A stretch of DNA of 64,000 nt. It comes from Mesodorylaimus sp. YZB2_4. Its lineage: Eukaryota; Nematoda; Enoplea; Dorylaimida; Dorylaimidae. The notes under the pieces were generated by a model. The model ran no database searches. It had not been told where the DNA came from and saw only the letters and a list, made by a program, of their open reading frames with translations. This document shows positions 1-64,000 of this stretch, in pieces. Location of the stretch: contig JASANH010000183.1 of NCBI GenBank assembly GCA_030248295.1, positions 744,001 through 808,000 on the forward strand, given 5' to 3'. The translations under genes and the position numbers were made by a program. Within the stretch, counting starts at the first letter, position 1, and every line of letters begins with the position of its first letter.

Positions 1-162
1 TTTCTTCAGTCTTATCGCTGAGACGAACTTATTCTTAATTCTCAGCTCTATTTTTCTACTAGAAGTATGTTATTTTCCAATCTAGCGGCCTTTTCAAGTC
101 ACTATCGTTCAAGAAATTGTCTGACCTGTCTTTTCTAGGCGTTCATTCAGAAACATCGAACA

Positions 163-3100
163 ATGTTTTACGCACAGTTTCTTTTATTAAAAAAAGGCCC
201 GTTGGCTCGAATTTGGTTAGCCGCTCACTGGGAAAAAAAGTTGACGAAAGCTCAGATTTTCGACACTGATATTGACAAAGCGGTAGATTATATTTTGGAA
301 CCGAAAGTAAGCAGCTTTTACTTCTTCTGAATCTGAAATCTGTGAAAACAGGCCCTGGACTAGTAAACCGGTGTGGACGCCATTCTAACTACTTTAGAAA
401 AGATTGGTTTGTTTCCATCCGGTTGCTGTTTTTGTGCCACCAACTTGCATCATTTAAAGTGATCCTTCACGATGCTGCAAGTAGGCGCCGCAAAAGTCTT
501 GCTTCACCAAACTTGGACTTGAACTCCTTTATTAAAATAATTCCTTTCTCACAGGTCAGAATGGCCTTGAGAACGACTGGTCATTTGCTGTTGGGCGTTG
601 TCAAGATTTATTCACGAAAAACCAAATATTTACTCGCTGATTGCAACGAAACATGTGCTCGTATGCGTTTGGCTTTCCGTCCGTTTGCGGTCGTTGTCGA
701 TTTACCCGAAGATGATGCTGTTGCTCCGTTCGATGCGATCACCTATCCAGAAATTTTCCACGATTTCGACGCTGCGTAAGTCATGGTTTTCGGGAAGCTA
801 TCTTTTTGAACAAGATTTTCAAAATTCGAGTAGCTTAGCTGCACAGCAGCAGATAAGCTTCATAGCTTATCTGTTTCAAAGGGTTTTTTATGGTGTGCGG
901 GTTCTAGATTAGGTTCGTTTTGACCAGGTTTTTTGTTTTTCAGTGGCATGGACATATCGCTGAACCAGAGTCGCTACGAAGACATTACGATGAATGAAAA
1001 TATTCCATTAGAACTGCAGCAAATTTACAATTCAGAAAATGCTTATGGATGTAAGTTTCGTTTTTACCTTCAACCATTTTGCATAAAATGCGCGCTCTCT
1101 TTTAGTTGGAGACGAAGATGAAGCGGAAGAAGCACGCAGGTTCGCGAGCATGAACAGTGGAAGGAAGATGAGTAGCTTAGGAGATAAACCATCGGGGAAC
1201 AAGATCGATATTTCAAGGTTTTTGGAACCAGATGATGGCCATGTGGGACTAGCGATGCAAATGCAGATTGGTAAGTGCTGTCAGTGCTTAAATCTTTGGG
1301 TTCGATTTAAAAAACCTATATTTGCGGATGATTTTCTTTTTATAGATGATAACGACTTCGTTCCACCAACAGCTATTGAACCTGACTTGATGCCTGAAGA
1401 TGGAACAAATAAACCGAATGTTGTCCCAGTGACACCAGTACCTCCAGGCGTAGGGGCCCCTCGCCCGTCGGATGCTCATGGAATGACTACATTATTGTCA
1501 AATGCTGCTGATGGTTTCGTGTTGCCGCCTTTAGACGAGGCCACATTGTTGGGTAAGTATTGATGAATGTATATTTAAATCTCGATTCTATTTTTTGGCC
1601 AAATTAGACCAGAAATTTTTACATTTTTTGATGCATCTGAAATGAGTCTATCCAACAGATTTTTTACTCCAACTCTCGCCCTGAAGCGGTCGCGTCGTTT
1701 CTTTGCCTAAAAGCTGTGACTTTTTACCCAGGATCAACTAAATTTTTTTTTTCAGGTCTGAGTCGTATGCGTGGCACCCGTAAACGTCGTCGTTGTCTAA
1801 TGGTCGACGAGCACAAAGAAATTTCCAAGGAATCAATGGAGAAGCAAATCAAGAATTGCAAGGATACTTTGCGTCCGTTGGATTTAGGTCCAAATACAAA
1901 GCGGAAGTATTTCATTAAGGAACGCGACTCGGTTGAGCATCTTTTGAATTTTCCTGGCATAGAATTCGGTTCGAGGAAGTTGTACGAGGTGAGCAACTTT
2001 TTATAGTGGGCTGGGCAGAGAACAACCCTACTGCCTGGCGGGCCTTGGCGAGTCGTGGAGAACGACACAATACTTCCCAGGCTGTTAGACGTCAGCCTCT
2101 TGGATGATGTTTCAGCCGCAGTTATAGTCGGCAGACTTGCCTGTTCCAATCGGAGTTTTTATCCTGCAGACCTTTCCTACGGCTGTCAGGCTTGGTTAAA
2201 ACTGCATAACCGAAAGGTGCATACCTTGGGGAAGGCGACCCACCTTTGATTTGCAGTTGTGCTGAATAGATGCGTATTGTACCTGTGAAGATAGTATTGC
2301 ATAAAACTAGCAGAAACCTTTAAAAATTCTTGATTTTAGCAAATCTATCAATCGAATTTAAAAAATCGCGAACATCCGGACGAACAAGATGGGATTGATG
2401 CAGGAATCACTTTGGTCGATGAAGCTCCTTTTGGGCAAGATGCTCCAAATCAGTTAGAACCAATTATGGAAGACGCAGAGATGGAGCAACAACGTCAAGC
2501 GTCAGGTCGGCACGCACGTGAAAGTATGGAGCAGCCGATGGAAATCGATAGAGCGTTGGATGATCATCAGTTCGTCGAGCCATTCTTGCCTCCGATTCCT
2601 GAAGCGAGTGAAGTGCAGAAAAGCAATATCGAAAATGAAGCGCCTTTGCCGTTCTTAAATAGCGTTCTCGCCAGTCCGTTTGTGGCCATGGCTCAAAATA
2701 GTGGACTTGGGGACGATGGTCGCGGACCGGCGGTTTTAATGGAAAGGAATAGCAGCACGCCGATTCATGGCATGTCTTCGTCGACGCCCAGAAAAAGCCC
2801 GAGAAAAGATCGCAATAGTCGGATGTCTCAGCAGGTAAATCTTGGGTTTGATTTGAATGAGTGATGTACCTACGTTGCGCCTCTGGGATACTGGTCTTCT
2901 TCAACTACTGTTGACAACATCGCTGACTTCGTCTGCGGGGAGGGGGGTCTGATCTTCTTCCGGGGTGGGGGGGGTCGGGGTCGGCGACTTGGCGGCCCAT
3001 TTTGGTTGCTTGTAAAAATTGTTTTTTTTAAATTTGAATTTTTCCCGCGAAAATTAGTTAGTTTGCCTTTAGTTTAGCCTTCCAAGGCAAAACATGGGGT

Positions 3101-5927
3101 CTTTTTTACAGCAAAAAAATGAAATTTTTCTGGGGGGGGGGGGCAAAAATAAGAGGTACCTGCACAACCTCGCCGGGCGACACAGCAGGGTCTTCGCCAT
3201 GTAAAAAAATTCTCTTCTGCTAAAGATAGTAGAGGGGGGGGGGTAAAAACAGTAAAGTTACCTGCACACCCTTGCCGGGCGGGACAGGGGGGTCTAAAAA
3301 ATGAGAAGGGTCCCCCCTGTACAAAATTTTTTAAAAACTCTGAAGGGGGCTCTGCGCTATGTAAAAAAATTTTCTTCTGCCAAAAAAAGTTGGGGGTCAA
3401 ACACAGTGAAGGTGGAGGGCACAGACTGCGTGACCTGCACACCCTTGCCGGGCGGGACAGGGGGCCTAAAACATTAGAATGGTCCCCCTTCACAAAATTT
3501 TTCCAACATTTTTAAAAGGGGGGTCAATCACAGTAAAGGTGCACCTGCACACACTTGCCGGGCGGGACAGGGGGGTCTAAAAAATGAGAAGGGTCCCCCC
3601 TTTACAAAATTTTTCAAAAATTTTTTAGGGCGGTCTACACTACCTTGGATACCCAGTCAGCGATGTTGACTGTTGATCTAGCAGTAACCGCTGTACATAG
3701 TAAAAGTTCGTCAGACATGCCACGGGGAAGTGCGTCATATAACGTCATCAGACCCGCTATCAGTCATCCATTTTAGGGTAATTTAGCTGAACAAGGCGAG
3801 GAAGATTTGAATAGTTCGCGCGCAAGTCGGGCCAGCACGACGTGGGATGTGAAAGCTCAAGATATTATATCTAAATTACGAGAGCGCCGCGATACGACCA
3901 ACAATTGGCTGGAACTGCCGTCCATGGCTTTCAAGGTAAGTGCCGACTCAATGTCAAAGAGAAACGCAGTTTGTACTTGGTGTTTTTTCATCACCTCACA
4001 AAATGACCACTTTTAGACCTGTCTATTTTTTTATGATTCTTATTGCGTATAAAATAAGACAGAATTCACATTGCAGAATGAATGCCTTGCAACTTGTCGT
4101 TCGAAAAAGGTGTATAGACATCTAACTCAGGCCTGGCTGGCCCATTGTTTGAATTTCCTGGTTCAACCATGTCTTGTAAACGGTTAAATTTTTATGAGTG
4201 AGGAATAAGGGAGATATATTTTTTCTCCTATAAGTGCCTATCTTTCAAAAATTTTTACCCATGGCTCGAGAACAATTAAATAGTTTCATGGATGTACTGA
4301 CTATAATCACTGTGATACGGAATGTTCGTCCCCAAGCCAAATATTGCGAGAAAAGAATTTGATTTTTCCATGATTATCTGAACGCTGTCGCAGAACTAAC
4401 TACTAAACCAATTTCAACTGATACACAGCATGATTACGCTGCCTTTATCGAACGGACTCGCAAAATCTGACCGATCTGATTAAAATTCGACTTTCTCTAG
4501 AATGCTCATCCTCAGAAAAGGCGGATGATTAAAAATTTGGAGCCTCAAAATGTAACTTTTTACAGCTTTCCCTGATTCTGGTACGAAATTCCCTTTTTTT
4601 CATGACTTTTCCAGGTTTTCCGCCATTGTGTATACTGTACCTTGCAAAATTCAAATTATAGGATTCTTTGACCGATAATAGCGCTATCGGATCTCGGCCG
4701 ATGCCGATAATAGCCTTGTCGGTCGGACCTGGACCATAATCGCTTATGATAGATCGGGTCACTTATTTTGAGATTCTGATTTTTTTGCATATCTCTTTTT
4801 TTGTACTGCATAAGCTTATTTTCCTCATTAAAGCACACTTTTCAATCTCACAGCTTTTTGAAACTTCTCTTTCCGATTTTGAATTTTATATATATGCTGA
4901 AATCGACCACTAAATATGCAGTCTTAATACATGCCCAATCATATGCCTTTACGCCTTTCCTCTCCTACCCCTAGAATTCTCGAAGAGCTGCTACAGGCTC
5001 TGAGAAACAGACAGCACCTCCCAGCCTAGCTCGCTTTTGCCTTATTATTTATGCAGAATTCCGAACTATCGTTAAATCACTTTAGAAAGGTACTTTCTAA
5101 TTTCGGCAGAAATTGAAGGGTGCTTTCTGGCTTTCGGCCACTTGGGTCGAATCTCGGAGAAACCCATATCGTATAAGTTACGGTATGTTTGTTGTACGCT
5201 GGTATGGGCAAGGTCCAGATGAGATGCGAGGGACAGGTAATTCGCGTATTTGCAAATTTTCCCGCCATTTATTGATTCGGCGTCTTTTTATAAACGTTCA
5301 AAAGCATTTAGATGCTATCAATAATTCAGTGGTTTCTTCTGAATTATCATCTTGGGAATCGTGGTAAACGATTTTTTTAATCGGAGACTAGGGATGGAGT
5401 TTTTTCCATGAGACCCCAGTGGTAGGGGTAAATCACGCATTGTAGCCCCTTGATGACAGCTTTGTAAGCCCTGGTCATATGGTTGCTTCAAGTTTGTTGC
5501 CTATTTGAAGAACCTTTTAGCCAATTTCAGGAGAACACACCAAATTTCGCACTTTAAAATATCTAATCGTAAGGCAGAAATCAGCATTCGAAACGAGGGG
5601 GTGAATAGCCCCCCTTTCCCACCCCAGCCAGTGGCTAGGTTTCGGATGCTGGCAGGTGTGGCTACATGTCCACATATAATTTCAGAGAAATCCTGTCTTA
5701 CAATTGCGTCAAATTGCTATTCGATTTGAGTGCATTTATATTAAATTTCCAACTCTATGCCCTGTTTTCTGTTTCAGGACGTTATTGAATCGGGTGACAC
5801 TCGAAAATCAGTTGCTCGTAAATTTTACGCTTTACTGCAATTGAAAAAATCTCAGATTGTGGATTTGAAACAAGACAAGCCGTATGGCGAAATAATTATC
5901 AATGCTGGGGTGAACTTTGAACTTTGA
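163..5927 (+). CDS. RAD21: Cohesin subunit RAD21/SCC1 (nine coding exons)
   Basis: Kleisin subunit of cohesin, which closes the SMC1-SMC3 ring around sister chromatids in the nucleus. Exons read from the DNA: 163-306, 555-775, 944-1050, 1106-1270, 1346-1552, 1756-1988, 2340-2834, 3777-3935 and 5778-5927. All have GT/AG borders and compatible phases, giving about 626 aa, close to the usual animal length of about 630. The N-terminus ([20 protein letters not shown], then the [13 protein letters not shown] block) is the SMC3-binding Rad21/Rec8 N-domain. A basic central block (RRKRR-like, exon 6) and an acidic exon 7 follow. The final exon is the C-terminal winged helix that binds SMC1 ([19 protein letters not shown]). 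The start is chosen because MFYA is the invariant kleisin start. An ExxR pattern (EIDR, exon 7) could be a separase site, but this is weak. A splice-acceptor-like TTTTCTAG lies just upstream of the ATG (131-138), so a 5'UTR intron or trans-splicing is possible. No frame damage is visible. Confidence 0.95.
1995..2250 (+). repeat. Dispersed repeat D, copy 1 (RAD21 intron 6)
   Basis: About 200 bp carrying a shared core with CTGGCGGGCC, GATGTTTCAGCCG and CGGAGTTTTTATCC. The same order of blocks recurs at 44500-44695 (reverse strand) and 52798-52980. It contains no ORF of note and no clear terminal repeats, so its class is unknown. Confidence 0.7.
3080..3640. repeat. G-rich degenerate tandem repeat in RAD21 intron 7
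   Basis: Four copies of a block that reads ACCTGCACA..CTTGCCGGGC followed by GGACAGG and an AAAATTTTT tail, beginning near 3161, 3261, 3436 and 3544. Runs of 7 to 9 G separate them. The array fills most of the 942-bp intron between exons 7 and 8. No coding potential is seen. Confidence 0.75.
3936..5777 (+). other. RAD21 intron 8, nothing recognisable
   Basis: The longest RAD21 intron (1.84 kb), with no convincing exon. Short open frames exist on both strands without conserved motifs or codon structure. The 4680-4760 stretch contains short GATCGG/CCGATC-type inverted motifs only. Confidence 0.6.
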
Positions 5928-6495
5928 ATTATTTCTACGAATAAGGTGGTCGAGAATGGTACTTTTTCTCCGGATTTGTATTTGAAATGTTGGGTAGTGG
6001 CAGGATGCGCCTTTTGATAGGAGGAAGGAATTTTTGGGTCTTGTTTGACAGTGTTGATAACGTATGCTTTACTGGGAGTCATAAGGTTTGCGTGTATGAT
6101 TGGGTTGTAGCAGGCTGACTATCACTTTAGTGCTAGCGGGGTTGATACAGTATTTTCCTGTTTTGATTGACATGCAGCGTTCTGTCCTTTTATAAGTAAG
6201 CCTTGCATCGTACTCACATCTGATCGGGATCATAAAGACGCGTAACGAGATGGATGACGTTGAGTTTAAGTTTTGAATTTTTCAGGAAACGTAACATAAT
6301 CAGCTGCCCACGCTAAACTTTTGTTTTGCATCTGGGACTTTCAACGAACAATCGTCGTTGCTTGTTAGTCATTGCTCTTCCTCTGCTAGCTTTTGGATAT
6401 GCTATGTAGTCTTCGTAGGCCTGGTGGGTGGGTGATGGATGCGGCAGCAGGGCTCATATTTTCCGGACCGTAAACAACTCGGAAGTGAGGTAAGA
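5928..6495. other. Intergenic spacer RAD21 to ITIH-like A
   Basis: Roughly 570 bp between the RAD21 stop and the next TATA box. It holds the RAD21 3'UTR. No canonical AATAAA is evident immediately after the stop, and no repeat family is recognised. Confidence 0.5.
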
Positions 6496-6530
6496 GGGTA
6501 TATAACCAGTGGTTCTAGTGTGTTCGAAGG
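6496..6530 (+). promoter_or_regulatory. TATA-box promoter of ITIH-like A
   Basis: GGGTATATAACC at 6498-6509 lies about 55 bp before the initiator ATG at 6560. The paralogue has an equivalent AT-rich TATA-like box (CAATATAAGC) about 80 bp before its ATG. The transcription start has not been located. Confidence 0.5.
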
Positions 6531-6559
6531 AGCAGGCGGAATCGCAGTGGTGCAAGAAG

Positions 6560-9500
6560 ATGGGCGCGAATAGATTACTTGGTGGTTTGATGCTGTTAAT
6601 TTGCATTATATGGTCGAGCGGAGAACAGGTGAGAATTAGTTCTGCACAGTGCCCTTCATGTCAGTGTAGGGTCTATGAAATGCGTATATTGCGTACTACC
6701 TATTGTAATGATGACTTGTGATTATGAGAAGGTTTTCCCTTGTCTTGAACAGGTCCCAACTAAATACAGACCAAGAACAAGCTTGTGGAGCCACTGGACA
6801 GCATCCAGTTGTGTAGGTATTGGTAGTCAGGAAGGGTCTGTCCAGCAGGTCTTTTATGGCCAGGCCCATGGTAGGTATCGGCATTTACGATTTTGCGTTT
6901 AAAAGTCGATGATGCAAGTCCTGAAATGCTCATAATAACTGAATTTGACCCAAAGTGTTGCAGTAGGAAGAACTCGATCATGCAGACGAATAATGATGTT
7001 GCCAATAGCTGGCCTCAGTGAGCGTTCGGTGCATCTTGAAGCACTGGGGGAGGGACATCTAAGTGATAAACCACGTTTGAAAAGCTGGTTCTCTCGGAGA
7101 ATAGTTTCTAGCGGTCAGAGGGATATAGCCATCGGTTTAGGGCGGGTACTCTGCCCTGGCAGCCAGGTGTCATACCACTCCGTTTGATGTTACAGCCATC
7201 TTTTATAATGGTCTTGCCTGCTGCACCATTGGTTCGTCGTTTTCGGCGTGACAAAAACTGCCATGCTTCTTTCTCTGAACTTAGTAACCCTTACTTCTTC
7301 TGTCAATCGTAATACGTGTTTAATCAAGTTAGTATCGCTATTTTTCTGATACATTTTATCAACACAGTTGAAAGGGCAGTGTTTCTGAAATGACGGCGAT
7401 TACGTTACAACCAAAAGCTGATATCACTTTTAATAGTTACTGTCTTTCCAGGCCGACGTGAACGTTCGATATGTTCGAATCAGAAGTGATATTCAATCCA
7501 GATTCGCCACCACATTGATCACCAGTCGATTAGCCAATCCGACTAATGAAGCCAAGGAAATCACTTTCAATGCACAATTGCCAGATGCGGCATTCATATC
7601 AAACTTTTCGATGTAAGTCAAAAATATTGTATATACGCTGTATGCGGCACACAGCCATTGCAACCACATGCTGCCGCAAGTGAGGCGGCCAGTCAAGGCA
7701 GCCTAACGTACCTGCTTCATTCTGAAACTAGTATCATCTCAAGCAATGCAGTTGAGAGGGCTGCAATCATAGACATTTCACTCTTTACCCGAGAAACGTG
7801 CACGTGGCGGGTGGTACTATAGGCAAGGTTATCACACCATTTCTTCAGAGGGGAAGATTCGAGGAAATACAGTAACTAATTTTAGCAACAGAAATGCAGT
7901 GGATTTGTGTCTGCAAAAGCATACCCTATCGCGTTGATGGCACTGTTGCGTAATGAATAGGAGCGAGGAGGCTATGTTATTGTGCCGTTTTGAATGACTT
8001 CCAAGCGGCGGAGATAAAAATTCTTTTTAAAACAAGTCTAGTCACTTTAGGCAAATCGGTGATAAGGTGATCGTTGGAGATGTAAAGGAAAAAGAGAAAG
8101 CCAAAGCTGCGTATGACCAAGCTATACAGCGCGGAGAATCAGCTGGACTGGTCGCACAGAAGTAAGTAATGTTCATAGGAGTATATCCGATCCAGAAGAT
8201 GGAAATTTTTCGATCACAGACTTGTGTTGCCATCTGATTGGACAGATTTTCTGTTTTTGGTTTGGGTACCTCCTGTGCACCCTAGCTCCCCCCCAGCAGT
8301 AAGGGTGCGAGGCCGAGCAACACAGCCAGCAGCTTCCCTCCAGGAGCACCTCCTTCGCTGAGGGCTTATATCTTGGGAAGGCACCAGGGGCCGGTTTCAC
8401 AATCAGCTTGGACATGTCCTAGATATTAGGACACCCAAAGTCCTATCCTACATCACTGCGATTTTATCGTCCTAACTTTAGGATATGTCCTAGCTGATTG
8501 TGAAACCGGCCCCAGGTAAGAAAAGAGAGCCTCCCGACTGCTGCAAGAGTCAGCTTCCTAATTCTCTACCCGTTCGGCATCTGCCGCCTAATTATAATTG
8601 GTGAGAGCCCAGAGCCAGAGCAGGTGTGCAAGGCCAGCGACGGGTTTACTGCTGCTGTCGAAGATCCCCATTTACGAATAAGGACTGCGAAACCTCGAAG
8701 TTTGGTTCTGCTCTACTACAAGACTGGGTTGTGTCAGGCAAGTTGCGTCAAGAACAGCTGGGAATTTTTGCCATCTGTTTTCTCCTCGCTTCTAGCCCAT
8801 CCGCAGCCAGTCTTTCAAGAGCAACTCAACCTAACTTTTGCATGCGAGGTAGACTGAAGTATTTGAACGAGATTTAGCGGGAATCTTGTTCGCAAATGGT
8901 GGACTAGCTGCTAGCTCATTTTACATGCTCGTGCCGCGTACTCGAGGGTGAAGGGACACTACATACGAAATGATTACTGGGGCCGCGAGTCGAACACTCG
9001 CCCGTAACTGCGCACCTGGCCCCTACATGCTGCTATGCTGGTTTTAGAGCCCGAGAAACAAATACCTTCACAATCAGTACGAATGTGGCAGCTCACGACA
9101 AGGTCACGTTTAATTTGACCTACCAAGAAATTCTAAAACGTGTCCACGGCGCTTACAAGCACATTATCAATTTACAGTCTGATAAACTTGAGGTAACTTT
9201 CAACATACTGTAGGTATTTGCTGCCTTTGCATCAATAACATTTTGCTGAGCAGAGTACATCGGATGTCCAAATCGATGTTCGCATTATTGAACAAGGCAA
9301 AATTGTTAATGTCAGCGTGCCAAAATTTGGTTCGAAAATTGGAGAGAAGACGAACTCGGAATTGTTGAACTATGAGCGTAACTTTTTTTTGATCCGCTTT
9401 TTGGAGGGACATTAATACCCTACAAGCGCATTAGTGCACAGCAGTGGCATTGATGCTACTCTGAACCCATAAATGGGATGACGGGAAGAGAGGCAGGTGT

Positions 9501-12500
9501 TAATGAATCCTCACTCTCCGCATACTCTGTCACAAGCGATTTCATGCAAGAGGTACATCATGCATTAGACACACTAAGCGATAGCCCCTCGACAGCCTCG
9601 TGAACATTATCCTAAGCGATGTGAACCAAAATGATCATTTGAACATCATCATGTTCAGCACCGATTATGTAAGATGAAAACCGGAATCAGTGCGAGCAAG
9701 TCCGGATAATGTTCACGAGGCTATCGAGGTCACAGGAATCAGTGCCCTCGTCCATCTATCCCAAGGTGGCTAGCCCGCAATGACTAGCCACCTTGTGCCA
9801 CTCCGCGGAACGGGGTGGCTGGTGGTCCTCCTGTTCCTAGGATCGAAAGATGAATTTGGAGTTATGCGTATCGTGCACGCAACGAAGGCAACTGACTCGC
9901 TGTGTAAGGCATTCAAATGCACTGCCCCCCCAGACACAACCATTATGCATGACACTGCTAATGACCAGTTGCTGTTTGACTGAGAGGGTCACCCGTTTTA
10001 GAAGAGCCCAATGCCCAGATCACCACTCTCACGGCTGGAACAGTAACCACTACTCAAATTGCCTACAGACCACGACCTGATCAAATCGAGGCATCGAATG
10101 GTTCACTGGCGGGTCAGCTAGTCGTTTTATATGATGTTCAGCGTGACCTAAGCGGTGGCGAGATACAAGTTGTCAATGGATATTTCGTGCATTTCTTCGC
10201 ACCAACTGGATTGCCTCGAGGACAAAAACACGTTGTATTTGTCCTGGATAAATCTGGATCGATGATCGGAAGGAAGTTCGAGCAGACCAAGGTAGCCATA
10301 TGATCCTAGTAGCCGTCCCTCTCTGTCAGGAAACTATAATTCACTTCTGTAATACGAACACTGTGGGTGCACTCCCTGCTCGAAGTCTTTCTTGAATGCG
10401 CGCTTGTAGCACCTGAACTCGCAGACTCATAAGCCTTGTGCTATATGAGAGATATTATTTAACGTACTGACATGATCATGACAGGCTGCCATGCGACGTA
10501 TCCTAAGCGATTTGAACCAAAATGACCATTTCAACATCATCATGTTCAGCACCGATTATGTAAGATGGAAACCGGAATCAGTGCGCGCAAGTCCGGATAA
10601 TGTTCACGAAGCTATCGATTATGTCAATCGATCTGTGGCAGATTTCTGTAAGTGGAAAATTAAAGGATTTTTCAAATGGGATGAAAACATTGTGTTTTAG
10701 CCACTAACATCTATGATCCTTTGGTTGATGCATTGCACATCCTCAACTCGACTGGCTCAACTGCATTGGTCTCCATGATCATATTTATGACTGACGGCCA
10801 GCCCAATGCGGGCACTATCGCCAATGCGGATGGCATTGTGAAAAGTGTGACTGCATTGAACGCTGATACCAAGTTCGTCATTCATGGCATTGCCTTTGGG
10901 AACGATGCTGATTTTAATTTGGTGCAACGCATTTCGGTGGGCAATTATGGTTTGGCCAGAAAAGTGTACGAGGACTCCGATGCTGATCTGCAACTGACTG
11001 GTGAGTGCTGTTTCGTTTTATTGTGTGCCTGGGTCGTACTAGAGTACAGTACAGCTTCTGCACCATCAAGTCTAATGGATGTCCTGCCGTGGCCTAACAG
11101 CTGCCTCTCACGCTAGGTGCTTACTTACATGGAAGGGTTCGACTCCCGCCAGGGTAAAAATGATTGTCAATGGATGCGCTCCTTAGCACGAGCCTGCTAT
11201 GTAGTACTTGGCTATGGATAAAGTATGATATGGCATGACATCACCCTGTTGGGACCTCCTGGCTGCCTGCCCACAAGTCAGAGCAGAGCCAGACGTGTCT
11301 GTAGATATTGACGATGATCTGTAATAAGCCGTCTTTGGCGGACCTATGCAGCGTACTCTCTTCACGCAGCACAGTAGTTACAGTATGCGATCCTCTGAAA
11401 CTCACTCATATTTCACAGAAGAAAATTTTGAAACCATATCTTGTTTAGGTTTCTATAATGAAATCTCATCGCCACTCCTTACTGACGTCAAAATTCAATA
11501 CTTAAACGAAACGGTAGATGTGAGTACCCTGATCCATGACCAATATTACAACTACTACGATGGTGGAGAATTAGTCACATATGGAAAACTGACCGACCAA
11601 GCACCCGACCTGGTCACATTCGACGCTTCGATCTATGCACGCGGGGCTTCAGGGCCGGTTTCCTTGCCAGCCACTGCTCAGACGTTCATCTGCCCGCGTC
11701 GTCCAATCATTACCGAGACTGATGACGAGGAGCCCTGCTGCTTGTACCCGCGTTGTCCCCCGCCAGTACTACTGACCACTACGGAACGACCGATCCCTGG
11801 GCCGAGCAGTGTCGGTGGATTTGTGGAGAGAATGTGGGCTTATCAAACCATTAAGAAATTGTTGAAGGAGGCAGAATTGGAACAAGGAGAGGCTGCCAAT
11901 ACGAAGAAACAAGTGGCATTGAGGTTAAGCTTAAAGGTAAGGAGTTTGTAGGGGAAGGCTTGCCATATTCAAAACGCTAAATGCTGCTGCACCAGTTGTT
12001 TTTTTTGGACCGATTCATCGCTGCTGACAATTTCTAAACCTGATTGATACCCCTGACTGTCAGGTGGGTGCATGAGCTTTTGTGGCCTGGTTGCTGGCAG
12101 CTGCATATGTGAATGGACAGTGAATGCGGGGCTGGAGCTGATACCTGTCTGCGCTGGGTGCCTTAAGTTAAATTTAGCCAGGAACTAGTCTAAAGTTCCT
12201 CATCTTGGTCAGTCAGCTAAGCGCTTTCTTCCATTAGACGATGCCATGTCCAAATGGTTTTCTTTCCAGTATCACTTCGTGACTGAAATGACCTCGATGG
12301 TGGTGGTTCAGCCACACGAAGAAAATGCCACAGCTCTGGAACAAGTCCCGCCAGCCAATGAAGCTGTGCACGATTTCGGTCGAGGTCTGTATGGGCCGCC
12401 TCATTCCAGCTCAGGATATCACATGAAAATGTGTAAGTTGGTTCAAGCTATTTTGTGATTCCCAAGTTAAACTTCAGACCAACAAGTAGACTGAACCCAG

Positions 12501-13239
12501 CCTGCAATAATGAATGCAGTAGAATGCCTTTTCAGACAAAGTTTTCTTTTAAGCTGGCGCAGCAATGAGGCACATGCCGCCACAACCCAGTTATGCGTCG
12601 GGCGTGCCAGGCCTGCCAGGTCCGCCAGGTCCGCCTGGTTCGTTTGATGCACACTACATCATGTCACCAGACGCCATGAAAGATGGCGACGACTCAGTGG
12701 CACCGATCCTCGACCTACCGACAACTACTTCCCCATTGGTTCCGTCCCAATCTAAGTGCACCATCCTAATCATCGTGATTAAACCCACAAACACGACCCT
12801 CGAATCAGTGGATATTGGTCGAGTTACCAAGTTATATGATACCTTATCGGCTATGACCAGGGCTGATCCAGACCTGAAACTTGCCGGCTTAAAGTTCAGA
12901 GCGATCGGCGTGGAAGATATCAACGCCACGAAGGATATCTTGGGCCCGAGTGCACCCCTTCCGGGTTTGCAGCTGTCCACTATGGATAACACCAGCATAC
13001 GCTTCGAAACACTCGACCTGAGTCTTCACGAAACTGGTCATTTAAGGGTTACCTCAGTTGAAAAATGGTTGCTATGGATCGCTGAGGATAAGTCCGAGTA
13101 TGAACCGAGGAACGTGTATAATCGTCTGACAAGTGGCTATGGATATCGGTCAATGGGATTGAGTGATCAGGAATTTGATGACGCATTGCGACTCTTGAAA
13201 AGCTCAGAAGATTTCAAGAGGCATTGTTTAAGAGGCTAG
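6560..13239 (+). CDS. ITIH-like secreted VIT-vWA protein A
   Basis: Extracellular protein of the inter-alpha-trypsin inhibitor heavy chain type. Exons: 6560-6628, 7452-7612, 8051-8161, 9048-9192, 9254-9377, 10002-10291, 10485-10647, 10701-11000, 11449-11936, 12270-12432 and 12554-13239; all phases agree, about 899 aa. Order of domains: signal peptide in exon 1 (LMLLICIIW); VIT domain in exons 2-4 (SRFATTLITSRLANP, KVIVGDVKEKEKA, GESAGLVAQK); vWA domain in exons 6-8 with an intact MIDAS DKSGSM and MTDGQPNAG; a family-specific region with AYQTIKKLLKEAE in exon 9; five short collagen triplets (GVPGLPGPPGPPG) at the start of exon 11; then about 170 aa of unrecognised C-terminal domain ending in a Cys. 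The classical DPHF motif for chondroitin-sulfate linkage is not seen. Vertebrate ITIH proteins bind hyaluronan; ligand binding here is inference. A tandem paralogue follows at 14865. Confidence 0.9.
8387..8513. mobile_element. Palindromic MITE-like element in ITIH-like A intron 3
   Basis: The left end (GGGGCCGGTTTCACAATCAG) is repeated inverted at the right end (CTGATTGTGAAACCGGCCCC). The inner parts also fold (GGACATGTCCTAG against CTAGGACATATCC), giving a hairpin of about 45 bp per arm in 127 bp. It has no ORF, so it would be non-autonomous. CCAGG-like bases flank both sides. Confidence 0.75.
8920..9030 (-). repeat. SINE B copy (reverse strand), ITIH-like A intron 3
   Basis: Contains the family block GAGTCGAACACTCGCCCGTA (T-arm/box-B-like on the other strand) and the adjacent CTCGAGGGTGAAGGGACA. 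It lies only about 20 bp upstream of exon 4. Related copies are at 11085, 14335, 25250, 44010 and 46888. Confidence 0.7.
9587..9729 (+). pseudogene. Pseudo-exon copied from vWA exon 7, flanked by inverted repeats
   Basis: Positions 9608-9728 duplicate most of exon 7 of the same gene (10496-10616) at high identity, but carry an in-frame TGA where the exon reads TGG (AGATGA versus AGATGG). The copy lies upstream, in intron 5. Its last 26 bases (9704-9729) are repeated inverted at 9587-9612 with one mismatch, so the unit is a foldback. The left arm joins the copy at a shared TATCC. Confidence 0.85.
11085..11255 (+). repeat. SINE B copy in ITIH-like A intron 8
   Basis: tRNA-like head: TGGCCTAACAGCTGCCTCTC resembles a Pol III box A region, and GGGTTCGACTCCCGCC matches box B. 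The body has TTGGCTATGGATAAAG and GACATCACCCTG. This is the clearest plus-strand copy of the family in the window. Confidence 0.8.
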
Positions 13240-14775
13240 TGAAGCTCTGTTTTACGATGAGTGCACTAGTATTATTGTTCAGTCAGATAATACTACGATA
13301 TACTGTACCCGACATACGACTGCTTATACTTTGTGCGATTGTTTAGTCCATTATTCCCTTGGTGAGCGTTGTCACATTGCGTACCAGTAGCATAAAACTT
13401 ATGCTTTTATCTAGTTTGTACCTGCGTCAAACTAACGTCTTGGGTAGACATCAAGACTTGAGACTTAGTATGTCTTACAGTAGGGTGAATTCAAATTTCA
13501 AAAACTTTGTAATGGGCACGTACCCCTGCGCTATGCTGTCTCGCTGTGGTCAAAAGATGTGTGTGTCCACACCGTCATATACTGTATTACCACAGCACCA
13601 AATCTGGGTGTGCGCACTCGAGAGTGAACGAACCAATTACGCTTTTTTCGGCCTGAATTATTCCAGATCGGAACGACTATTTCAGAGACGAGGCAGAATC
13701 GGACTGCAATCCTGATAGAGATATCTTCTCCCGAGGGTGAGCCGCGAGTCGAACGACAGAGCAAGCTAGAATATGCGCACCTAGCGTAAGAGGGAGGCTG
13801 GCAATGGGCCACTGATCATGAGTCAGCACAGCCCGCAAAAGCGTATTGCGAATCCAAGGTTACTTCGAAAATGGCCTATGCTGCTGACAGGCTCTCGATT
13901 TTCATGTTGGCTAGTTTAGCTTGACTTCGCGGACCACATGGCCGACGATTGAGTGCACTTGCAGTGATCGCAACGCTGTCATACTGATCACGACCAGCAT
14001 GAATTATAAAAGGTTATCCTACTGTGCGACTTCCCTCAAAGGGACGTGAACAGGGTGCAGTAGTTTCTGGTTCAGCCCCACAGGAAAACGAGGGTCTGCA
14101 TAACAGATGTTTCCAACTGTAGCCAAGGCCAATGAAGATAAAGATATTACTTTTTCATTCTTTCTCGCATTTGCAGCACCACACGAGTGCCGTGCAGTGT
14201 GAATGGCACGATTGCTGATATGCTATCATGATCCCTATTACACCTTGTTGCATCCTATATGTATTGTAAGTGCAGGCCACAGGCTTGTCCATACCTGACT
14301 ACGCTGCCCATCCTGACTGGCCTGGATGGCCTCATGTTCATGTTTTTCCACATCACCAAACGCTTATGCGCACTCGGGGGTGAAGGGACACATTTTTCAC
14401 GAAATGATTTACCGGCCCGCGAGTCGAACACTCGCCCGTACCTGCGCACCTGGCGTGAGAGGCAGACGCCTAATCTAATCTTGCCTTTATCTAATGTAAT
14501 CACCTCCGCTTCTATGACTCACTCCTCACCTGGAAGGACCCGTTTGCCTTTCCTCAATAACCACCCGTTGCTCCATCTCCCTTTCCCCCTTTCGCAGGCA
14601 CCTCCTAGCCCAGTCTGTCGCCCATCTCTGCTCTGCGAATGCAGAAGACCTATGTTTCCTGATGTTCATCTAACTTCACACATTTGGCACCGAAACAAAC
14701 CTTTCGCCTAACCTAGTTACATTCACGAGCTAGGCTAGGAATGTCTCAAAAACATAACTGATGTGTTGTCGACCG
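13240..14775. other. Spacer between ITIH-like A and B
   Basis: About 1.5 kb with no convincing exon. It holds a diverged reverse-strand SINE B-like segment (13605-13800) and a well-preserved one (14335-14475). It presumably contains the 3'UTR of gene A and the promoter of gene B. Confidence 0.6.
14335..14475 (-). repeat. SINE B copy between the ITIH-like genes
   Basis: Shares ACATCACCAAACGCTTATGC, GGTGAAGGGACACA and GAGTCGAACACTCGCCCGTA, in this order, with 46888-47062. Read on the reverse strand it is a tRNA-like head (box B GTTCGA), a body and a 3' portion. Confidence 0.8.
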
Positions 14776-14777
14776 CC

Positions 14778-14800
14778 TGAGGCAATATAAGCTGAAAAAT
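14778..14800 (+). promoter_or_regulatory. TATA-like promoter of ITIH-like B
   Basis: CAATATAAGC lies about 80 bp upstream of the ATG at 14865, a similar placement to the TATA box of paralogue A. No other core element is obvious. Confidence 0.35.
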
Positions 14801-14864
14801 AAGTCAGAGAGAACCATTGCTTTTCCGTTGAGCTTGGAGAAAAACCTGTTGCACAATTGACATT

Positions 14865-17800
14865 ATGAAGATCATGTACATCGTCAAAGTATTTTTTGTG
14901 TTATGTATTGGCTTTTTATATGCTTCGGGACAACAGGTAAAATGATCAAAGTTCTTTGCTTATCTGGGTGCGTTTGGTGATGTGGTAAAACAGGAACAGG
15001 AACAGGAACAGGGAGCGCCACAGGTCGTCTTACCCGCAGTAAAGTGCATCACCTGCAGGCATAGGCATGTCGTGCAAAGACCCCAGTAGGGCACAAGAAC
15101 TAGACTGTCACACTGTACAGCAATATAATATACAGCATATAATAATTATGTTATTCATGCTTCGATATGCTGTCATCATCATCATCATTTTCGTAGCGGT
15201 TAGTCCCGTTTTAGGGCAGTGTCCGCTTTTCTTCTTTTCTGTTGCGCCTCATCGATTCACTTTTACTTTCTTCATGTCTTCTCTGATCGTGAGAGTGTCC
15301 CAGCACCGTTTTCTTGATCTGCCTCGTGGCCATCCCCCCTGCACTGCAACAGAAAAGAGTGCTGCGAGCCAGTCCATGGGCACCCCACCGTGACGTATGC
15401 GGCATCAAGCTGCTGTAGGGCGCACTTGTTGATAACATACTGCAGATCTTTACTGAACAGTTCGTGTTTCAATCGAAGCTTATTGGTACCGTACCACATT
15501 TGGATCGTTGGTACTAGGGTCGTTTTTTCTTGGTGGACATTTTTACTTATTGCTTTTGTAGAATCATGGCCGGTTGTAGAGATATCCGGATAAAACGCTG
15601 AAGCGCTTTATAATGTATGATGTAGGATCCGGTGCGGAAAATCAAACTTGACGCAGATTTTACTCTACAAGATGGGCTTTATCAGGTTTCAGCAAGTTTA
15701 CTACTGTAAGTTGGAAGACACTCAAAACGCAGTTTAATGCGGCTTTGACCGTCATGTTACTCAAAACTTTTGGGCCTACTCGTAGGTGCGCTGTGATATC
15801 AGATACTATAAAAATATGAGACGACAAAGTAAGACCAGCTAAGGGACGGCTGATTGTGAGACAGAAGAGCCTACTAATTGAGTGGGTTCCATGTACTGCA
15901 AATGGTCCTTTAAAGTTCAAAGATGATCATGATTTCCTTCAAAGTTCAAAGACTCAAAAGAATTACTTCTGAATTACTGTACTTCTGAATTACTGAATTA
16001 CTGTAGAAAAGAATTACTGTATGATGACAAAATGTGTTGTAAATTTTTAATGCCCTTCGAAAAGTCGCCCCCCCCCCCATGGCTCCCGTTAAAAAGTAAA
16101 TTTTATAATTCACGTTATTTGGCTCCCTTGAAATACTTGGAGTATCTTCACTTCTTTACCTTTTGTTCATCCCTTGGCCGGCCGAACAGTCGGGTTCATG
16201 GCTGCATCCTACCCTACCCTACCTACAGCAAGCGGGCAGTAGCATATGCAAGCAAAGTCATGTGCCCGGTTGTGTGTGTACATGGATTATTCATATCCAA
16301 CAGCAGTATGCAGTATGTACGGGTATAAGTGTTGTAAATGCGCACCGTGTATGCACCATAATGTGTTTGCTTACCATGTTTGTGTGTGCACCAAACATGA
16401 ACATGGCGATACCAAATTTTTCGACGTCAAGTACGATTCCCTTCATAATATCATGATTTCAGCCCGATGTAAGAGTCAGATATCTGCGCATAAAAAGCGA
16501 GATTCAATCAAGATTCGCAACGACTCTCATTACCAGTCGACTGAGCAATCCGACTCATGAAGCTAAAGAAATCTTTTTCACAGCACAATTACCAGATGCT
16601 GCGTTCATATCAAATTTTTCCATGTAAGTACCGTTCGATCTCACCGTCAGTCACACTGGCCTTTTTAGTTTTACTATAATATTTATCAACAGCAGTGCGA
16701 GTATCCAAGTGCTTTTTTTTTATCCTCTGGGAGTAAAATGGTGCAGCATTACAAGGCACCGGTAATTTTTGAGCCATTATGTCAGTCGCAGCAGATACTG
16801 TATTTTGCAGGGTGCTGTTGACACACTATGCCAATTCTAAGGCCGCACCAGCACACTGCAGGTTGTGTGTGTGTTGGTACATGAAGGAAGCAAGGAGATC
16901 AGAATTTATAAATTCGCATAGTGAGACATCCTGAACCAGTAGATTAAGAAGGCTGAACAGGCGGAAGATACTAAGTATAAATCGCTTTTCCTTGTACCTT
17001 CATCCGTCCAGCAGTTACTTTTTAATATGCAGCAAATCCAGTAAGGAAAAAAGTTTCTGTATTTTTTCCAGGCAGATCGGTAAGAAGGTGATTGTCGGAG
17101 ATGTGAGGGAAAAGGAACAGGCGAGAGTGACCTACGAGCGAGCAAGGAGTCGTGGAGAATCAGCTGGTTTGGTTGCCCAAAAGTAAGTCACCGTCTTTGG
17201 TCAAAGTTGTGGAACCACACTATATGCTACAGTACAGGGTCCATATACAGTAGATGACAATCCTGATCGATATTTTCCCAACTGATCATAATTTCGCCAA
17301 GACCCCTCCTAGGGTCCTCGGGTATTATGTCTCGCATACGAAGTCAAAAAATTATTGGTCCATCTCCCAGCCAGGGTCGACGGTACATACCGACTTTTTT
17401 GACCGTACCGTACCTGGGGCCTGGTACCGCCGCCGCACCGTGCTAATAAAAACGGTCAATCTGGCAGCAAAAAATTTGAAAATTTTTTCAAAAGATTTTA
17501 TAGATATTTTAAGTAAAGGCTTTCTAACTCTGGTGTGCTGTTGTGACCATTGCCGCTTGGGGGGGGGGGGGGGGGGGGGGGAGGGTGCCTGGAATTCTTT
17601 GGGGTGTGGCTTGGGCAGTTGGCTCGGTAAGGAGAAGCCAGGCCAGTATAAGAGCAGGCCGCCGGGGGAGATTGGGGCTCTCCCTTGCTTGTTTTCACTC
17701 GATTCGATTCCATCGGTGTTCTGAATTTGTGGGGAGCCACCCCTTCTGTTGTCCTCCCCATTGGCAGAACTGTGGGGCGAGCCAGGTGCTGGCCAGAGAC

Positions 17801-20800
17801 TTCGATTAGCACACTCTCAAAGGGCCTCTACGGTCGTCGTTTCCTTCGGTTCATACTGGAAAAGTCCAGAGTTGACTCCGGGACAGGTACTTGGTTTGTC
17901 TGCGGATTTTTCTGTGGGTGAGATGCAGGACCGTGAAGACATCGTCGTGCATTGTTGTGCTTCGTAAAGGGTCCTCTGGTGTTGACAGAAGTCTTTACTG
18001 CGCCATCGATAGCGGAACTGCTTGCCATCGCAGGCATCTTAGACCCGGCTGCATTCGACCAGCAGCCAGGCTAGCGTATGATTGCACAGAGCAGTTGCAG
18101 GCACCCTTGGGAGGCGCGACGAACACTACTGAGGGGTTTGTTGAGGAATCGAGGTCTTAGTAATCGAGCCTCTGCAGGAATAAGCCTTTCTACAAGGTCT
18201 GGGCTATTGAAGATCTCGGACCGCTCGCTTGGAAGAACAGCCCGAACCCGCCAGTACGAGAGCGAAGAAGAGCTGTCGCACACTCGCAAACAACACCCAT
18301 AACAGTGCATCTCATTTTTTCTCCTTTGATATCGCAGATTACAAGAGATTCTTTTGCTCCATCATGCTACTGTACCTATGTATACATGCTCAAAGACTAG
18401 ATATGAACTCATGATCTACACCTACAATGATTTTGATAAAAATTGGCACGATTTCAGACTAGGCCGATTCTGAAAAGTGCTCGAAAAATCAAAAATTTTC
18501 GTCAAGCCGTTCTTGAGTTGTTAGCCAAGGAAAATCGTCCTTTAGCTTTAGGCGTCTGGTTGGCTGGTCTAAGCAGGCACTACCGTGTCTGCTGATATGA
18601 GAAATGTAATGATGACCGTGGTACACATCTGTGCTGCGACGCTTGGTGGTGCTCATACTGTAGATCCAGAAGCCTCCTGTTTCGATGTCTTGCACAAAGA
18701 TGCCAACAAAATTTTTAAATTAAGATGGATCAGAAAACCTTGCCAGAATACATCTGTTGAAATTTAATCAATATATGGGTTCCCTAACCAGCGCTTCGAA
18801 AAATTACAGGCAAGGAATTTAGTCTTTCATATAGGAAACTGCAGCATTGCAGGCGCCTCAAATTCAGCAACAGCGACTCCAAGAATGACCACATTTCAAT
18901 TCAAGAAAGCAGCATTTTTAGCTGCACTTGGAGAACTCACAAGGATCACAGCCCCAAAGTCAGCCTACTAGCATCCGGATTATAAGATAAGATGCTCTGC
19001 GAGTAAATGCTTGAAATTTTGGTCACTTTTTAGGATCGGTTATCTAACAATAGTTTGGGATTATAAACCCACAATAGGCAGACTCATTTTCTCTTCATAA
19101 AAATTGGCCGCTTTAAAGCGAAGGAATGTACGCAAGCGTCAAATTACACAAAAATTATTGTAAAACTCGGTACGGCCGTACCGGCCATTTTCAGAGCCGC
19201 ACCCGTACCGTACCCCTGGTACGGCAGGTACGGTGGTACGGTCGACCCTGGTCTTCCGGCTACCAAATGAGAAAATACAATCCTGGGAAAATATAGACTT
19301 TGTTTGAAGTAGGTACCGTATTTTTAGCTCTGGCACTGAATAACACGTACAGTAATACAACCACCAATCAGGGAAGAAGAGCTCGGAACAGCTCTTATTA
19401 TAACAAAAATTACCTGCTCTAAATGGAATGATAAAAAAATTATAGCCTCAAGAATTTTTTGAATCGAAAAGTCGAGAATTCGAGAACTGCTTGACCTTTC
19501 TTGCAAATAATAGAATCTCTGTGAAAAAGATAACGACTCGCAGGGAAATGAAGACTGAACCAACTGATGATGATTGAAATTTTAGACCCAGGGAAACGAA
19601 CACGTTTACAATTTCTGCCAACGTGGCGGCCAAAGATAAGGTCACTTTCAATTTGACCTATCAAGAAATCCTAAAACGTGTTCATGGTGCCTACAAACAC
19701 ATTGTCAATTTGCAATCTGATAAACTTGATGTAAGCTTCTGTGCACTATTCGTAATCAGAATTGGACATTACATGGTGGACATTTAGATGTCGTCGGATA
19801 TCACAATCGAAGTGCGAATCATGGAGCAAGGAATAATTGTCAACGTGAGTGTTCCTAAGTTTGGAGAAAAGATTGGCGAGAAAACCAACTCGGAATTGTT
19901 GAACGCTGAACGTAAGATGTTATGATATCAGAAATCACAAAAAAGCCTCAAACAGTATGCTATGTAGTTCTGCGTGAAGTCGATCGCAGGGTTCGGCGGG
20001 ACCGCCTTTGTTAACCCTTCCCTGGTCAAACTTGCGGACCCGTATTCTCCAGTGCGGGGTCCACACTTCAGAAGTCGTTTTTGATCGATATCTCACGAAC
20101 CGATCAAAATTCGATCGTATCGATCGCGAAATCCCATCGTAGGGTTCTCGGGTGCCATGTCCCGCATGCTTGGGTCGAATTTCATCAAAATCCGTCGAAC
20201 GGTGCCCGAATGGCGCCGAAAAAACCTTCCCGGAACTATATAGACCTCGTTTGTAACGTAAAGTACCGTAGTTTTGTAGAGCCGCGAGAACTATCTTCTA
20301 GCACAGGTAGCGTACAGTAGCTACTTGATGTTACTAACAGTTTGACCAGCGCCTATAACTATTCTTTTTTATTCGAGCAATGTAACCTCTTTTTGATCAT
20401 TTTGTGAGGATTGCTCGAAATAAAAAGCTCGCATTTTTGCAATCCTTACATAATATTTTTCGTTTCTTTTTTGCATTAGAGCCACTTTAAATGTTGATCA
20501 GCTTTTGAAATTCAGACATATTACAATGCACAAACTGTGTGATAGAGTACACTGAGGCACCCACTCAGGGTTTCTAATCTGAATTTCTTGATGCCAGGTT
20601 CTATTTATCTGCATAAATCTAAACGGAAGTTACAGCTTTTATTATCTCGACGAGCTATATTTGTAGAAGAGCCCAACGCGCAAGTGACCACGCTATCTGC
20701 TGGCCCAGCGTCGACCACGCAGATCGTCTATAAACCACGACTAATCGAGTCCTCCAATGGCAGACTAGCAGGTCAGCTGGTCGTCTTGTACGATGTCCAA

Positions 20801-23800
20801 CGTGACATGAGTGGTGGCGAGATACAAGTGGTCAATGGGTATTTCGTACACTTTTTCGCACCAACTGGATTGCCTCAAGGACAAAAACATGTCGTATTCG
20901 TCTTGGACAAATCTGGATCGATGATTGGTAGAAAATTTTCACAAACCAAGGTAAGAAAAACAAAGTTACGTTGGGGAGATTTTCAATTGGTGGCGAATAC
21001 GCGAGTGGGCGTGGCTGCCACAAGGGTATCCAATCAGATTTCTTGAAATGAAAATTTTTAATTTCAGGCAGCAATGCATCGTATTCTGACCGATTTGAAT
21101 CGAAACGACCTGTTCAACATAATTTTTTTCCAAAGCGATTACGAAAGATGGAAACCAGAATCTGTCCGCGCAACACCTGACAACGTGCGCGAAGCCATCG
21201 AATATGTGCAGCATTCCAGAGCTGATGGAAGTAAGTAGGAGACTTTGCAACGAAGTGCAGCATTCATGTGAATATCTGTACAGCTTGTAGGGTCAGAAAA
21301 ACAAGGAAGATCCCCTTGTAGACAAACGGTCTTTTTTTCAATTCACATTTGCAGCACCATTTTAGTGACAAATATTTACGACTCGCTCGTGGCTGGTCTT
21401 CAAATTCTAAACTCATCTGTTGCGAGTCCACTGACTTCCATGATTATATTCATGACTGATGGACAGCCGAATGCTGGACGTTTCTCTGAACCCGATGAAA
21501 TCGTGCGCAATATAAACGATATGAATGCTCATACAAAGTTCGTCATTCACAGTATTGCATTTGGCGAGCATGCCAATTTCAATTTGGTGAAACAGATTTC
21601 GGCTAATAATTATGGCCTGGCAAGAAAAGTTTATGAAGACTCGGATGCCGATGTGCAACTGACAGGTACGAGTGGGTGGCAGGCGGGTACTCGATGGACT
21701 CACCTACCGCAGGCTAGATTACCCCACAGCCGCTGCTTTTGAAAGTGTGTCAGTACCAGCTACAAAATGTGGGGGTAAATTTAGGTGAGCGGCGGGAAGC
21801 AAAATGCCGAATCGGCTTGTACTCGTGCCAGCAGTTTTTACCTGTGTCTAATTAGTTGGCGACAGACCGATGAATACTTTGGCATCGAGTTTTACAGTGG
21901 GGAGATACTCTCTCACCCACCGTGACGTTGCGTGTAGCACAGCCACCAGAAAAAGCTTCTGAAAGCTCAAAATGTCAAGATGTCATTTTCAATGCCAGTT
22001 CAGACCAGCTTGTCTTGCTTTTTGAGGGTCTTATTGAGTACCCACACTTGGTCACACATCCAACGATCAGCTACCGATTTTGTACTGCGGTGCCTTGATG
22101 TCTTTTCAACTGCTTAATTGTATGGAAAATCCTTCACTAGGATCATTGGTTAATGTGTGGCATCATTCTCATATGCGCCTATAAGGTTTTTACAACAATT
22201 TTACCCTTCACAAATACGGTTTCACAGCAGGAAAAACCGTTTTTGGAGTTGCATGTTGATGCCTCAATTTGACCAGCGCTTGAAACTTGAAAAATAAAGA
22301 AGAAACGAATATCGTGTCTTAACGAATATCGAATATCGAACGAATCAAATTATTTTTGTTGACTTTCTTGGCCGTTATTAGGAAGAAAGGACTCATTGGA
22401 CGGACTGGATCATTGATTTCGACTCTTCTCTCTTGCTCTACTGACTGACTCTCGCACATACTATCAACCAATGAGCCTAGCGATTCTGCATAAAAGTAAC
22501 CAGCGTCGGCATGCATACATTGAAAACACGTAATAAATCCTGTATTTGTAATGCATTCTCAAGCAATACAGCTAAAGAGAAGAGTTTGCGACTGAATCAA
22601 ATAAAAAGTCGGAATGAAACATTCCGGGCGGAGAGAGCTCTTTCAATTAAAAGAGGGCATAGTTACGATTTAGTTTTTGCATTAATTGAGTGAAAAAAGA
22701 CAAAGAAAAACAAATATCTCAACAACACGACCGATAAGTTGATCTAAAAAGTGAGAAATCCGAGCACATGCATAGTAATACTGGGACAAACACCACGTAG
22801 AGTACAGTACAACCACAATCCTCAATCGGGGATGTGACTGTATTGAAAAATAGTCTACGTCATGCGATACATTCTGCGCACGAGGCAGTTTTTGGTTTTC
22901 TTTTCATATATTTGTCCTTCCTTATCTTTACTGTTATCAAAAACAAAGCTTTCAATCATCGAGGCATCAGTATCGAACATACAGCGAACAGTATGTCCGC
23001 TGGACAAGCTTAACGTAAAAGCCAAAAAACTATTTTGACGGGAAAGGACCTTTTGAACTTCTACAGTATACCCATGGTAACAAGTGAGGGGCTAGAGTAA
23101 AATTCAATGCACTGCACTCAAATCCAATCGCTCGAAAAAAAACTTCAGTCATATTCTTACGAGTGAAAAACCTGCGCTCTATTAAGTGTTAAATGGGGTT
23201 TACGACTGGATTTATCACGTCAACCTGCATCATCAAGCTATGTGTACTAAATACTCTGGATAGCGGCTAATTCAGGATTTCATTATCCTCTAATTTTGAG
23301 CCTTGATTAATGATAAGCTAAAACAAGCGTGAGTAATCTTCTGTCAGAAAAAGTTTGTTTGCAGTACAATTTAAGACGATCAGTAATTGTCACCTGTGTA
23401 CGAGAATGGCATTGACACTCGCACGCAAACAGCACAGAATGTTAAAATGAGTGCACAAAAGGTGCGACAGTGATAAAATGTTGGGCCATAAGAGCTTGGT
23501 GATTCTGTGACCCAGCACCATAAAGCCCACTGACCACATGTTTTTTTCTCCAGGTTTCTACGCAGAAATCTCTTCTCCACTTCTCGCCAATGTGCAAATA
23601 CAATATCTGAATGAAACGGTTGATGCCAGCTCCCTCGTTCAAGACCAGTCCTACAATTATTACGAAGGTGGGGAAATGGTCACTTTCGGCAAACTAACTG
23701 ACCAAGCCCCCCAATTCGTTCCATTCGATGCCTCGATCAGAGCACGCGGAGCGCGAGGCCAAGTTATTTTAGTCACTCATTCCAACACCCTGATTTGTCC

Positions 23801-26800
23801 CCGGCATGTTATCAGCGATGACGATACGACCCCTCGGGCGTGTTGCGTACATCCGCGTTGTCCCAGTCCGATTCAGTTGATCACCAGTACAGAGAGGTCG
23901 GTGCCTGGACCGAGCACCTTGGGTGGATTTGTGGAAAGGATGTGGGCTTATCAAACTATTAAGAAACTGCTGCAAGAGGCCGAAGTGCAGGGAGGAGAAA
24001 TTGCGGCCAGAAAGAAGCAAGAGGTGTTAAGGCTAAGTTTGAAGGTAAGGCGACCTTCGGCATTTTTGGGAGCCCATCTTTGGGAGATTTAGTAATCTGT
24101 TTGGAAAAATTTGATTTTTTGCAAGGTTCCATGTGCCTTGAGATGGCATGTTTTGGAAACCCTTGTGTTTAGATTATGCTGCAGGTTCTGGGCGATCCCC
24201 CCTCCCTCTGCCAGCATTCTTCAATGTCCTTGCCATAACAGCATAAAAATTTTGTGTGTGTGTGTAATAAGAATGGACTATGTATGTAGTGCTCTCCGGC
24301 CTATTGGTGCACTGGTTCAGGGAACCGGTCCCTCTCCCCCTAAGTCTGGGGCAACACGTGTGGGATTGTAAAACGTATCGAGAAGAGTCCGTGGACGCGT
24401 GGGTTGATTCCTGTGGCTTGAGCCATCCTCTGGTCAGCCCTAAATCTATCCTAGGGCGAGCCAAGGATTTCACCTATTTAAATGTGGGGTGCCCTATTGA
24501 ATAGGGCAAACCCCACAATAATGGATGCAGCACAATAGATAACAGAGGCTTGCCCGGACAAACTTCTATGATCCATTATGCTGCCATTTACACCGTACCC
24601 CACTGTGCAACCAACACCCTGCTTGCGTCGCTGCAACTGCTTGCTTGCGTTGCTTCACGTTCCGCTGCGGGTTTTTGTTTTTCCGAGGTTATGAAGGAGG
24701 TGTATGGTAGTCACCTAATTTTCTCAGTTGATATACAGTACATGTATATAGGGGCATGCGGTGTTTCGGTCCAAACTAGTTTGTAAGAAAAAGACGGGAA
24801 ACGGTCTTATGATTTCCAAAAAAGTCTGGAATGACAGATTCGAAACTTTTAGACCAGCCAATGCACACAGTGGAACCAGGGCTTAGGATGGCTGGTCTAC
24901 TCGTGACACGAAGAGAGGCCTGGCATGCTGCGCACTGCATGCAGTGTGTAATCACTCGCACATAGATGTTTGTCGATGTCAGAATCAAATCCAACATGCT
25001 TGTGTGCTGTGTACTGCTGCTGTTTGAACACCCCAAGGGATACCAGCTGTGGTATTCCACACGGGCAGCCTGACTTTGCTGAAGCGTTAGTGCTGCGAGT
25101 GAAGTGATAGCTTCTCGTGGATATGCCTAAGCCTCGAAAGACACTTCCAACAATCTTTCCTCCCCTTCTTTCAACTTCAGTAGGTTCATGCTCATGTCTA
25201 CCCCATCAGCAATTTAGCGCTTTATCTGTACGTATATATTTGCTTTGGGAATGTACAAGCCAGCCGCCCATGGTACCGCGAGTAGATTCCAAAGAAAACA
25301 GATAGTTCAGTATGACACGGACAAACAAACGAAATGATCTACCCAGCCTGAAGTCGAACATTCGCCAGTAGTGCGCACCTAGCCCGAGAGGCAGACACTC
25401 CCAGCCCGCTATGCAAACCACGAGCTCGATCTTTCAATGACCCTCTGCTGGTTGCTCATGATCAGTTGTGCTGCTGATATTCATGAAGAAAGAAAAGGCA
25501 GCGTCTGTTTGAGCACGTTTTCTAATCAACCATGGCTGCGTTTTGCAGCGGCCGAGTAGACCAGCCATCCTCAGCCCTGGTTATCCACTGTGTGCATTAG
25601 CTGGTCTGAAAGTTTCGAGTCTGCCATAACAGACTTTTTGGAAATAATTATCCTAGATCTTTGGCATTCATCCTCATCAGCAGTAGCCGCTGGGAGATCA
25701 CCAGCTTGCACTACTGTACAGCATTTTTCAAGCCATCTCTTTCGCATTACTAAGCAGTATCTGTATAGCATGCCAGCTGTACTTTCTCTCTTTAGTATCA
25801 TTTTGTCACAGAAATGACTTCGATGGTGGTCGTACAGTCGCAAGAAAGTGCTACATTTTTGCAAAAGATCAAACCAGGGGAAGCCACAGAAGATCAAGTC
25901 CAGTGGCCTATGCGGCAACTTGGTAGAAATATGGGTGGGAGTAGAATAATTGGTGGTGGCAGCGGCGGTGGATTGGCTGGACCTCAAGGCCCTGCATCAG
26001 GTGAATTGGCAGGACCTCCAGGCCCTTCGTCAGGTAAGAATCGAACTGGTTTTACAAGCAAGATGCATGGTGTGAATTTAGCCGCCTAGGTTTTGTGTGG
26101 CAATGTTTTGTTAGCAGAGCTTTAATTCGACTTCTACGTATATAGTTGCAGGCATTACCTTATAAGGAATGTTTTCTGCTTCCTTATGAATGTGTTGGTG
26201 ATTCACTGTATGTAAGTGAAAGGCATGTGAAGGTCTTCTATTTTCACTGCCTAAACGTAGCTATGAAAAGCGCGAGCGCATGCATGAACAGCGGACGAAT
26301 GAGCGTGAACAGTGGATGAATACACCAAGCGCACACCAAGCAATGTTTCCGAAAGTAATGTGATATCCTGCCATGGCACTCACAACAGGCCCTTTTCAGC
26401 CCATTCATTTTATCACAGCAGGGCCCATAGCCGAAGGCCTGATCCCCCCAAATTCAACCATCCTGCCCGAAGTCGGCCTTCCTACGTGGGTCAGATGACA
26501 GCTCAGCCAGCCTCCACACAAACTCCATCCACGACTTCATTCTCATCAGCCGCTTGCTACATCGAGCTGTTGGTTTTGATTGGACCGGCCTCATCGACCG
26601 AATCGTTGACATCGATTCAATCGATTCCTTTCGAACGTATTAATCGATTGATCAGAATAATCCAACAATCGCCTTCATCTGCGGCACTGCGCGTGTCAGC
26701 AATTTGGTTGAATAACCTAGCTGGCTCTAGTCGTACTGCGCTGGTTTACGATAAATCGATCGAATCAATCATTAATCCAGACGCGATCAAGAGCGATGTG

Positions 26801-27088
26801 CGGGGCGCGTGGGTGAACTCCACCACCTCGAGCCATACCACATTTGCTACCATACAAGAAACTATGCAAAAATTGGTACCGAAAGCGGGGAATAAGAATC
26901 GTCTTTTGTTGTGGCTTTTCCCGAGTGGGAACGGTCGCACACAGTTTAATCCGATGGAGACCATAGAGATCCTGAACACCAATCCTGGATTCCATTATTA
27001 CTCAATGGGAGCTACAGAAGAAGAGTTCCAACGTGCATTGCAAAAAGCACGTGGATCCTTTCAGGCTTCTTGTTCTGTCATTGCGTGA
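14865..27088 (+). CDS. ITIH-like secreted VIT-vWA protein B
   Basis: Tandem paralogue of the preceding gene. Exons: 14865-14936, 16463-16623, 17072-17182, 19586-19730, 19788-19911, 20667-20950, 21068-21230, 21366-21665, 23554-24044, 25796-26033 and 26400-27088; about 925 aa. Exons 2, 3, 4, 5, 7 and 8 have exactly the same lengths as in A. Signal peptide FFVLCIGFLYASG; VIT domain (SRFATTLITSRLSNP, KVIVGDVREKEQA, GESAGLVAQK); vWA domain with MIDAS DKSGSM and MTDGQPNAG; then AYQTIKKLLQEAE. The linker differs from A: a Gly-rich stretch (GGGSGGG) with two short GP-type triplet patches in exon 10, then a basic, Pro-rich start to exon 11. The C-terminal domain aligns with A at its end (RLLLWLF..FHYYSMGATEEEFQRAL). 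The acceptor at 26399 (CCCTTTTCAG) was chosen because it alone keeps the phase. Introns are long and repeat-laden. The function is inferred to be extracellular-matrix related. Confidence 0.9.
14960..15022 (+). repeat. SINE B tail with GAACAG microsatellite
   Basis: GTTTGGTGATGTGGTAAAAC followed by four GGAACA repeats. The same tail (GGTGATGTGGT then GAACAT units) ends SINE B copies elsewhere and appears alone at 27166, 36965 and 53970. It sits just after exon 1 of ITIH-like B. Confidence 0.65.
17205..17460 (+). repeat. Diverged copy of dispersed repeat E (ITIH-like B intron 3)
   Basis: Carries ATCGATATTTTCCCAACTGATCA-like, AGGGTCCTCGGGT and TGTCTCGCATAC blocks in the same order as 20055-20345. 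It is more diverged, with a GTACCG-rich end related to 19160-19260. Confidence 0.5.
17561..17582. repeat. Poly-G homopolymer, about 20 nt
   Basis: An uninterrupted G run in intron 3 of ITIH-like B. A similar run occurs at 54334-54354 and a poly-C run at 60402-60420. Such runs can form G-quadruplex structures and are prone to length error. Confidence 0.9.
20050..20345 (+). repeat. Dispersed repeat E, copy 1 (ITIH-like B intron 5)
   Basis: About 290 bp including ATCGATATCTCACGAACCGA, GCGAAATCCCATCGTAGGGT and AACGTAAAGTACCGTAGTTT. The blocks recur in the same order, reverse-complemented, at 49390-49700, and diverged at 17205. No coding capacity and no terminal repeats were seen. Confidence 0.75.
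21666..23553 (+). other. ITIH-like B intron 8, no recognised content
   Basis: A 1.9-kb intron against about 450 bp at the matching position in A. No repeat family from the rest of the window was recognised here, and no exon-like open frame with conserved residues was seen. Confidence 0.55.
25250..25410 (-). repeat. SINE B copy in ITIH-like B intron 9
   Basis: AAGTCGAACATTCGCC and GTGCGCACCTAGCCCGAGAG match the T-arm/body blocks of the other reverse-strand SINE B copies (GTGCGCACCTGGC..GAGAGGCAGACGC). It is diverged. A neighbouring AAAGAAAACAGATAG block also recurs near 48340. Confidence 0.6.
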
Positions 27089-27159
27089 GCTGAATTATCA
27101 TGACTGAAGGAAAAGTTATGTAGTAGTCATGCCTGTGTTGTGTGTACCTCGCAGCACGC

Positions 27160-27205
27160 GAGTGCTTGGTGATGTGGTGAATCATGAACATGAACATGCA
27201 GATGG
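27160..27205 (+). repeat. SINE B tail fragment downstream of ITIH-like B
   Basis: GCTTGGTGATGTGGTGAATC followed by ATGAACATGAACATG. It is the 3' tail of the SINE B family inside the 3'UTR/downstream region of ITIH-like B, and it was copied along with that region to 36960. Confidence 0.6.
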
Positions 27206-27364
27206 GAGACATAGACTACTTGGATTTTGGCTTGGAAAACTAGGCATTGCTTGCCAAAATGAAGTGCCAATTTTGATTTTTGTAATAAGCACTCTACTCC
27301 CAACTCAATCGTACCTAGGGTTGTATCGAATGTCTCGTACAGCATGATTCCATGCTGTACGAGT

Positions 27365-27720
27365 GCCGTACGGGATTCAATCCGGTGACGGAGGTCAGCG
27401 AACCGTGAATCCGCCTCGCTGACCTTGACCGCCAGGCCGTGGGTGACTAACCCGGTACCGCCGAGGTGCTCCGAGTGGAGAGACGGGAGCCAAACGAGGT
27501 GGCACTTCAGGCGGTCGAACAACGACTAGGTTTGCAGCCCACCCGCAATCGTCCGAGGAAGTCCAGGACTGCCTCGTGTGAAGGAGCTCCTTGCTAAGAC
27601 ACGCAGTATAAACTAGCTCGACTGCTTAACGCCATAGGCAAAACGGGCTTTGGCCCAAAAATAAGTCAGTCTGAGTCACCGCGTCTTTTGTACCTTCGCA
27701 CACTATTTCTGTATTTCACT
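27365..27720 (+). repeat. SINE A copy, 5' truncated
   Basis: Begins within the tRNA-like head (GGGATTCAATCCGGTGACGG) and continues through the body (CTTGACCGCCAGGCCGTGGG, CGCCGAGGTGCTCCGAGTGG, GTCCGAGGAAGTCC) to the family end AAAACGGGCTTTGGCCCAAAA and CACCGCGTCTTTTGTACC. A hairpin (27334-27363) marks its left border. Confidence 0.8.
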
Positions 27721-28849
27721 ATTTCAGTATTTTAACTTCTTGCAGTAAATCTTTGCTGCTCTTGCACGCCATGCCGTTAGTAACTCTCGCAGTGCCGTCT
27801 AGGTGCTTCAAGCAGAGAAACGGAAGTTATTCGATTTGACAGTATTAGCTGCTCAACACCGGCGGTGCTCACAGCCAACTTGCGTTGTCCGAGGTGCTCC
27901 AGGATGCCCTTTTTTAGGGGTCCTCGCGGAGACGCTGCTCTGTGTGCCGATCGTAGCTTACCCTTTCCTTCAAGTTTTGACTATATTTAAAAACTGGGCC
28001 CTAAAAATACACAAAAAACACTATTGGGCGAACTAAAATGTCAGTAGATTGAAAAGTTTTTGTTTGCCGCCGCGCACCGAGCCGCTTTTGGAATAGTTAG
28101 AAAAAGTTAGGCCTTTCTACACTCACCTCAATTGACTTTTACGGCGAGCTCTTGGAATATTTAACAGTCACCTCATTGAAAAATTAGTTACCGCGCTGGA
28201 ATTTTCCTTTCATGTCACTATTTTACAGCAAGCTTTCTGGAATACAGCCTCAGACCAATGTCCTATTTCTTCAGTCAGGCTTTGATTTCTTCACTACACA
28301 AGACTCGGCAGCAGCATACGGTTCAGAAGCACATTTAAGCAGGTCATAACGCTCATCAGCATCAACATCAAATCGACGTCTTCACGGCAGGCTCATTCCG
28401 GTGTTGTAGTTCTTGAGTGCGCCAACCACCTCGCATGGTTCGATGATCGAGGGCTTTCAGCAAGCATCGTGCAGTCGATTGCCCCAGTTCTTTCGGTGTG
28501 ATTGCAGCGGCAGACGGAAACTGATCTTCAACCGCTCCATCCATAGTCTGAGGTACAGTAGTGCGCTTGATGCAGATTTTTTTCGATGCTTTTCACCTAA
28601 ACGAAGCAAGTTCATTCTTAACACCAACGACCATGTGAGTGACACTCGTCCGTGAGTCCGACACCGACGTCCATTCGCGCACCTCCAATGCATCTGGTGC
28701 CGTGCAGCGTGTCTGATGATACGACGTCCGCAAGTAGACACTTGGCTTCAGCGCGGTGGTTGCATCCGTTGCCAAAAAGAAAAGGAACTATTAAAGGGGG
28801 TTAGCCTTTAAGTTGGTCCTATTGCTCCCGAGCTAATCCTGTCATTGCA

Positions 28850-29345
28850 TCTAAGTTAAACCTGCAGCATCCCAAATCAAGCCTATCGCCCCCAGTAAAA
28901 AACAGGCGTCTCCTATGTCGAGTCTGTCAAACCCCAAAGTCGGGCCCTGCCGCCTCCCAAGTCGAACCGGTCGCCCCCTACGAGTCGAGCCTGCCCCCCC
29001 AGATCGGACCTGCCATTTCCAAATCGTGCCTGTAACAGCTCCGAAGAGCCGTTGCTTCTGGCACTCTTCGGGAAACAGCTTCTGGCCCGATCCGGTGAGC
29101 CTTTCCCGAATCGGACCTGCCATTTCCAAATCGTACCTGTAACAGCTCCGAAGAGCCGTTGCTTCTGGCACTCTTTGGGAAACGGCTTCTGGCCCGATCC
29201 GGTGAGCCTGCCCCCCAAATCGGACCTGCCATTTCCAAATCGTGCCTGTAACAGCTCCGAAGAGCCGTTGCTTCTGGCACTCTTTGGGAAACAGCTTCTG
29301 GCCCGATCCGGTGAGCGGCCTGACCCAACTCAATAAGAGGCTTCC
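28850..29345. repeat. Tandem array, unit about 107-110 bp
   Basis: Three near-identical units start at 29003, 29110 and 29219, each containing TCGGACCTGCCATTTCCAAA, AACAGCTCCGAAGAGCCGTT and GCTTCTGGCCCGATCCGGTG. Degenerate, CC-rich partial units flank the array (28900-29000 and 29320-29520). All frames stay open across it because the unit lacks stops, but nothing suggests a protein. Confidence 0.85.
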
Positions 29346-29577
29346 GACCCAACCCGGCGAGCGGTCTGGGCGCAACCCAGTTAGTGGCCTGACCTAACCT
29401 CGTAAGTTTAACTTCTGACACAACCAGGGAGGCTCTGGTCAAACCAGGGACTGTTGACTTAATCTAGTTGGCCGCTCCTGGCCAAGCTAAGAAGCAACTT
29501 CAGGCCCAGCCCCGTTAGCAAATTCTTGTACCAACCTTATGAGCGGTTTCCTCGATTCCACTGCTTTTGCCCGAAAA

Positions 29578-29802
29578 TGGCGATGCGAATTCGCCGTTTG
29601 AAGACGGGATCGTCCAGCTCATCCGAAGTTGCACTGCATCGTGACGATGTTTGCTGGATTCGAGTCAAACTTGACGCCGTTTATCGTCGTTCAATTGCCC
29701 TGAAGAGCAGCTCTGGCGCCGGGGTTGATAGAGGAGAAACGAACCGACCATCCGCACCTAGCGCAAAGAGAGCGAATGAAACTGCTGCTATGAAGAGACT
29801 GT
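29578..29802 (+). CDS. Uncertain small ORF, Ser/Arg-rich
   Basis: An ATG-started 74-codon frame (MAMRIRRLKTGSSSSSEV..) ending in TAA. It is basic and Ser-rich with no recognised domain. It could be a first exon of an unseen gene or chance. No splice evidence was found. Confidence 0.15.
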
Positions 29803-30029
29803 AAAATGTCCCACTTTACAACCTCTCAGCTTCACTGCGGGAAAGCTCGCGCTTTACAGTACCAGTATGTATTTTTGAAGTTTAGATACAATTCAGCCGG
29901 TCTTCATACAGTCGTTGGCCAATAAGTGGAACAAAAGCAACGCACAGTATCACGAAAGATCATCATTGCAGAAGGCTTGTAATACGAACTTGGGGTATAG
30001 TGATGCTGGGGATATCGCAATTCGAACTT

Positions 30030-30990
30030 TATAGTTGGATGCCATCTACGAGGGTCACGCTGAAAGTTTTTAGCAGCACGAGAACAAAACTGATCTCGAC
30101 GATCATTTCATTACACCTTTTCGAAGTACTCTCCTTTAGCACGAATTCAGATATCCATTCTCTTGAACCAATCGTCAAAGCAATGATCAAAAGCATCTTT
30201 TTGGCGTCATCTGCAAAACCTCTTTCATGTCCGCCGCAGCCGGTTGTGGATTTCTTGTGCCAGGTCGCGACTACAGGCGGGGTGAGTGACCAAATGGACC
30301 CCCTTCCGCGCAAAAAATCCAAAGTCGTTGCAACCATGTGAGTGGGTGCATTGGCTGGTGCAACAAAACACCCTTTAGACCACAGTGCGGCCAGGCCTCC
30401 TCGATCGACTTGAGTAGTGAGAGCAATCAGACTATGGCGCACCACTCAGCGTCATCAGTCCTTCGATCTTCGAGTTCAACATTTTTAAAAAGCCCATTGC
30501 GACGGAAGGAACCGGCAAACATTTTTTCCCTGTGCCCCTGGCTCTTGTCACTTTCGCTGGACAGCTCTCGTTTTCAAAGACCCAAACTGCCGACTGCTTT
30601 TTAGTATCAGGATCATAAGTATAGATTAATGTCTTATCCCCGGTGACGATGTTATCAATCACGAATTTCGCGAATTTTTTCATCATAAAAGTGACACCAA
30701 TTCACTCGCTCCTCTTTTTGCTCTTTTGCCAGGAGATGCGGATCCCACGACTAACAAGCTTCCGTGCGTCAAGGTGTTCAGGCAAAATCGATTGTACTGC
30801 AGCCGATCCAATATTTAACTTCTCCTCTATTTCTTCATATGTGATGTTTTGATTGGCTCTAATGAGTGAGGGTATGCCGTGGGTGTTTTCAGCGGATACT
30901 GCCTCGACAGGGCGACGAGATCTTGGCTCATCTTCAAATGTTTCTCGCCCGCGTTTTTTCCCAAAACCAGTTTTCGATTGAAGCAAGGAA
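30030..30990 (-). pseudogene. Decayed mariner-family transposase
   Basis: Reverse-strand pieces in several frames follow mariner order. The N-terminal helix-turn-helix part (FEDEPRSRRPVEAVSAENTH; NITYEEIEEKLNIGSAAVQS) is at about 30990-30720. The first catalytic block (IVTGDKTLIYTYDP..WVFE) is at 30660-30570. A block resembling the second-aspartate motif (NAPTHMVATTLDFLRGRG) is at about 30370-30310, followed by an RDLAQEIHNRL-like segment in another frame. Frameshifts and stops separate the pieces, and the second catalytic Asp is not clearly retained. No terminal inverted repeats were identified. It is a cut-and-paste DNA transposon relic and must be inactive. Confidence 0.8.
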
Positions 30991-30999
30991 AAGAGCCAG

Positions 31000-31930
31000 A
31001 TCTCTAAAAGCTTTCACCAATTTCTCATAGCTCTGCTTGAATGACGAGCGGAGTTAGAAATCATAATGTTCATCACCCAAAATTCACTGCGCCAAGGCAG
31101 CATCGTTGAACTTGCTCAGACACGTGACTGCGGTCAACTTTAGCAGCTCCAACTCCAGAAAAAGAAGGCGTAAGGCCTCGATAATTCACGTGTGTACTAT
31201 TGAGATGTGGCCCTATGCAATGTCAAAGAAATCCGCATCTCACTGATATCTATCGTGCCGCTACTAAAAACTTTCAGCATGCCCTCCGTATTGTTGGATC
31301 CGTCGTACCCAGTCATATTTTCGCGGTAGACAAGTACTCACGTCAGTGTATTGCTGTAGACCTGCCAACCTGCCACACGATTAGGGCAGACCCAGAATAA
31401 AAGGAGAGGCGAGCGTTTATGAGTGTGGTCCACTAAAAAACACTAAAAAGTGGGTTAGTTTCAATGCATATCAAGAAGCCAGCATCAAGGATTGTTCAAT
31501 ATCTCTTTATACGTTACTACGGTCACACTGTACGATCAGGCATTGGTGGCTGTATAGTATTGATCCATCGTCGCTAGTCTTCTGATGTACAACCTAAAAG
31601 CTGACGACCGCACAAAAGTCTGGATAACAGCAAGGAACCCGCTAAGCAGTCAGACCTTATAAGCAAGGCTGTGCGGGGTCCAGCGCACACAGCAGAGTCC
31701 CAAGTTCAAGTTCAAGTTCAAGTTCAAGCTTTACTGCGACCCAAATGAGCAAGAGCGCACTAAATTTGGCAGAAACTAACGTGATAAAAAAGAGAATCAT
31801 GCCTTAAAAGTCATCAAACGAGTACTCGAATTAAAATTACTGAGAGAAGAAAAACCAACATCCTCAGATAACGAATTCCATAAAGACATAGTCGAATATT
31901 CGAAAGACTACGTAAAAGACACAGTGCGAT
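31000..31930. other. Spacer with a TTCAAG microsatellite
   Basis: No gene is recognised. A GTTCAA hexanucleotide repeat (about four units) lies at 31704-31728, and the rest appears unique. Confidence 0.5.
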
Positions 31931-31934
31931 GTTT

Positions 31935-32240
31935 TTGTGAAACCAAATGATGACTGCCAGTGTCCCTCTGCGTGTCTCCACTGGGAGTACCTCCACACGA
32001 GGGCATTCTGGACTGGACACCGACTTGCTCGGAAGATGGCGGGTGGGCTTTGAGCCTGGTCGGTGTTCGACAGCCGAGACTGTCTACTCGTTTGGCTTCC
32101 CTCTCTCCACTCGAAGCACCTCGACGGTACCGGGTGATTCACCCACGGCATGCTGAGCAAGGCAGGCGAGGGTTTATGTTCGCAAATCGACCTCTATCAC
32201 CAGGGATCGAACCCGGGACGAGTCCTAGTCATACAGTCTT
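31935..32240 (-). repeat. SINE A copy (reverse strand)
   Basis: On the reverse strand it reads CTCGTCCCGGGTTCGATCCC (box B), then GGTACCGTCGAGGTGCTTCG and GTGGAGACACGCAGAGGG. The head's box A end is replaced by other sequence near 32240. Positions 32040-32150 match the body of the 37378 copy well. Confidence 0.8.
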
Positions 32241-32772
32241 GTTCGCACATTTCGGTTCTGAATATGCTCGATAACGAAGTCGGGATCACGGTCCCGACTC
32301 AATTACTAAGTTTCGCAAAACCAGAGGCTGTTCGCACTAGGCAGCTCCAGTGCATTTCTTGCAAAACTCGCCATCAGCTGGGGTCGAAAAGCTGTTGTCT
32401 AGCATAGTGCGAGCTCGGCCGCAGTTGCAAGAAACCTCTGATCCTTTCGAGTCTAAGACTAAAACTGCAGCTTGCTTCAACCCCTGGGTGCGAAGTTTTT
32501 TGGCCATCGGAGATCTAGAATCCTCTCCCACTAGCTATAGCTAGATCGTATGTGCATACCTACAGTATAGGCTGGTGGGGGAGTACCGCTTTTTAAAAGT
32601 TACAGCAGTTAAGAACGTGCTCGACATAATGGCATAGTGAATTCCTCACTCGCCCGCGATGTTCCGCTCCAGCAGCATTTATCTTCCCCACAGTGCGCAT
32701 GATGCGCTCTAATAAGTTGTAATGACACCAAATAACATTTCCAGACAGAATTAATCCTCGTTTTTGTCTCAG

Positions 32773-34509
32773 GTGACTGCGACCGTGGACGACGATGGCG
32801 AATCAAATGAAGCTGCTGAAAATGCGGTTCCTGTTTTGAAGACAGCTGACGCTCCAAGAGCAAAAACTGAACCAGTCGATGCAGCGAAAGTACTCGTATG
32901 CTGTTTCAAATGAGACAAGCAAATTCGACCAACGGAATTTGTTTGTCACTTCTAGAAACAGCATATGGTACTGCGAATTTCTGGAAATCCTCCGCCGGAC
33001 TTTAAGGATGCTGATATTCTGCGCAAAGATCTCGAAGGTACAGTAACCTACAACTTTGAGGATTTACCTCGTCGGGATTTACTTAGCTGGTCAGCATATG
33101 GCATGACAAGCCAGACCAACTCTCGCGGCAGGTTCCCTCAAACAACACTACTTGAAGCACTTCCGCTAAGGTACCCTGCCACCACCAGCTTCCTACGATA
33201 ATACTGGGCGGGCAGCGATGGGCCGTCCCTGACTGGTTTTTGAAGGCCACTTTCCTGATTTTATACTCGTTCGGCTCGCCTCTTAATGATACCGTGCCAG
33301 GTTTGCCGCCCAAAGCGCGGAGTTATATCTCTAGAACATGCATGATTGCATGTTGACGAAACAGGATTGGAACATCCCATATTTCCCTGCCAAGCAATCA
33401 TTATATTGCAAATACTTCAGCTGTGCAAGGCTAGAGACAGACTGTCGAAGATTAATCTATTCTCACTCTGATCGTGAGAATGAGCTTACTAAACTGCCGT
33501 TCCCGGTCGGGAGAGCAAGCAGCACGGCATTACAACCACACTACCTTTCACTAAAACTGCACCCAGCATAGATAGCAGCAGCACCGACCCGTAGAGAACG
33601 ACGAAGGCACCTTATACACCCCAGAACTAAATCACTTTGCATGGAACATGCTGATATCACTAGTCATCCTCTATGATCCGCTCTTCTAGGCTATTCTGTG
33701 ATAATGGGACTGGATTCCATTGCTCGTTGTTGATACTAATCGTCCTCGAGTGTTCTTGCTGGCGACCAGGAACTGGACCCCCTAAAGCCCTGGGCCTACA
33801 GTAAACACTACACCCCTGCCAGGATCATTGCCGTAACAAACTAAACCACTAATTGCGAGCGGCCGCGGTGGTGCAGCGGGTTCGGCATCCGTCTCTCTTT
33901 ATTGCTTTGGAGCGAGTGGCTGGACTCGTCCCGGGCTCGATCCCCGGCGACGGAGGTCGGTTTGCATAAATCTCGCAGACCTTGACCGCCAGGCAGTGGG
34001 TGACTCACCCGGTACCGCCGAGGTGCTTCGAGTGGAGAGACGGAAGCCAAACAAGGCGGCACTTCCGGCGGTCGACCACCGACTAGGTTTACAACCCACC
34101 CGCAATCTTCCGAGGAAGTCGATGATTCCCTCGTGTGAAGGCGCTTCTAGCGAAGACACGCAGCCATATGACCTGGCTCGACTGCTTAATGCCATAGGCA
34201 AAACGGGCTTTGGCCCAAAATAACTCAATCTGAGTCACCGCGTCTTTTGTACCTTCGCACACTATTTTACTATTTCTGATTTTCCTTATTTTAGCTATTG
34301 GCGTAGAAAAGATTTTTGGAATACGTTACATCAACAAATATCACAAGAATATTCTAGCCGTTGAGTACGCTTGTCGGAATCGCCAGGTTGTGGAACGCTT
34401 GTTCGAAATGGGAAAGCAGGACATCGGTGGATATAAAATGAAAGTTCGAGGCTTCAACCAGAAACAACAACTTTTAGAGATTTCTCGAAATGCGTTTTTG
34501 TTTTTGTGA
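32773..34509 (+). CDS. RRM-like protein, 3' exons (5' part not found)
   Basis: Three exons with agreeing phases: 32773-32889, 32956-33037 and 34295-34509 (TGA at 34507). The first encodes an acidic, Ala-rich linker. The second and third together look like an RNA-recognition-motif fold: strand MVLRISGNPP, helix DADILRKDLE, strands GVEKIFGIRYI and ILAVEYACRNRQVVERLF, then KMKVRGFN. The exact RNP signatures are weak, so this is a fold-level guess; a La-type C-terminal RRM is one option. The exon at 32773 is preceded by a good acceptor (TTTTTGTCTCAG), so earlier exons exist upstream or have been lost; I could not identify them. The intron 33038-34294 is largely a SINE A copy whose end abuts the last acceptor. 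Confidence 0.5.
33858..34265 (+). repeat. SINE A, full-length copy
   Basis: The tRNA-like head has GGTGGTGCAGCGGGTTCGGC (box A region) and CCGGGCTCGATCCCCGG (box B). The body has GGTACCGCCGAGGTGCTTCG and CCGAGGAAGTCGATGATTCC, and the end has AAAACGGGCTTTGGCCCAAAA and ACCGCGTCTTTTGTACC. About 400 bp, in the last intron of the RRM-like gene. Confidence 0.85.
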
Positions 34510-35039
34510 ACATGAGTATTGTATTTGGCGATCCTCTAGCTGCTACTTATATGTGAAGAAATAAGTGCCCACCTCGTGCTATCAAAGTTATAGAATTTGG
34601 CTCATTTTCTCTTCTGTGTACCGTGTTCTTATTCGCGACCACATCTTTGCAACCGAAAGATATACCTCTCTTGCGTACAGGATCACCGCGCTCATTTCAA
34701 AAAAGGTCTGCTGCAGAAGGTCTCTTCATTGTTAAATACTGATTGCATTCCAAAAAGAACCTATAGCATTCGAATGTGACAAACTCAAGAGGATGCATAT
34801 GGGCCGGTCCAAGCATTCATGGAGCACTCACGACCACGACCAAAAATATCCGAAGATCGCAAATGAACGCAAATAGTGTGTGAACGCAAATAGTGAGTGG
34901 CACGACAGGTTGAGATTTTATCCATACAGTGTGAGCTATCAACCAGTTGTATCGCACGCCGACAGGCACTCGACATCAGGCTAGTCATTGCAGAGCAGAC
35001 ATCAATTGCTGATCATAACAAGCATCACAGGGCGCAATC

Positions 35040-35900
35040 ACGATCCAGAGGGCAATTGACTTGGAGTACCGCTGTCGACGCCATCCTCACGCAGCACGCG
35101 CACAAAGTTCTCTTCCCAGTCAAATCGTCCATTGATGTCGACGTTGTTGGAAGCCGCGATCTGGTCTAGCAGTTGGTTGAGCATTTGCTGCGGCGGCTCG
35201 TCCTTAAACCTGAAAATAGGGCTCACTTAGCACTCGCGATCGACAGCCGTCCTTTTCACTTACCCAAGCGGAAAAATGAGATTCCCGAATTGGACCATCC
35301 CGGCATCGACTGGCACAGCTTCTCGAGCGAGGTCGTTTTTTTACCGTCTGCACCACGAATCGATAGCCGACATTTCGCCACGGCAGGCGGCCGAGTCGCA
35401 GTTCCACGCCGATGTTCAGCAGGGACATCAGATCGTCGCCACACCCCAATTCCCTGCAAACACGAGGGTCATGCACCCCAACTGAAGACGGGCAACAGCA
35501 CTTATTTTCCATCGTAAGCGTTCGTCGATGCGAATCGAGTGCTGCCTACGTAAGCTGGTCGTTCTCGTGCCCAGTTCACCGTTTGGTTCACGAAAGAGCC
35601 GCGACAGGCCAAAATCGATTAGCAAGACGCACCATTTCGTCACCATTTGACCACCCATCATGAAGTTTGACTGAAACAAGAGTTTATAAGCAGGTCCCGA
35701 ATCTTCGGTGGGATGAAATATACGCAAATCGTCTACGAAAAACGCTTTTTCGATACCTAAGCTCAAAGTTGCGTGCGGACCCATCTTATCTTACCTTTCA
35801 GTTCGTTGCGGAGAATCGTAGAATCTTTGAAATCGACTTGACGTTTTCCAAAAACGCAAAACGATTAGCTGTCGCTAAAAGCGAGAAGCTATTGTGAGCA
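35040..35900 (-). pseudogene. CK1/TTBK-like protein kinase, broken
   Basis: Reverse-strand segments in casein-kinase-1 order: a beta3/alphaC-like piece (VDFKDSTILRNELK, donor GTAAG at about 35794); SNFMMGG after an acceptor at 35671; CVLLIDFGLSRLF (DFG) near 35620; VGSTRFASTNAYDGK (activation segment) near 35550, in a shifted frame; GCGDDLMSLLNIGVE and GRLPWRNV near 35420, in another frame; and a C-terminal FDWEENF near 35115. The roughly 90 residues that should contain the hinge and the HRD/RDIKxxN catalytic loop are absent between the first two pieces, and at least two frameshifts follow. Intact CK1 proteins phosphorylate Ser/Thr; this copy could not. An undetected internal intron could explain one frame change but not the missing core. 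Confidence 0.65.
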
Positions 35901-36733
35901 CGCGAAGACATAATTATTGTACCCTACTATAGTTTACATTATTGCTCGCTTCATCATTCACAGAAGACCCAACTTGCTCGTACTTGATTTTCGACTGAGA
36001 TAGACCCGCTTGGCGAATGTGTGCGGTCGAGTTCGCCTTCGACAGAAATTTTTCCGACCAGCCTACTGATCAAAACACACATAAAATTAAACCAAAAGAT
36101 CTGGCGAGCTCTGCAGAATAATTCTGCTGAGATTCTACGATTCTAGTCTTTCGCTACGGTATACTGAATCCTCCCTCTAAGGCCCAGGGTTATCAGCAGG
36201 AAGGTCTAAAATACAGAATATTTAGAGCTCCACAAGTTCCAAAGTGCCAAGAAAAACGCCACTACTTACATCGAAAGATAAGTCACGGACAATCGTCTTG
36301 CAAGTCGAGAGGTATGTATATGCGCTAAAAGAAAAGAGAAAGGGAAAGTTTGCCGATTAGCAGTTAGAAGGACACACTTGCGAGCCTCATAAAACGATCC
36401 ATCGTCGCCAAATTTACGATTTTTACGATCTAAAAATTGACCATATTAAACGCGTCTGGATCATAGCAAGGAAGTTTTATTTACCCCGCGAGTCGGTCGT
36501 AGAAATTCGAAGCTCTTAAAAAAAGCATCATATGCATTGCCAAAAGTGAGAACATGATAACTTGCCTCATTCGGCTTTTCAATGCGGCCAATAAAGCCAG
36601 TTGCTTGCCTGAACACTCTCTGCGCGTAGCTTCTTACCAACGAATCCTAGGCAGTAATATAAGGAATTACAGCTTACAAAGCTTTCTAGAAAAAGTACAG
36701 GAAAACTACATCGTCCTAGTGACCAGAGTGGTG

Positions 36734-37165
36734 ACCGTCGCACACAGTTTAATCCGATTGAGAGCATAGGGATTCTTAACACCAATCCTGGATTCCATTA
36801 TTACTCAATGGGAGCTACAGAAGAAGAGTTCTAACGTGCATTGCAAATAGTACGTGGAACCTTTCAGGCTTCTTGTGCTGTGATTGCGTGAGCTGAATTA
36901 TCATGACTGAAGGAAAAGTTATGTAGTAGCCATGCCTGTGTTGTGTGTACCTCGCAGCACGCGAGTGCTTGGTGATGTGGTGAATGATTAGCATGAACAT
37001 GCAGATGGCAGACATAGACTACTTGGATTTTGGCTTGGAAAACTTGACATTGCTTGCCAAACTGATGTGCCAATGTCGATTTTTGTAATAGGCTTTCTAC
37101 TCCCAACTCAATCGTACCTAAGGTTGTATCGGATGTCAAGTATTCCATGATTCCATGCTGTGCCA
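36734..37165 (+). pseudogene. Duplicated 3' end of ITIH-like B
   Basis: About 430 bp matching 26930-27345, from within the last coding exon through the stop and downstream sequence, at roughly 90 percent identity by eye. The coding part carries a new stop (TTCTAA where the gene has TTCCAA). No upstream exons accompany it. The copied downstream part includes the SINE B tail. Confidence 0.85.
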
Positions 37166-37377
37166 GTAATTTTTTGCGTTCTTGGACACCCTACGGAAAG
37201 TCCAACGATTTGTACAACGTTATTCACCTATTTTGATTTTGATGCTCGTGATAAGTGCTCGATGTATCCATGCACATTATAGTACATCACCGGAACCTTT
37301 AAGAATTCCGATCAATAGATCAGCTGCCACAAAAAATTTTCCATAACTTGTAATAGCCAACCATGAAGTATTAAGCT

Positions 37378-37790
37378 GCCGCGGTGGTGGAGCGGTTCGG
37401 CATTCGTCTCTCCGTATTGCTTGGGAGCGAGTGGCTGGACTCGTCCCACGTTCGATCCCCGGTGACGGAGGTCGGCTTGCGAACCATAAACCTTCGCTGA
37501 CCTTGCACGCCAGGCCGTCAGTGACGTATTCGGTACCGCCGAGGTGCTCCTAGTGGAGAGACGGAAGCCAAACGAGTAGACAGTCTCGGCTGTCGAACTC
37601 CGACAGGGGTCAAGGCCCGCCCGGTATCGTCCGAGGAAGTCGGTGTCGAGTCCCGGATGCCCTCGCGTGGAAGTGCTCCTAGTGGAGACACGCAGAGGGA
37701 AGCTGTTGTGTGAGCCGGTTCCCAGGCAGCCCTGCTTATAAGGTTTGACTGCTGACCGGCTATTGGCGAAACGGGCTTCGGCCCGCAAAA
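37378..37790 (+). repeat. SINE A, full-length copy
   Basis: Head GGTGGTGGAGCGGTTCGGC, box B CACGTTCGATCCCCGG, body GGTACCGCCGAGGTGCTCC and GTCCGAGGAAGTCGG, end GAAACGGGCTTCGGCCCGCAAA. It directly follows the duplicated ITIH 3' end by about 200 bp. The original gene B also has a SINE A copy just downstream. Confidence 0.85.
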
Positions 37791-37799
37791 ATTTTAAAA

Positions 37800-39015
37800 A
37801 AGCACTGAATACTCGTATCTGCGATTGGGCCAATCGAGCTACAATAAGTCTAGCGTGTAGGAACAACTGCAGTAATGGATTGATGTTACAAACACGCTAT
37901 TTTGTACAGAGCACGCTAGCAAGCACACTGTATTTGGGTGACGTTGCTACACTGTGCTCTCACGAGAAGAATCTTTATGGGAGAACATATCGCCAACTCT
38001 ACATGGCTGCATGTATGTGTGTGTGCTTGAAGTAAACTTTCTTTCTCTGGACACGGGCATGAGGTGTCTAAAAACCCGAATGCAATGTTGTGTGACGAAG
38101 CATCTTCATATTTCAAATTCAAATTTGCCGCCACTTGAGTTTCCGCACTGTCCTGTTTTTTGCACTCGCATTAGGCCGCGAATGCTTCTGATATGGCCCA
38201 AAGTCCATCAGAGGCTAAACGACAGGAACCAGAAACGTTTTCAGACCTCTCACATATGTAGGTTCTGTTTGAATCATGCCGGTTTTTCTTTTATGACATC
38301 GCTTGTGTGACCTTGTACTCTAGCACTTAATAGGCACATGGATATATAAGGAGACGGATTTTCTCGCGCAAGCTCACTGTTCAGTATCATATCGTTCAAC
38401 GACCCGTCACTATGACCCGTCAGGTTCGTAGATCGTTAATAAGGGGTGGTTATCAGCAAGCCAAACCCCTGCAGTAGACGTTTCCAATCCAAGCCACATC
38501 ACAGTTGGCTGCGGTTCCCCTTATGCGGCGCCAGACACCCTCACCTGACTTTGGCACAGGATGTCACTCTTAGAATTTCTATTTCAAAAATGCCAAAAAG
38601 CTCGATAACAAAATCAAAACAATTTTTGTGTTAGCTTAGAATCTAAAAAGTAATTATCATCTTGCCTATTCAAATACCGCCAAGAAACTGTTCGGATTCT
38701 AGCAGAAAACTTGCACAACAGGCTATGAAGTTTTAAAAAAAGCAGTTTTTGCCCTCATTGGCGAAACATGAAATACAGAACTTAAACACTTTGCAGAGGC
38801 AGAGTCTACAGTTTTTGTATAAACATAATGTACCCCATAAATTGGAAGAGACAATGTTGCGTTTGTGATACAAAGGGAAATAATAACTGACGAAAGACAC
38901 TTCCAAGCCTAGAACACCCATTTATCTGTATCCAACATTTCTAAAAACTTTTTTACCAGCATTATCCTGAATCACAGCAGGTACCATCTGGACGCTCCTT
39001 AGCGATTCTATCATT
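37800..39015. other. Spacer before the channel cluster
   Basis: No gene recognised. A TATATAAGG motif at 38344 is not followed by a convincing open frame. Confidence 0.5.
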
Positions 39016-39020
39016 AAAAA

Positions 39021-40622
39021 ATGGACCAAACTCACGATCAGCCAGAATTGGTGGAAGTCTTGATGAAGTTGGAAATTCTAACACAAAAGGTCCAAAATCT
39101 AGAATATAAATCAGCTGAAACTGCAAAAGGTAAGAGCAATTAAAACTAATTCTTGTCGCAAGAAATTATTACCTTTCAGAGACTATCAGTCAGCGATTGG
39201 CTGAAGAAGTAACAGCAATCGTTGGTCTCAAAGAAGCAATTTCCTCACAGCATTGGTTACTGAGATGGTTCTGGTGCAGCCTGCTTGTACACGGCGCTGG
39301 AGCAACAGCATTTTTCATTTGTCAAACTGCTGTCCAGTATTTACAGTATCAAACCGCTACTGATGTATGGTATTGTGTGTGTGTGTGTCTTAGTGCCATT
39401 CGCTGCTATTTTTGAAGGAACATAACTTTTTCAGATCCTTTTCGAAAGAAATGCTTCCTATGCATACCCAGCAATGTACCTATTTGTGCCCGGATGGTTG
39501 GACCGATTCTGACAAGGTTACTACAATTGGCTTGTCTGCAGACGCTGTCAAATATTCCTCAGGATATTATGATACTTTTCATGACGTCTAATCAAAAAAT
39601 TCAAGTTTGGCGCATCAAGAATTAGAAAAAATTTTTTCCCGCATTGAAAATCATTAATTGATTTTTACAAATCGATCGCTATCGATTTTGAAAAAGTGCG
39701 TATTCCTTCAGAACTTGTGTCAAACAATCGAACGAAAGGATATTATTTTTGTTCGCGGTGTGAGAAACTAGAAAAAGCTTTTGTACGTTTTTCTGGCATA
39801 TGCCTCAGATTGTATTTGAGCAATTCATATAACGCTGCAACGCATATCACGTGAAACACAGTATTTGCATTGATGGAAACAGGATCTAGAGAACCTTTTT
39901 TCAAAGAATATCGATCCTGGTATTCATATTTCTCGAACGATGATAGCGAGGTAACAGCATCAGCGTCTTTTCATTTTATTCTACCCTCTAAATATACCGT
40001 GCTCAAGGCAGCAGGTAAAAGATACATCAGCTTGAAGACACCGGGTATCATGAATTGCGTCGCGTCCACTGACGATGACAGCTGGTCTCTGCAGGAGTAT
40101 TCTGTGCTTCGATGCACACACGAGTGCGAAAATCGATTTTACAAAGAACAGCTAGGATGTATATTCCTGGGGCGGGGGATAAAAGCCATGCCTTAACCGA
40201 TTTATGTAATATCCAGAGATGGCCAAGAAATGGTACATTGATGAATTACATCTTTTCGAAACAAGTAGAACACAGTCTAAGTAACACTTGCAGCTGTGTG
40301 TTCTAATCACTGTCCACACAAATGTGAGCGAACATTTTACGATGTGACTGTCGCATCAGATAATGACACAATTGATGCAGATCACACACAAATAATGAGT
40401 CATATAGCCAAGGAAAACGTGTCAGTGGTAGGCCTGAATATTGTTCATAGTGCAGCGCGTGAAGGTGGAATTATGACTTATGTGGCAGTTAACACATATA
40501 GCTATATAGAATTAGTGAATAATGTCGGTGGCACGTTAGGCCTGTTTGTGGGTGGCACAATAATGACTGTGGCCCAAATTATTGTTTTTAGTATAACTGT
40601 AATCATTGAAAAAATTTTGTGA
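39021..40622 (+). pseudogene. DEG/ENaC channel-like gene 1, disrupted
   Basis: Related to degenerin/epithelial Na+ channel subunits: two membrane helices around a Cys-rich ectodomain, at the plasma membrane. Exon 39021-39129 gives an N-terminal helix of coiled-coil type. Exon 39180-39364 gives the TM1 region (FWCSLLVHGAGATAFFIC). From 39435 the post-TM1 segment (FERNASYAYPAM) changes frame at about 39480 to continue PICARMVGPIL. TGA at 39852 interrupts the ectodomain. The Cys block CTHECENRFYKEQLGC (40110-40165) is followed by a frame change near 40190 and another near 40300, before CPHKCERTFYDV. TM2 is intact (NVGGTLGLFVGG, 40520-40620, TGA 40620). An AATAAA lies at 40692. RAD21, both ITIH genes and FJX1 show no such damage, so pseudogenisation is favoured over sequencing error. 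Unrecognised short introns remain possible. Confidence 0.75.
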
Positions 40623-41330
40623 AGGCGCGTGGATAAATTACAACTTTGCCATATGCATGCAAGGATTGGTCAAGTATTATTTTGTGCTACAAAAATAAAT
40701 AGATAATTGATTTGAGCTTCCTCCTTCCGATAAGACTGGTCTATGTACTCGTGTGCGCGCGTGCGTACGCATTCCAACTTCTAACCGTACGGACAGATCA
40801 CACGAAAGCCTGGCCGAATTTTTGGAAACATTCTCGCTTCGTCAAATCTTCTGTGCAAAAAAATTCAGAACCAGAAGCCTGGAAGACGGAACCAAGGCCC
40901 ATAACAGCGGGTTCAGAAGAGCCTTGCGAGTCTTTCTCAACTTTCTGTCGCCTCGCAACACACGAATTTAAGAAACCCGCAAGATTTTAGGAGCTGACCG
41001 CTGCTGACCAGCTGGCCATTAGGGCCAAATATTTTCAGTAAAGCTTTCTTCCACACCAGGAACTTGGGAGTTATCGAATAAGCATGTCAAGTGCAACTTA
41101 CTGATTGGGAAAGCTTTCTAAGATCAAGAAGATGTAACTTTAACATGTTTGTATTATAATTATTGAAATTGAAGAAACTTTTTTCATGTACTGTAGGTAC
41201 TTATACTTTATTTTAATTACACCGACTGCTTTAAAACATAGACCTCGCCTAGCTTATAACCCTCTCACCCGGCGCTAGCCTGCAGGAAATGATGAAGCAC
41301 TACAATATTCTTGAAGATTTTGCAATTTCT

Positions 41331-41406
41331 GGCACGTTAGGCCTGTTTGTGGGTGGCACAATAATGACTGTGGCCCAAATTATTGTTTTTAGTATAACTG
41401 TAATCA
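41331..41406 (+). pseudogene. Exact 76-bp copy of the DEG/ENaC gene 1 TM2 segment
   Basis: Identical base for base to 40530-40605 (GGCACGTTAGGCCTGTTTGT start), which encodes the GTLGLFVGG transmembrane part. The flanks are unrelated, and no other exon is copied. It lies 0.7 kb downstream of the gene. Confidence 0.9.
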
Positions 41407-41419
41407 CTCTACATTAGGA

Positions 41420-42100
41420 CCAAAATTCGAACGGATCGGTTTTTCTACGATAATTAGCTTTTTAAGGATAACAAAATACACCTCAAACTCGCGATTGAGA
41501 TGATTCGATCCAGCAGCAAGTTTACCTGCGTTTAGTTTCTCTTAGAGATCTTTGAGATTTGAGATCGAACATCCGGAAACAGATTACAAATTTTCAAAAG
41601 CGTATTAACTCTAAAACTGAATTTAACTGATTCTAAAAAGATTCAATTACAGTTAAATTCAGTTTTGCAGAGGAGATTCAGTTTCAGTTTCAGTTACAGT
41701 TAACTGTAACAACGCTATCCCGAATACAGTAGGCAAGAACAGATCGATTGATTGATCGATTTTGAATACAAATTCTTCCCGCAAGGTGCTCATTGCCCTC
41801 TATCATCACGATCTCATTTTCCAAGTTCAGTTATCTGATAATGCGAGAGCCACAAAAACCAGCCAGCCACAAAAACTCTTTATTGCAGCGCCTTTTTAAT
41901 TGCGGCAGATACGAGTACGGTATGTACAGTATAAAAGCGTGCCAGGTACTGAGCGAGTATTGCCTACTCAAAACAAGTGACGACGACTGATTGGCGAACA
42001 ATAGTCTTCGCGAACACTGACTACCTACAATTGACCAAGGCTAACAATTGCTCATGAAGAAATGACCTAGCGAATAATTGCTGGAGAGCAACTGTCGGCG
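41420..42100. other. Spacer upstream of channel gene 2, with TATA-like box
   Basis: Contains a run of short ACAGTTAAATTCAG/AGTTTCAGTT motifs (41590-41710) in both orientations. A TATAAAAG box is at 41930, 650 bp before the gene 2 ATG. Promoter assignment is tentative because a 5'UTR intron would be needed. Confidence 0.35.
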
Positions 42101-42102
42101 AA

Positions 42103-42136
42103 CAGAGTGATCGGCGACCGGACACCGATCACTCTG
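42103..42136. other. Perfect 12-bp inverted repeat, 10-nt loop
   Basis: CAGAGTGATCGG at 42103-42114 pairs with CCGATCACTCTG at 42125-42136. It sits between the TATA-like box at 41930 and the gene 2 ATG. Its role is unknown. Confidence 0.85.
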
Positions 42137-44009
42137 TAAGCCTGTGCAGGTTTCCTCCGATTGCGCATGTGCTGCTACCTTCACAGTTTCACATCATGTA
42201 GTTTTTTAGACACCGATTTACTCGTACAATTCAAACAGTCCTTTGAAAATGTCAAATAGTGACTCGAATTCGTTCGCTTAAAGTAAGTGTATAAAACAAG
42301 GAACATAAATTTTCAGGGAAGAAATGTAAATCGCTCGATACGATCGCCATGGCGATCAGTCACCAGACCAACCTGCGAAGTTACTATGACTACAGTAGTC
42401 GAAGCGTGGGCTTGGAGACCGTGTGAACACCTCGCCAAGTATTAGTTGGGCACCACAGACTTCTTCCAAATCGGGTTTGCGATAGGTCGAGCACAAAGGG
42501 CATCGGTCGTTTATTACATAATCTCTCGTCCCAAAAAGTAATACTGTATCATCCAAGTTATACAAAGCCAAAGGAAACCTCAATAATGACAACCAAGGAA
42601 GAAACGAATTCTGTGCGATCCGCTCATGATGATATGATTGAAAAAATCAGTGTAGCTGGTTGGAAAGAGGCGTTCGGAGAAAAAGTGATTTGGATTAGCC
42701 ACATATTCAAAGTTGCTCTTTTCATACTTTCTGGTTTTTGCATATATTATGCGCAAAGAGGAATAAAGCAGTGGCTCAGAAGCGGCTACGCGGAAGAGAT
42801 ATTTGATATTACGACATCCGAGTCCTTGGCCGTTTCAAATGTGACTTTTTGTGTGCAAGGTTACATTAATCAGAGTTTTATTGAACAGACTGTTGTCATC
42901 CCAAACAGAATTAGAGAACGGCTGATTCGAGAAGACCTTTTGAAAGAATTCTACACAAATTTGACAATTTTTCTTTCCCCGCCGGCTCGTGCGCGCAATT
43001 TCCGACAATATCTGGTCACGGAATACATGAAAGTGGTGTTGGCCAATCCGCAAATCCACGATTTCTCGGCTTCTCTATCAGCGGCTGTGCCGTCCTGTCG
43101 GGCAATGTTCAAGCGATGTTGGTTCGATGGCAAAGAATTCGACTGTTGCACGAGGACATTTCAGTCAAACGACGATGATGGCATTTGCTACGTGATGGCA
43201 GTAAGTCAATACTCTTAATAAAATTTGTGACTGGATGCCGCCTCCCAGCTTCGACCGAACCAGCAGAACTAAATTAGGACCAAACCGAACAAGGACCAGC
43301 GCTATGGAGCTGAACCACACCGAACCGGCTAAACCAGGGCCAAACACCTGCCCGCGCACTTTGTATCATTTCACACTGACTGACAGTGCAAACGTAGAAT
43401 TAGTATTAGTTAAAATAAGTTCTGGTGAAAGAACATTCATAAACTAGGAATGATCGAGGTTGTCGTTTTGATCTTCACTGAAAACCAAGAAGCTGTTCAG
43501 CTTTGCTGCAACTTGTCTGGTCTAGCCTGACTAGCAGCAAAAACTGTGGTTTATTTCGATCCAGGTTTGGTCCTGGTCCGGTTCTGGCTTGGTCCTGGTT
43601 AGGCCGGTTCGGTTCGGTTCGGTCCTGGCTCTGAAAAAATGGCCATCCTGGTCTGGTTCGGGTCCTGGTCCGAAAAGCTGGTTTAATGGAAGCTGGGCCG
43701 CCTCATCTAAAGCCTGCGGGGTTCCGGAAGGGGATAGTTTCGTCACTAGCAGGGTGACGGGTGACAGGGCTGAGGGGAGAGAGAAGCGCCTCCTAGGTGA
43801 TACACCACTGTGCTGACCATCTTGTCCAGGAATACATAATGTACAGGTATGACAGTAAAGGGGGCATGCAGTGGTGGCGATCACCAGAGGCAGCATTTTG
43901 CCACGCTTGGCGGGTTAGCCTTCCATGTAAGCGAGAGGAAGTGGATTGAGACGCATAAAGATGGAGAGTACGCGTTTAGTCGACACTGGGCTCTCCGCTT
44001 AGTGCATGG

Positions 44010-44165
44010 CTCCATGGCCTTGGGTTAAGGGGTCTGCCTCTCACGCTGGCTGGGCATACAGGGGTAAAAAATCTTGGTTGGGAAAATTTGATTGTAAAAT
44101 ATGTGTCCCTTAGTCCTCGAGTGCGCTATGGTGCTTGGCTATGGATAAAGACATGACAATGGATC
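44010..44165 (+). repeat. SINE B copy in channel gene 2 intron
   Basis: GGTCTGCCTCTCACGCTGG and GTGTCCCTTAGTCCTCGAGTGCGC, then GGTGCTTGGCTATGGATAAAG, shared with 11085-11255. Box B is degraded. Confidence 0.7.
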
Positions 44166-44499
44166 AGAGCAGTCTGAGTCCCTATAGCAGCTAACTATGG
44201 GAGTGCGTGCGTCAGCGCGGCGGACGAAAACGGCTAAGCGCTAAAAACTTTGCGATATCACGCTGACTATTTTAATGGTGCATTCGTCCACGCAGCTGCC
44301 ACGAGCTGTAATCGAATTGATATGCATATACTGTACATATATGTACAATACTGCGACCTTTGCCTGTGGATATTCGCATCAAGCTCTGTCCGTGGGGCAA
44401 TCCATCTTGTACGATTACCACTCCCTTAGCTCAGTATCCATGGCTGCTGCCTGTGCCTACGTGTAAAATCCACTTTAAAGGTGGAAATAATAAACAGTC

Positions 44500-44695
44500 C
44501 AAGTAGGCGTAGGAGGGAGGCGCCCCACCGAAGTTGGCGGGACAAAAACTCCGACTGGAGCAGGATAGTCTTGCGACTCTACCTCCGGCTGAAACATCAA
44601 CCTGAGGGGTTAAAGTCTCCCAGCCAGGGGAGAGTATCGAATACTCTCTCCCACTCGCCATGGCCTACCAGGCACGAGGGTTACAAAAAAGCGGG
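44500..44695 (-). repeat. Dispersed repeat D, copy 2 (reverse strand)
   Basis: On the reverse strand it reads CCTGGTAGGCCATGGCGAGT, CTCCCCTGGCTGGGAGACTT, GGTTGATGTTTCAGCCGGAG and GTCGGAGTTTTTGTCCCGCC, matching 52798-52980 closely. It lies in the channel gene 2 intron. Confidence 0.8.
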
Positions 44696-46304
44696 GGCCG
44701 CGGCATGCCCTGCACACACCATACATTATAAAGAGCAGTTTGAGTCAGATTTCTGTAGGCATTGTGCTTAACAAAAAGGTCGCAATCAAATTATTTCGAA
44801 TAACAGAAGTAAACGATCTTTGTCTGAGCCTTCTTTATGGTGTGCGCTTCTGTTTCGTGTCAAACAAATCTGAGGAAACAGATAGCGCGAGAGCGCGAAA
44901 CAAGGTGTTTGGACAGAGTTTTGTCGCCTCGCCATCAGTTTCATTCAAGGCGCGGCTCGCTGGAAAGCTCTCTTATCAATGAAAAATTCTTGACTTATCG
45001 ATCTTATACGATTATAAAAAGCGAAAAGTCACAGGCCGCCGCCATCAAAATCCTAAAATATTGACACAATTCTTGTTGGCATTTTCTGTGAACCTATTCA
45101 CAAATTCCGCTGCTCAGTTCTCTTGCTTTTTGAAGACCTCTGAAATAAGGCCACTTGCACTTTAAAATTTTTATGTCGCATATCGAGCAGAAATGCATGG
45201 CAGTTCGTCAATCCTCGTTGAGTTGCGATTTTAGTAATTACAATCGTAGTATTTTGCATGCTTGAACGGTGACAATGTTCTCTTGTTTGTGGGAGACTCT
45301 TGCGCATTTGAAAAAGAAAATCAGCACAATTTTAAAAAAAATTTGCGCTCCTTTTTCAATCTTTGTTTTTTTCTGACAATGCGCTAAGCAGTTCAGCAAA
45401 ATGTCGTGTTAGAGGTTGGGACACTTTCGAAGATATACTGTACTTTGAAGAAAATACAGCGCTGCTGATTTTCAGCTTAATTACGATAGTGACAACGCGA
45501 TGCCATCCGAATGGACATTTCACCAGACGAAGTCAGGTCCACTAGGTGGTCTGACCGTGGAGATGTCGCTGAACATTGACTACCTGCCATGGATGGATGC
45601 CGACGTGCAAAAGGGTTTAGGGTCACCGTAGGTCCTGTACCATTCGGCATGACCTCATCGCCTGTGGCGGCGCCTGACAAAGCAGAGACTTTCGTCAAAG
45701 TGATTCCACAAAAACGGAAGCTGATGGCCAACTGCGCCGAGCCGAATCATCTGAAAATAAAGGGCGGCCATTTCATATGACTGGAAGATGGCCTTGAATG
45801 ACAATGCCCGCTGTCCTAATCACTGCACCTACTGGTCATATTCGAGTACAGCCAGTTTCATTTCTCTCGATCCCAGACACTCGGAACCGAATGGAAACAA
45901 GCACATGTACAGTAGGATCCATGTCTACTACGCCGACCTTGGCTACAGGGAATTCACGCAAGTCAAGGAGACGACAAGCCTATCTGGCCTTCTGCGAGTT
46001 TGGTAATGTAGTGGGCCTTTATTGGGGCATGTCCATCGTCAGCTTTTTCCATGTCTTTTTCTATGTGCCACGGTACTTGTATTACGTACGTCGCGGTCGG
46101 GCGGTAAGTCCGAGTTAGGGCTGCAGAATGCTGTAGGTCAGGTAAAGAATCGGCGTGGAATATCGTAGTTTCGATTTCGCCAGTTGCCTCCAGTTTTCCC
46201 GTCTTTGTTTTATAAATTCTTTTAGTACTTATTTTTGTACACGAGTATAAGATGCTTCATTGCGAACACAAAATTGTGAATTGTGGGCGTACGTAACAAC
46301 AACT

Positions 46305-46452
46305 GGGCTGCGGTGGTGCAGTGAGCGGGCAGGCGAGTGGCTGGACTCGTCCCGGGTTCGATTCCCGGTGATGGAGGTCGGTTTGCACCATAAACCCTCG
46401 CTGGCCTTGCACGCCAGGCCGTGTGTGACTCACTCAGTACCGGCGAGAAGCG
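46305..46452 (+). repeat. SINE A copy, 3' truncated
   Basis: CTGCGGTGGTGCAGTGAGCG head, CCCGGGTTCGATTCCCGGTG (a perfect tRNA T-arm/box B) and GGCCTTGCACGCCAGGCCGTG body. The sequence diverges after CAGTACCGGCGAG. Confidence 0.8.
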
Positions 46453-46740
46453 CTTTAGCATTTGACCCTCAACTGGTTGACTGGTCTACTGTACAGTACT
46501 TGCAAAATTGAAACCATGTCCATCAGGTCCCGATGGCACAGTGGTGTTGGTGCACTGCGATTAATAATCCATACGGCGCCTGGTCAATACCCACTTAGGG
46601 TCCATGATTTTTATTCTGTATATCCTGAGCCAATTTTTCCTCTCTCTCGATTTTATGAGTCGACAGAATCCAGCGCCAATTTGACCAGAAATGTTGATTG
46701 CAAAAGGGCGTAAAAGATGAAACAAAGTATTAAAAAATTA

Positions 46741-46800
46741 ACCATGAGCGGGAATCGAACCCGCATCTCGTGAATTACAGCGCAACGTACCAGAGCTAAC
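46741..46800 (-). repeat. tRNA-like fragment
   Basis: The reverse strand has a perfect T-arm (GCGGGTTCGATTCCCGC) and a 3' acceptor-like TCATGGT, plus a weak TTAGCTCTGG box A-like region. No matching 5' acceptor strand is present, so it is a tRNA-derived relic rather than a tRNA gene. A similar T-arm (GCGGGTTCGATCCCCGC) lies on the reverse strand at 52378-52394. Confidence 0.45.
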
Positions 46801-46887
46801 ATCACAGGCATGACAATGTTTTAAGACTGTTTGGATTGAGGGTAAGCGGTTTTGTATAAAAATTACTGATCGTGAGTAAAGAAATCA

Positions 46888-47062
46888 TGTTCACGTTCAT
46901 GTTTTACCACATCACCAAACGCTTATGCGTACTCGAAGGTGAAGGGACACATTTAACACAAAATTATTTACCGGCCCGCCAGTCGAACACTCGCCCGTAA
47001 CTGCGCACCTGGCATGAGAGGCAGACGCCAAACCCACCAGGCCACGAGGGCCGGTCAGGACA
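46888..47062 (-). repeat. SINE B, longest copy
   Basis: Reverse strand: TGGCCTGGTGGGTTTGGCGT (box A region), GCGAGTGTTCGACTGGCGGG (box B region), GTGTCCCTTCACC, CGCATAAGCGTTTGGTGATG and a GTGGTAAAACATGAACGTGAACATG-type tail. It shows the whole family structure in one piece. Confidence 0.85.
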
Positions 47063-47194
47063 ATACCTTCTCTTAGACCATCACATTTAAAAAAGAAACC
47101 AGTTGGAGCTGTAAAGATAGTTTTATATAACTAAAATTCTACAGGAGCACAAAAAGGATATGAATTGGCTAACTTGGTCAGTGATAATCTGCTA

Positions 47195-47511
47195 CTTAAA
47201 TTTGTGGCCGGTCGATTCTGTAAATACTGACCAGCAGTTCTGTATGCAAAATGACCTGCTGCGCCAATGCCAACAAAAAAGCAGAAGGGGCCAGAAACAT
47301 TTGAGCATCCAATTCCTTGCTGCAAGCGCTTCTTTAAGTCCCAATCCCGCTTACATCGTCGGCTAATATTTGCCATATGGTGGCTAAATATAAAGTTTGT
47401 CATTGGCACGTAGATGACTATTTAAGCAAGGCTTTTACGGTCAGCTTCTGGTCAAATATATTCTTCTAAATGATCAACTTTAGCAGGCAAAGTGTCTAAT
47501 TTTTTGTCCAT
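47195..47511 (-). pseudogene. DEG/ENaC channel-like fragment 3 (inverted)
   Basis: The reverse strand starts MDKKLDTLPAKVDHLEEY (47511-47455), like the N-terminal helix of channel gene 1. An exon-like piece with CFFVGIGAAGHFAYRTAGQY and LQNRPATN (47330-47205) aligns with FFICQTAVQYLQYQTATD of gene 1 TM1. No later exon is seen downstream on that strand. It is probably a 5' fragment of a third family member in opposite orientation. Confidence 0.55.
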
Positions 47512-48859
47512 GATTTTCCTAGCATAGCGAGCAATAAAATTTTTTTGTTGCTCTTCTCTTTTTTCGAAGAACCATTGTCAAAACAGCGGAGGCACTTTCG
47601 AGGGTCAAGCAGGGTAACCTATGAGCCCTAACCTGCCTGGTAGTTTAGGTTGATGCCTGACGTAACTTTCATTTCCGCTCCCTCGGATCTTATTTCACCA
47701 TGTGTTTTATGGTTTCCGTCCTCTGCTGTTTGCACTAAGCAAGAAAAAAGTAAACGAGGATACATTTTTTCTGATGGAATAAAGACCGCAGTAGAAACCT
47801 ACACTTTTGCTCATACGCCCACCTGATGATAATGGCAAGCATATTGGTACAAGCATGGCCAAGCCTGGTCATGGCATAATGATATTCGGCGTTTGTACAT
47901 GGACATCACAAAATGACCACTTCCTGCCTTGCTGCCAAATTCTTCATGAATGGGTTCGAGTGGTCTGATGTCGTAGCTCAATAGCTGGAAAAGACAGAAG
48001 CCGTGCGAAGTTTTTGTCACAATGTGAAATTGCCTTTTAGGGGTATGAGAAGTTGGGGTGAGCAGGATGCGAAAAGAACTGCTCTGGGCAATCGCTAATT
48101 TACCCTGACTTTTCATGCCCCTATAAATATGTTTTCTATGTGTTCTAAAAAGGCGAGCGCGGTGGCCCAGTGTTTCGGCGTTTCTCTGTACTGTATTCTA
48201 CTGTTTATTCCCCACGTAAACGCTTCAGCGCGCTAAGATCGTGGGACATACAGGAAACATAACATACATACATAACGTTATAACCTTTTTTCTTCGAGAA
48301 TATACACGCCCCCACGTTACCGCATAGGCCGTGTGTACATTCCCAAAGAAAACAGATAGCAGAGCATATTACGAAGCGACACTCGAAAGGCCCTGTCTGA
48401 AAACACCAACGCTATATGTCCACGCCAAGGGACTCCATTTGATCCATAAAATAATGGTCGAACGTTAAAAGAACCGCTCAAACGCATGGGTCCTGGTGTT
48501 ATTTTCAGGTAAAATAGTGAGCGCTCTTAGTTCACTCTTTCATTCATCCTCCTACCAGGCTCCAATACATGTCTGATACGAGCATTCGGTTAATCGTGCC
48601 TACCATGATAAAATTTGTGAAGCTGAACTAGCTTCAGTTCCTGTCGCCTGCGAGCCAAAGGCTGCCATCTTACAACTAATAAAAGTCGTCATATTTACTC
48701 GATCGATCGTTGATTTTAAGACGAAGAGCGCATCTCTGGGCACGCTCCAAATTCTCAATGTCACCCTTAAAAATTGGATCCTATGCCTGACAGGCGTATT
48801 CGAATTTGGATCGAATTCAAGCCGAGTACACCGCTCGAAGAACGTGAGGCTAGTCGTGC

Positions 48860-49290
48860 CGACCAAGTTTGCGACGTCTTTGTCTGTAAGTATGGGTTGG
48901 TTGGGCTCGTCTTGGTTCAATCCCTGGCGAGTGAGGTCGGTTTGGTTAATAAAACCGACCTGGCTGACCAACGCCAGGTCAGGGTTTCTCTTCGGTGGCC
49001 ACTGTGTAACCCGCATCTCTTGATGAGGGTTCGTCTCTACCGGTTTGAACCGCCCGGCACGAGTCGCCTGGTGCAACTCGTGAACACTTCCTACGCTCGT
49101 CCTCTCTTGTCATGGAGCAAGGAGCGAGCCTGGTCCGTCCGACCTTCCTTCAGTCCGTCTACGTATCTCGTCACGAGAGGTTGGGTCTCTCCTGACCGCC
49201 TCTCCCTATTTCCGTGCACGCCCCTTGGCTAGTCTCATACTTGTGGAGGTGGCCGCCCGTCGGTCCAATAAAGAGCTATCGTTATTGGTG
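48860..49290 (+). repeat. Possible SINE-like element C
   Basis: CTTGGTTCAATCCCTGGCGA resembles box B. A structured GC-rich body with internal inverted pieces follows (GGTCGGTTTGGTTAATAAAACCGACC), and it ends near CCAATAAAGAGCTATCGTTATTGG. Only one copy is in the window, so the family status is unproven. Confidence 0.35.
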
Positions 49291-49389
49291 TCCGTTTCGG
49301 TAGGGAATGCGCAGGGGTGATTCGATCCACGTACGCGTGTAGGTATTACCACCCGTGACTGGGAGGAGTATCATAACTGTGTAGTAACA

Positions 49390-49700
49390 TCAAGTAGTTA
49401 CTTTACGATGCCCATGCTAGAAGATAGTTCTGGTGGTTATGCAAAACTACAGTACTTTACGTTTCAAACGATGTCAATTTACTTTCGAGAGGATTTCTTC
49501 CGCGCCATTTGAGCACCTTTTGACGGATTTCGATGATTTTTGACCCCAGTAAGCTGGACATGGTACCCGAGAATCCTACGATGGGATTTCGCAAAATTTT
49601 GATCGGTTCGGGGGATATCGATTAAAAACACCTTCAAAGGTGTGGACCAGTACTGCAGCATATGAGTCCACAACTTTTGCAAGGGAACCGGGAAGGGTAC
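49390..49700 (-). repeat. Dispersed repeat E, copy 2 (reverse strand)
   Basis: The reverse complement contains ATCGATATCCCCCGAACCGA, GCGAAATCCCATCGTAGGAT, AACGTAAAGTACTGTAGTTT and CTTCTAGCATGGGCATCG, in the same order as 20050-20345. Confidence 0.75.
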
Positions 49701-49749
49701 CGGGATGTATAATAATTTTTAGTACAGATTCTAATGCTTACAGTAGCCT

Positions 49750-51863
49750 AATTTTCAAGCAGCTTGTCACTGGTTTTTAAGGATGGATGTAAAAGTTAGG
49801 ATGAGTTGCAGGTGGAAAGAACGCAAGGAGCGAAAACACGAAAGGTCTGATGATATTTCGAAAGAAAATTGCATGTTGTTTTTTAGATTCAACATTTAGA
49901 GAGAATGCATTAAGTGCAGTATACGAGTACAGAGTCAGTCATAAGCTTATTAGCCGGCACTAACCAACCAGATCCCTAAAAAGCCAGTTTCCGCTGCGGT
50001 AGCCACATGGATTCCATGTCGAAAACATACGGCCCCACAAGGATTCACGTTAACTTCAACATCCAATCCACACGGAAGAATTCTCACGATTAGCAACCTG
50101 CAAGAAGAACAATATGAGACCAAGTTTTGAGTCCATACTTTGTTTTATGTATTTCAATTAGTCCGCCTTTATTTTCCTCAAATTTTGTCCCAGCAGGACT
50201 AATCGTAAGTCTGACAGTTTTTTGCACTTTTCAGTATCAACTTCACCTGCGTGTCGCCCGTCGCCGTGTTGAAACCTACTTTTTCTTGCTGACACAGATT
50301 CTGTAATCAAAGATAACTCATGAACGGTTTTGCATACAGTGCAGGAGAAATAAAACGGGAATACTGTGTAAGGGCGAATAAGCTCCCTCACAGGGAAAAA
50401 TTGTCGCAGTTCATTTTTTTCTTTAATTTGTTGACCCCCACCACCGTTATGTCGATTTTGCCCATATACTTACCCCTGCACGAAAACTGAACTGAATTGG
50501 AGACCCCAAAAAACTCACTGGTCCTTAAATAGGAAGTTTTTCCGGCAACTTGCAACAATGCAGAAATACTTCCCAGCATCAACTTGCAGCTTATCTGCGC
50601 AATAAAATGCACACACTATGTAGTCTGATGTGCAAGTATTGAACCCAGCGGTTTACCATGCGCAGGTTACCCGTCGTGACTAGAATCTCTGGTCTTTTTT
50701 GCCCTTTACCCCCAACGGGAGCAAGTCTCATAGGCTGCGAGTTTCGCCAGCAATCAGCCCCTAGCTTTTTTCCTTTAAATTCCTTTAAGGCGTATATATC
50801 AGTTTAAATCCAATCACCAAAACCAAAGCAAGACTAAACCCAGCGTCTAACGATAAGTGGGGTGTCTGGCCTCGCATCCGTTTCTATTCATTGATTGATG
50901 CCAGAGTGCGTAAACAGCAAATACGGTCTTCTCTTAACGACGTCTTTGGCCTTGAAAGGAGACAGCCTCCAGTCGTGTGTGGCAGGGGTAGAAGAAAGGG
51001 ATGAGGGTGGAGTGGGGAGGGCGGATGAATAGGATTGTCCAGTCAATATGGGGAAAGAGGGGTTATAGGTTTATACTGTGATCTCGGGACCTCTTATTCG
51101 GAAAAATAATTTATTAATAGTTAGGTATGATTTGCTGTGTTTCTGTTGACTTTATCAAAGGCGAGGCCAAAGAACCTTGAGAAGCCTAAAAGTCTTCAAG
51201 TCTTCTCCACCAGTTCAAGTTTTCTTTCACCACTGCTTCCACTATCTCCTATCGCGCAGAGCTGCAGTACATTTACTGCAGGCCTATTCTGTTATGGCAT
51301 TGGTGCTTTCTTTCTCACCTCACCATTTCCTTTCTTCTTGTCACTCCTCTTTTCCTCACCAGATGCATCTCCCTTACCCATTATATTCCACACAACTCCA
51401 TCATCAAATTATAAAACCAGCCCGCCTTCCTACCAGCCCATCAAGTGAGCTGGAGGGGGCGTTTTGCTCAAGAGGGCCTAGTGAGTATTATCTGGTTCGT
51501 ACCTGCCGCATACCCAAAACATTCGCATTTCACTTGTAGACCATACCTAGTCAGGTAGTCTACACAACTTACGTTTCTTTCGCTGTCTCATTCTCGCATC
51601 TCGCCAGGGCATGGACTGATCGTGAGTGGCCCGATTTTGTTTACAGTGTTCAATGTACCATGGAATTGAGAGCGGTGTAGTGTAAAGAGATTGGAAAATG
51701 ATCAATAATAATTTTAAACCCTGTTTATGACTCAAAATTTATGCTTGGCTGGACTTGAAAAAAGACTGGTGTATTTTCGCGGGCTCTTTAGATGGAAAAT
51801 TTCACATTTATTTAAGCGACCGAATGTAGTTTGTGGGCATCATAATTTGAACTAGTGTCAGCG
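49750..51863. other. Spacer upstream of the four-jointed gene
   Basis: No recognised gene. 51130-51450 is pyrimidine-rich with open frames that look compositional rather than coding. Confidence 0.5.
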
Positions 51864-54800
51864 ATGGCAGCTCAATGTCGACGTTTACTGATGTCCCGTC
51901 GTCGACACTGTTATCTCTATTTACTGGCCGCCATTTCGATAACAGCTTTGTGCTATTCGTGGGCACCAACACTGGGCAATGATGCCAGCGATCAGCAAAA
52001 GAATGAGCTTGGTGGAAAAGGGTTGGCTCAGCCATCCAAAAAAGATCAGTTTAGCCTCAAATCAGGGGAGAAAAAGAATAATAAAGATTTGTACAGAAAT
52101 AAAAATGTTGAAGAAAAGGACTTGATTGATGACAATTTGGTCATTATGGACACAAAATTTGATGATGGCACTAGCCTATTGGATTATGGCAATATATTTT
52201 GGGATTCGGATATAGAACGCATTTTCCAGGCAGGTGAGTCGTCATCTGCGTGAGGGTACAGTATGTGCAGATTTTCAGACCTAGACAAAAAATATTTGTT
52301 CATGCGCACGAAATTCGGTTACTGCAGGTTTTAAAAAGAAAGTACAAAAGAATAAAGAACGTGAGGCTTGAGCGGGGATCGAACCCGCACCGCTAGTAAC
52401 TCATTATTTACTAAAGGATTATTTGGATACATTTGGACTCATTTGGATACATTGGCATCGTAATTTTAATAGTGCGAGTTCGATTTTCACTCTGAGATTA
52501 TGCTTTCAATTTTTTGTAAACTCCCAAATATGGTCACTTTTAAGTCAAGTACACTCTAGAATCGATGTCAGAATATTAAAAACAGAATGATATTCAGATT
52601 TAGCAATTGCGTTTTGTAATGGGTTGCCAACAATGCTGGGCGTCCTCCAGCACCTGCAAACTCTAAGTTCTTGATTGCGAATGGGGGCTCTTTTAATTTG
52701 TTCATCATTAGCACGTAATATTCATCAGAATCATCTATGCAACACCAGCTCTGCCGTATGAAGAGTGGAGCAGTGATCACGTCCTTCTTCATATGTGTAA
52801 CCTCCCCGCCTGGTAGGCCATGACGATTCTCTCCCCTGGCTGGAAGACGTCAACTCGTCTGGTTGATGTTTCAGCCGTAGGTACTGTATAGCCGCCAGTT
52901 GCCAGACTTGCCAGTTTTGTCCCGCTGACTCCGGTCTGTCACCTCCCTCCTGCGCCTGCCATGCTTGGTTACGTATGGGTGGTGCTGCGAGTTTCAAGTT
53001 CCTTAACTCTGCTATGAGTCCGACCATATCTTCGTCAAGAAAAGCTCTGACTTCTGCTTCGTGAGATTAAAATTGATTCTGACTCACAGATGACGGTGAT
53101 GTTATAACTGATGTGCAGTGAAAGATGCATTGGCATTTAGTGCTTTCAAATATTTAATTTTTTACAGCCACCAAGTCTTCCGCACGAGGCCAGGGGACAT
53201 TGATCCTAGACAGGATATAGCACAATTCCTCCAGGCGGCACGTAGAGTAGGTAGTGAGCACAGTGTTGACGTGATATCGAAGTCTATGTGCTAATGCAAT
53301 GCGTCTGGGTCCACACAGTATTCCAGGATGGCGTGACTGGGGGAGCCTTTGGCGTTAGGTTAGATAAACTATGTCTTCCGACCTGAGCCGTGGCTGAAAC
53401 ATCGCCGTGCTGCTGTACTGATTACAAAAGTGCTGCTTCCATTGCAGAAACTACGGCTTCTTGGTTAACAGTCTCAGGAAATATCGTTCTTACAGCATCA
53501 TTATCTTTTTTCTCGGTTTCTTCCAGCGTACTCCGTTTCTTATCATGCTTGGGTACTGAGTAAAATAAGAAAAATGAAATGACATGAAAGGTCGTGCGAC
53601 AATGACCACTGCACTATATTCCTTATCATCTAGGTACTTCAAAGTTGATCAACCGGTGCTCAGAATTCGATCGAAAACTTGATCTATTGCCGATTAGCAA
53701 GCTGCAGGCATCTTCATGGACAAAATGCGGTCGCCAAGGAAATGCGTTCGGTCAATTCGCTAATAACGGTGGATCTTTTTGCGTCAGATATCGACATCCT
53801 CATGATCATTTTGTGGCAGGTATTTTACCTACTGTATTTCGAAAAAAATTGAGGGCTTGATGTGATGAGACTTCAAGTGCTCATTTAGGCAAATGTTCGA
53901 CTTTCGGCTGGGTAAATCATTTTGTGTATAATGTGCCCCTTCCCCTTCAGGGTTCACACCTTCCTTTGGTGATGCGGTTAAACATGAACATGATCATGAA
54001 CGAGATCTTCAGAGATCATCCAAGATTGAAAGAGTGAAGCCCATTTTCTTTACCGTCGCTGTTTCAGGCGAGTTCCTGTCTTTTCATTTGGCTTTACTCC
54101 TTGGACTTCACACGGTGCCATGTGTTCGACTGAGTTCAACTGGTAGTCAAACTGGGGATCACGAAAAAGATATCGAGTCACCAAAATGGCCAGTCAATAT
54201 TTCAGATACCTTAAAATGGAAAGACAATAAACCTATTGCATTCATTGAATGGGTACCGGATTTAAGTGGGTAAGTAGTACTTATTCTCATAATCATATTT
54301 TACACCCAACATGAGAAAGTACATGCACTCTGGGGGGGGGGGGGGGGGGGGGGGGCTCGCGATCAGAGTGTCACCGAAGAAACGCTGACTTGCGAGAGCG
54401 ATGCTAAAGCGTTTTCAATAGACATTGCTTCACACACTGACGGCCGAATGGATAAAACATGGTTTATGCCAGCTAAAACTACTTTTGCGCTTGCCCAAGC
54501 CCCTACTCCGCAAGGTACCCGGAACAGAGTGAAGAAGCTGCTCAGACTCCCAACAGACTAGTGAACCCCCCATTCATGTGCTTGCTTTTCCTAGCTTCCG
54601 TACCGCAGTTGACAATGGCAGCTAGTGTGCACCTCAACTCACAGAGAAGAAATCAGGTCCCCAGGCTCGAATATTTTCTTCCAATTGGCAGGTTGACGCC
54701 ATACCAACTGACAGTGAACCGCTCGTCGTCACCATAACTCGCCCATGCTTAAATTAATGTTGCAGTGTATTGAGTTTCTGGGCGTTCTTGATTTGCACGC

Positions 54801-56139
54801 TACCCCTGCTAATAGCGACCGTATGCACCGCACCGTCCAGTTCTTTTTCACTGTTGTCGCTTCGAGTCAATGAGCGTTTTCAGACCGAAGCTTCCTGACT
54901 TAAGCTGAAAGTATGCATAGCTCGATGCGATGCGTCAAATAAGCTTGCGATGCGACGTTTTAGGCACCTTTTCACATTGCCACTCGACCCAAAAAGTGTC
55001 GCATCGCACACTTATTTGACGCATCGCGTCAAACTACACTCCGGGCTTTAACCTCATGATCAGAGTGTCGTGTGTGTGAATCATAAAAGAGTTGTCTGAA
55101 ATCTGAGATCAACGAGCAGACTGACTCTCGTGCATCCTACCTGCACTACTGTGCGTACAAGCCTAGTGTAATACACGAGAGTCCTCTGTAAAGCCATGCT
55201 GGTACTGCCTGTTCCCCTGTCTCAATGTCACTATTTATTTTGCAGGGGCCTTCTAATTCCCGCAATATTATTAGAAGCTTTAACCTCAAAAAAGGCTATT
55301 AGATCAGGCCAGGTTCAAAATGCGTCAGTGAGCGAGCGCTCGCTGTTGGCGCAATGGTCAGATTTAATTGTTTTTGATTATTTGAATGGCCATCACGACA
55401 GGTGAGTAAATCAGCCTTTGTACAGGAGTTTAGACCAGAATGTGCCTCGTATTCTTGCTGCATGCCTGAGACTAATCAAGCTATTTTGCGGTAGCGCAAC
55501 ATCTCTCATCAGAGGCACAAGCACCTTATTCCACTTTAAAGTCACTCCTACATGATTAACAGTTCAAACCTTAAACCCTAAATAACTCATTAGTAGCAAA
55601 AGGTGCTTGTGCAAAAGATGTCTGTCTACAGTATTTTGTGGCTTCTTACAATCAGATTCGCACGTCTGCAAGACGATTCAGAGAAAGAACATCGACGCGA
55701 TATTCTGCAATCACCTGTTCCTAATTTGGCCGTGGACAAACACGGTCTGCTTTGGTTTTACGACAATGAGCCCGGTTTATTGGACGCTTACTCCCTCATG
55801 TACTCAATATCTCGCCCAGTGACCGACACATCAGAATCGGCTAGATTTCTTCGTTATCATAACGAGATGCTGAATACGACATGCGTATTTCGCCGGGAGA
55901 CTATCAGACGTGTGCAACGGCTGTATGAGCTGACCGATAAAGATTGGATGGCACCATTTAGAAAAGTCGTGGAAGAAAATGAACGCTATTTTCAGAGTAC
56001 CGACATTTCTTCCAGTTGGTTACACAAAGGATCCTCTTGGTCGACGTATTTGAAAAAACACTTTCGAGAAAGGGTGGAGAAAGTGTTGGATCATGTTCGA
56101 TGGTGCTGGCACAAAGAAGTACTTGAGTTTAGAAAGTAG
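51864..56139 (+). CDS. FJX1: Four-jointed/FJX1-like Golgi kinase
   Basis: Four-jointed is a type II Golgi protein kinase that phosphorylates cadherin repeats of Fat and Dachsous in planar polarity and growth control. Exons 51864-52233, 53634-53819, 54068-54269, 55246-55401 and 55656-56139 join in phase to about 465 aa; human FJX1 is about 437. Visible parts: a short basic N-terminus and signal anchor (HCYLYLLAAISITALCYSW, about residues 15-33); the luminal start FWDSDIERIF; CVRYRHPHDHFVAGEFLSFH; AFIEWVPDLSG; the strongly conserved AQWSDLIVFDYLNGHHDR (about 287-305); WFYDNEPGLLDAY (about 340); and CVFRRETIRRVQRLYEL. Each aligns in order with FJX1 from memory of the family. No frame damage. Introns carry repeat D, a tRNA-like T-arm, a poly-G run and a foldback element. 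A possible AATAAA is at about 56682. Confidence 0.9.
52798..52980 (+). repeat. Dispersed repeat D, copy 3 (FJX1 intron 1)
   Basis: CCTGGTAGGCCATGACGATT, TCTCCCCTGGCTGGAAGACG, GGTTGATGTTTCAGCCGTAG and CCAGTTTTGTCCCGC are shared with the copies at 1995 and 44500. Confidence 0.8.
53948..54005 (+). repeat. SINE B tail fragment (FJX1 intron 2)
   Basis: CCTTTGGTGATGCGGTTAAAC followed by ATGAACATGATCATGAACG, the family's 3' tail without a head. Confidence 0.6.
54332..54354. repeat. Poly-G homopolymer in FJX1 intron 3
   Basis: About 22 consecutive G, close to the donor of exon 3. Confidence 0.9.
54901..55050. mobile_element. Foldback MITE-like element, copy 1 (FJX1 intron 3)
   Basis: The left arm CGATGCGATGCGTCAAATAA and TTGCGATGCGAC is mirrored by GTCGCATCGCACACTTATTTGACGCATCGCG-type sequence on the right, arms about 50 bp. 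It starts TTAAGC and ends GCTTTAA. No ORF. A second copy lies at 63710-63854. Confidence 0.85.
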
Positions 56140-57778
56140 GATATGCAAGTTAAAAACAGTTAAAACTTGCTACCTACCGTATGTTTCTACTTTCTCGTCG
56201 CGCTGTGTGCCCTGAGCCAAAACTCTCTAGTCGCCATTCATTCTCGTCTATTTCATGTTTCTTTTGCTTTATAAACAACGTTGCGGCCTGTGCTGTTAAG
56301 ATCATGAGTGATGGTAGAGTACATTTTTGTACCACTAGTGTAGTCAGTATGGAAGTGTGCAGGCGTGATGAGGGTTCCCAGTAGCACGGGCTGAGTCTAG
56401 GGGATGTCAGAGGCCACCAGGAAACCGATCACACCACATCGAATTAGTGCTTACCGATGGTACGAAAATACGGTCGGAACCGGTGCGCCATGATCGAATC
56501 AAAATCTTTATCGGATGGTGAGCAAGAAATCAACACGCTCTCTCCTCTCTCACTGCAAGACGCGGCCCTTATATACCTGTCCTACAGCACTGGCCTATAG
56601 CATTTGCATAACTCCAAAAAATCCTAGAAAACCTGCCAGATAATAAACATGATCGCCATCAAAACCTAGGTCAGGTAGAAAATAAATCATCATGCAGAAT
56701 AGTCAGCAGGTATTAAGTGTCTATGCTAATACGTATCTCTGTCTAGAAAACTGATATGCAAACAGGCACGACGCGGCGCGTGATTCAAAATTGACCCTGT
56801 CAAGTAACTACATCACACAGGTGCATGGTATATGTACGTGATACTGGCTGGGTGCTCGTACCTGAGCATCAAATGCACTGACCATGGAGACCTGCGATGG
56901 TCCAGTTATCACGTTCTATTCCTCCATCCGATTTGCGTCATTTCCTGATAGCCTAGAGCAATGACCAATGATCGTCGTTACATGCAAACACAATTACGCT
57001 ACAAGCTGAGCAAGACTTGCCTGCTGATTGCAGCAGCCTCGGCTCCATTCAGTTTCAGTTGGTCCGCTGTCTTCGAAACTGTTTTTCGAAGGTTTTGCAA
57101 ACCTTACCATGACGAATTCAACTGGACGGACGCGCGGACGCCACCGCACGTGTGTTATCCAAAAACTTCATTCGAAATTTCATTACCTTTTAATATATGT
57201 ACATTATTTTGGCGGAATCTTTGAAAAGAATAGTGAATGGAGCTGACTTTTAAAAAAGGACTGGTGGCATATTTTTAAATTACATTAAAACGCGGAACGC
57301 AGGCATTCAAATTGAAATCGCATCATTAAAAAACCACGCTGCACATACATATGCACGGTTACTAAATTATGCACTCGCCCAGGCGGCGTCGTATCAAACT
57401 GTACAAGGAACGGCCCATCGTGTCAGTAAAAGCCCCTGCAAAGTAAGAGCAGATTAGACATGAAGTCATCACGATATAGGATTTGAATTGTAGAACAACC
57501 AGATCTTGAGATAAAATTACTCGTGTGCTGAAAGAAGAGTAACATAACTGTCCTAGTGAAAGTACACCAAATACTAAAGCCTAAATCGTCCGCTCAGAAA
57601 GAACCATTGTTTTTACGAAATCCTCAGACTTTTGTGGAAATTGAGGTCATAAAAAATCGCTCAAAAACTGCCCTCGACCACACTTTATCCAAAAAACTTC
57701 CCCATGAATTTCGAAAAAATCCCAAAAAATTTGACGAGCTAGGCTGATTAAAAATATACGCTAGATTACAGTATGTAC
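56140..57778. other. Spacer downstream of FJX1
   Basis: Contains the FJX1 3'UTR. No other gene or known repeat family is recognised. Confidence 0.5.
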
Positions 57779-58093
57779 TTACCGTTGACTTTGATCTAAC
57801 CGTTTGCCTCCGTTTTGCCGTTGTCGACCTCGATAAAAACTGTTTTCAAATCCACTACTAAAAAAATTGGTCTTATTGGCCCAAGTAAACTTTTCCAGAG
57901 TTATACTTCGTAAAATTTGAGTTGACATCGAGAACCGAAAATCACCACGTCGCAGAGAGACGTGAAGCATCTGATAAAAATGCTGAAAACTACGAAATAT
58001 TTTCTCAGGTTTAAAAAGACCTAATGTAGGCAGGTGGCAGAGACCTGACCGTCTGAATACAGTAAGTGACAGGTAAGAGATGAGATGTGGCAC
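57779..58093 (-). other. Candidate minus-strand exon with GTAAGT donor
   Basis: An open reverse-strand frame with the tail FENSFYRGRQRQNGGKRLDQ, ending at a consensus donor (GTAAGTAC on that strand at 57779-57772). Basic and Gln/Arg-rich, with no family recognised. It may belong with the minus-strand frames at 58171-58431 and 58841-59060. Confidence 0.2.
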
Positions 58094-58484
58094 CCGCCTT
58101 GATCCCTCAACGATCTGGCTTTCTTTCTGGCTACAAACTTTGATTAGGCTTTTTTCTTATCAATCACTAATCAGTTTTCTGATCGCTGATTACTGGGATC
58201 AAAACTCATTAAATGACCGCATTGCTGACACTGCGGATACTGCCACAGCAGATCTTGATCTTGACCTTGACACCATCCAATCGCATCGTCCTCAGTGGCG
58301 ATCGCTCGATACATATCGATCAGTCCAAAGCCACGAACGTCAAAAAGAGGCAAAGCCTTGATTGAAACAATGATGAGCACGCCTATATTGCCCAAAGAGA
58401 AAAGCGACATCTTTATGATAACCGCACTCATTCTTTTTGCCTTTCTATCATGGCCATGGCTGAGGCCATCTTATCTTCGCCTCT

Positions 58485-58620
58485 GGGCATGCCCACCAGT
58501 TTTACACGCCAGGTCTTAATCGCAGAAGACTATGCATGCAGATTCGCCGTGCCAGTCTGCCCCTACTTCTTTTGCCCACCGTCCGGCCGTCCTTGCCACG
58601 TTGCGCCAGATTTGGACATA
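58485..58620 (+). repeat. Direct repeat F, copy 1
   Basis: CTTCGCCTCTGGGCATGCCC, CGCCAGGTCTTAATCG, GAAGACTATGCATGCAG and CGTGCCAGTCTGCCCCTACT, then CCCACCGTC, recur at 59845-59975 in the same order and orientation. Confidence 0.75.
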
Positions 58621-58840
58621 TATATTTTTCTTACCTGTCAGACTTGGAAACTTTTTTAAGTGCTCCCTAAACTACATAAGTGCCGGCTTTTTATTTGATT
58701 AGGGACGAAAGATCACCTCACTAGTGCAGGTCTACTGCATGTGATACGCAGTGTAAAGTGAACTCAGTGAAAGCGCTTTTCAATGTGACCAAGCAAAAGC
58801 GGAGGCCACCACTTTTGAAAGCGTTTTCAGAGCGACTACT

Positions 58841-59060
58841 TCACACCGCCCTATCGCACACGCTGTTGACGCGAGCAATCGATCTTCGCTCTTTCGCTCC
58901 ACGATTCTTGAATTGATCACGACCCCGTCTGATTCTCAGAATAGTTTGTTGGCGTTCACGACGAGCTTCTTCTCGAATTGCCACACGCCGCCGAGTTTGA
59001 GCCGCCTTCTCGGCTTCGATAGCTTTGAGATCAGTGAATGATGGAGCCATATTCAGTCGC
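58841..59060 (-). other. Candidate minus-strand coding segment, basic coiled-coil-like
   Basis: After an acceptor-like TTTTTGCAG (reverse strand, near 59066) the frame reads MAPSFTDLKAIEAEKAAQT and continues Arg/Glu-rich (REEARRERQQTILRIRRGRD) to a stop at about 58839. The charge pattern suggests a helix. No domain is recognised and upstream exons are unclear. Confidence 0.25.
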
Positions 59061-59844
59061 TGCAAAAATTAGCGAAATGGTCGAAATAGTAAAGCCGGTG
59101 GAGACAATTTGGAGATCAGGGTGTATCAATGGAGCAAAGACCGACCGCTTTCTCCTTCTTACTGCGATGAGAATGACGAGGCATAAAATCGAACCCCCTT
59201 ACAAACCCGAGGCCCGCCTCAGTGAGTCCCACTGAAACAGGTTTTATCAGTCCGTTTTCTGTGCCCAGTGTTCCAGATCGTGTTTTCTGATCTGTGCGTC
59301 GGACGGTGTCCATGTAGATTTATTGGGTGCAAAACAATCGCGAGGCCTGTGTTGGAAAGGATGAGTCCATACAAGCCGTGACCGGCTATTGATCGAGAGC
59401 CCAGTAGTGCGATACAAAGCCCGACTTTGAGCTCTGCCTATTAGTTATGATGTCAACGTGGCTTTGCAATTCGAACAGAATCAAATAGCCCTGGTCCTCT
59501 TTTATGCAATGACGTGAAGTATTTCACATCCGTAGTTTCCAGCTGACGTGAGCCCATCACTAATATGCCTGAGTAGCATTGGTCTATTATTTCCTCTCTA
59601 CAAGAACTCATCATATACAACCGTGGCTTTGGCATCTTGGCAAGATCTTATCATGCGTAGTGGCTGGGTCGTGCTAGACACCCAATCAGGTCGGGTGAAC
59701 CGAACTCGTCATAAAGAATTAAAGTTAGTCCAGCGAGGTAGAATAATAGGCGTGAATAATATAGACTGTCAGCATAACTTTTTGGAGTCGGAGGCAGATT
59801 ATGCTTATTAAAGAAAGAAGTAAGTGAATATATTAAACCCACGC

Positions 59845-59975
59845 TTCGCCTCTGGGCCTGCCCTACCGCCAGGTCTTCATCGTAGAAGTCTATGCATGCA
59901 GCTTCATCGTGCCAGTCTGCCCCTACTGTACTACTTTTTCCCACCGTCAGGCCGACCCGCTCGTCACTTGAAGCA
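59845..59975 (+). repeat. Direct repeat F, copy 2
   Basis: The second copy of the block at 58485, 1.36 kb downstream, with small indels. Confidence 0.75.
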
Positions 59976-60401
59976 TGCATCTAGCCTCACAAAAGATGCT
60001 GGTTACGCAGTCATTTTGTCATGAAAACTATCTCCTGGCAGAATTTGTGCTACTAGTGGGGGAATGTAAGGGTACTTATGACTTATGAACTCACAGCTGT
60101 TTTGCAATGTACAATAAGATGTATGGTAATCAAGGAAGTTATTTTTGCTGCACAGAATAAAAATGGGTTCCACTCGTGCCCAGTACTTTGCAGCCCCGTT
60201 TAAAATTTCCGAGCCCGCTGCAATCGATTGGATTAAATTTAGCTCTCTGCTCCAGAAAAGTGAAATGTACATTTCATTTTTCTGAGCAGAAATGTATCAG
60301 ACAGGTTAGTGAGCACTTCATACTGAAAGCGTAGTCTCAAAATCTCGGTTTTGTCCGCTATAAAAGGTACAGTATAAGTATGCTGGAATTTTTTGTTCTT
60401 C

Positions 60402-60420
60402 CCCCCCCCCCCCCCCCCCC
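60402..60420. repeat. Poly-C homopolymer
   Basis: About 19 consecutive C. It is followed by GCAGCGCAACTGATCGAGGGAAG, a block that recurs near 60685, so a short direct repeat of about 45 bp flanks 60425-60720. Confidence 0.8.
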
Positions 60421-61652
60421 ATAAGTGCGGTTGTGATCAAGCGCCGTTTAAACCGCAGCGCAACTGATCGAGGGAAGATCTTGTTTTTCAGATTTGCAAA
60501 ATGTGTAGAAACCAGTCCATACAGACGTCTGCACGAATGATTTAAATACTGTGGCATCATTTCTTTGATTGAGGAACCAGGATACAGGTGGTCGGAATCT
60601 GTGATGTGCATTAGAACAAAGCCGATTTGTAAGTACCACCCGATGGTAAGCGGATGTCGCTGAAACAGCGTTTGATCACAACCGCAGCGCAACTGATCGA
60701 GTGAAGATCTTGTTTTCCGAACTTATAAAATATATATTGTTTTTTTTTCCTTCGCATTGTAAACTTTTCCGTATTGGTGTCTGACCCACTTACGCGGGCG
60801 CGGTCTGCTTTGGGTCACAGTAAAAATGAACCATGATCCAGGCATGGGCGCAATTTCAACGTATTCGTTCCATATGATACAGACCATATGTGCTCGACAA
60901 CGACATGATTTCGTCGATAGTTTACTTCAAGTGCACGGAACTTCGGCTGAAGAACAGTCTCCATATACAAGGTTTTCCTCTGTCATAAGGAACTTTCTTG
61001 GGAATATACTTATTGGAGTGCTGTCCCTTCATCCGGCGCTCGCAGTAAAGTACAGTGCCCGTTTTCGACGATGATGTGCCTGACCACGGAATTGCAAGCT
61101 CAAGAGTGCCGCAATCGTGTTTCAATAAACTATTAAGTACTAGCTCTTACAAGGAAATTCAATCATATGTACCCATGAGTTTCTGATGGGTTTGACTGAT
61201 AGCTGGAAAGGATAATACCTGAGCGATTTCCCGGAAATGCATCATTTTGTGAAATTGCGTAACATGATTAGTCTCATGAAAAACTATAAAATTGTTATGA
61301 TTAGCGAACATCGTGCGATAACCATCGACCCCTTGGATGGGACTTCCGTTCGACAGTGCCTTTCATGGTGAAATGGCCGTGTGAACCGTTGCGAGCAACA
61401 GTGCGCTCTCCCTCGTTTCGTCTCGTCTTTTTTCCATTTCTGGAAATGTCAACCCATCGGCGCCTGGCAATCGTGAAAGTTCGTGACCTTGGTACGCCTA
61501 ATTCCGAGGGCATCACATCGTTGGCGCCGTTGACGCGGTCCCCTTCTCCGCATCAACGCGTTCCAATGCGAGTAACCTTTATGCCCGTTTGATCAAATCT
61601 GGGCCAAGTTCGCGCTACTCGCTCGCCAAAAGTGTGAGTTGCAGCGCGTACA

Positions 61653-61870
61653 CTCAGTATTGTATAACATTGTACAATATCCAAGGCGCCCGCCCGCCGA
61701 CTCCGACCACCATCCAAACATAAACGCGTGCGGGAAGATTTAGACGGGCAATAATTTCCAAGGTTCGACCTTTTAAGGCGAATACCATCCACTCTTCTTC
61801 ATCGTCAACAAATTCTTCCTTGGCCAAAAGCGAGCACACATTTCTGCTTAGACTGTTGGTGTAAGATTGA
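61653..61870 (-). other. Candidate minus-strand coding segment
   Basis: After an acceptor-like CACCAACAG (reverse strand, near 61866) the frame gives SLLAKEEFVDDEEEWMVFAL and KGRTLEIIARLNLPARVYVW. It looks protein-like (acidic helix, hydrophobic strand), but no family is recognised and the frame ends by 61650. Confidence 0.25.
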
Positions 61871-62236
61871 GAAAAGTGGCCCCGACCTAAGTTGGCGTGC
61901 GTGTCCTCGACTGGATGCCGTTGCACAAATGACCGAGGTCTTTGGTGTCAATTGAATCGACGCTAGGATCTGGCTCCAACTATATTGCGCCTATCTCTTA
62001 CCAATCTCGGTCCAGTTTCTATTCATGCAATCCTAATAAGGCCGTGCGCCTGCCCATACCTGCCCAGCACCAGCCGTGATTTAGAACAACTCTAAAAAAA
62101 GAGACTAGTCAAATCTTGGAACATTTGATTTTTGTATTTTCTATTTTTATTCGATTTTAAGATTATTGATTTTTGCTAATCGACCTATCGATTAGTTTGA
62201 TTTGGAGGATTTTGAATATTACATTGTCAGGTGGAC

Positions 62237-64000
62237 ATGGCGAACGAGGCGCCACCCCTGCCTCCGCCTCTTGGATCTGGCTCCTTTGCAGCGGTAAGGC
62301 TACTTGATGCTGGTACTCACGCTGAAACTGGAAGCTTTGTGTTTTATTGTGTTTTTAATTATCAGAATAAGCAGTCACCAATAGTCAACTGCGGGAATCG
62401 TTGTGCCTCAAGTTTTCGCGGCCATCAGCCAGCGCTAGAACTGAGTACAGGTCCATGTGCTAAGTACTTTATTTACCATGCAGAGATCTTTTATCATTAG
62501 TTATGTAGAAGCGTGTCGTAGGTAATTATCCAAGGTAATATGTATAGATGTGTGGCGAATTTCACCTTTCCTGCAGTAAAAGAGTAACAACCTCGTTTTT
62601 ACCAGGGCAGGTCACTGTTTTGATTGTTATGAACCCCTGATTGTTCTTCTTCGCGTCAATACATGAGTGCTCTTTATTAGATTATATGTACCAATGAAAC
62701 TCCTCTGTGATCCTCGATCTTTTATACTCTCTCCCTCTCAAGCAGGTTCCCAACTCATTGGTTCACCACGGGCCAGCATTTTTCCTCGCCCGCTCCACTG
62801 AATCAGTGGCGTTAGACTTTCTGATTGAGGATTGTAGTCCTCCTTTGAGAATCGTCAGATCCTTTAAAGAGTAAAATTTTTTTACGAGCGGGACCTAAAC
62901 ATCAGTGTCAGAAATTTTAGTTTTTGTATCCTCCCAGTTTCCTTTTTGGATAAATTAATCGATTTCTCCTGACCTTTAGAACCAAATACTGTCATTAGTC
63001 ATTCTAAATAGTTTTAGTTTTAATTAATGATTTTAAACATTATATCCTTGCACTTTTCGGACGCCTACTGGACTGCAGTAATTCCAGGGCTCCCATTTTC
63101 GCTACATACCACAAACAGGAGTTGCTGATTTCGGACTAAGGAGCGTAGTAGTGTATGATTCAATAATATGACCTCGTTCCCCATCTTCAGGGCGACTTGG
63201 TATGGTTTGATCAAGGCGAATATCCCATCCCAGCGGAAGTCTTAGATTCGGACTCACAAGCAAAGACTGCCAGACTTCGACCCAGCATTTACGGGGTAAT
63301 CATCCTTTGACTCAAATACAGCAGCTTCTACAGTCTTTATAAAAGCACAAAAATTACTCTTTCAGGAAGAAAACGTGATTTTGGCTAATTTTACTCAGCT
63401 GCAACCCAGGACGTTCTCTGATCCTAACTTGGCCGCTGCAGATGACTTGGTGCACTTGACGTAAGTGATTTCCTGATTTATCTTATCAGAAGATAAGCAA
63501 AATCGTGCCATCACAATTTAGTGATTTGTCAGATGGAAATTTGCTATGGACGGTCAAGAATCGATTTGAGCAAGGAAAGATTTATGTAAGTCTTATTGAC
63601 ACGAATATTGGGACCATGTAAAATACGCGTAGTAGCAAGGAATATAATTCACTTCTCGTCACTACAGATCATCGACGTGACTAAACTACAAAACCTTTAT
63701 TTGAAACGTTAAGCTGGAAATATAGTTCGATGCGATGCGTCAAATAAGCTTGCGATGCGACGGTTCAGGCATCGTTTCACATTTTCATTGCACCCCAAAA
63801 TGTCGCATCGCACGCTTATTTGACGCATCGCATCGAACTATACTATGGGCTTTAATGTTTTTGGAGCACTCAGAACTATCTCTTATCGTTAGCTCAGGTA
63901 CATATGGTTCAGTTACTGCATTTTACGAAAAAAATGACCGGCGAGGGGCGTGAGCGATTAAAAACGCAACTTTAATTTCAAATAGACGTACATCGGCGGC
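62237..64000 (+). CDS. Unconventional myosin heavy chain, N-terminal exons (cut by window end)
   Basis: Actin-based motor, cytoplasmic. Exons 62237-62293, 63191-63295, 63366-63460, 63522-63585 and 63986 to beyond 64000, all in phase. The protein opens with a short Pro-rich leader (ANEAPPLPPPLGSGS). It is followed by an SH3-like entry strand (GDLVWFDQGEYPIPAEV), then ADDLVHLTDLSDGNLLWTVK and NRFEQGKIY joined to TYIGG, the start of the canonical IYTYIG..L.AVNP motor segment. The P-loop and all later motor, neck and tail domains lie outside the window, so the class cannot be fixed; the spacing of D-D-L..L..L is compatible with MyTH4-FERM or class III-like myosins. The start ATG follows an upstream CAG that might be a 5'UTR acceptor. 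The last intron holds a foldback element. Confidence 0.85.
63710..63854. mobile_element. Foldback MITE-like element, copy 2 (myosin intron)
   Basis: The arms TCGATGCGATGCGTCAAATA and TATTTGACGCATCGCATCGA are perfect inverts, with inner TTGCGATGCGAC opposite GTCGCATCGCA. Starts TTAAGC, ends GCTTTAA. Same structure as 54901-55050. Confidence 0.85.

Follow-up and report, generated by a model that had tools for sequence, protein, structure and literature searches.

Two tandem ITIH-like genes of Mesodorylaimus sp. with a likely second, metal-free vWA domain at the C-terminus

Most of what is known about ITIH proteins concerns the vertebrate heavy chains, whose C-terminal pro-domain (239 and 244 residues in the human proteins described) is removed when the chain is attached to chondroitin sulfate (PMC7170535). 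The metal site of the human HC1 vWA domain is formed by D298, S300, S302 and D403. Through this site HC1 is reported to bind C3 as well as another HC1 molecule, the binding of vitronectin and fibronectin is independent of it (PMC7170535). In the planthopper Nilaparvata lugens, an ITIH4 of 907 amino acids has been described. It contains a signal peptide, a VIT domain and a vWFA domain (304–517), followed by 390 residues to which the authors' domain search gave no name, and its knock-down delays ovary development and reduces the number of eggs laid (PMC8951764). An ITIH4-like protein of the fish louse Argulus foliaceus has 883 amino acids (PMC7029603).

Outside this family, vWA modules are found in extracellular proteins such as collagen VI and matrilin. 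Shuffled matrix modules of this kind are separate exons behind phase-1 introns. Ku80 has a vWA-like domain (PDB 6tyx, 6tyt), a vWA-type fold used for protein contacts, which works without a metal site.

We have analyzed a window of 64,000 nucleotides from the nematode Mesodorylaimus sp., in which two ITIH genes, A (6560–13239) and B (14865–27088), lie in tandem on the + strand. Gene models were predicted from exon matches, splice sites and homology: Each gene has 11 exons, all junctions are GT-AG, and the predicted proteins have 899 (A) and 925 (B) residues. Both genes open with a signal-peptide exon which ends in phase 0. A sequence-only reading of the window had placed the region of interest between 12554 and 27088, and both positions are exact exon or stop boundaries. 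The features are as follows:

6560..6628, + strand: gene A, exon 1, signal peptide (MGANRLLGGLMLLICIIWSSGEQ), hydrophobic start and phase-0 donor
7452..9192, + strand: gene A, exons 2–4 (7452–7612, 8051–8161, 9048–9192), VIT domain, Pfam PF08487, E 8.6e-34
9254..11000, + strand: gene A, exons 5–8 (9254–9377, 10002–10291, 10485–10647, 10701–11000), hybrid-like region and first vWA, DKSGS and TDG intact, Pfam PF00092, E 4.3e-16
11449..12432, + strand: gene A, exons 9–10 (11449–11936, 12270–12432), post-vWA ITIH region (...YHFVTEMTSMVVV) and start of the linker, exon 10 ends in phase 1
12601..12645, + strand: gene A, linker with five GXY triplets
12757..13227, + strand: gene A, C-terminal domain, Cys to Cys, 157 residues, within the last exon (12554–13239, stop 13237–13239)
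14865..14936, + strand: gene B, exon 1, predicted signal peptide (MKIMYIVKVFFVLCIGFLYASGQQ), hydrophobic start and phase-0 donor, other candidate starts exist
16463..19730, + strand: gene B, exons 2–4 (16463–16623, 17072–17182, 19586–19730), VIT domain, Pfam E 4.3e-32
19788..21665, + strand: gene B, exons 5–8 (19788–19911, 20667–20950, 21068–21230, 21366–21665), hybrid-like region and first vWA, metal-site motifs intact, Pfam E 6.5e-16
23554..26033, + strand: gene B, exons 9–10 (23554–24044, 25796–26033), post-vWA ITIH region and GGGSGGG...GPPGPSSG linker (25952–26033)
26555..27073, + strand: gene B, C-terminal domain, Cys to Cys, 173 residues, within the last exon (26400–27088)

A and B can be assigned to the ITIH family, since each presents a VIT domain followed by a vWA domain in one predicted secreted protein. 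The nearest solved structures to A by sequence are human ITIH4 (PDB 9c4f, E 1.4e-103) and ITIH1/HC1 (6fpy, E 4.1e-90). The best alignment stretch on A covers residues 7–490 with ITIH4 and 3–500 with ITIH1, a second ITIH4 stretch covers A residues 554–682 and reaches the GXY run. The VIT domain, the hybrid-like region, the vWA with its metal site and part of the post-vWA region of the human proteins align with A, the A tail lies outside both ITIH4 stretches. Since the first vWA of A and of B keeps the metal-site motifs DKSGS and TDG, metal-dependent ligand binding by this domain is plausible in both proteins.

The C-terminal parts differ from those of human ITIH4 and ITIH1: In A and B there is neither an ITI_HC_C match nor a DPHF motif, a linker and a likely vWA-like domain are found instead. 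DPHF is the site type for esterification to chondroitin sulfate. With the PF06668 (ITI_HC_C) model, which we take to cover the human heavy-chain pro-domain, neither A nor B has a row at E ≤ 10 (HMMER filters drop most matches above 0.1). Across the 145-Mb genome (145,146,385 bases in 1067 contigs), the best match of this model has an E of 0.36, contains stops and is below the cut-off. The sequence-only reading had considered that the tail might simply be the known ITIH C-terminal region, which these searches speak against. This region is not required of the wider ITIH family, because the insect ITIH4 has been described with VIT and vWFA domains only. Lacking both ITI_HC_C and DPHF, A and B are unlikely to undergo human-style transfer to chondroitin sulfate or hyaluronan; this is less sure for B, whose linker contains one Asp-Pro.

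A Pro/Gly linker precedes the tail domain in both proteins, as the sequence-only reading had noticed. The same reading described it as a collagen-like hinge, a description which holds at most for A. The five GXY triplets of the A linker are beyond chance (0 of 5000 shuffles), the three of the B linker are at chance level (1019 of 5000 shuffles). No long uninterrupted GXY repeat is found in either linker, and five triplets are too short for a stable collagen triple helix. Human ITIH4 carries a short GLPGPPDVP stretch which aligns to the GXY run of A, so the Gly/Pro linker is not new: It is shared with ITIH4, and is not a collagen hinge.

The two proteins are very similar up to the linker. A and B are 81.0% identical in the VIT domain and 83.5% identical in the middle region; the values are 72.2% for the first vWA, 68.6% for the post-vWA region, 37.6% for the linker and 27.0% (41/152) for the tail domain. 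The likeness of the two tails is nevertheless real, as had been proposed: Their local alignment score is 83, compared with 29.5 ± 4.7 for shuffled sequences, and none of 1000 shuffles reached it. The significant part corresponds to the last 50 residues or so. Pfam searches at E ≤ 10 with A, B and five C-terminal domains (those of A, B and the three genes described below) gave no usable tail match. The best tail rows, Pou (0.097), VG15 (0.052) and BILBO1_N (0.023), are all below their cut-offs and were rejected.

A VIT search of the genome detected three further ITIH genes, L009 (on contig C44) and L010 and L011 (both on contig C95). All three have a Y-x-FVTELTSMVVV block, then a linker rich in Gly and, behind it, an open frame that would encode the last domain. 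In L010 and L011 a phase-1 intron interrupts the linker, in the position of the linker intron of A and B, which is also phase 1, and the tail domain is an exon of its own after a phase-1 intron. We built a vWA HMM from 21 vWA domains of the same genome, the near full-length ones out of 30 listed places, together with the first vWAs of A and B. The L011 tail matches it end to end with 40.9 bits (0 of 500 shuffles as high, 483 scored) and the L010 tail with 10.0 bits (0 of 500 as high, 476 scored). The L009 tail gives −0.9 bits, a score equaled or bettered by 192 of 450 scored shuffles, and is weakly similar to the L011 tail (4 of 400 shuffles). The hhalign comparison of the L011/L010 alignment with the vWA profile has a P of 4.3e-9 over 152 columns, L010 alone is weak (prob 9.7, P 0.0033). 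Between the tails of L010 and L011 the identity is 37% (E 5.4e-29).

Other searches with these tails give few matches. When the genome is searched in six frames with the L011 tail at E ≤ 10, the tail itself, L010 and two weak places (E 0.07 and 1.16) are found, and both weak places coincide in frame with PF00092 vWA places (E 7.6e-25 and 2.8e-7). The L010 tail finds itself and L011, the L009 tail finds itself only. The locus L022 (also L032) is a vWA place. Pfam reports no vWA in the L010 or L011 tail. Sequence searches of the PDB with the L011 domain and two profiles gave unrelated rows or none; lipoteichoic acid synthase (E 1.3) and kinesin KIF1A (E 0.088) were discarded as unrelated to the tail. 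In our opinion it is well supported, from these sequence comparisons, that the L011 tail is a vWA by ancestry and the L010 tail a vWA by homology to L011.

For the tails of A and B themselves, the case for a vWA is weaker. The vWA profile gives no signal on the A tail and a marginal one on the B tail. A is not rescued by a profile combining vWA with L010/L011, nor by a custom overlap alignment, and reversed A outscored A. The overlap-alignment score of B is −1.6, compared with −26.4 ± 8.4 for 60 shuffles (maximum 3.2), which is suggestive at most. The weak HMM match of B places the strand-4/TDG region where expected. Against the L010/L011 profile alone the score of B is at chance, and hhalign finds no link of A/B to L011/L010. 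A common feature is a Cys before strand 1 and a Cys at the end, found in four of the five tail domains (A, B, L009, L010, L011). In A and B these two end residues are the only Cys of the tail, there is no CxxC, and the pair probably joins the ends of the domain as a disulfide. No tail among the five contains DxSxS, in agreement with the earlier description of the A and B domains as lacking this metal site. The single TDG string in the five tails is in L010, away from the strand-4 position, which reads TSK or TTK in L011 and L010.

Both A and B tails are predicted to be alpha/beta, their structure models have low confidence (pLDDT 59 for A and 54 for B). In a Foldseek search, the B model matches Ku entries best (E 3.6e-4, prob 0.97), and collagen VI, complement convertases and the von Willebrand domain of Ku80 on its own are among the 50 matches listed. 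The two Ku80 domain entries are rows 33 and 34 of those listed (E 0.02), behind whole-Ku entries. The A model leans to thioredoxin-like folds, vWA-type chains appear there only as integrin beta rows. With VIA-align, other Rossmann-like folds outrank vWA for the B model, and vWA is represented by integrin rows only for the A model. The sequence-only reading had proposed a Rossmann-type vWA fold without a metal site. This holds for L011 by profile, and for L010 through L011 (37% identity and a 10-bit match). For A and B it is backed by the position, the Cys pair, the order of strands and helices and the low-confidence B model with its Ku vWA matches, but not by the A model. Taken together, a second vWA in A and B is likely.

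The likeness to known modules is partial. Ku80 is a nuclear DNA-repair protein, and the likeness to it is one of modelled structure. The vWA modules of collagen VI and matrilin are extracellular, as here, and the L010/L011 domain is likewise a separate exon behind a phase-1 intron. In contrast to them, the metal-site motifs are lost here, there are at most five GXY triplets, and no collagen domain is present.

We consider it fairly probable that A and B are secreted proteins resembling ITIH heavy chains, which end in a second, degenerate vWA on a flexible Pro/Gly linker, in place of the human pro-domain. The domain of A and B might instead be an alpha/beta domain of other origin, acquired at the same place and having a thioredoxin-like fold or some other Rossmann-like one, with a vWA in L010 and L011 only. 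We regard this as rather unlikely. A and B have no CxxC and their Cys are at the two ends only, the B model prefers Ku entries in Foldseek, the gene position and the flanking Cys pattern are those of L010 and L011, and two folds at one place would require an extra event. A diverged form of the ITI_HC_C pro-domain region would agree with the position of the tail and with its length, which is similar to that of the human pro-domains (PMC7170535). It would have to be reconciled with the missing PF06668 rows, with a best genomic match interrupted by stops and with an L011 tail that is a vWA by profile, so we find it very improbable. Fold type also argues against it: ITI_HC_C is mostly beta, whereas the A and B tails are predicted alpha/beta.

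The tail could also be a decaying or low-constraint extension, not a functional domain. It is in fact the fastest-changing part of the protein (27% identity, compared with 69–84% upstream), yet it is open over its full length in five highly diverged genes. The end Cys pair is kept in four of them, and A and B have the motif of the last 50 residues in common. Near-identical copies of the 3' end of B, on the other hand, are already broken. One copy, of 2.9 kb on contig C89, shows 91% identity in a gapped alignment across introns and exons. Another, of 445 bases, lies in the window (36723–37167) and is 91.5% identical and ungapped. Both have stops in the tail frame. Indels are found in one copy of about 91% identity (L018). 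That the A and B tails remain open at 27% identity, while copies of about 91% are broken, suggests that they are under selection to stay coding, and makes decay a very unlikely explanation.

If A and B do end in a degenerate vWA, their tail domains would descend from the same ancestral vWA as those of L010 and L011, with a fast divergence since then, and the Cys pair would staple the two ends. The first vWA would use its metal to bind a ligand, in the way that HC1 binds C3 or another HC1 molecule. The tethered second domain would make metal-independent protein contacts on its mobile linker, by which the protein would dock onto a partner or a further ITIH chain, in the manner of the Ku80 vWA-like domain. 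As a more general proposal, to which we lean only slightly, the ITIH pro-domain would have been replaced in this lineage, perhaps in ecdysozoan ITIHs generally, by a second vWA without a metal site, giving one metal-dependent and one tethered metal-independent head. In a search that covered mostly open-access papers, no title or opening abstract describes an ITIH protein with a second vWA. The Nilaparvata lugens and Argulus foliaceus proteins are similar to A and B in length, and in the former the tail is of similar length too; as a guess from length alone, such a tail may be common in arthropods and simply unannotated.

Chains with two vWA domains would cross-link partners without the covalent glycosaminoglycan transfer typical of the best-known vertebrate heavy chains. 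The ITIH family would then have possessed, or acquired, a further means to link matrix partners, and the long unnamed tail of the planthopper ITIH4 (PMC8951764) would have a reason.

The gene content is animal-like: Besides the ITIH genes, it includes one exon of an amiloride-sensitive channel and one of Rad21.

The tail of the ITIH gene on contig C44 (L009, 700-1158) is shorter; no Cys is found within this tested stretch, and the tail gives no vWA signal. Its kinship with the tail of L011, an ITIH gene of the same genome whose tail is a vWA domain by profile, is hinted at by a single pointer in the sequences, a weak likeness (4/400 shuffles).

Genes A and B both carry an insertion, placed in their proteins after the post-vWA strands and before the later helical region:

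window 11449-11936, gene A: four-Cys, Pro-rich insertion (ICPRRP...PCCLYPRCPPP)
window 23554-24044, gene B: four-Cys, Pro-rich insertion

The 3' end of gene B recurs in two places as degraded copies, both with internal stops; the L018 copy also has indels:

L018 5249-8171 (contig C89): matches window 24808-27717, about 91% identity
window 36723-37167: matches window 26920-27364, about 91% identity

Other features are present in the window, the last of which is probably a tandem repeat and not a gene:

window 342-779: Rad21/Rec8 cohesin gene, one exon (PF04825, E 1.6e-18)
window 42586-43218: exon encoding part of an amiloride-sensitive sodium channel (PF00858, E 4e-9)
window 28851-29442, minus strand: overlapping open frames with repeated segments (PEATALRSCYR...)

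vWA domains are abundant in this genome, with 108 PF00092 places. Two of them, on contig C5 (L031 and L032), were read as long open frames of 624 and 552 aa. Both combine an apparent signal peptide and a single vWA with a Cys-rich segment, a probable membrane helix and a long tail, a layout which suggests a membrane-receptor-like family; this family may be expanded in the genome.
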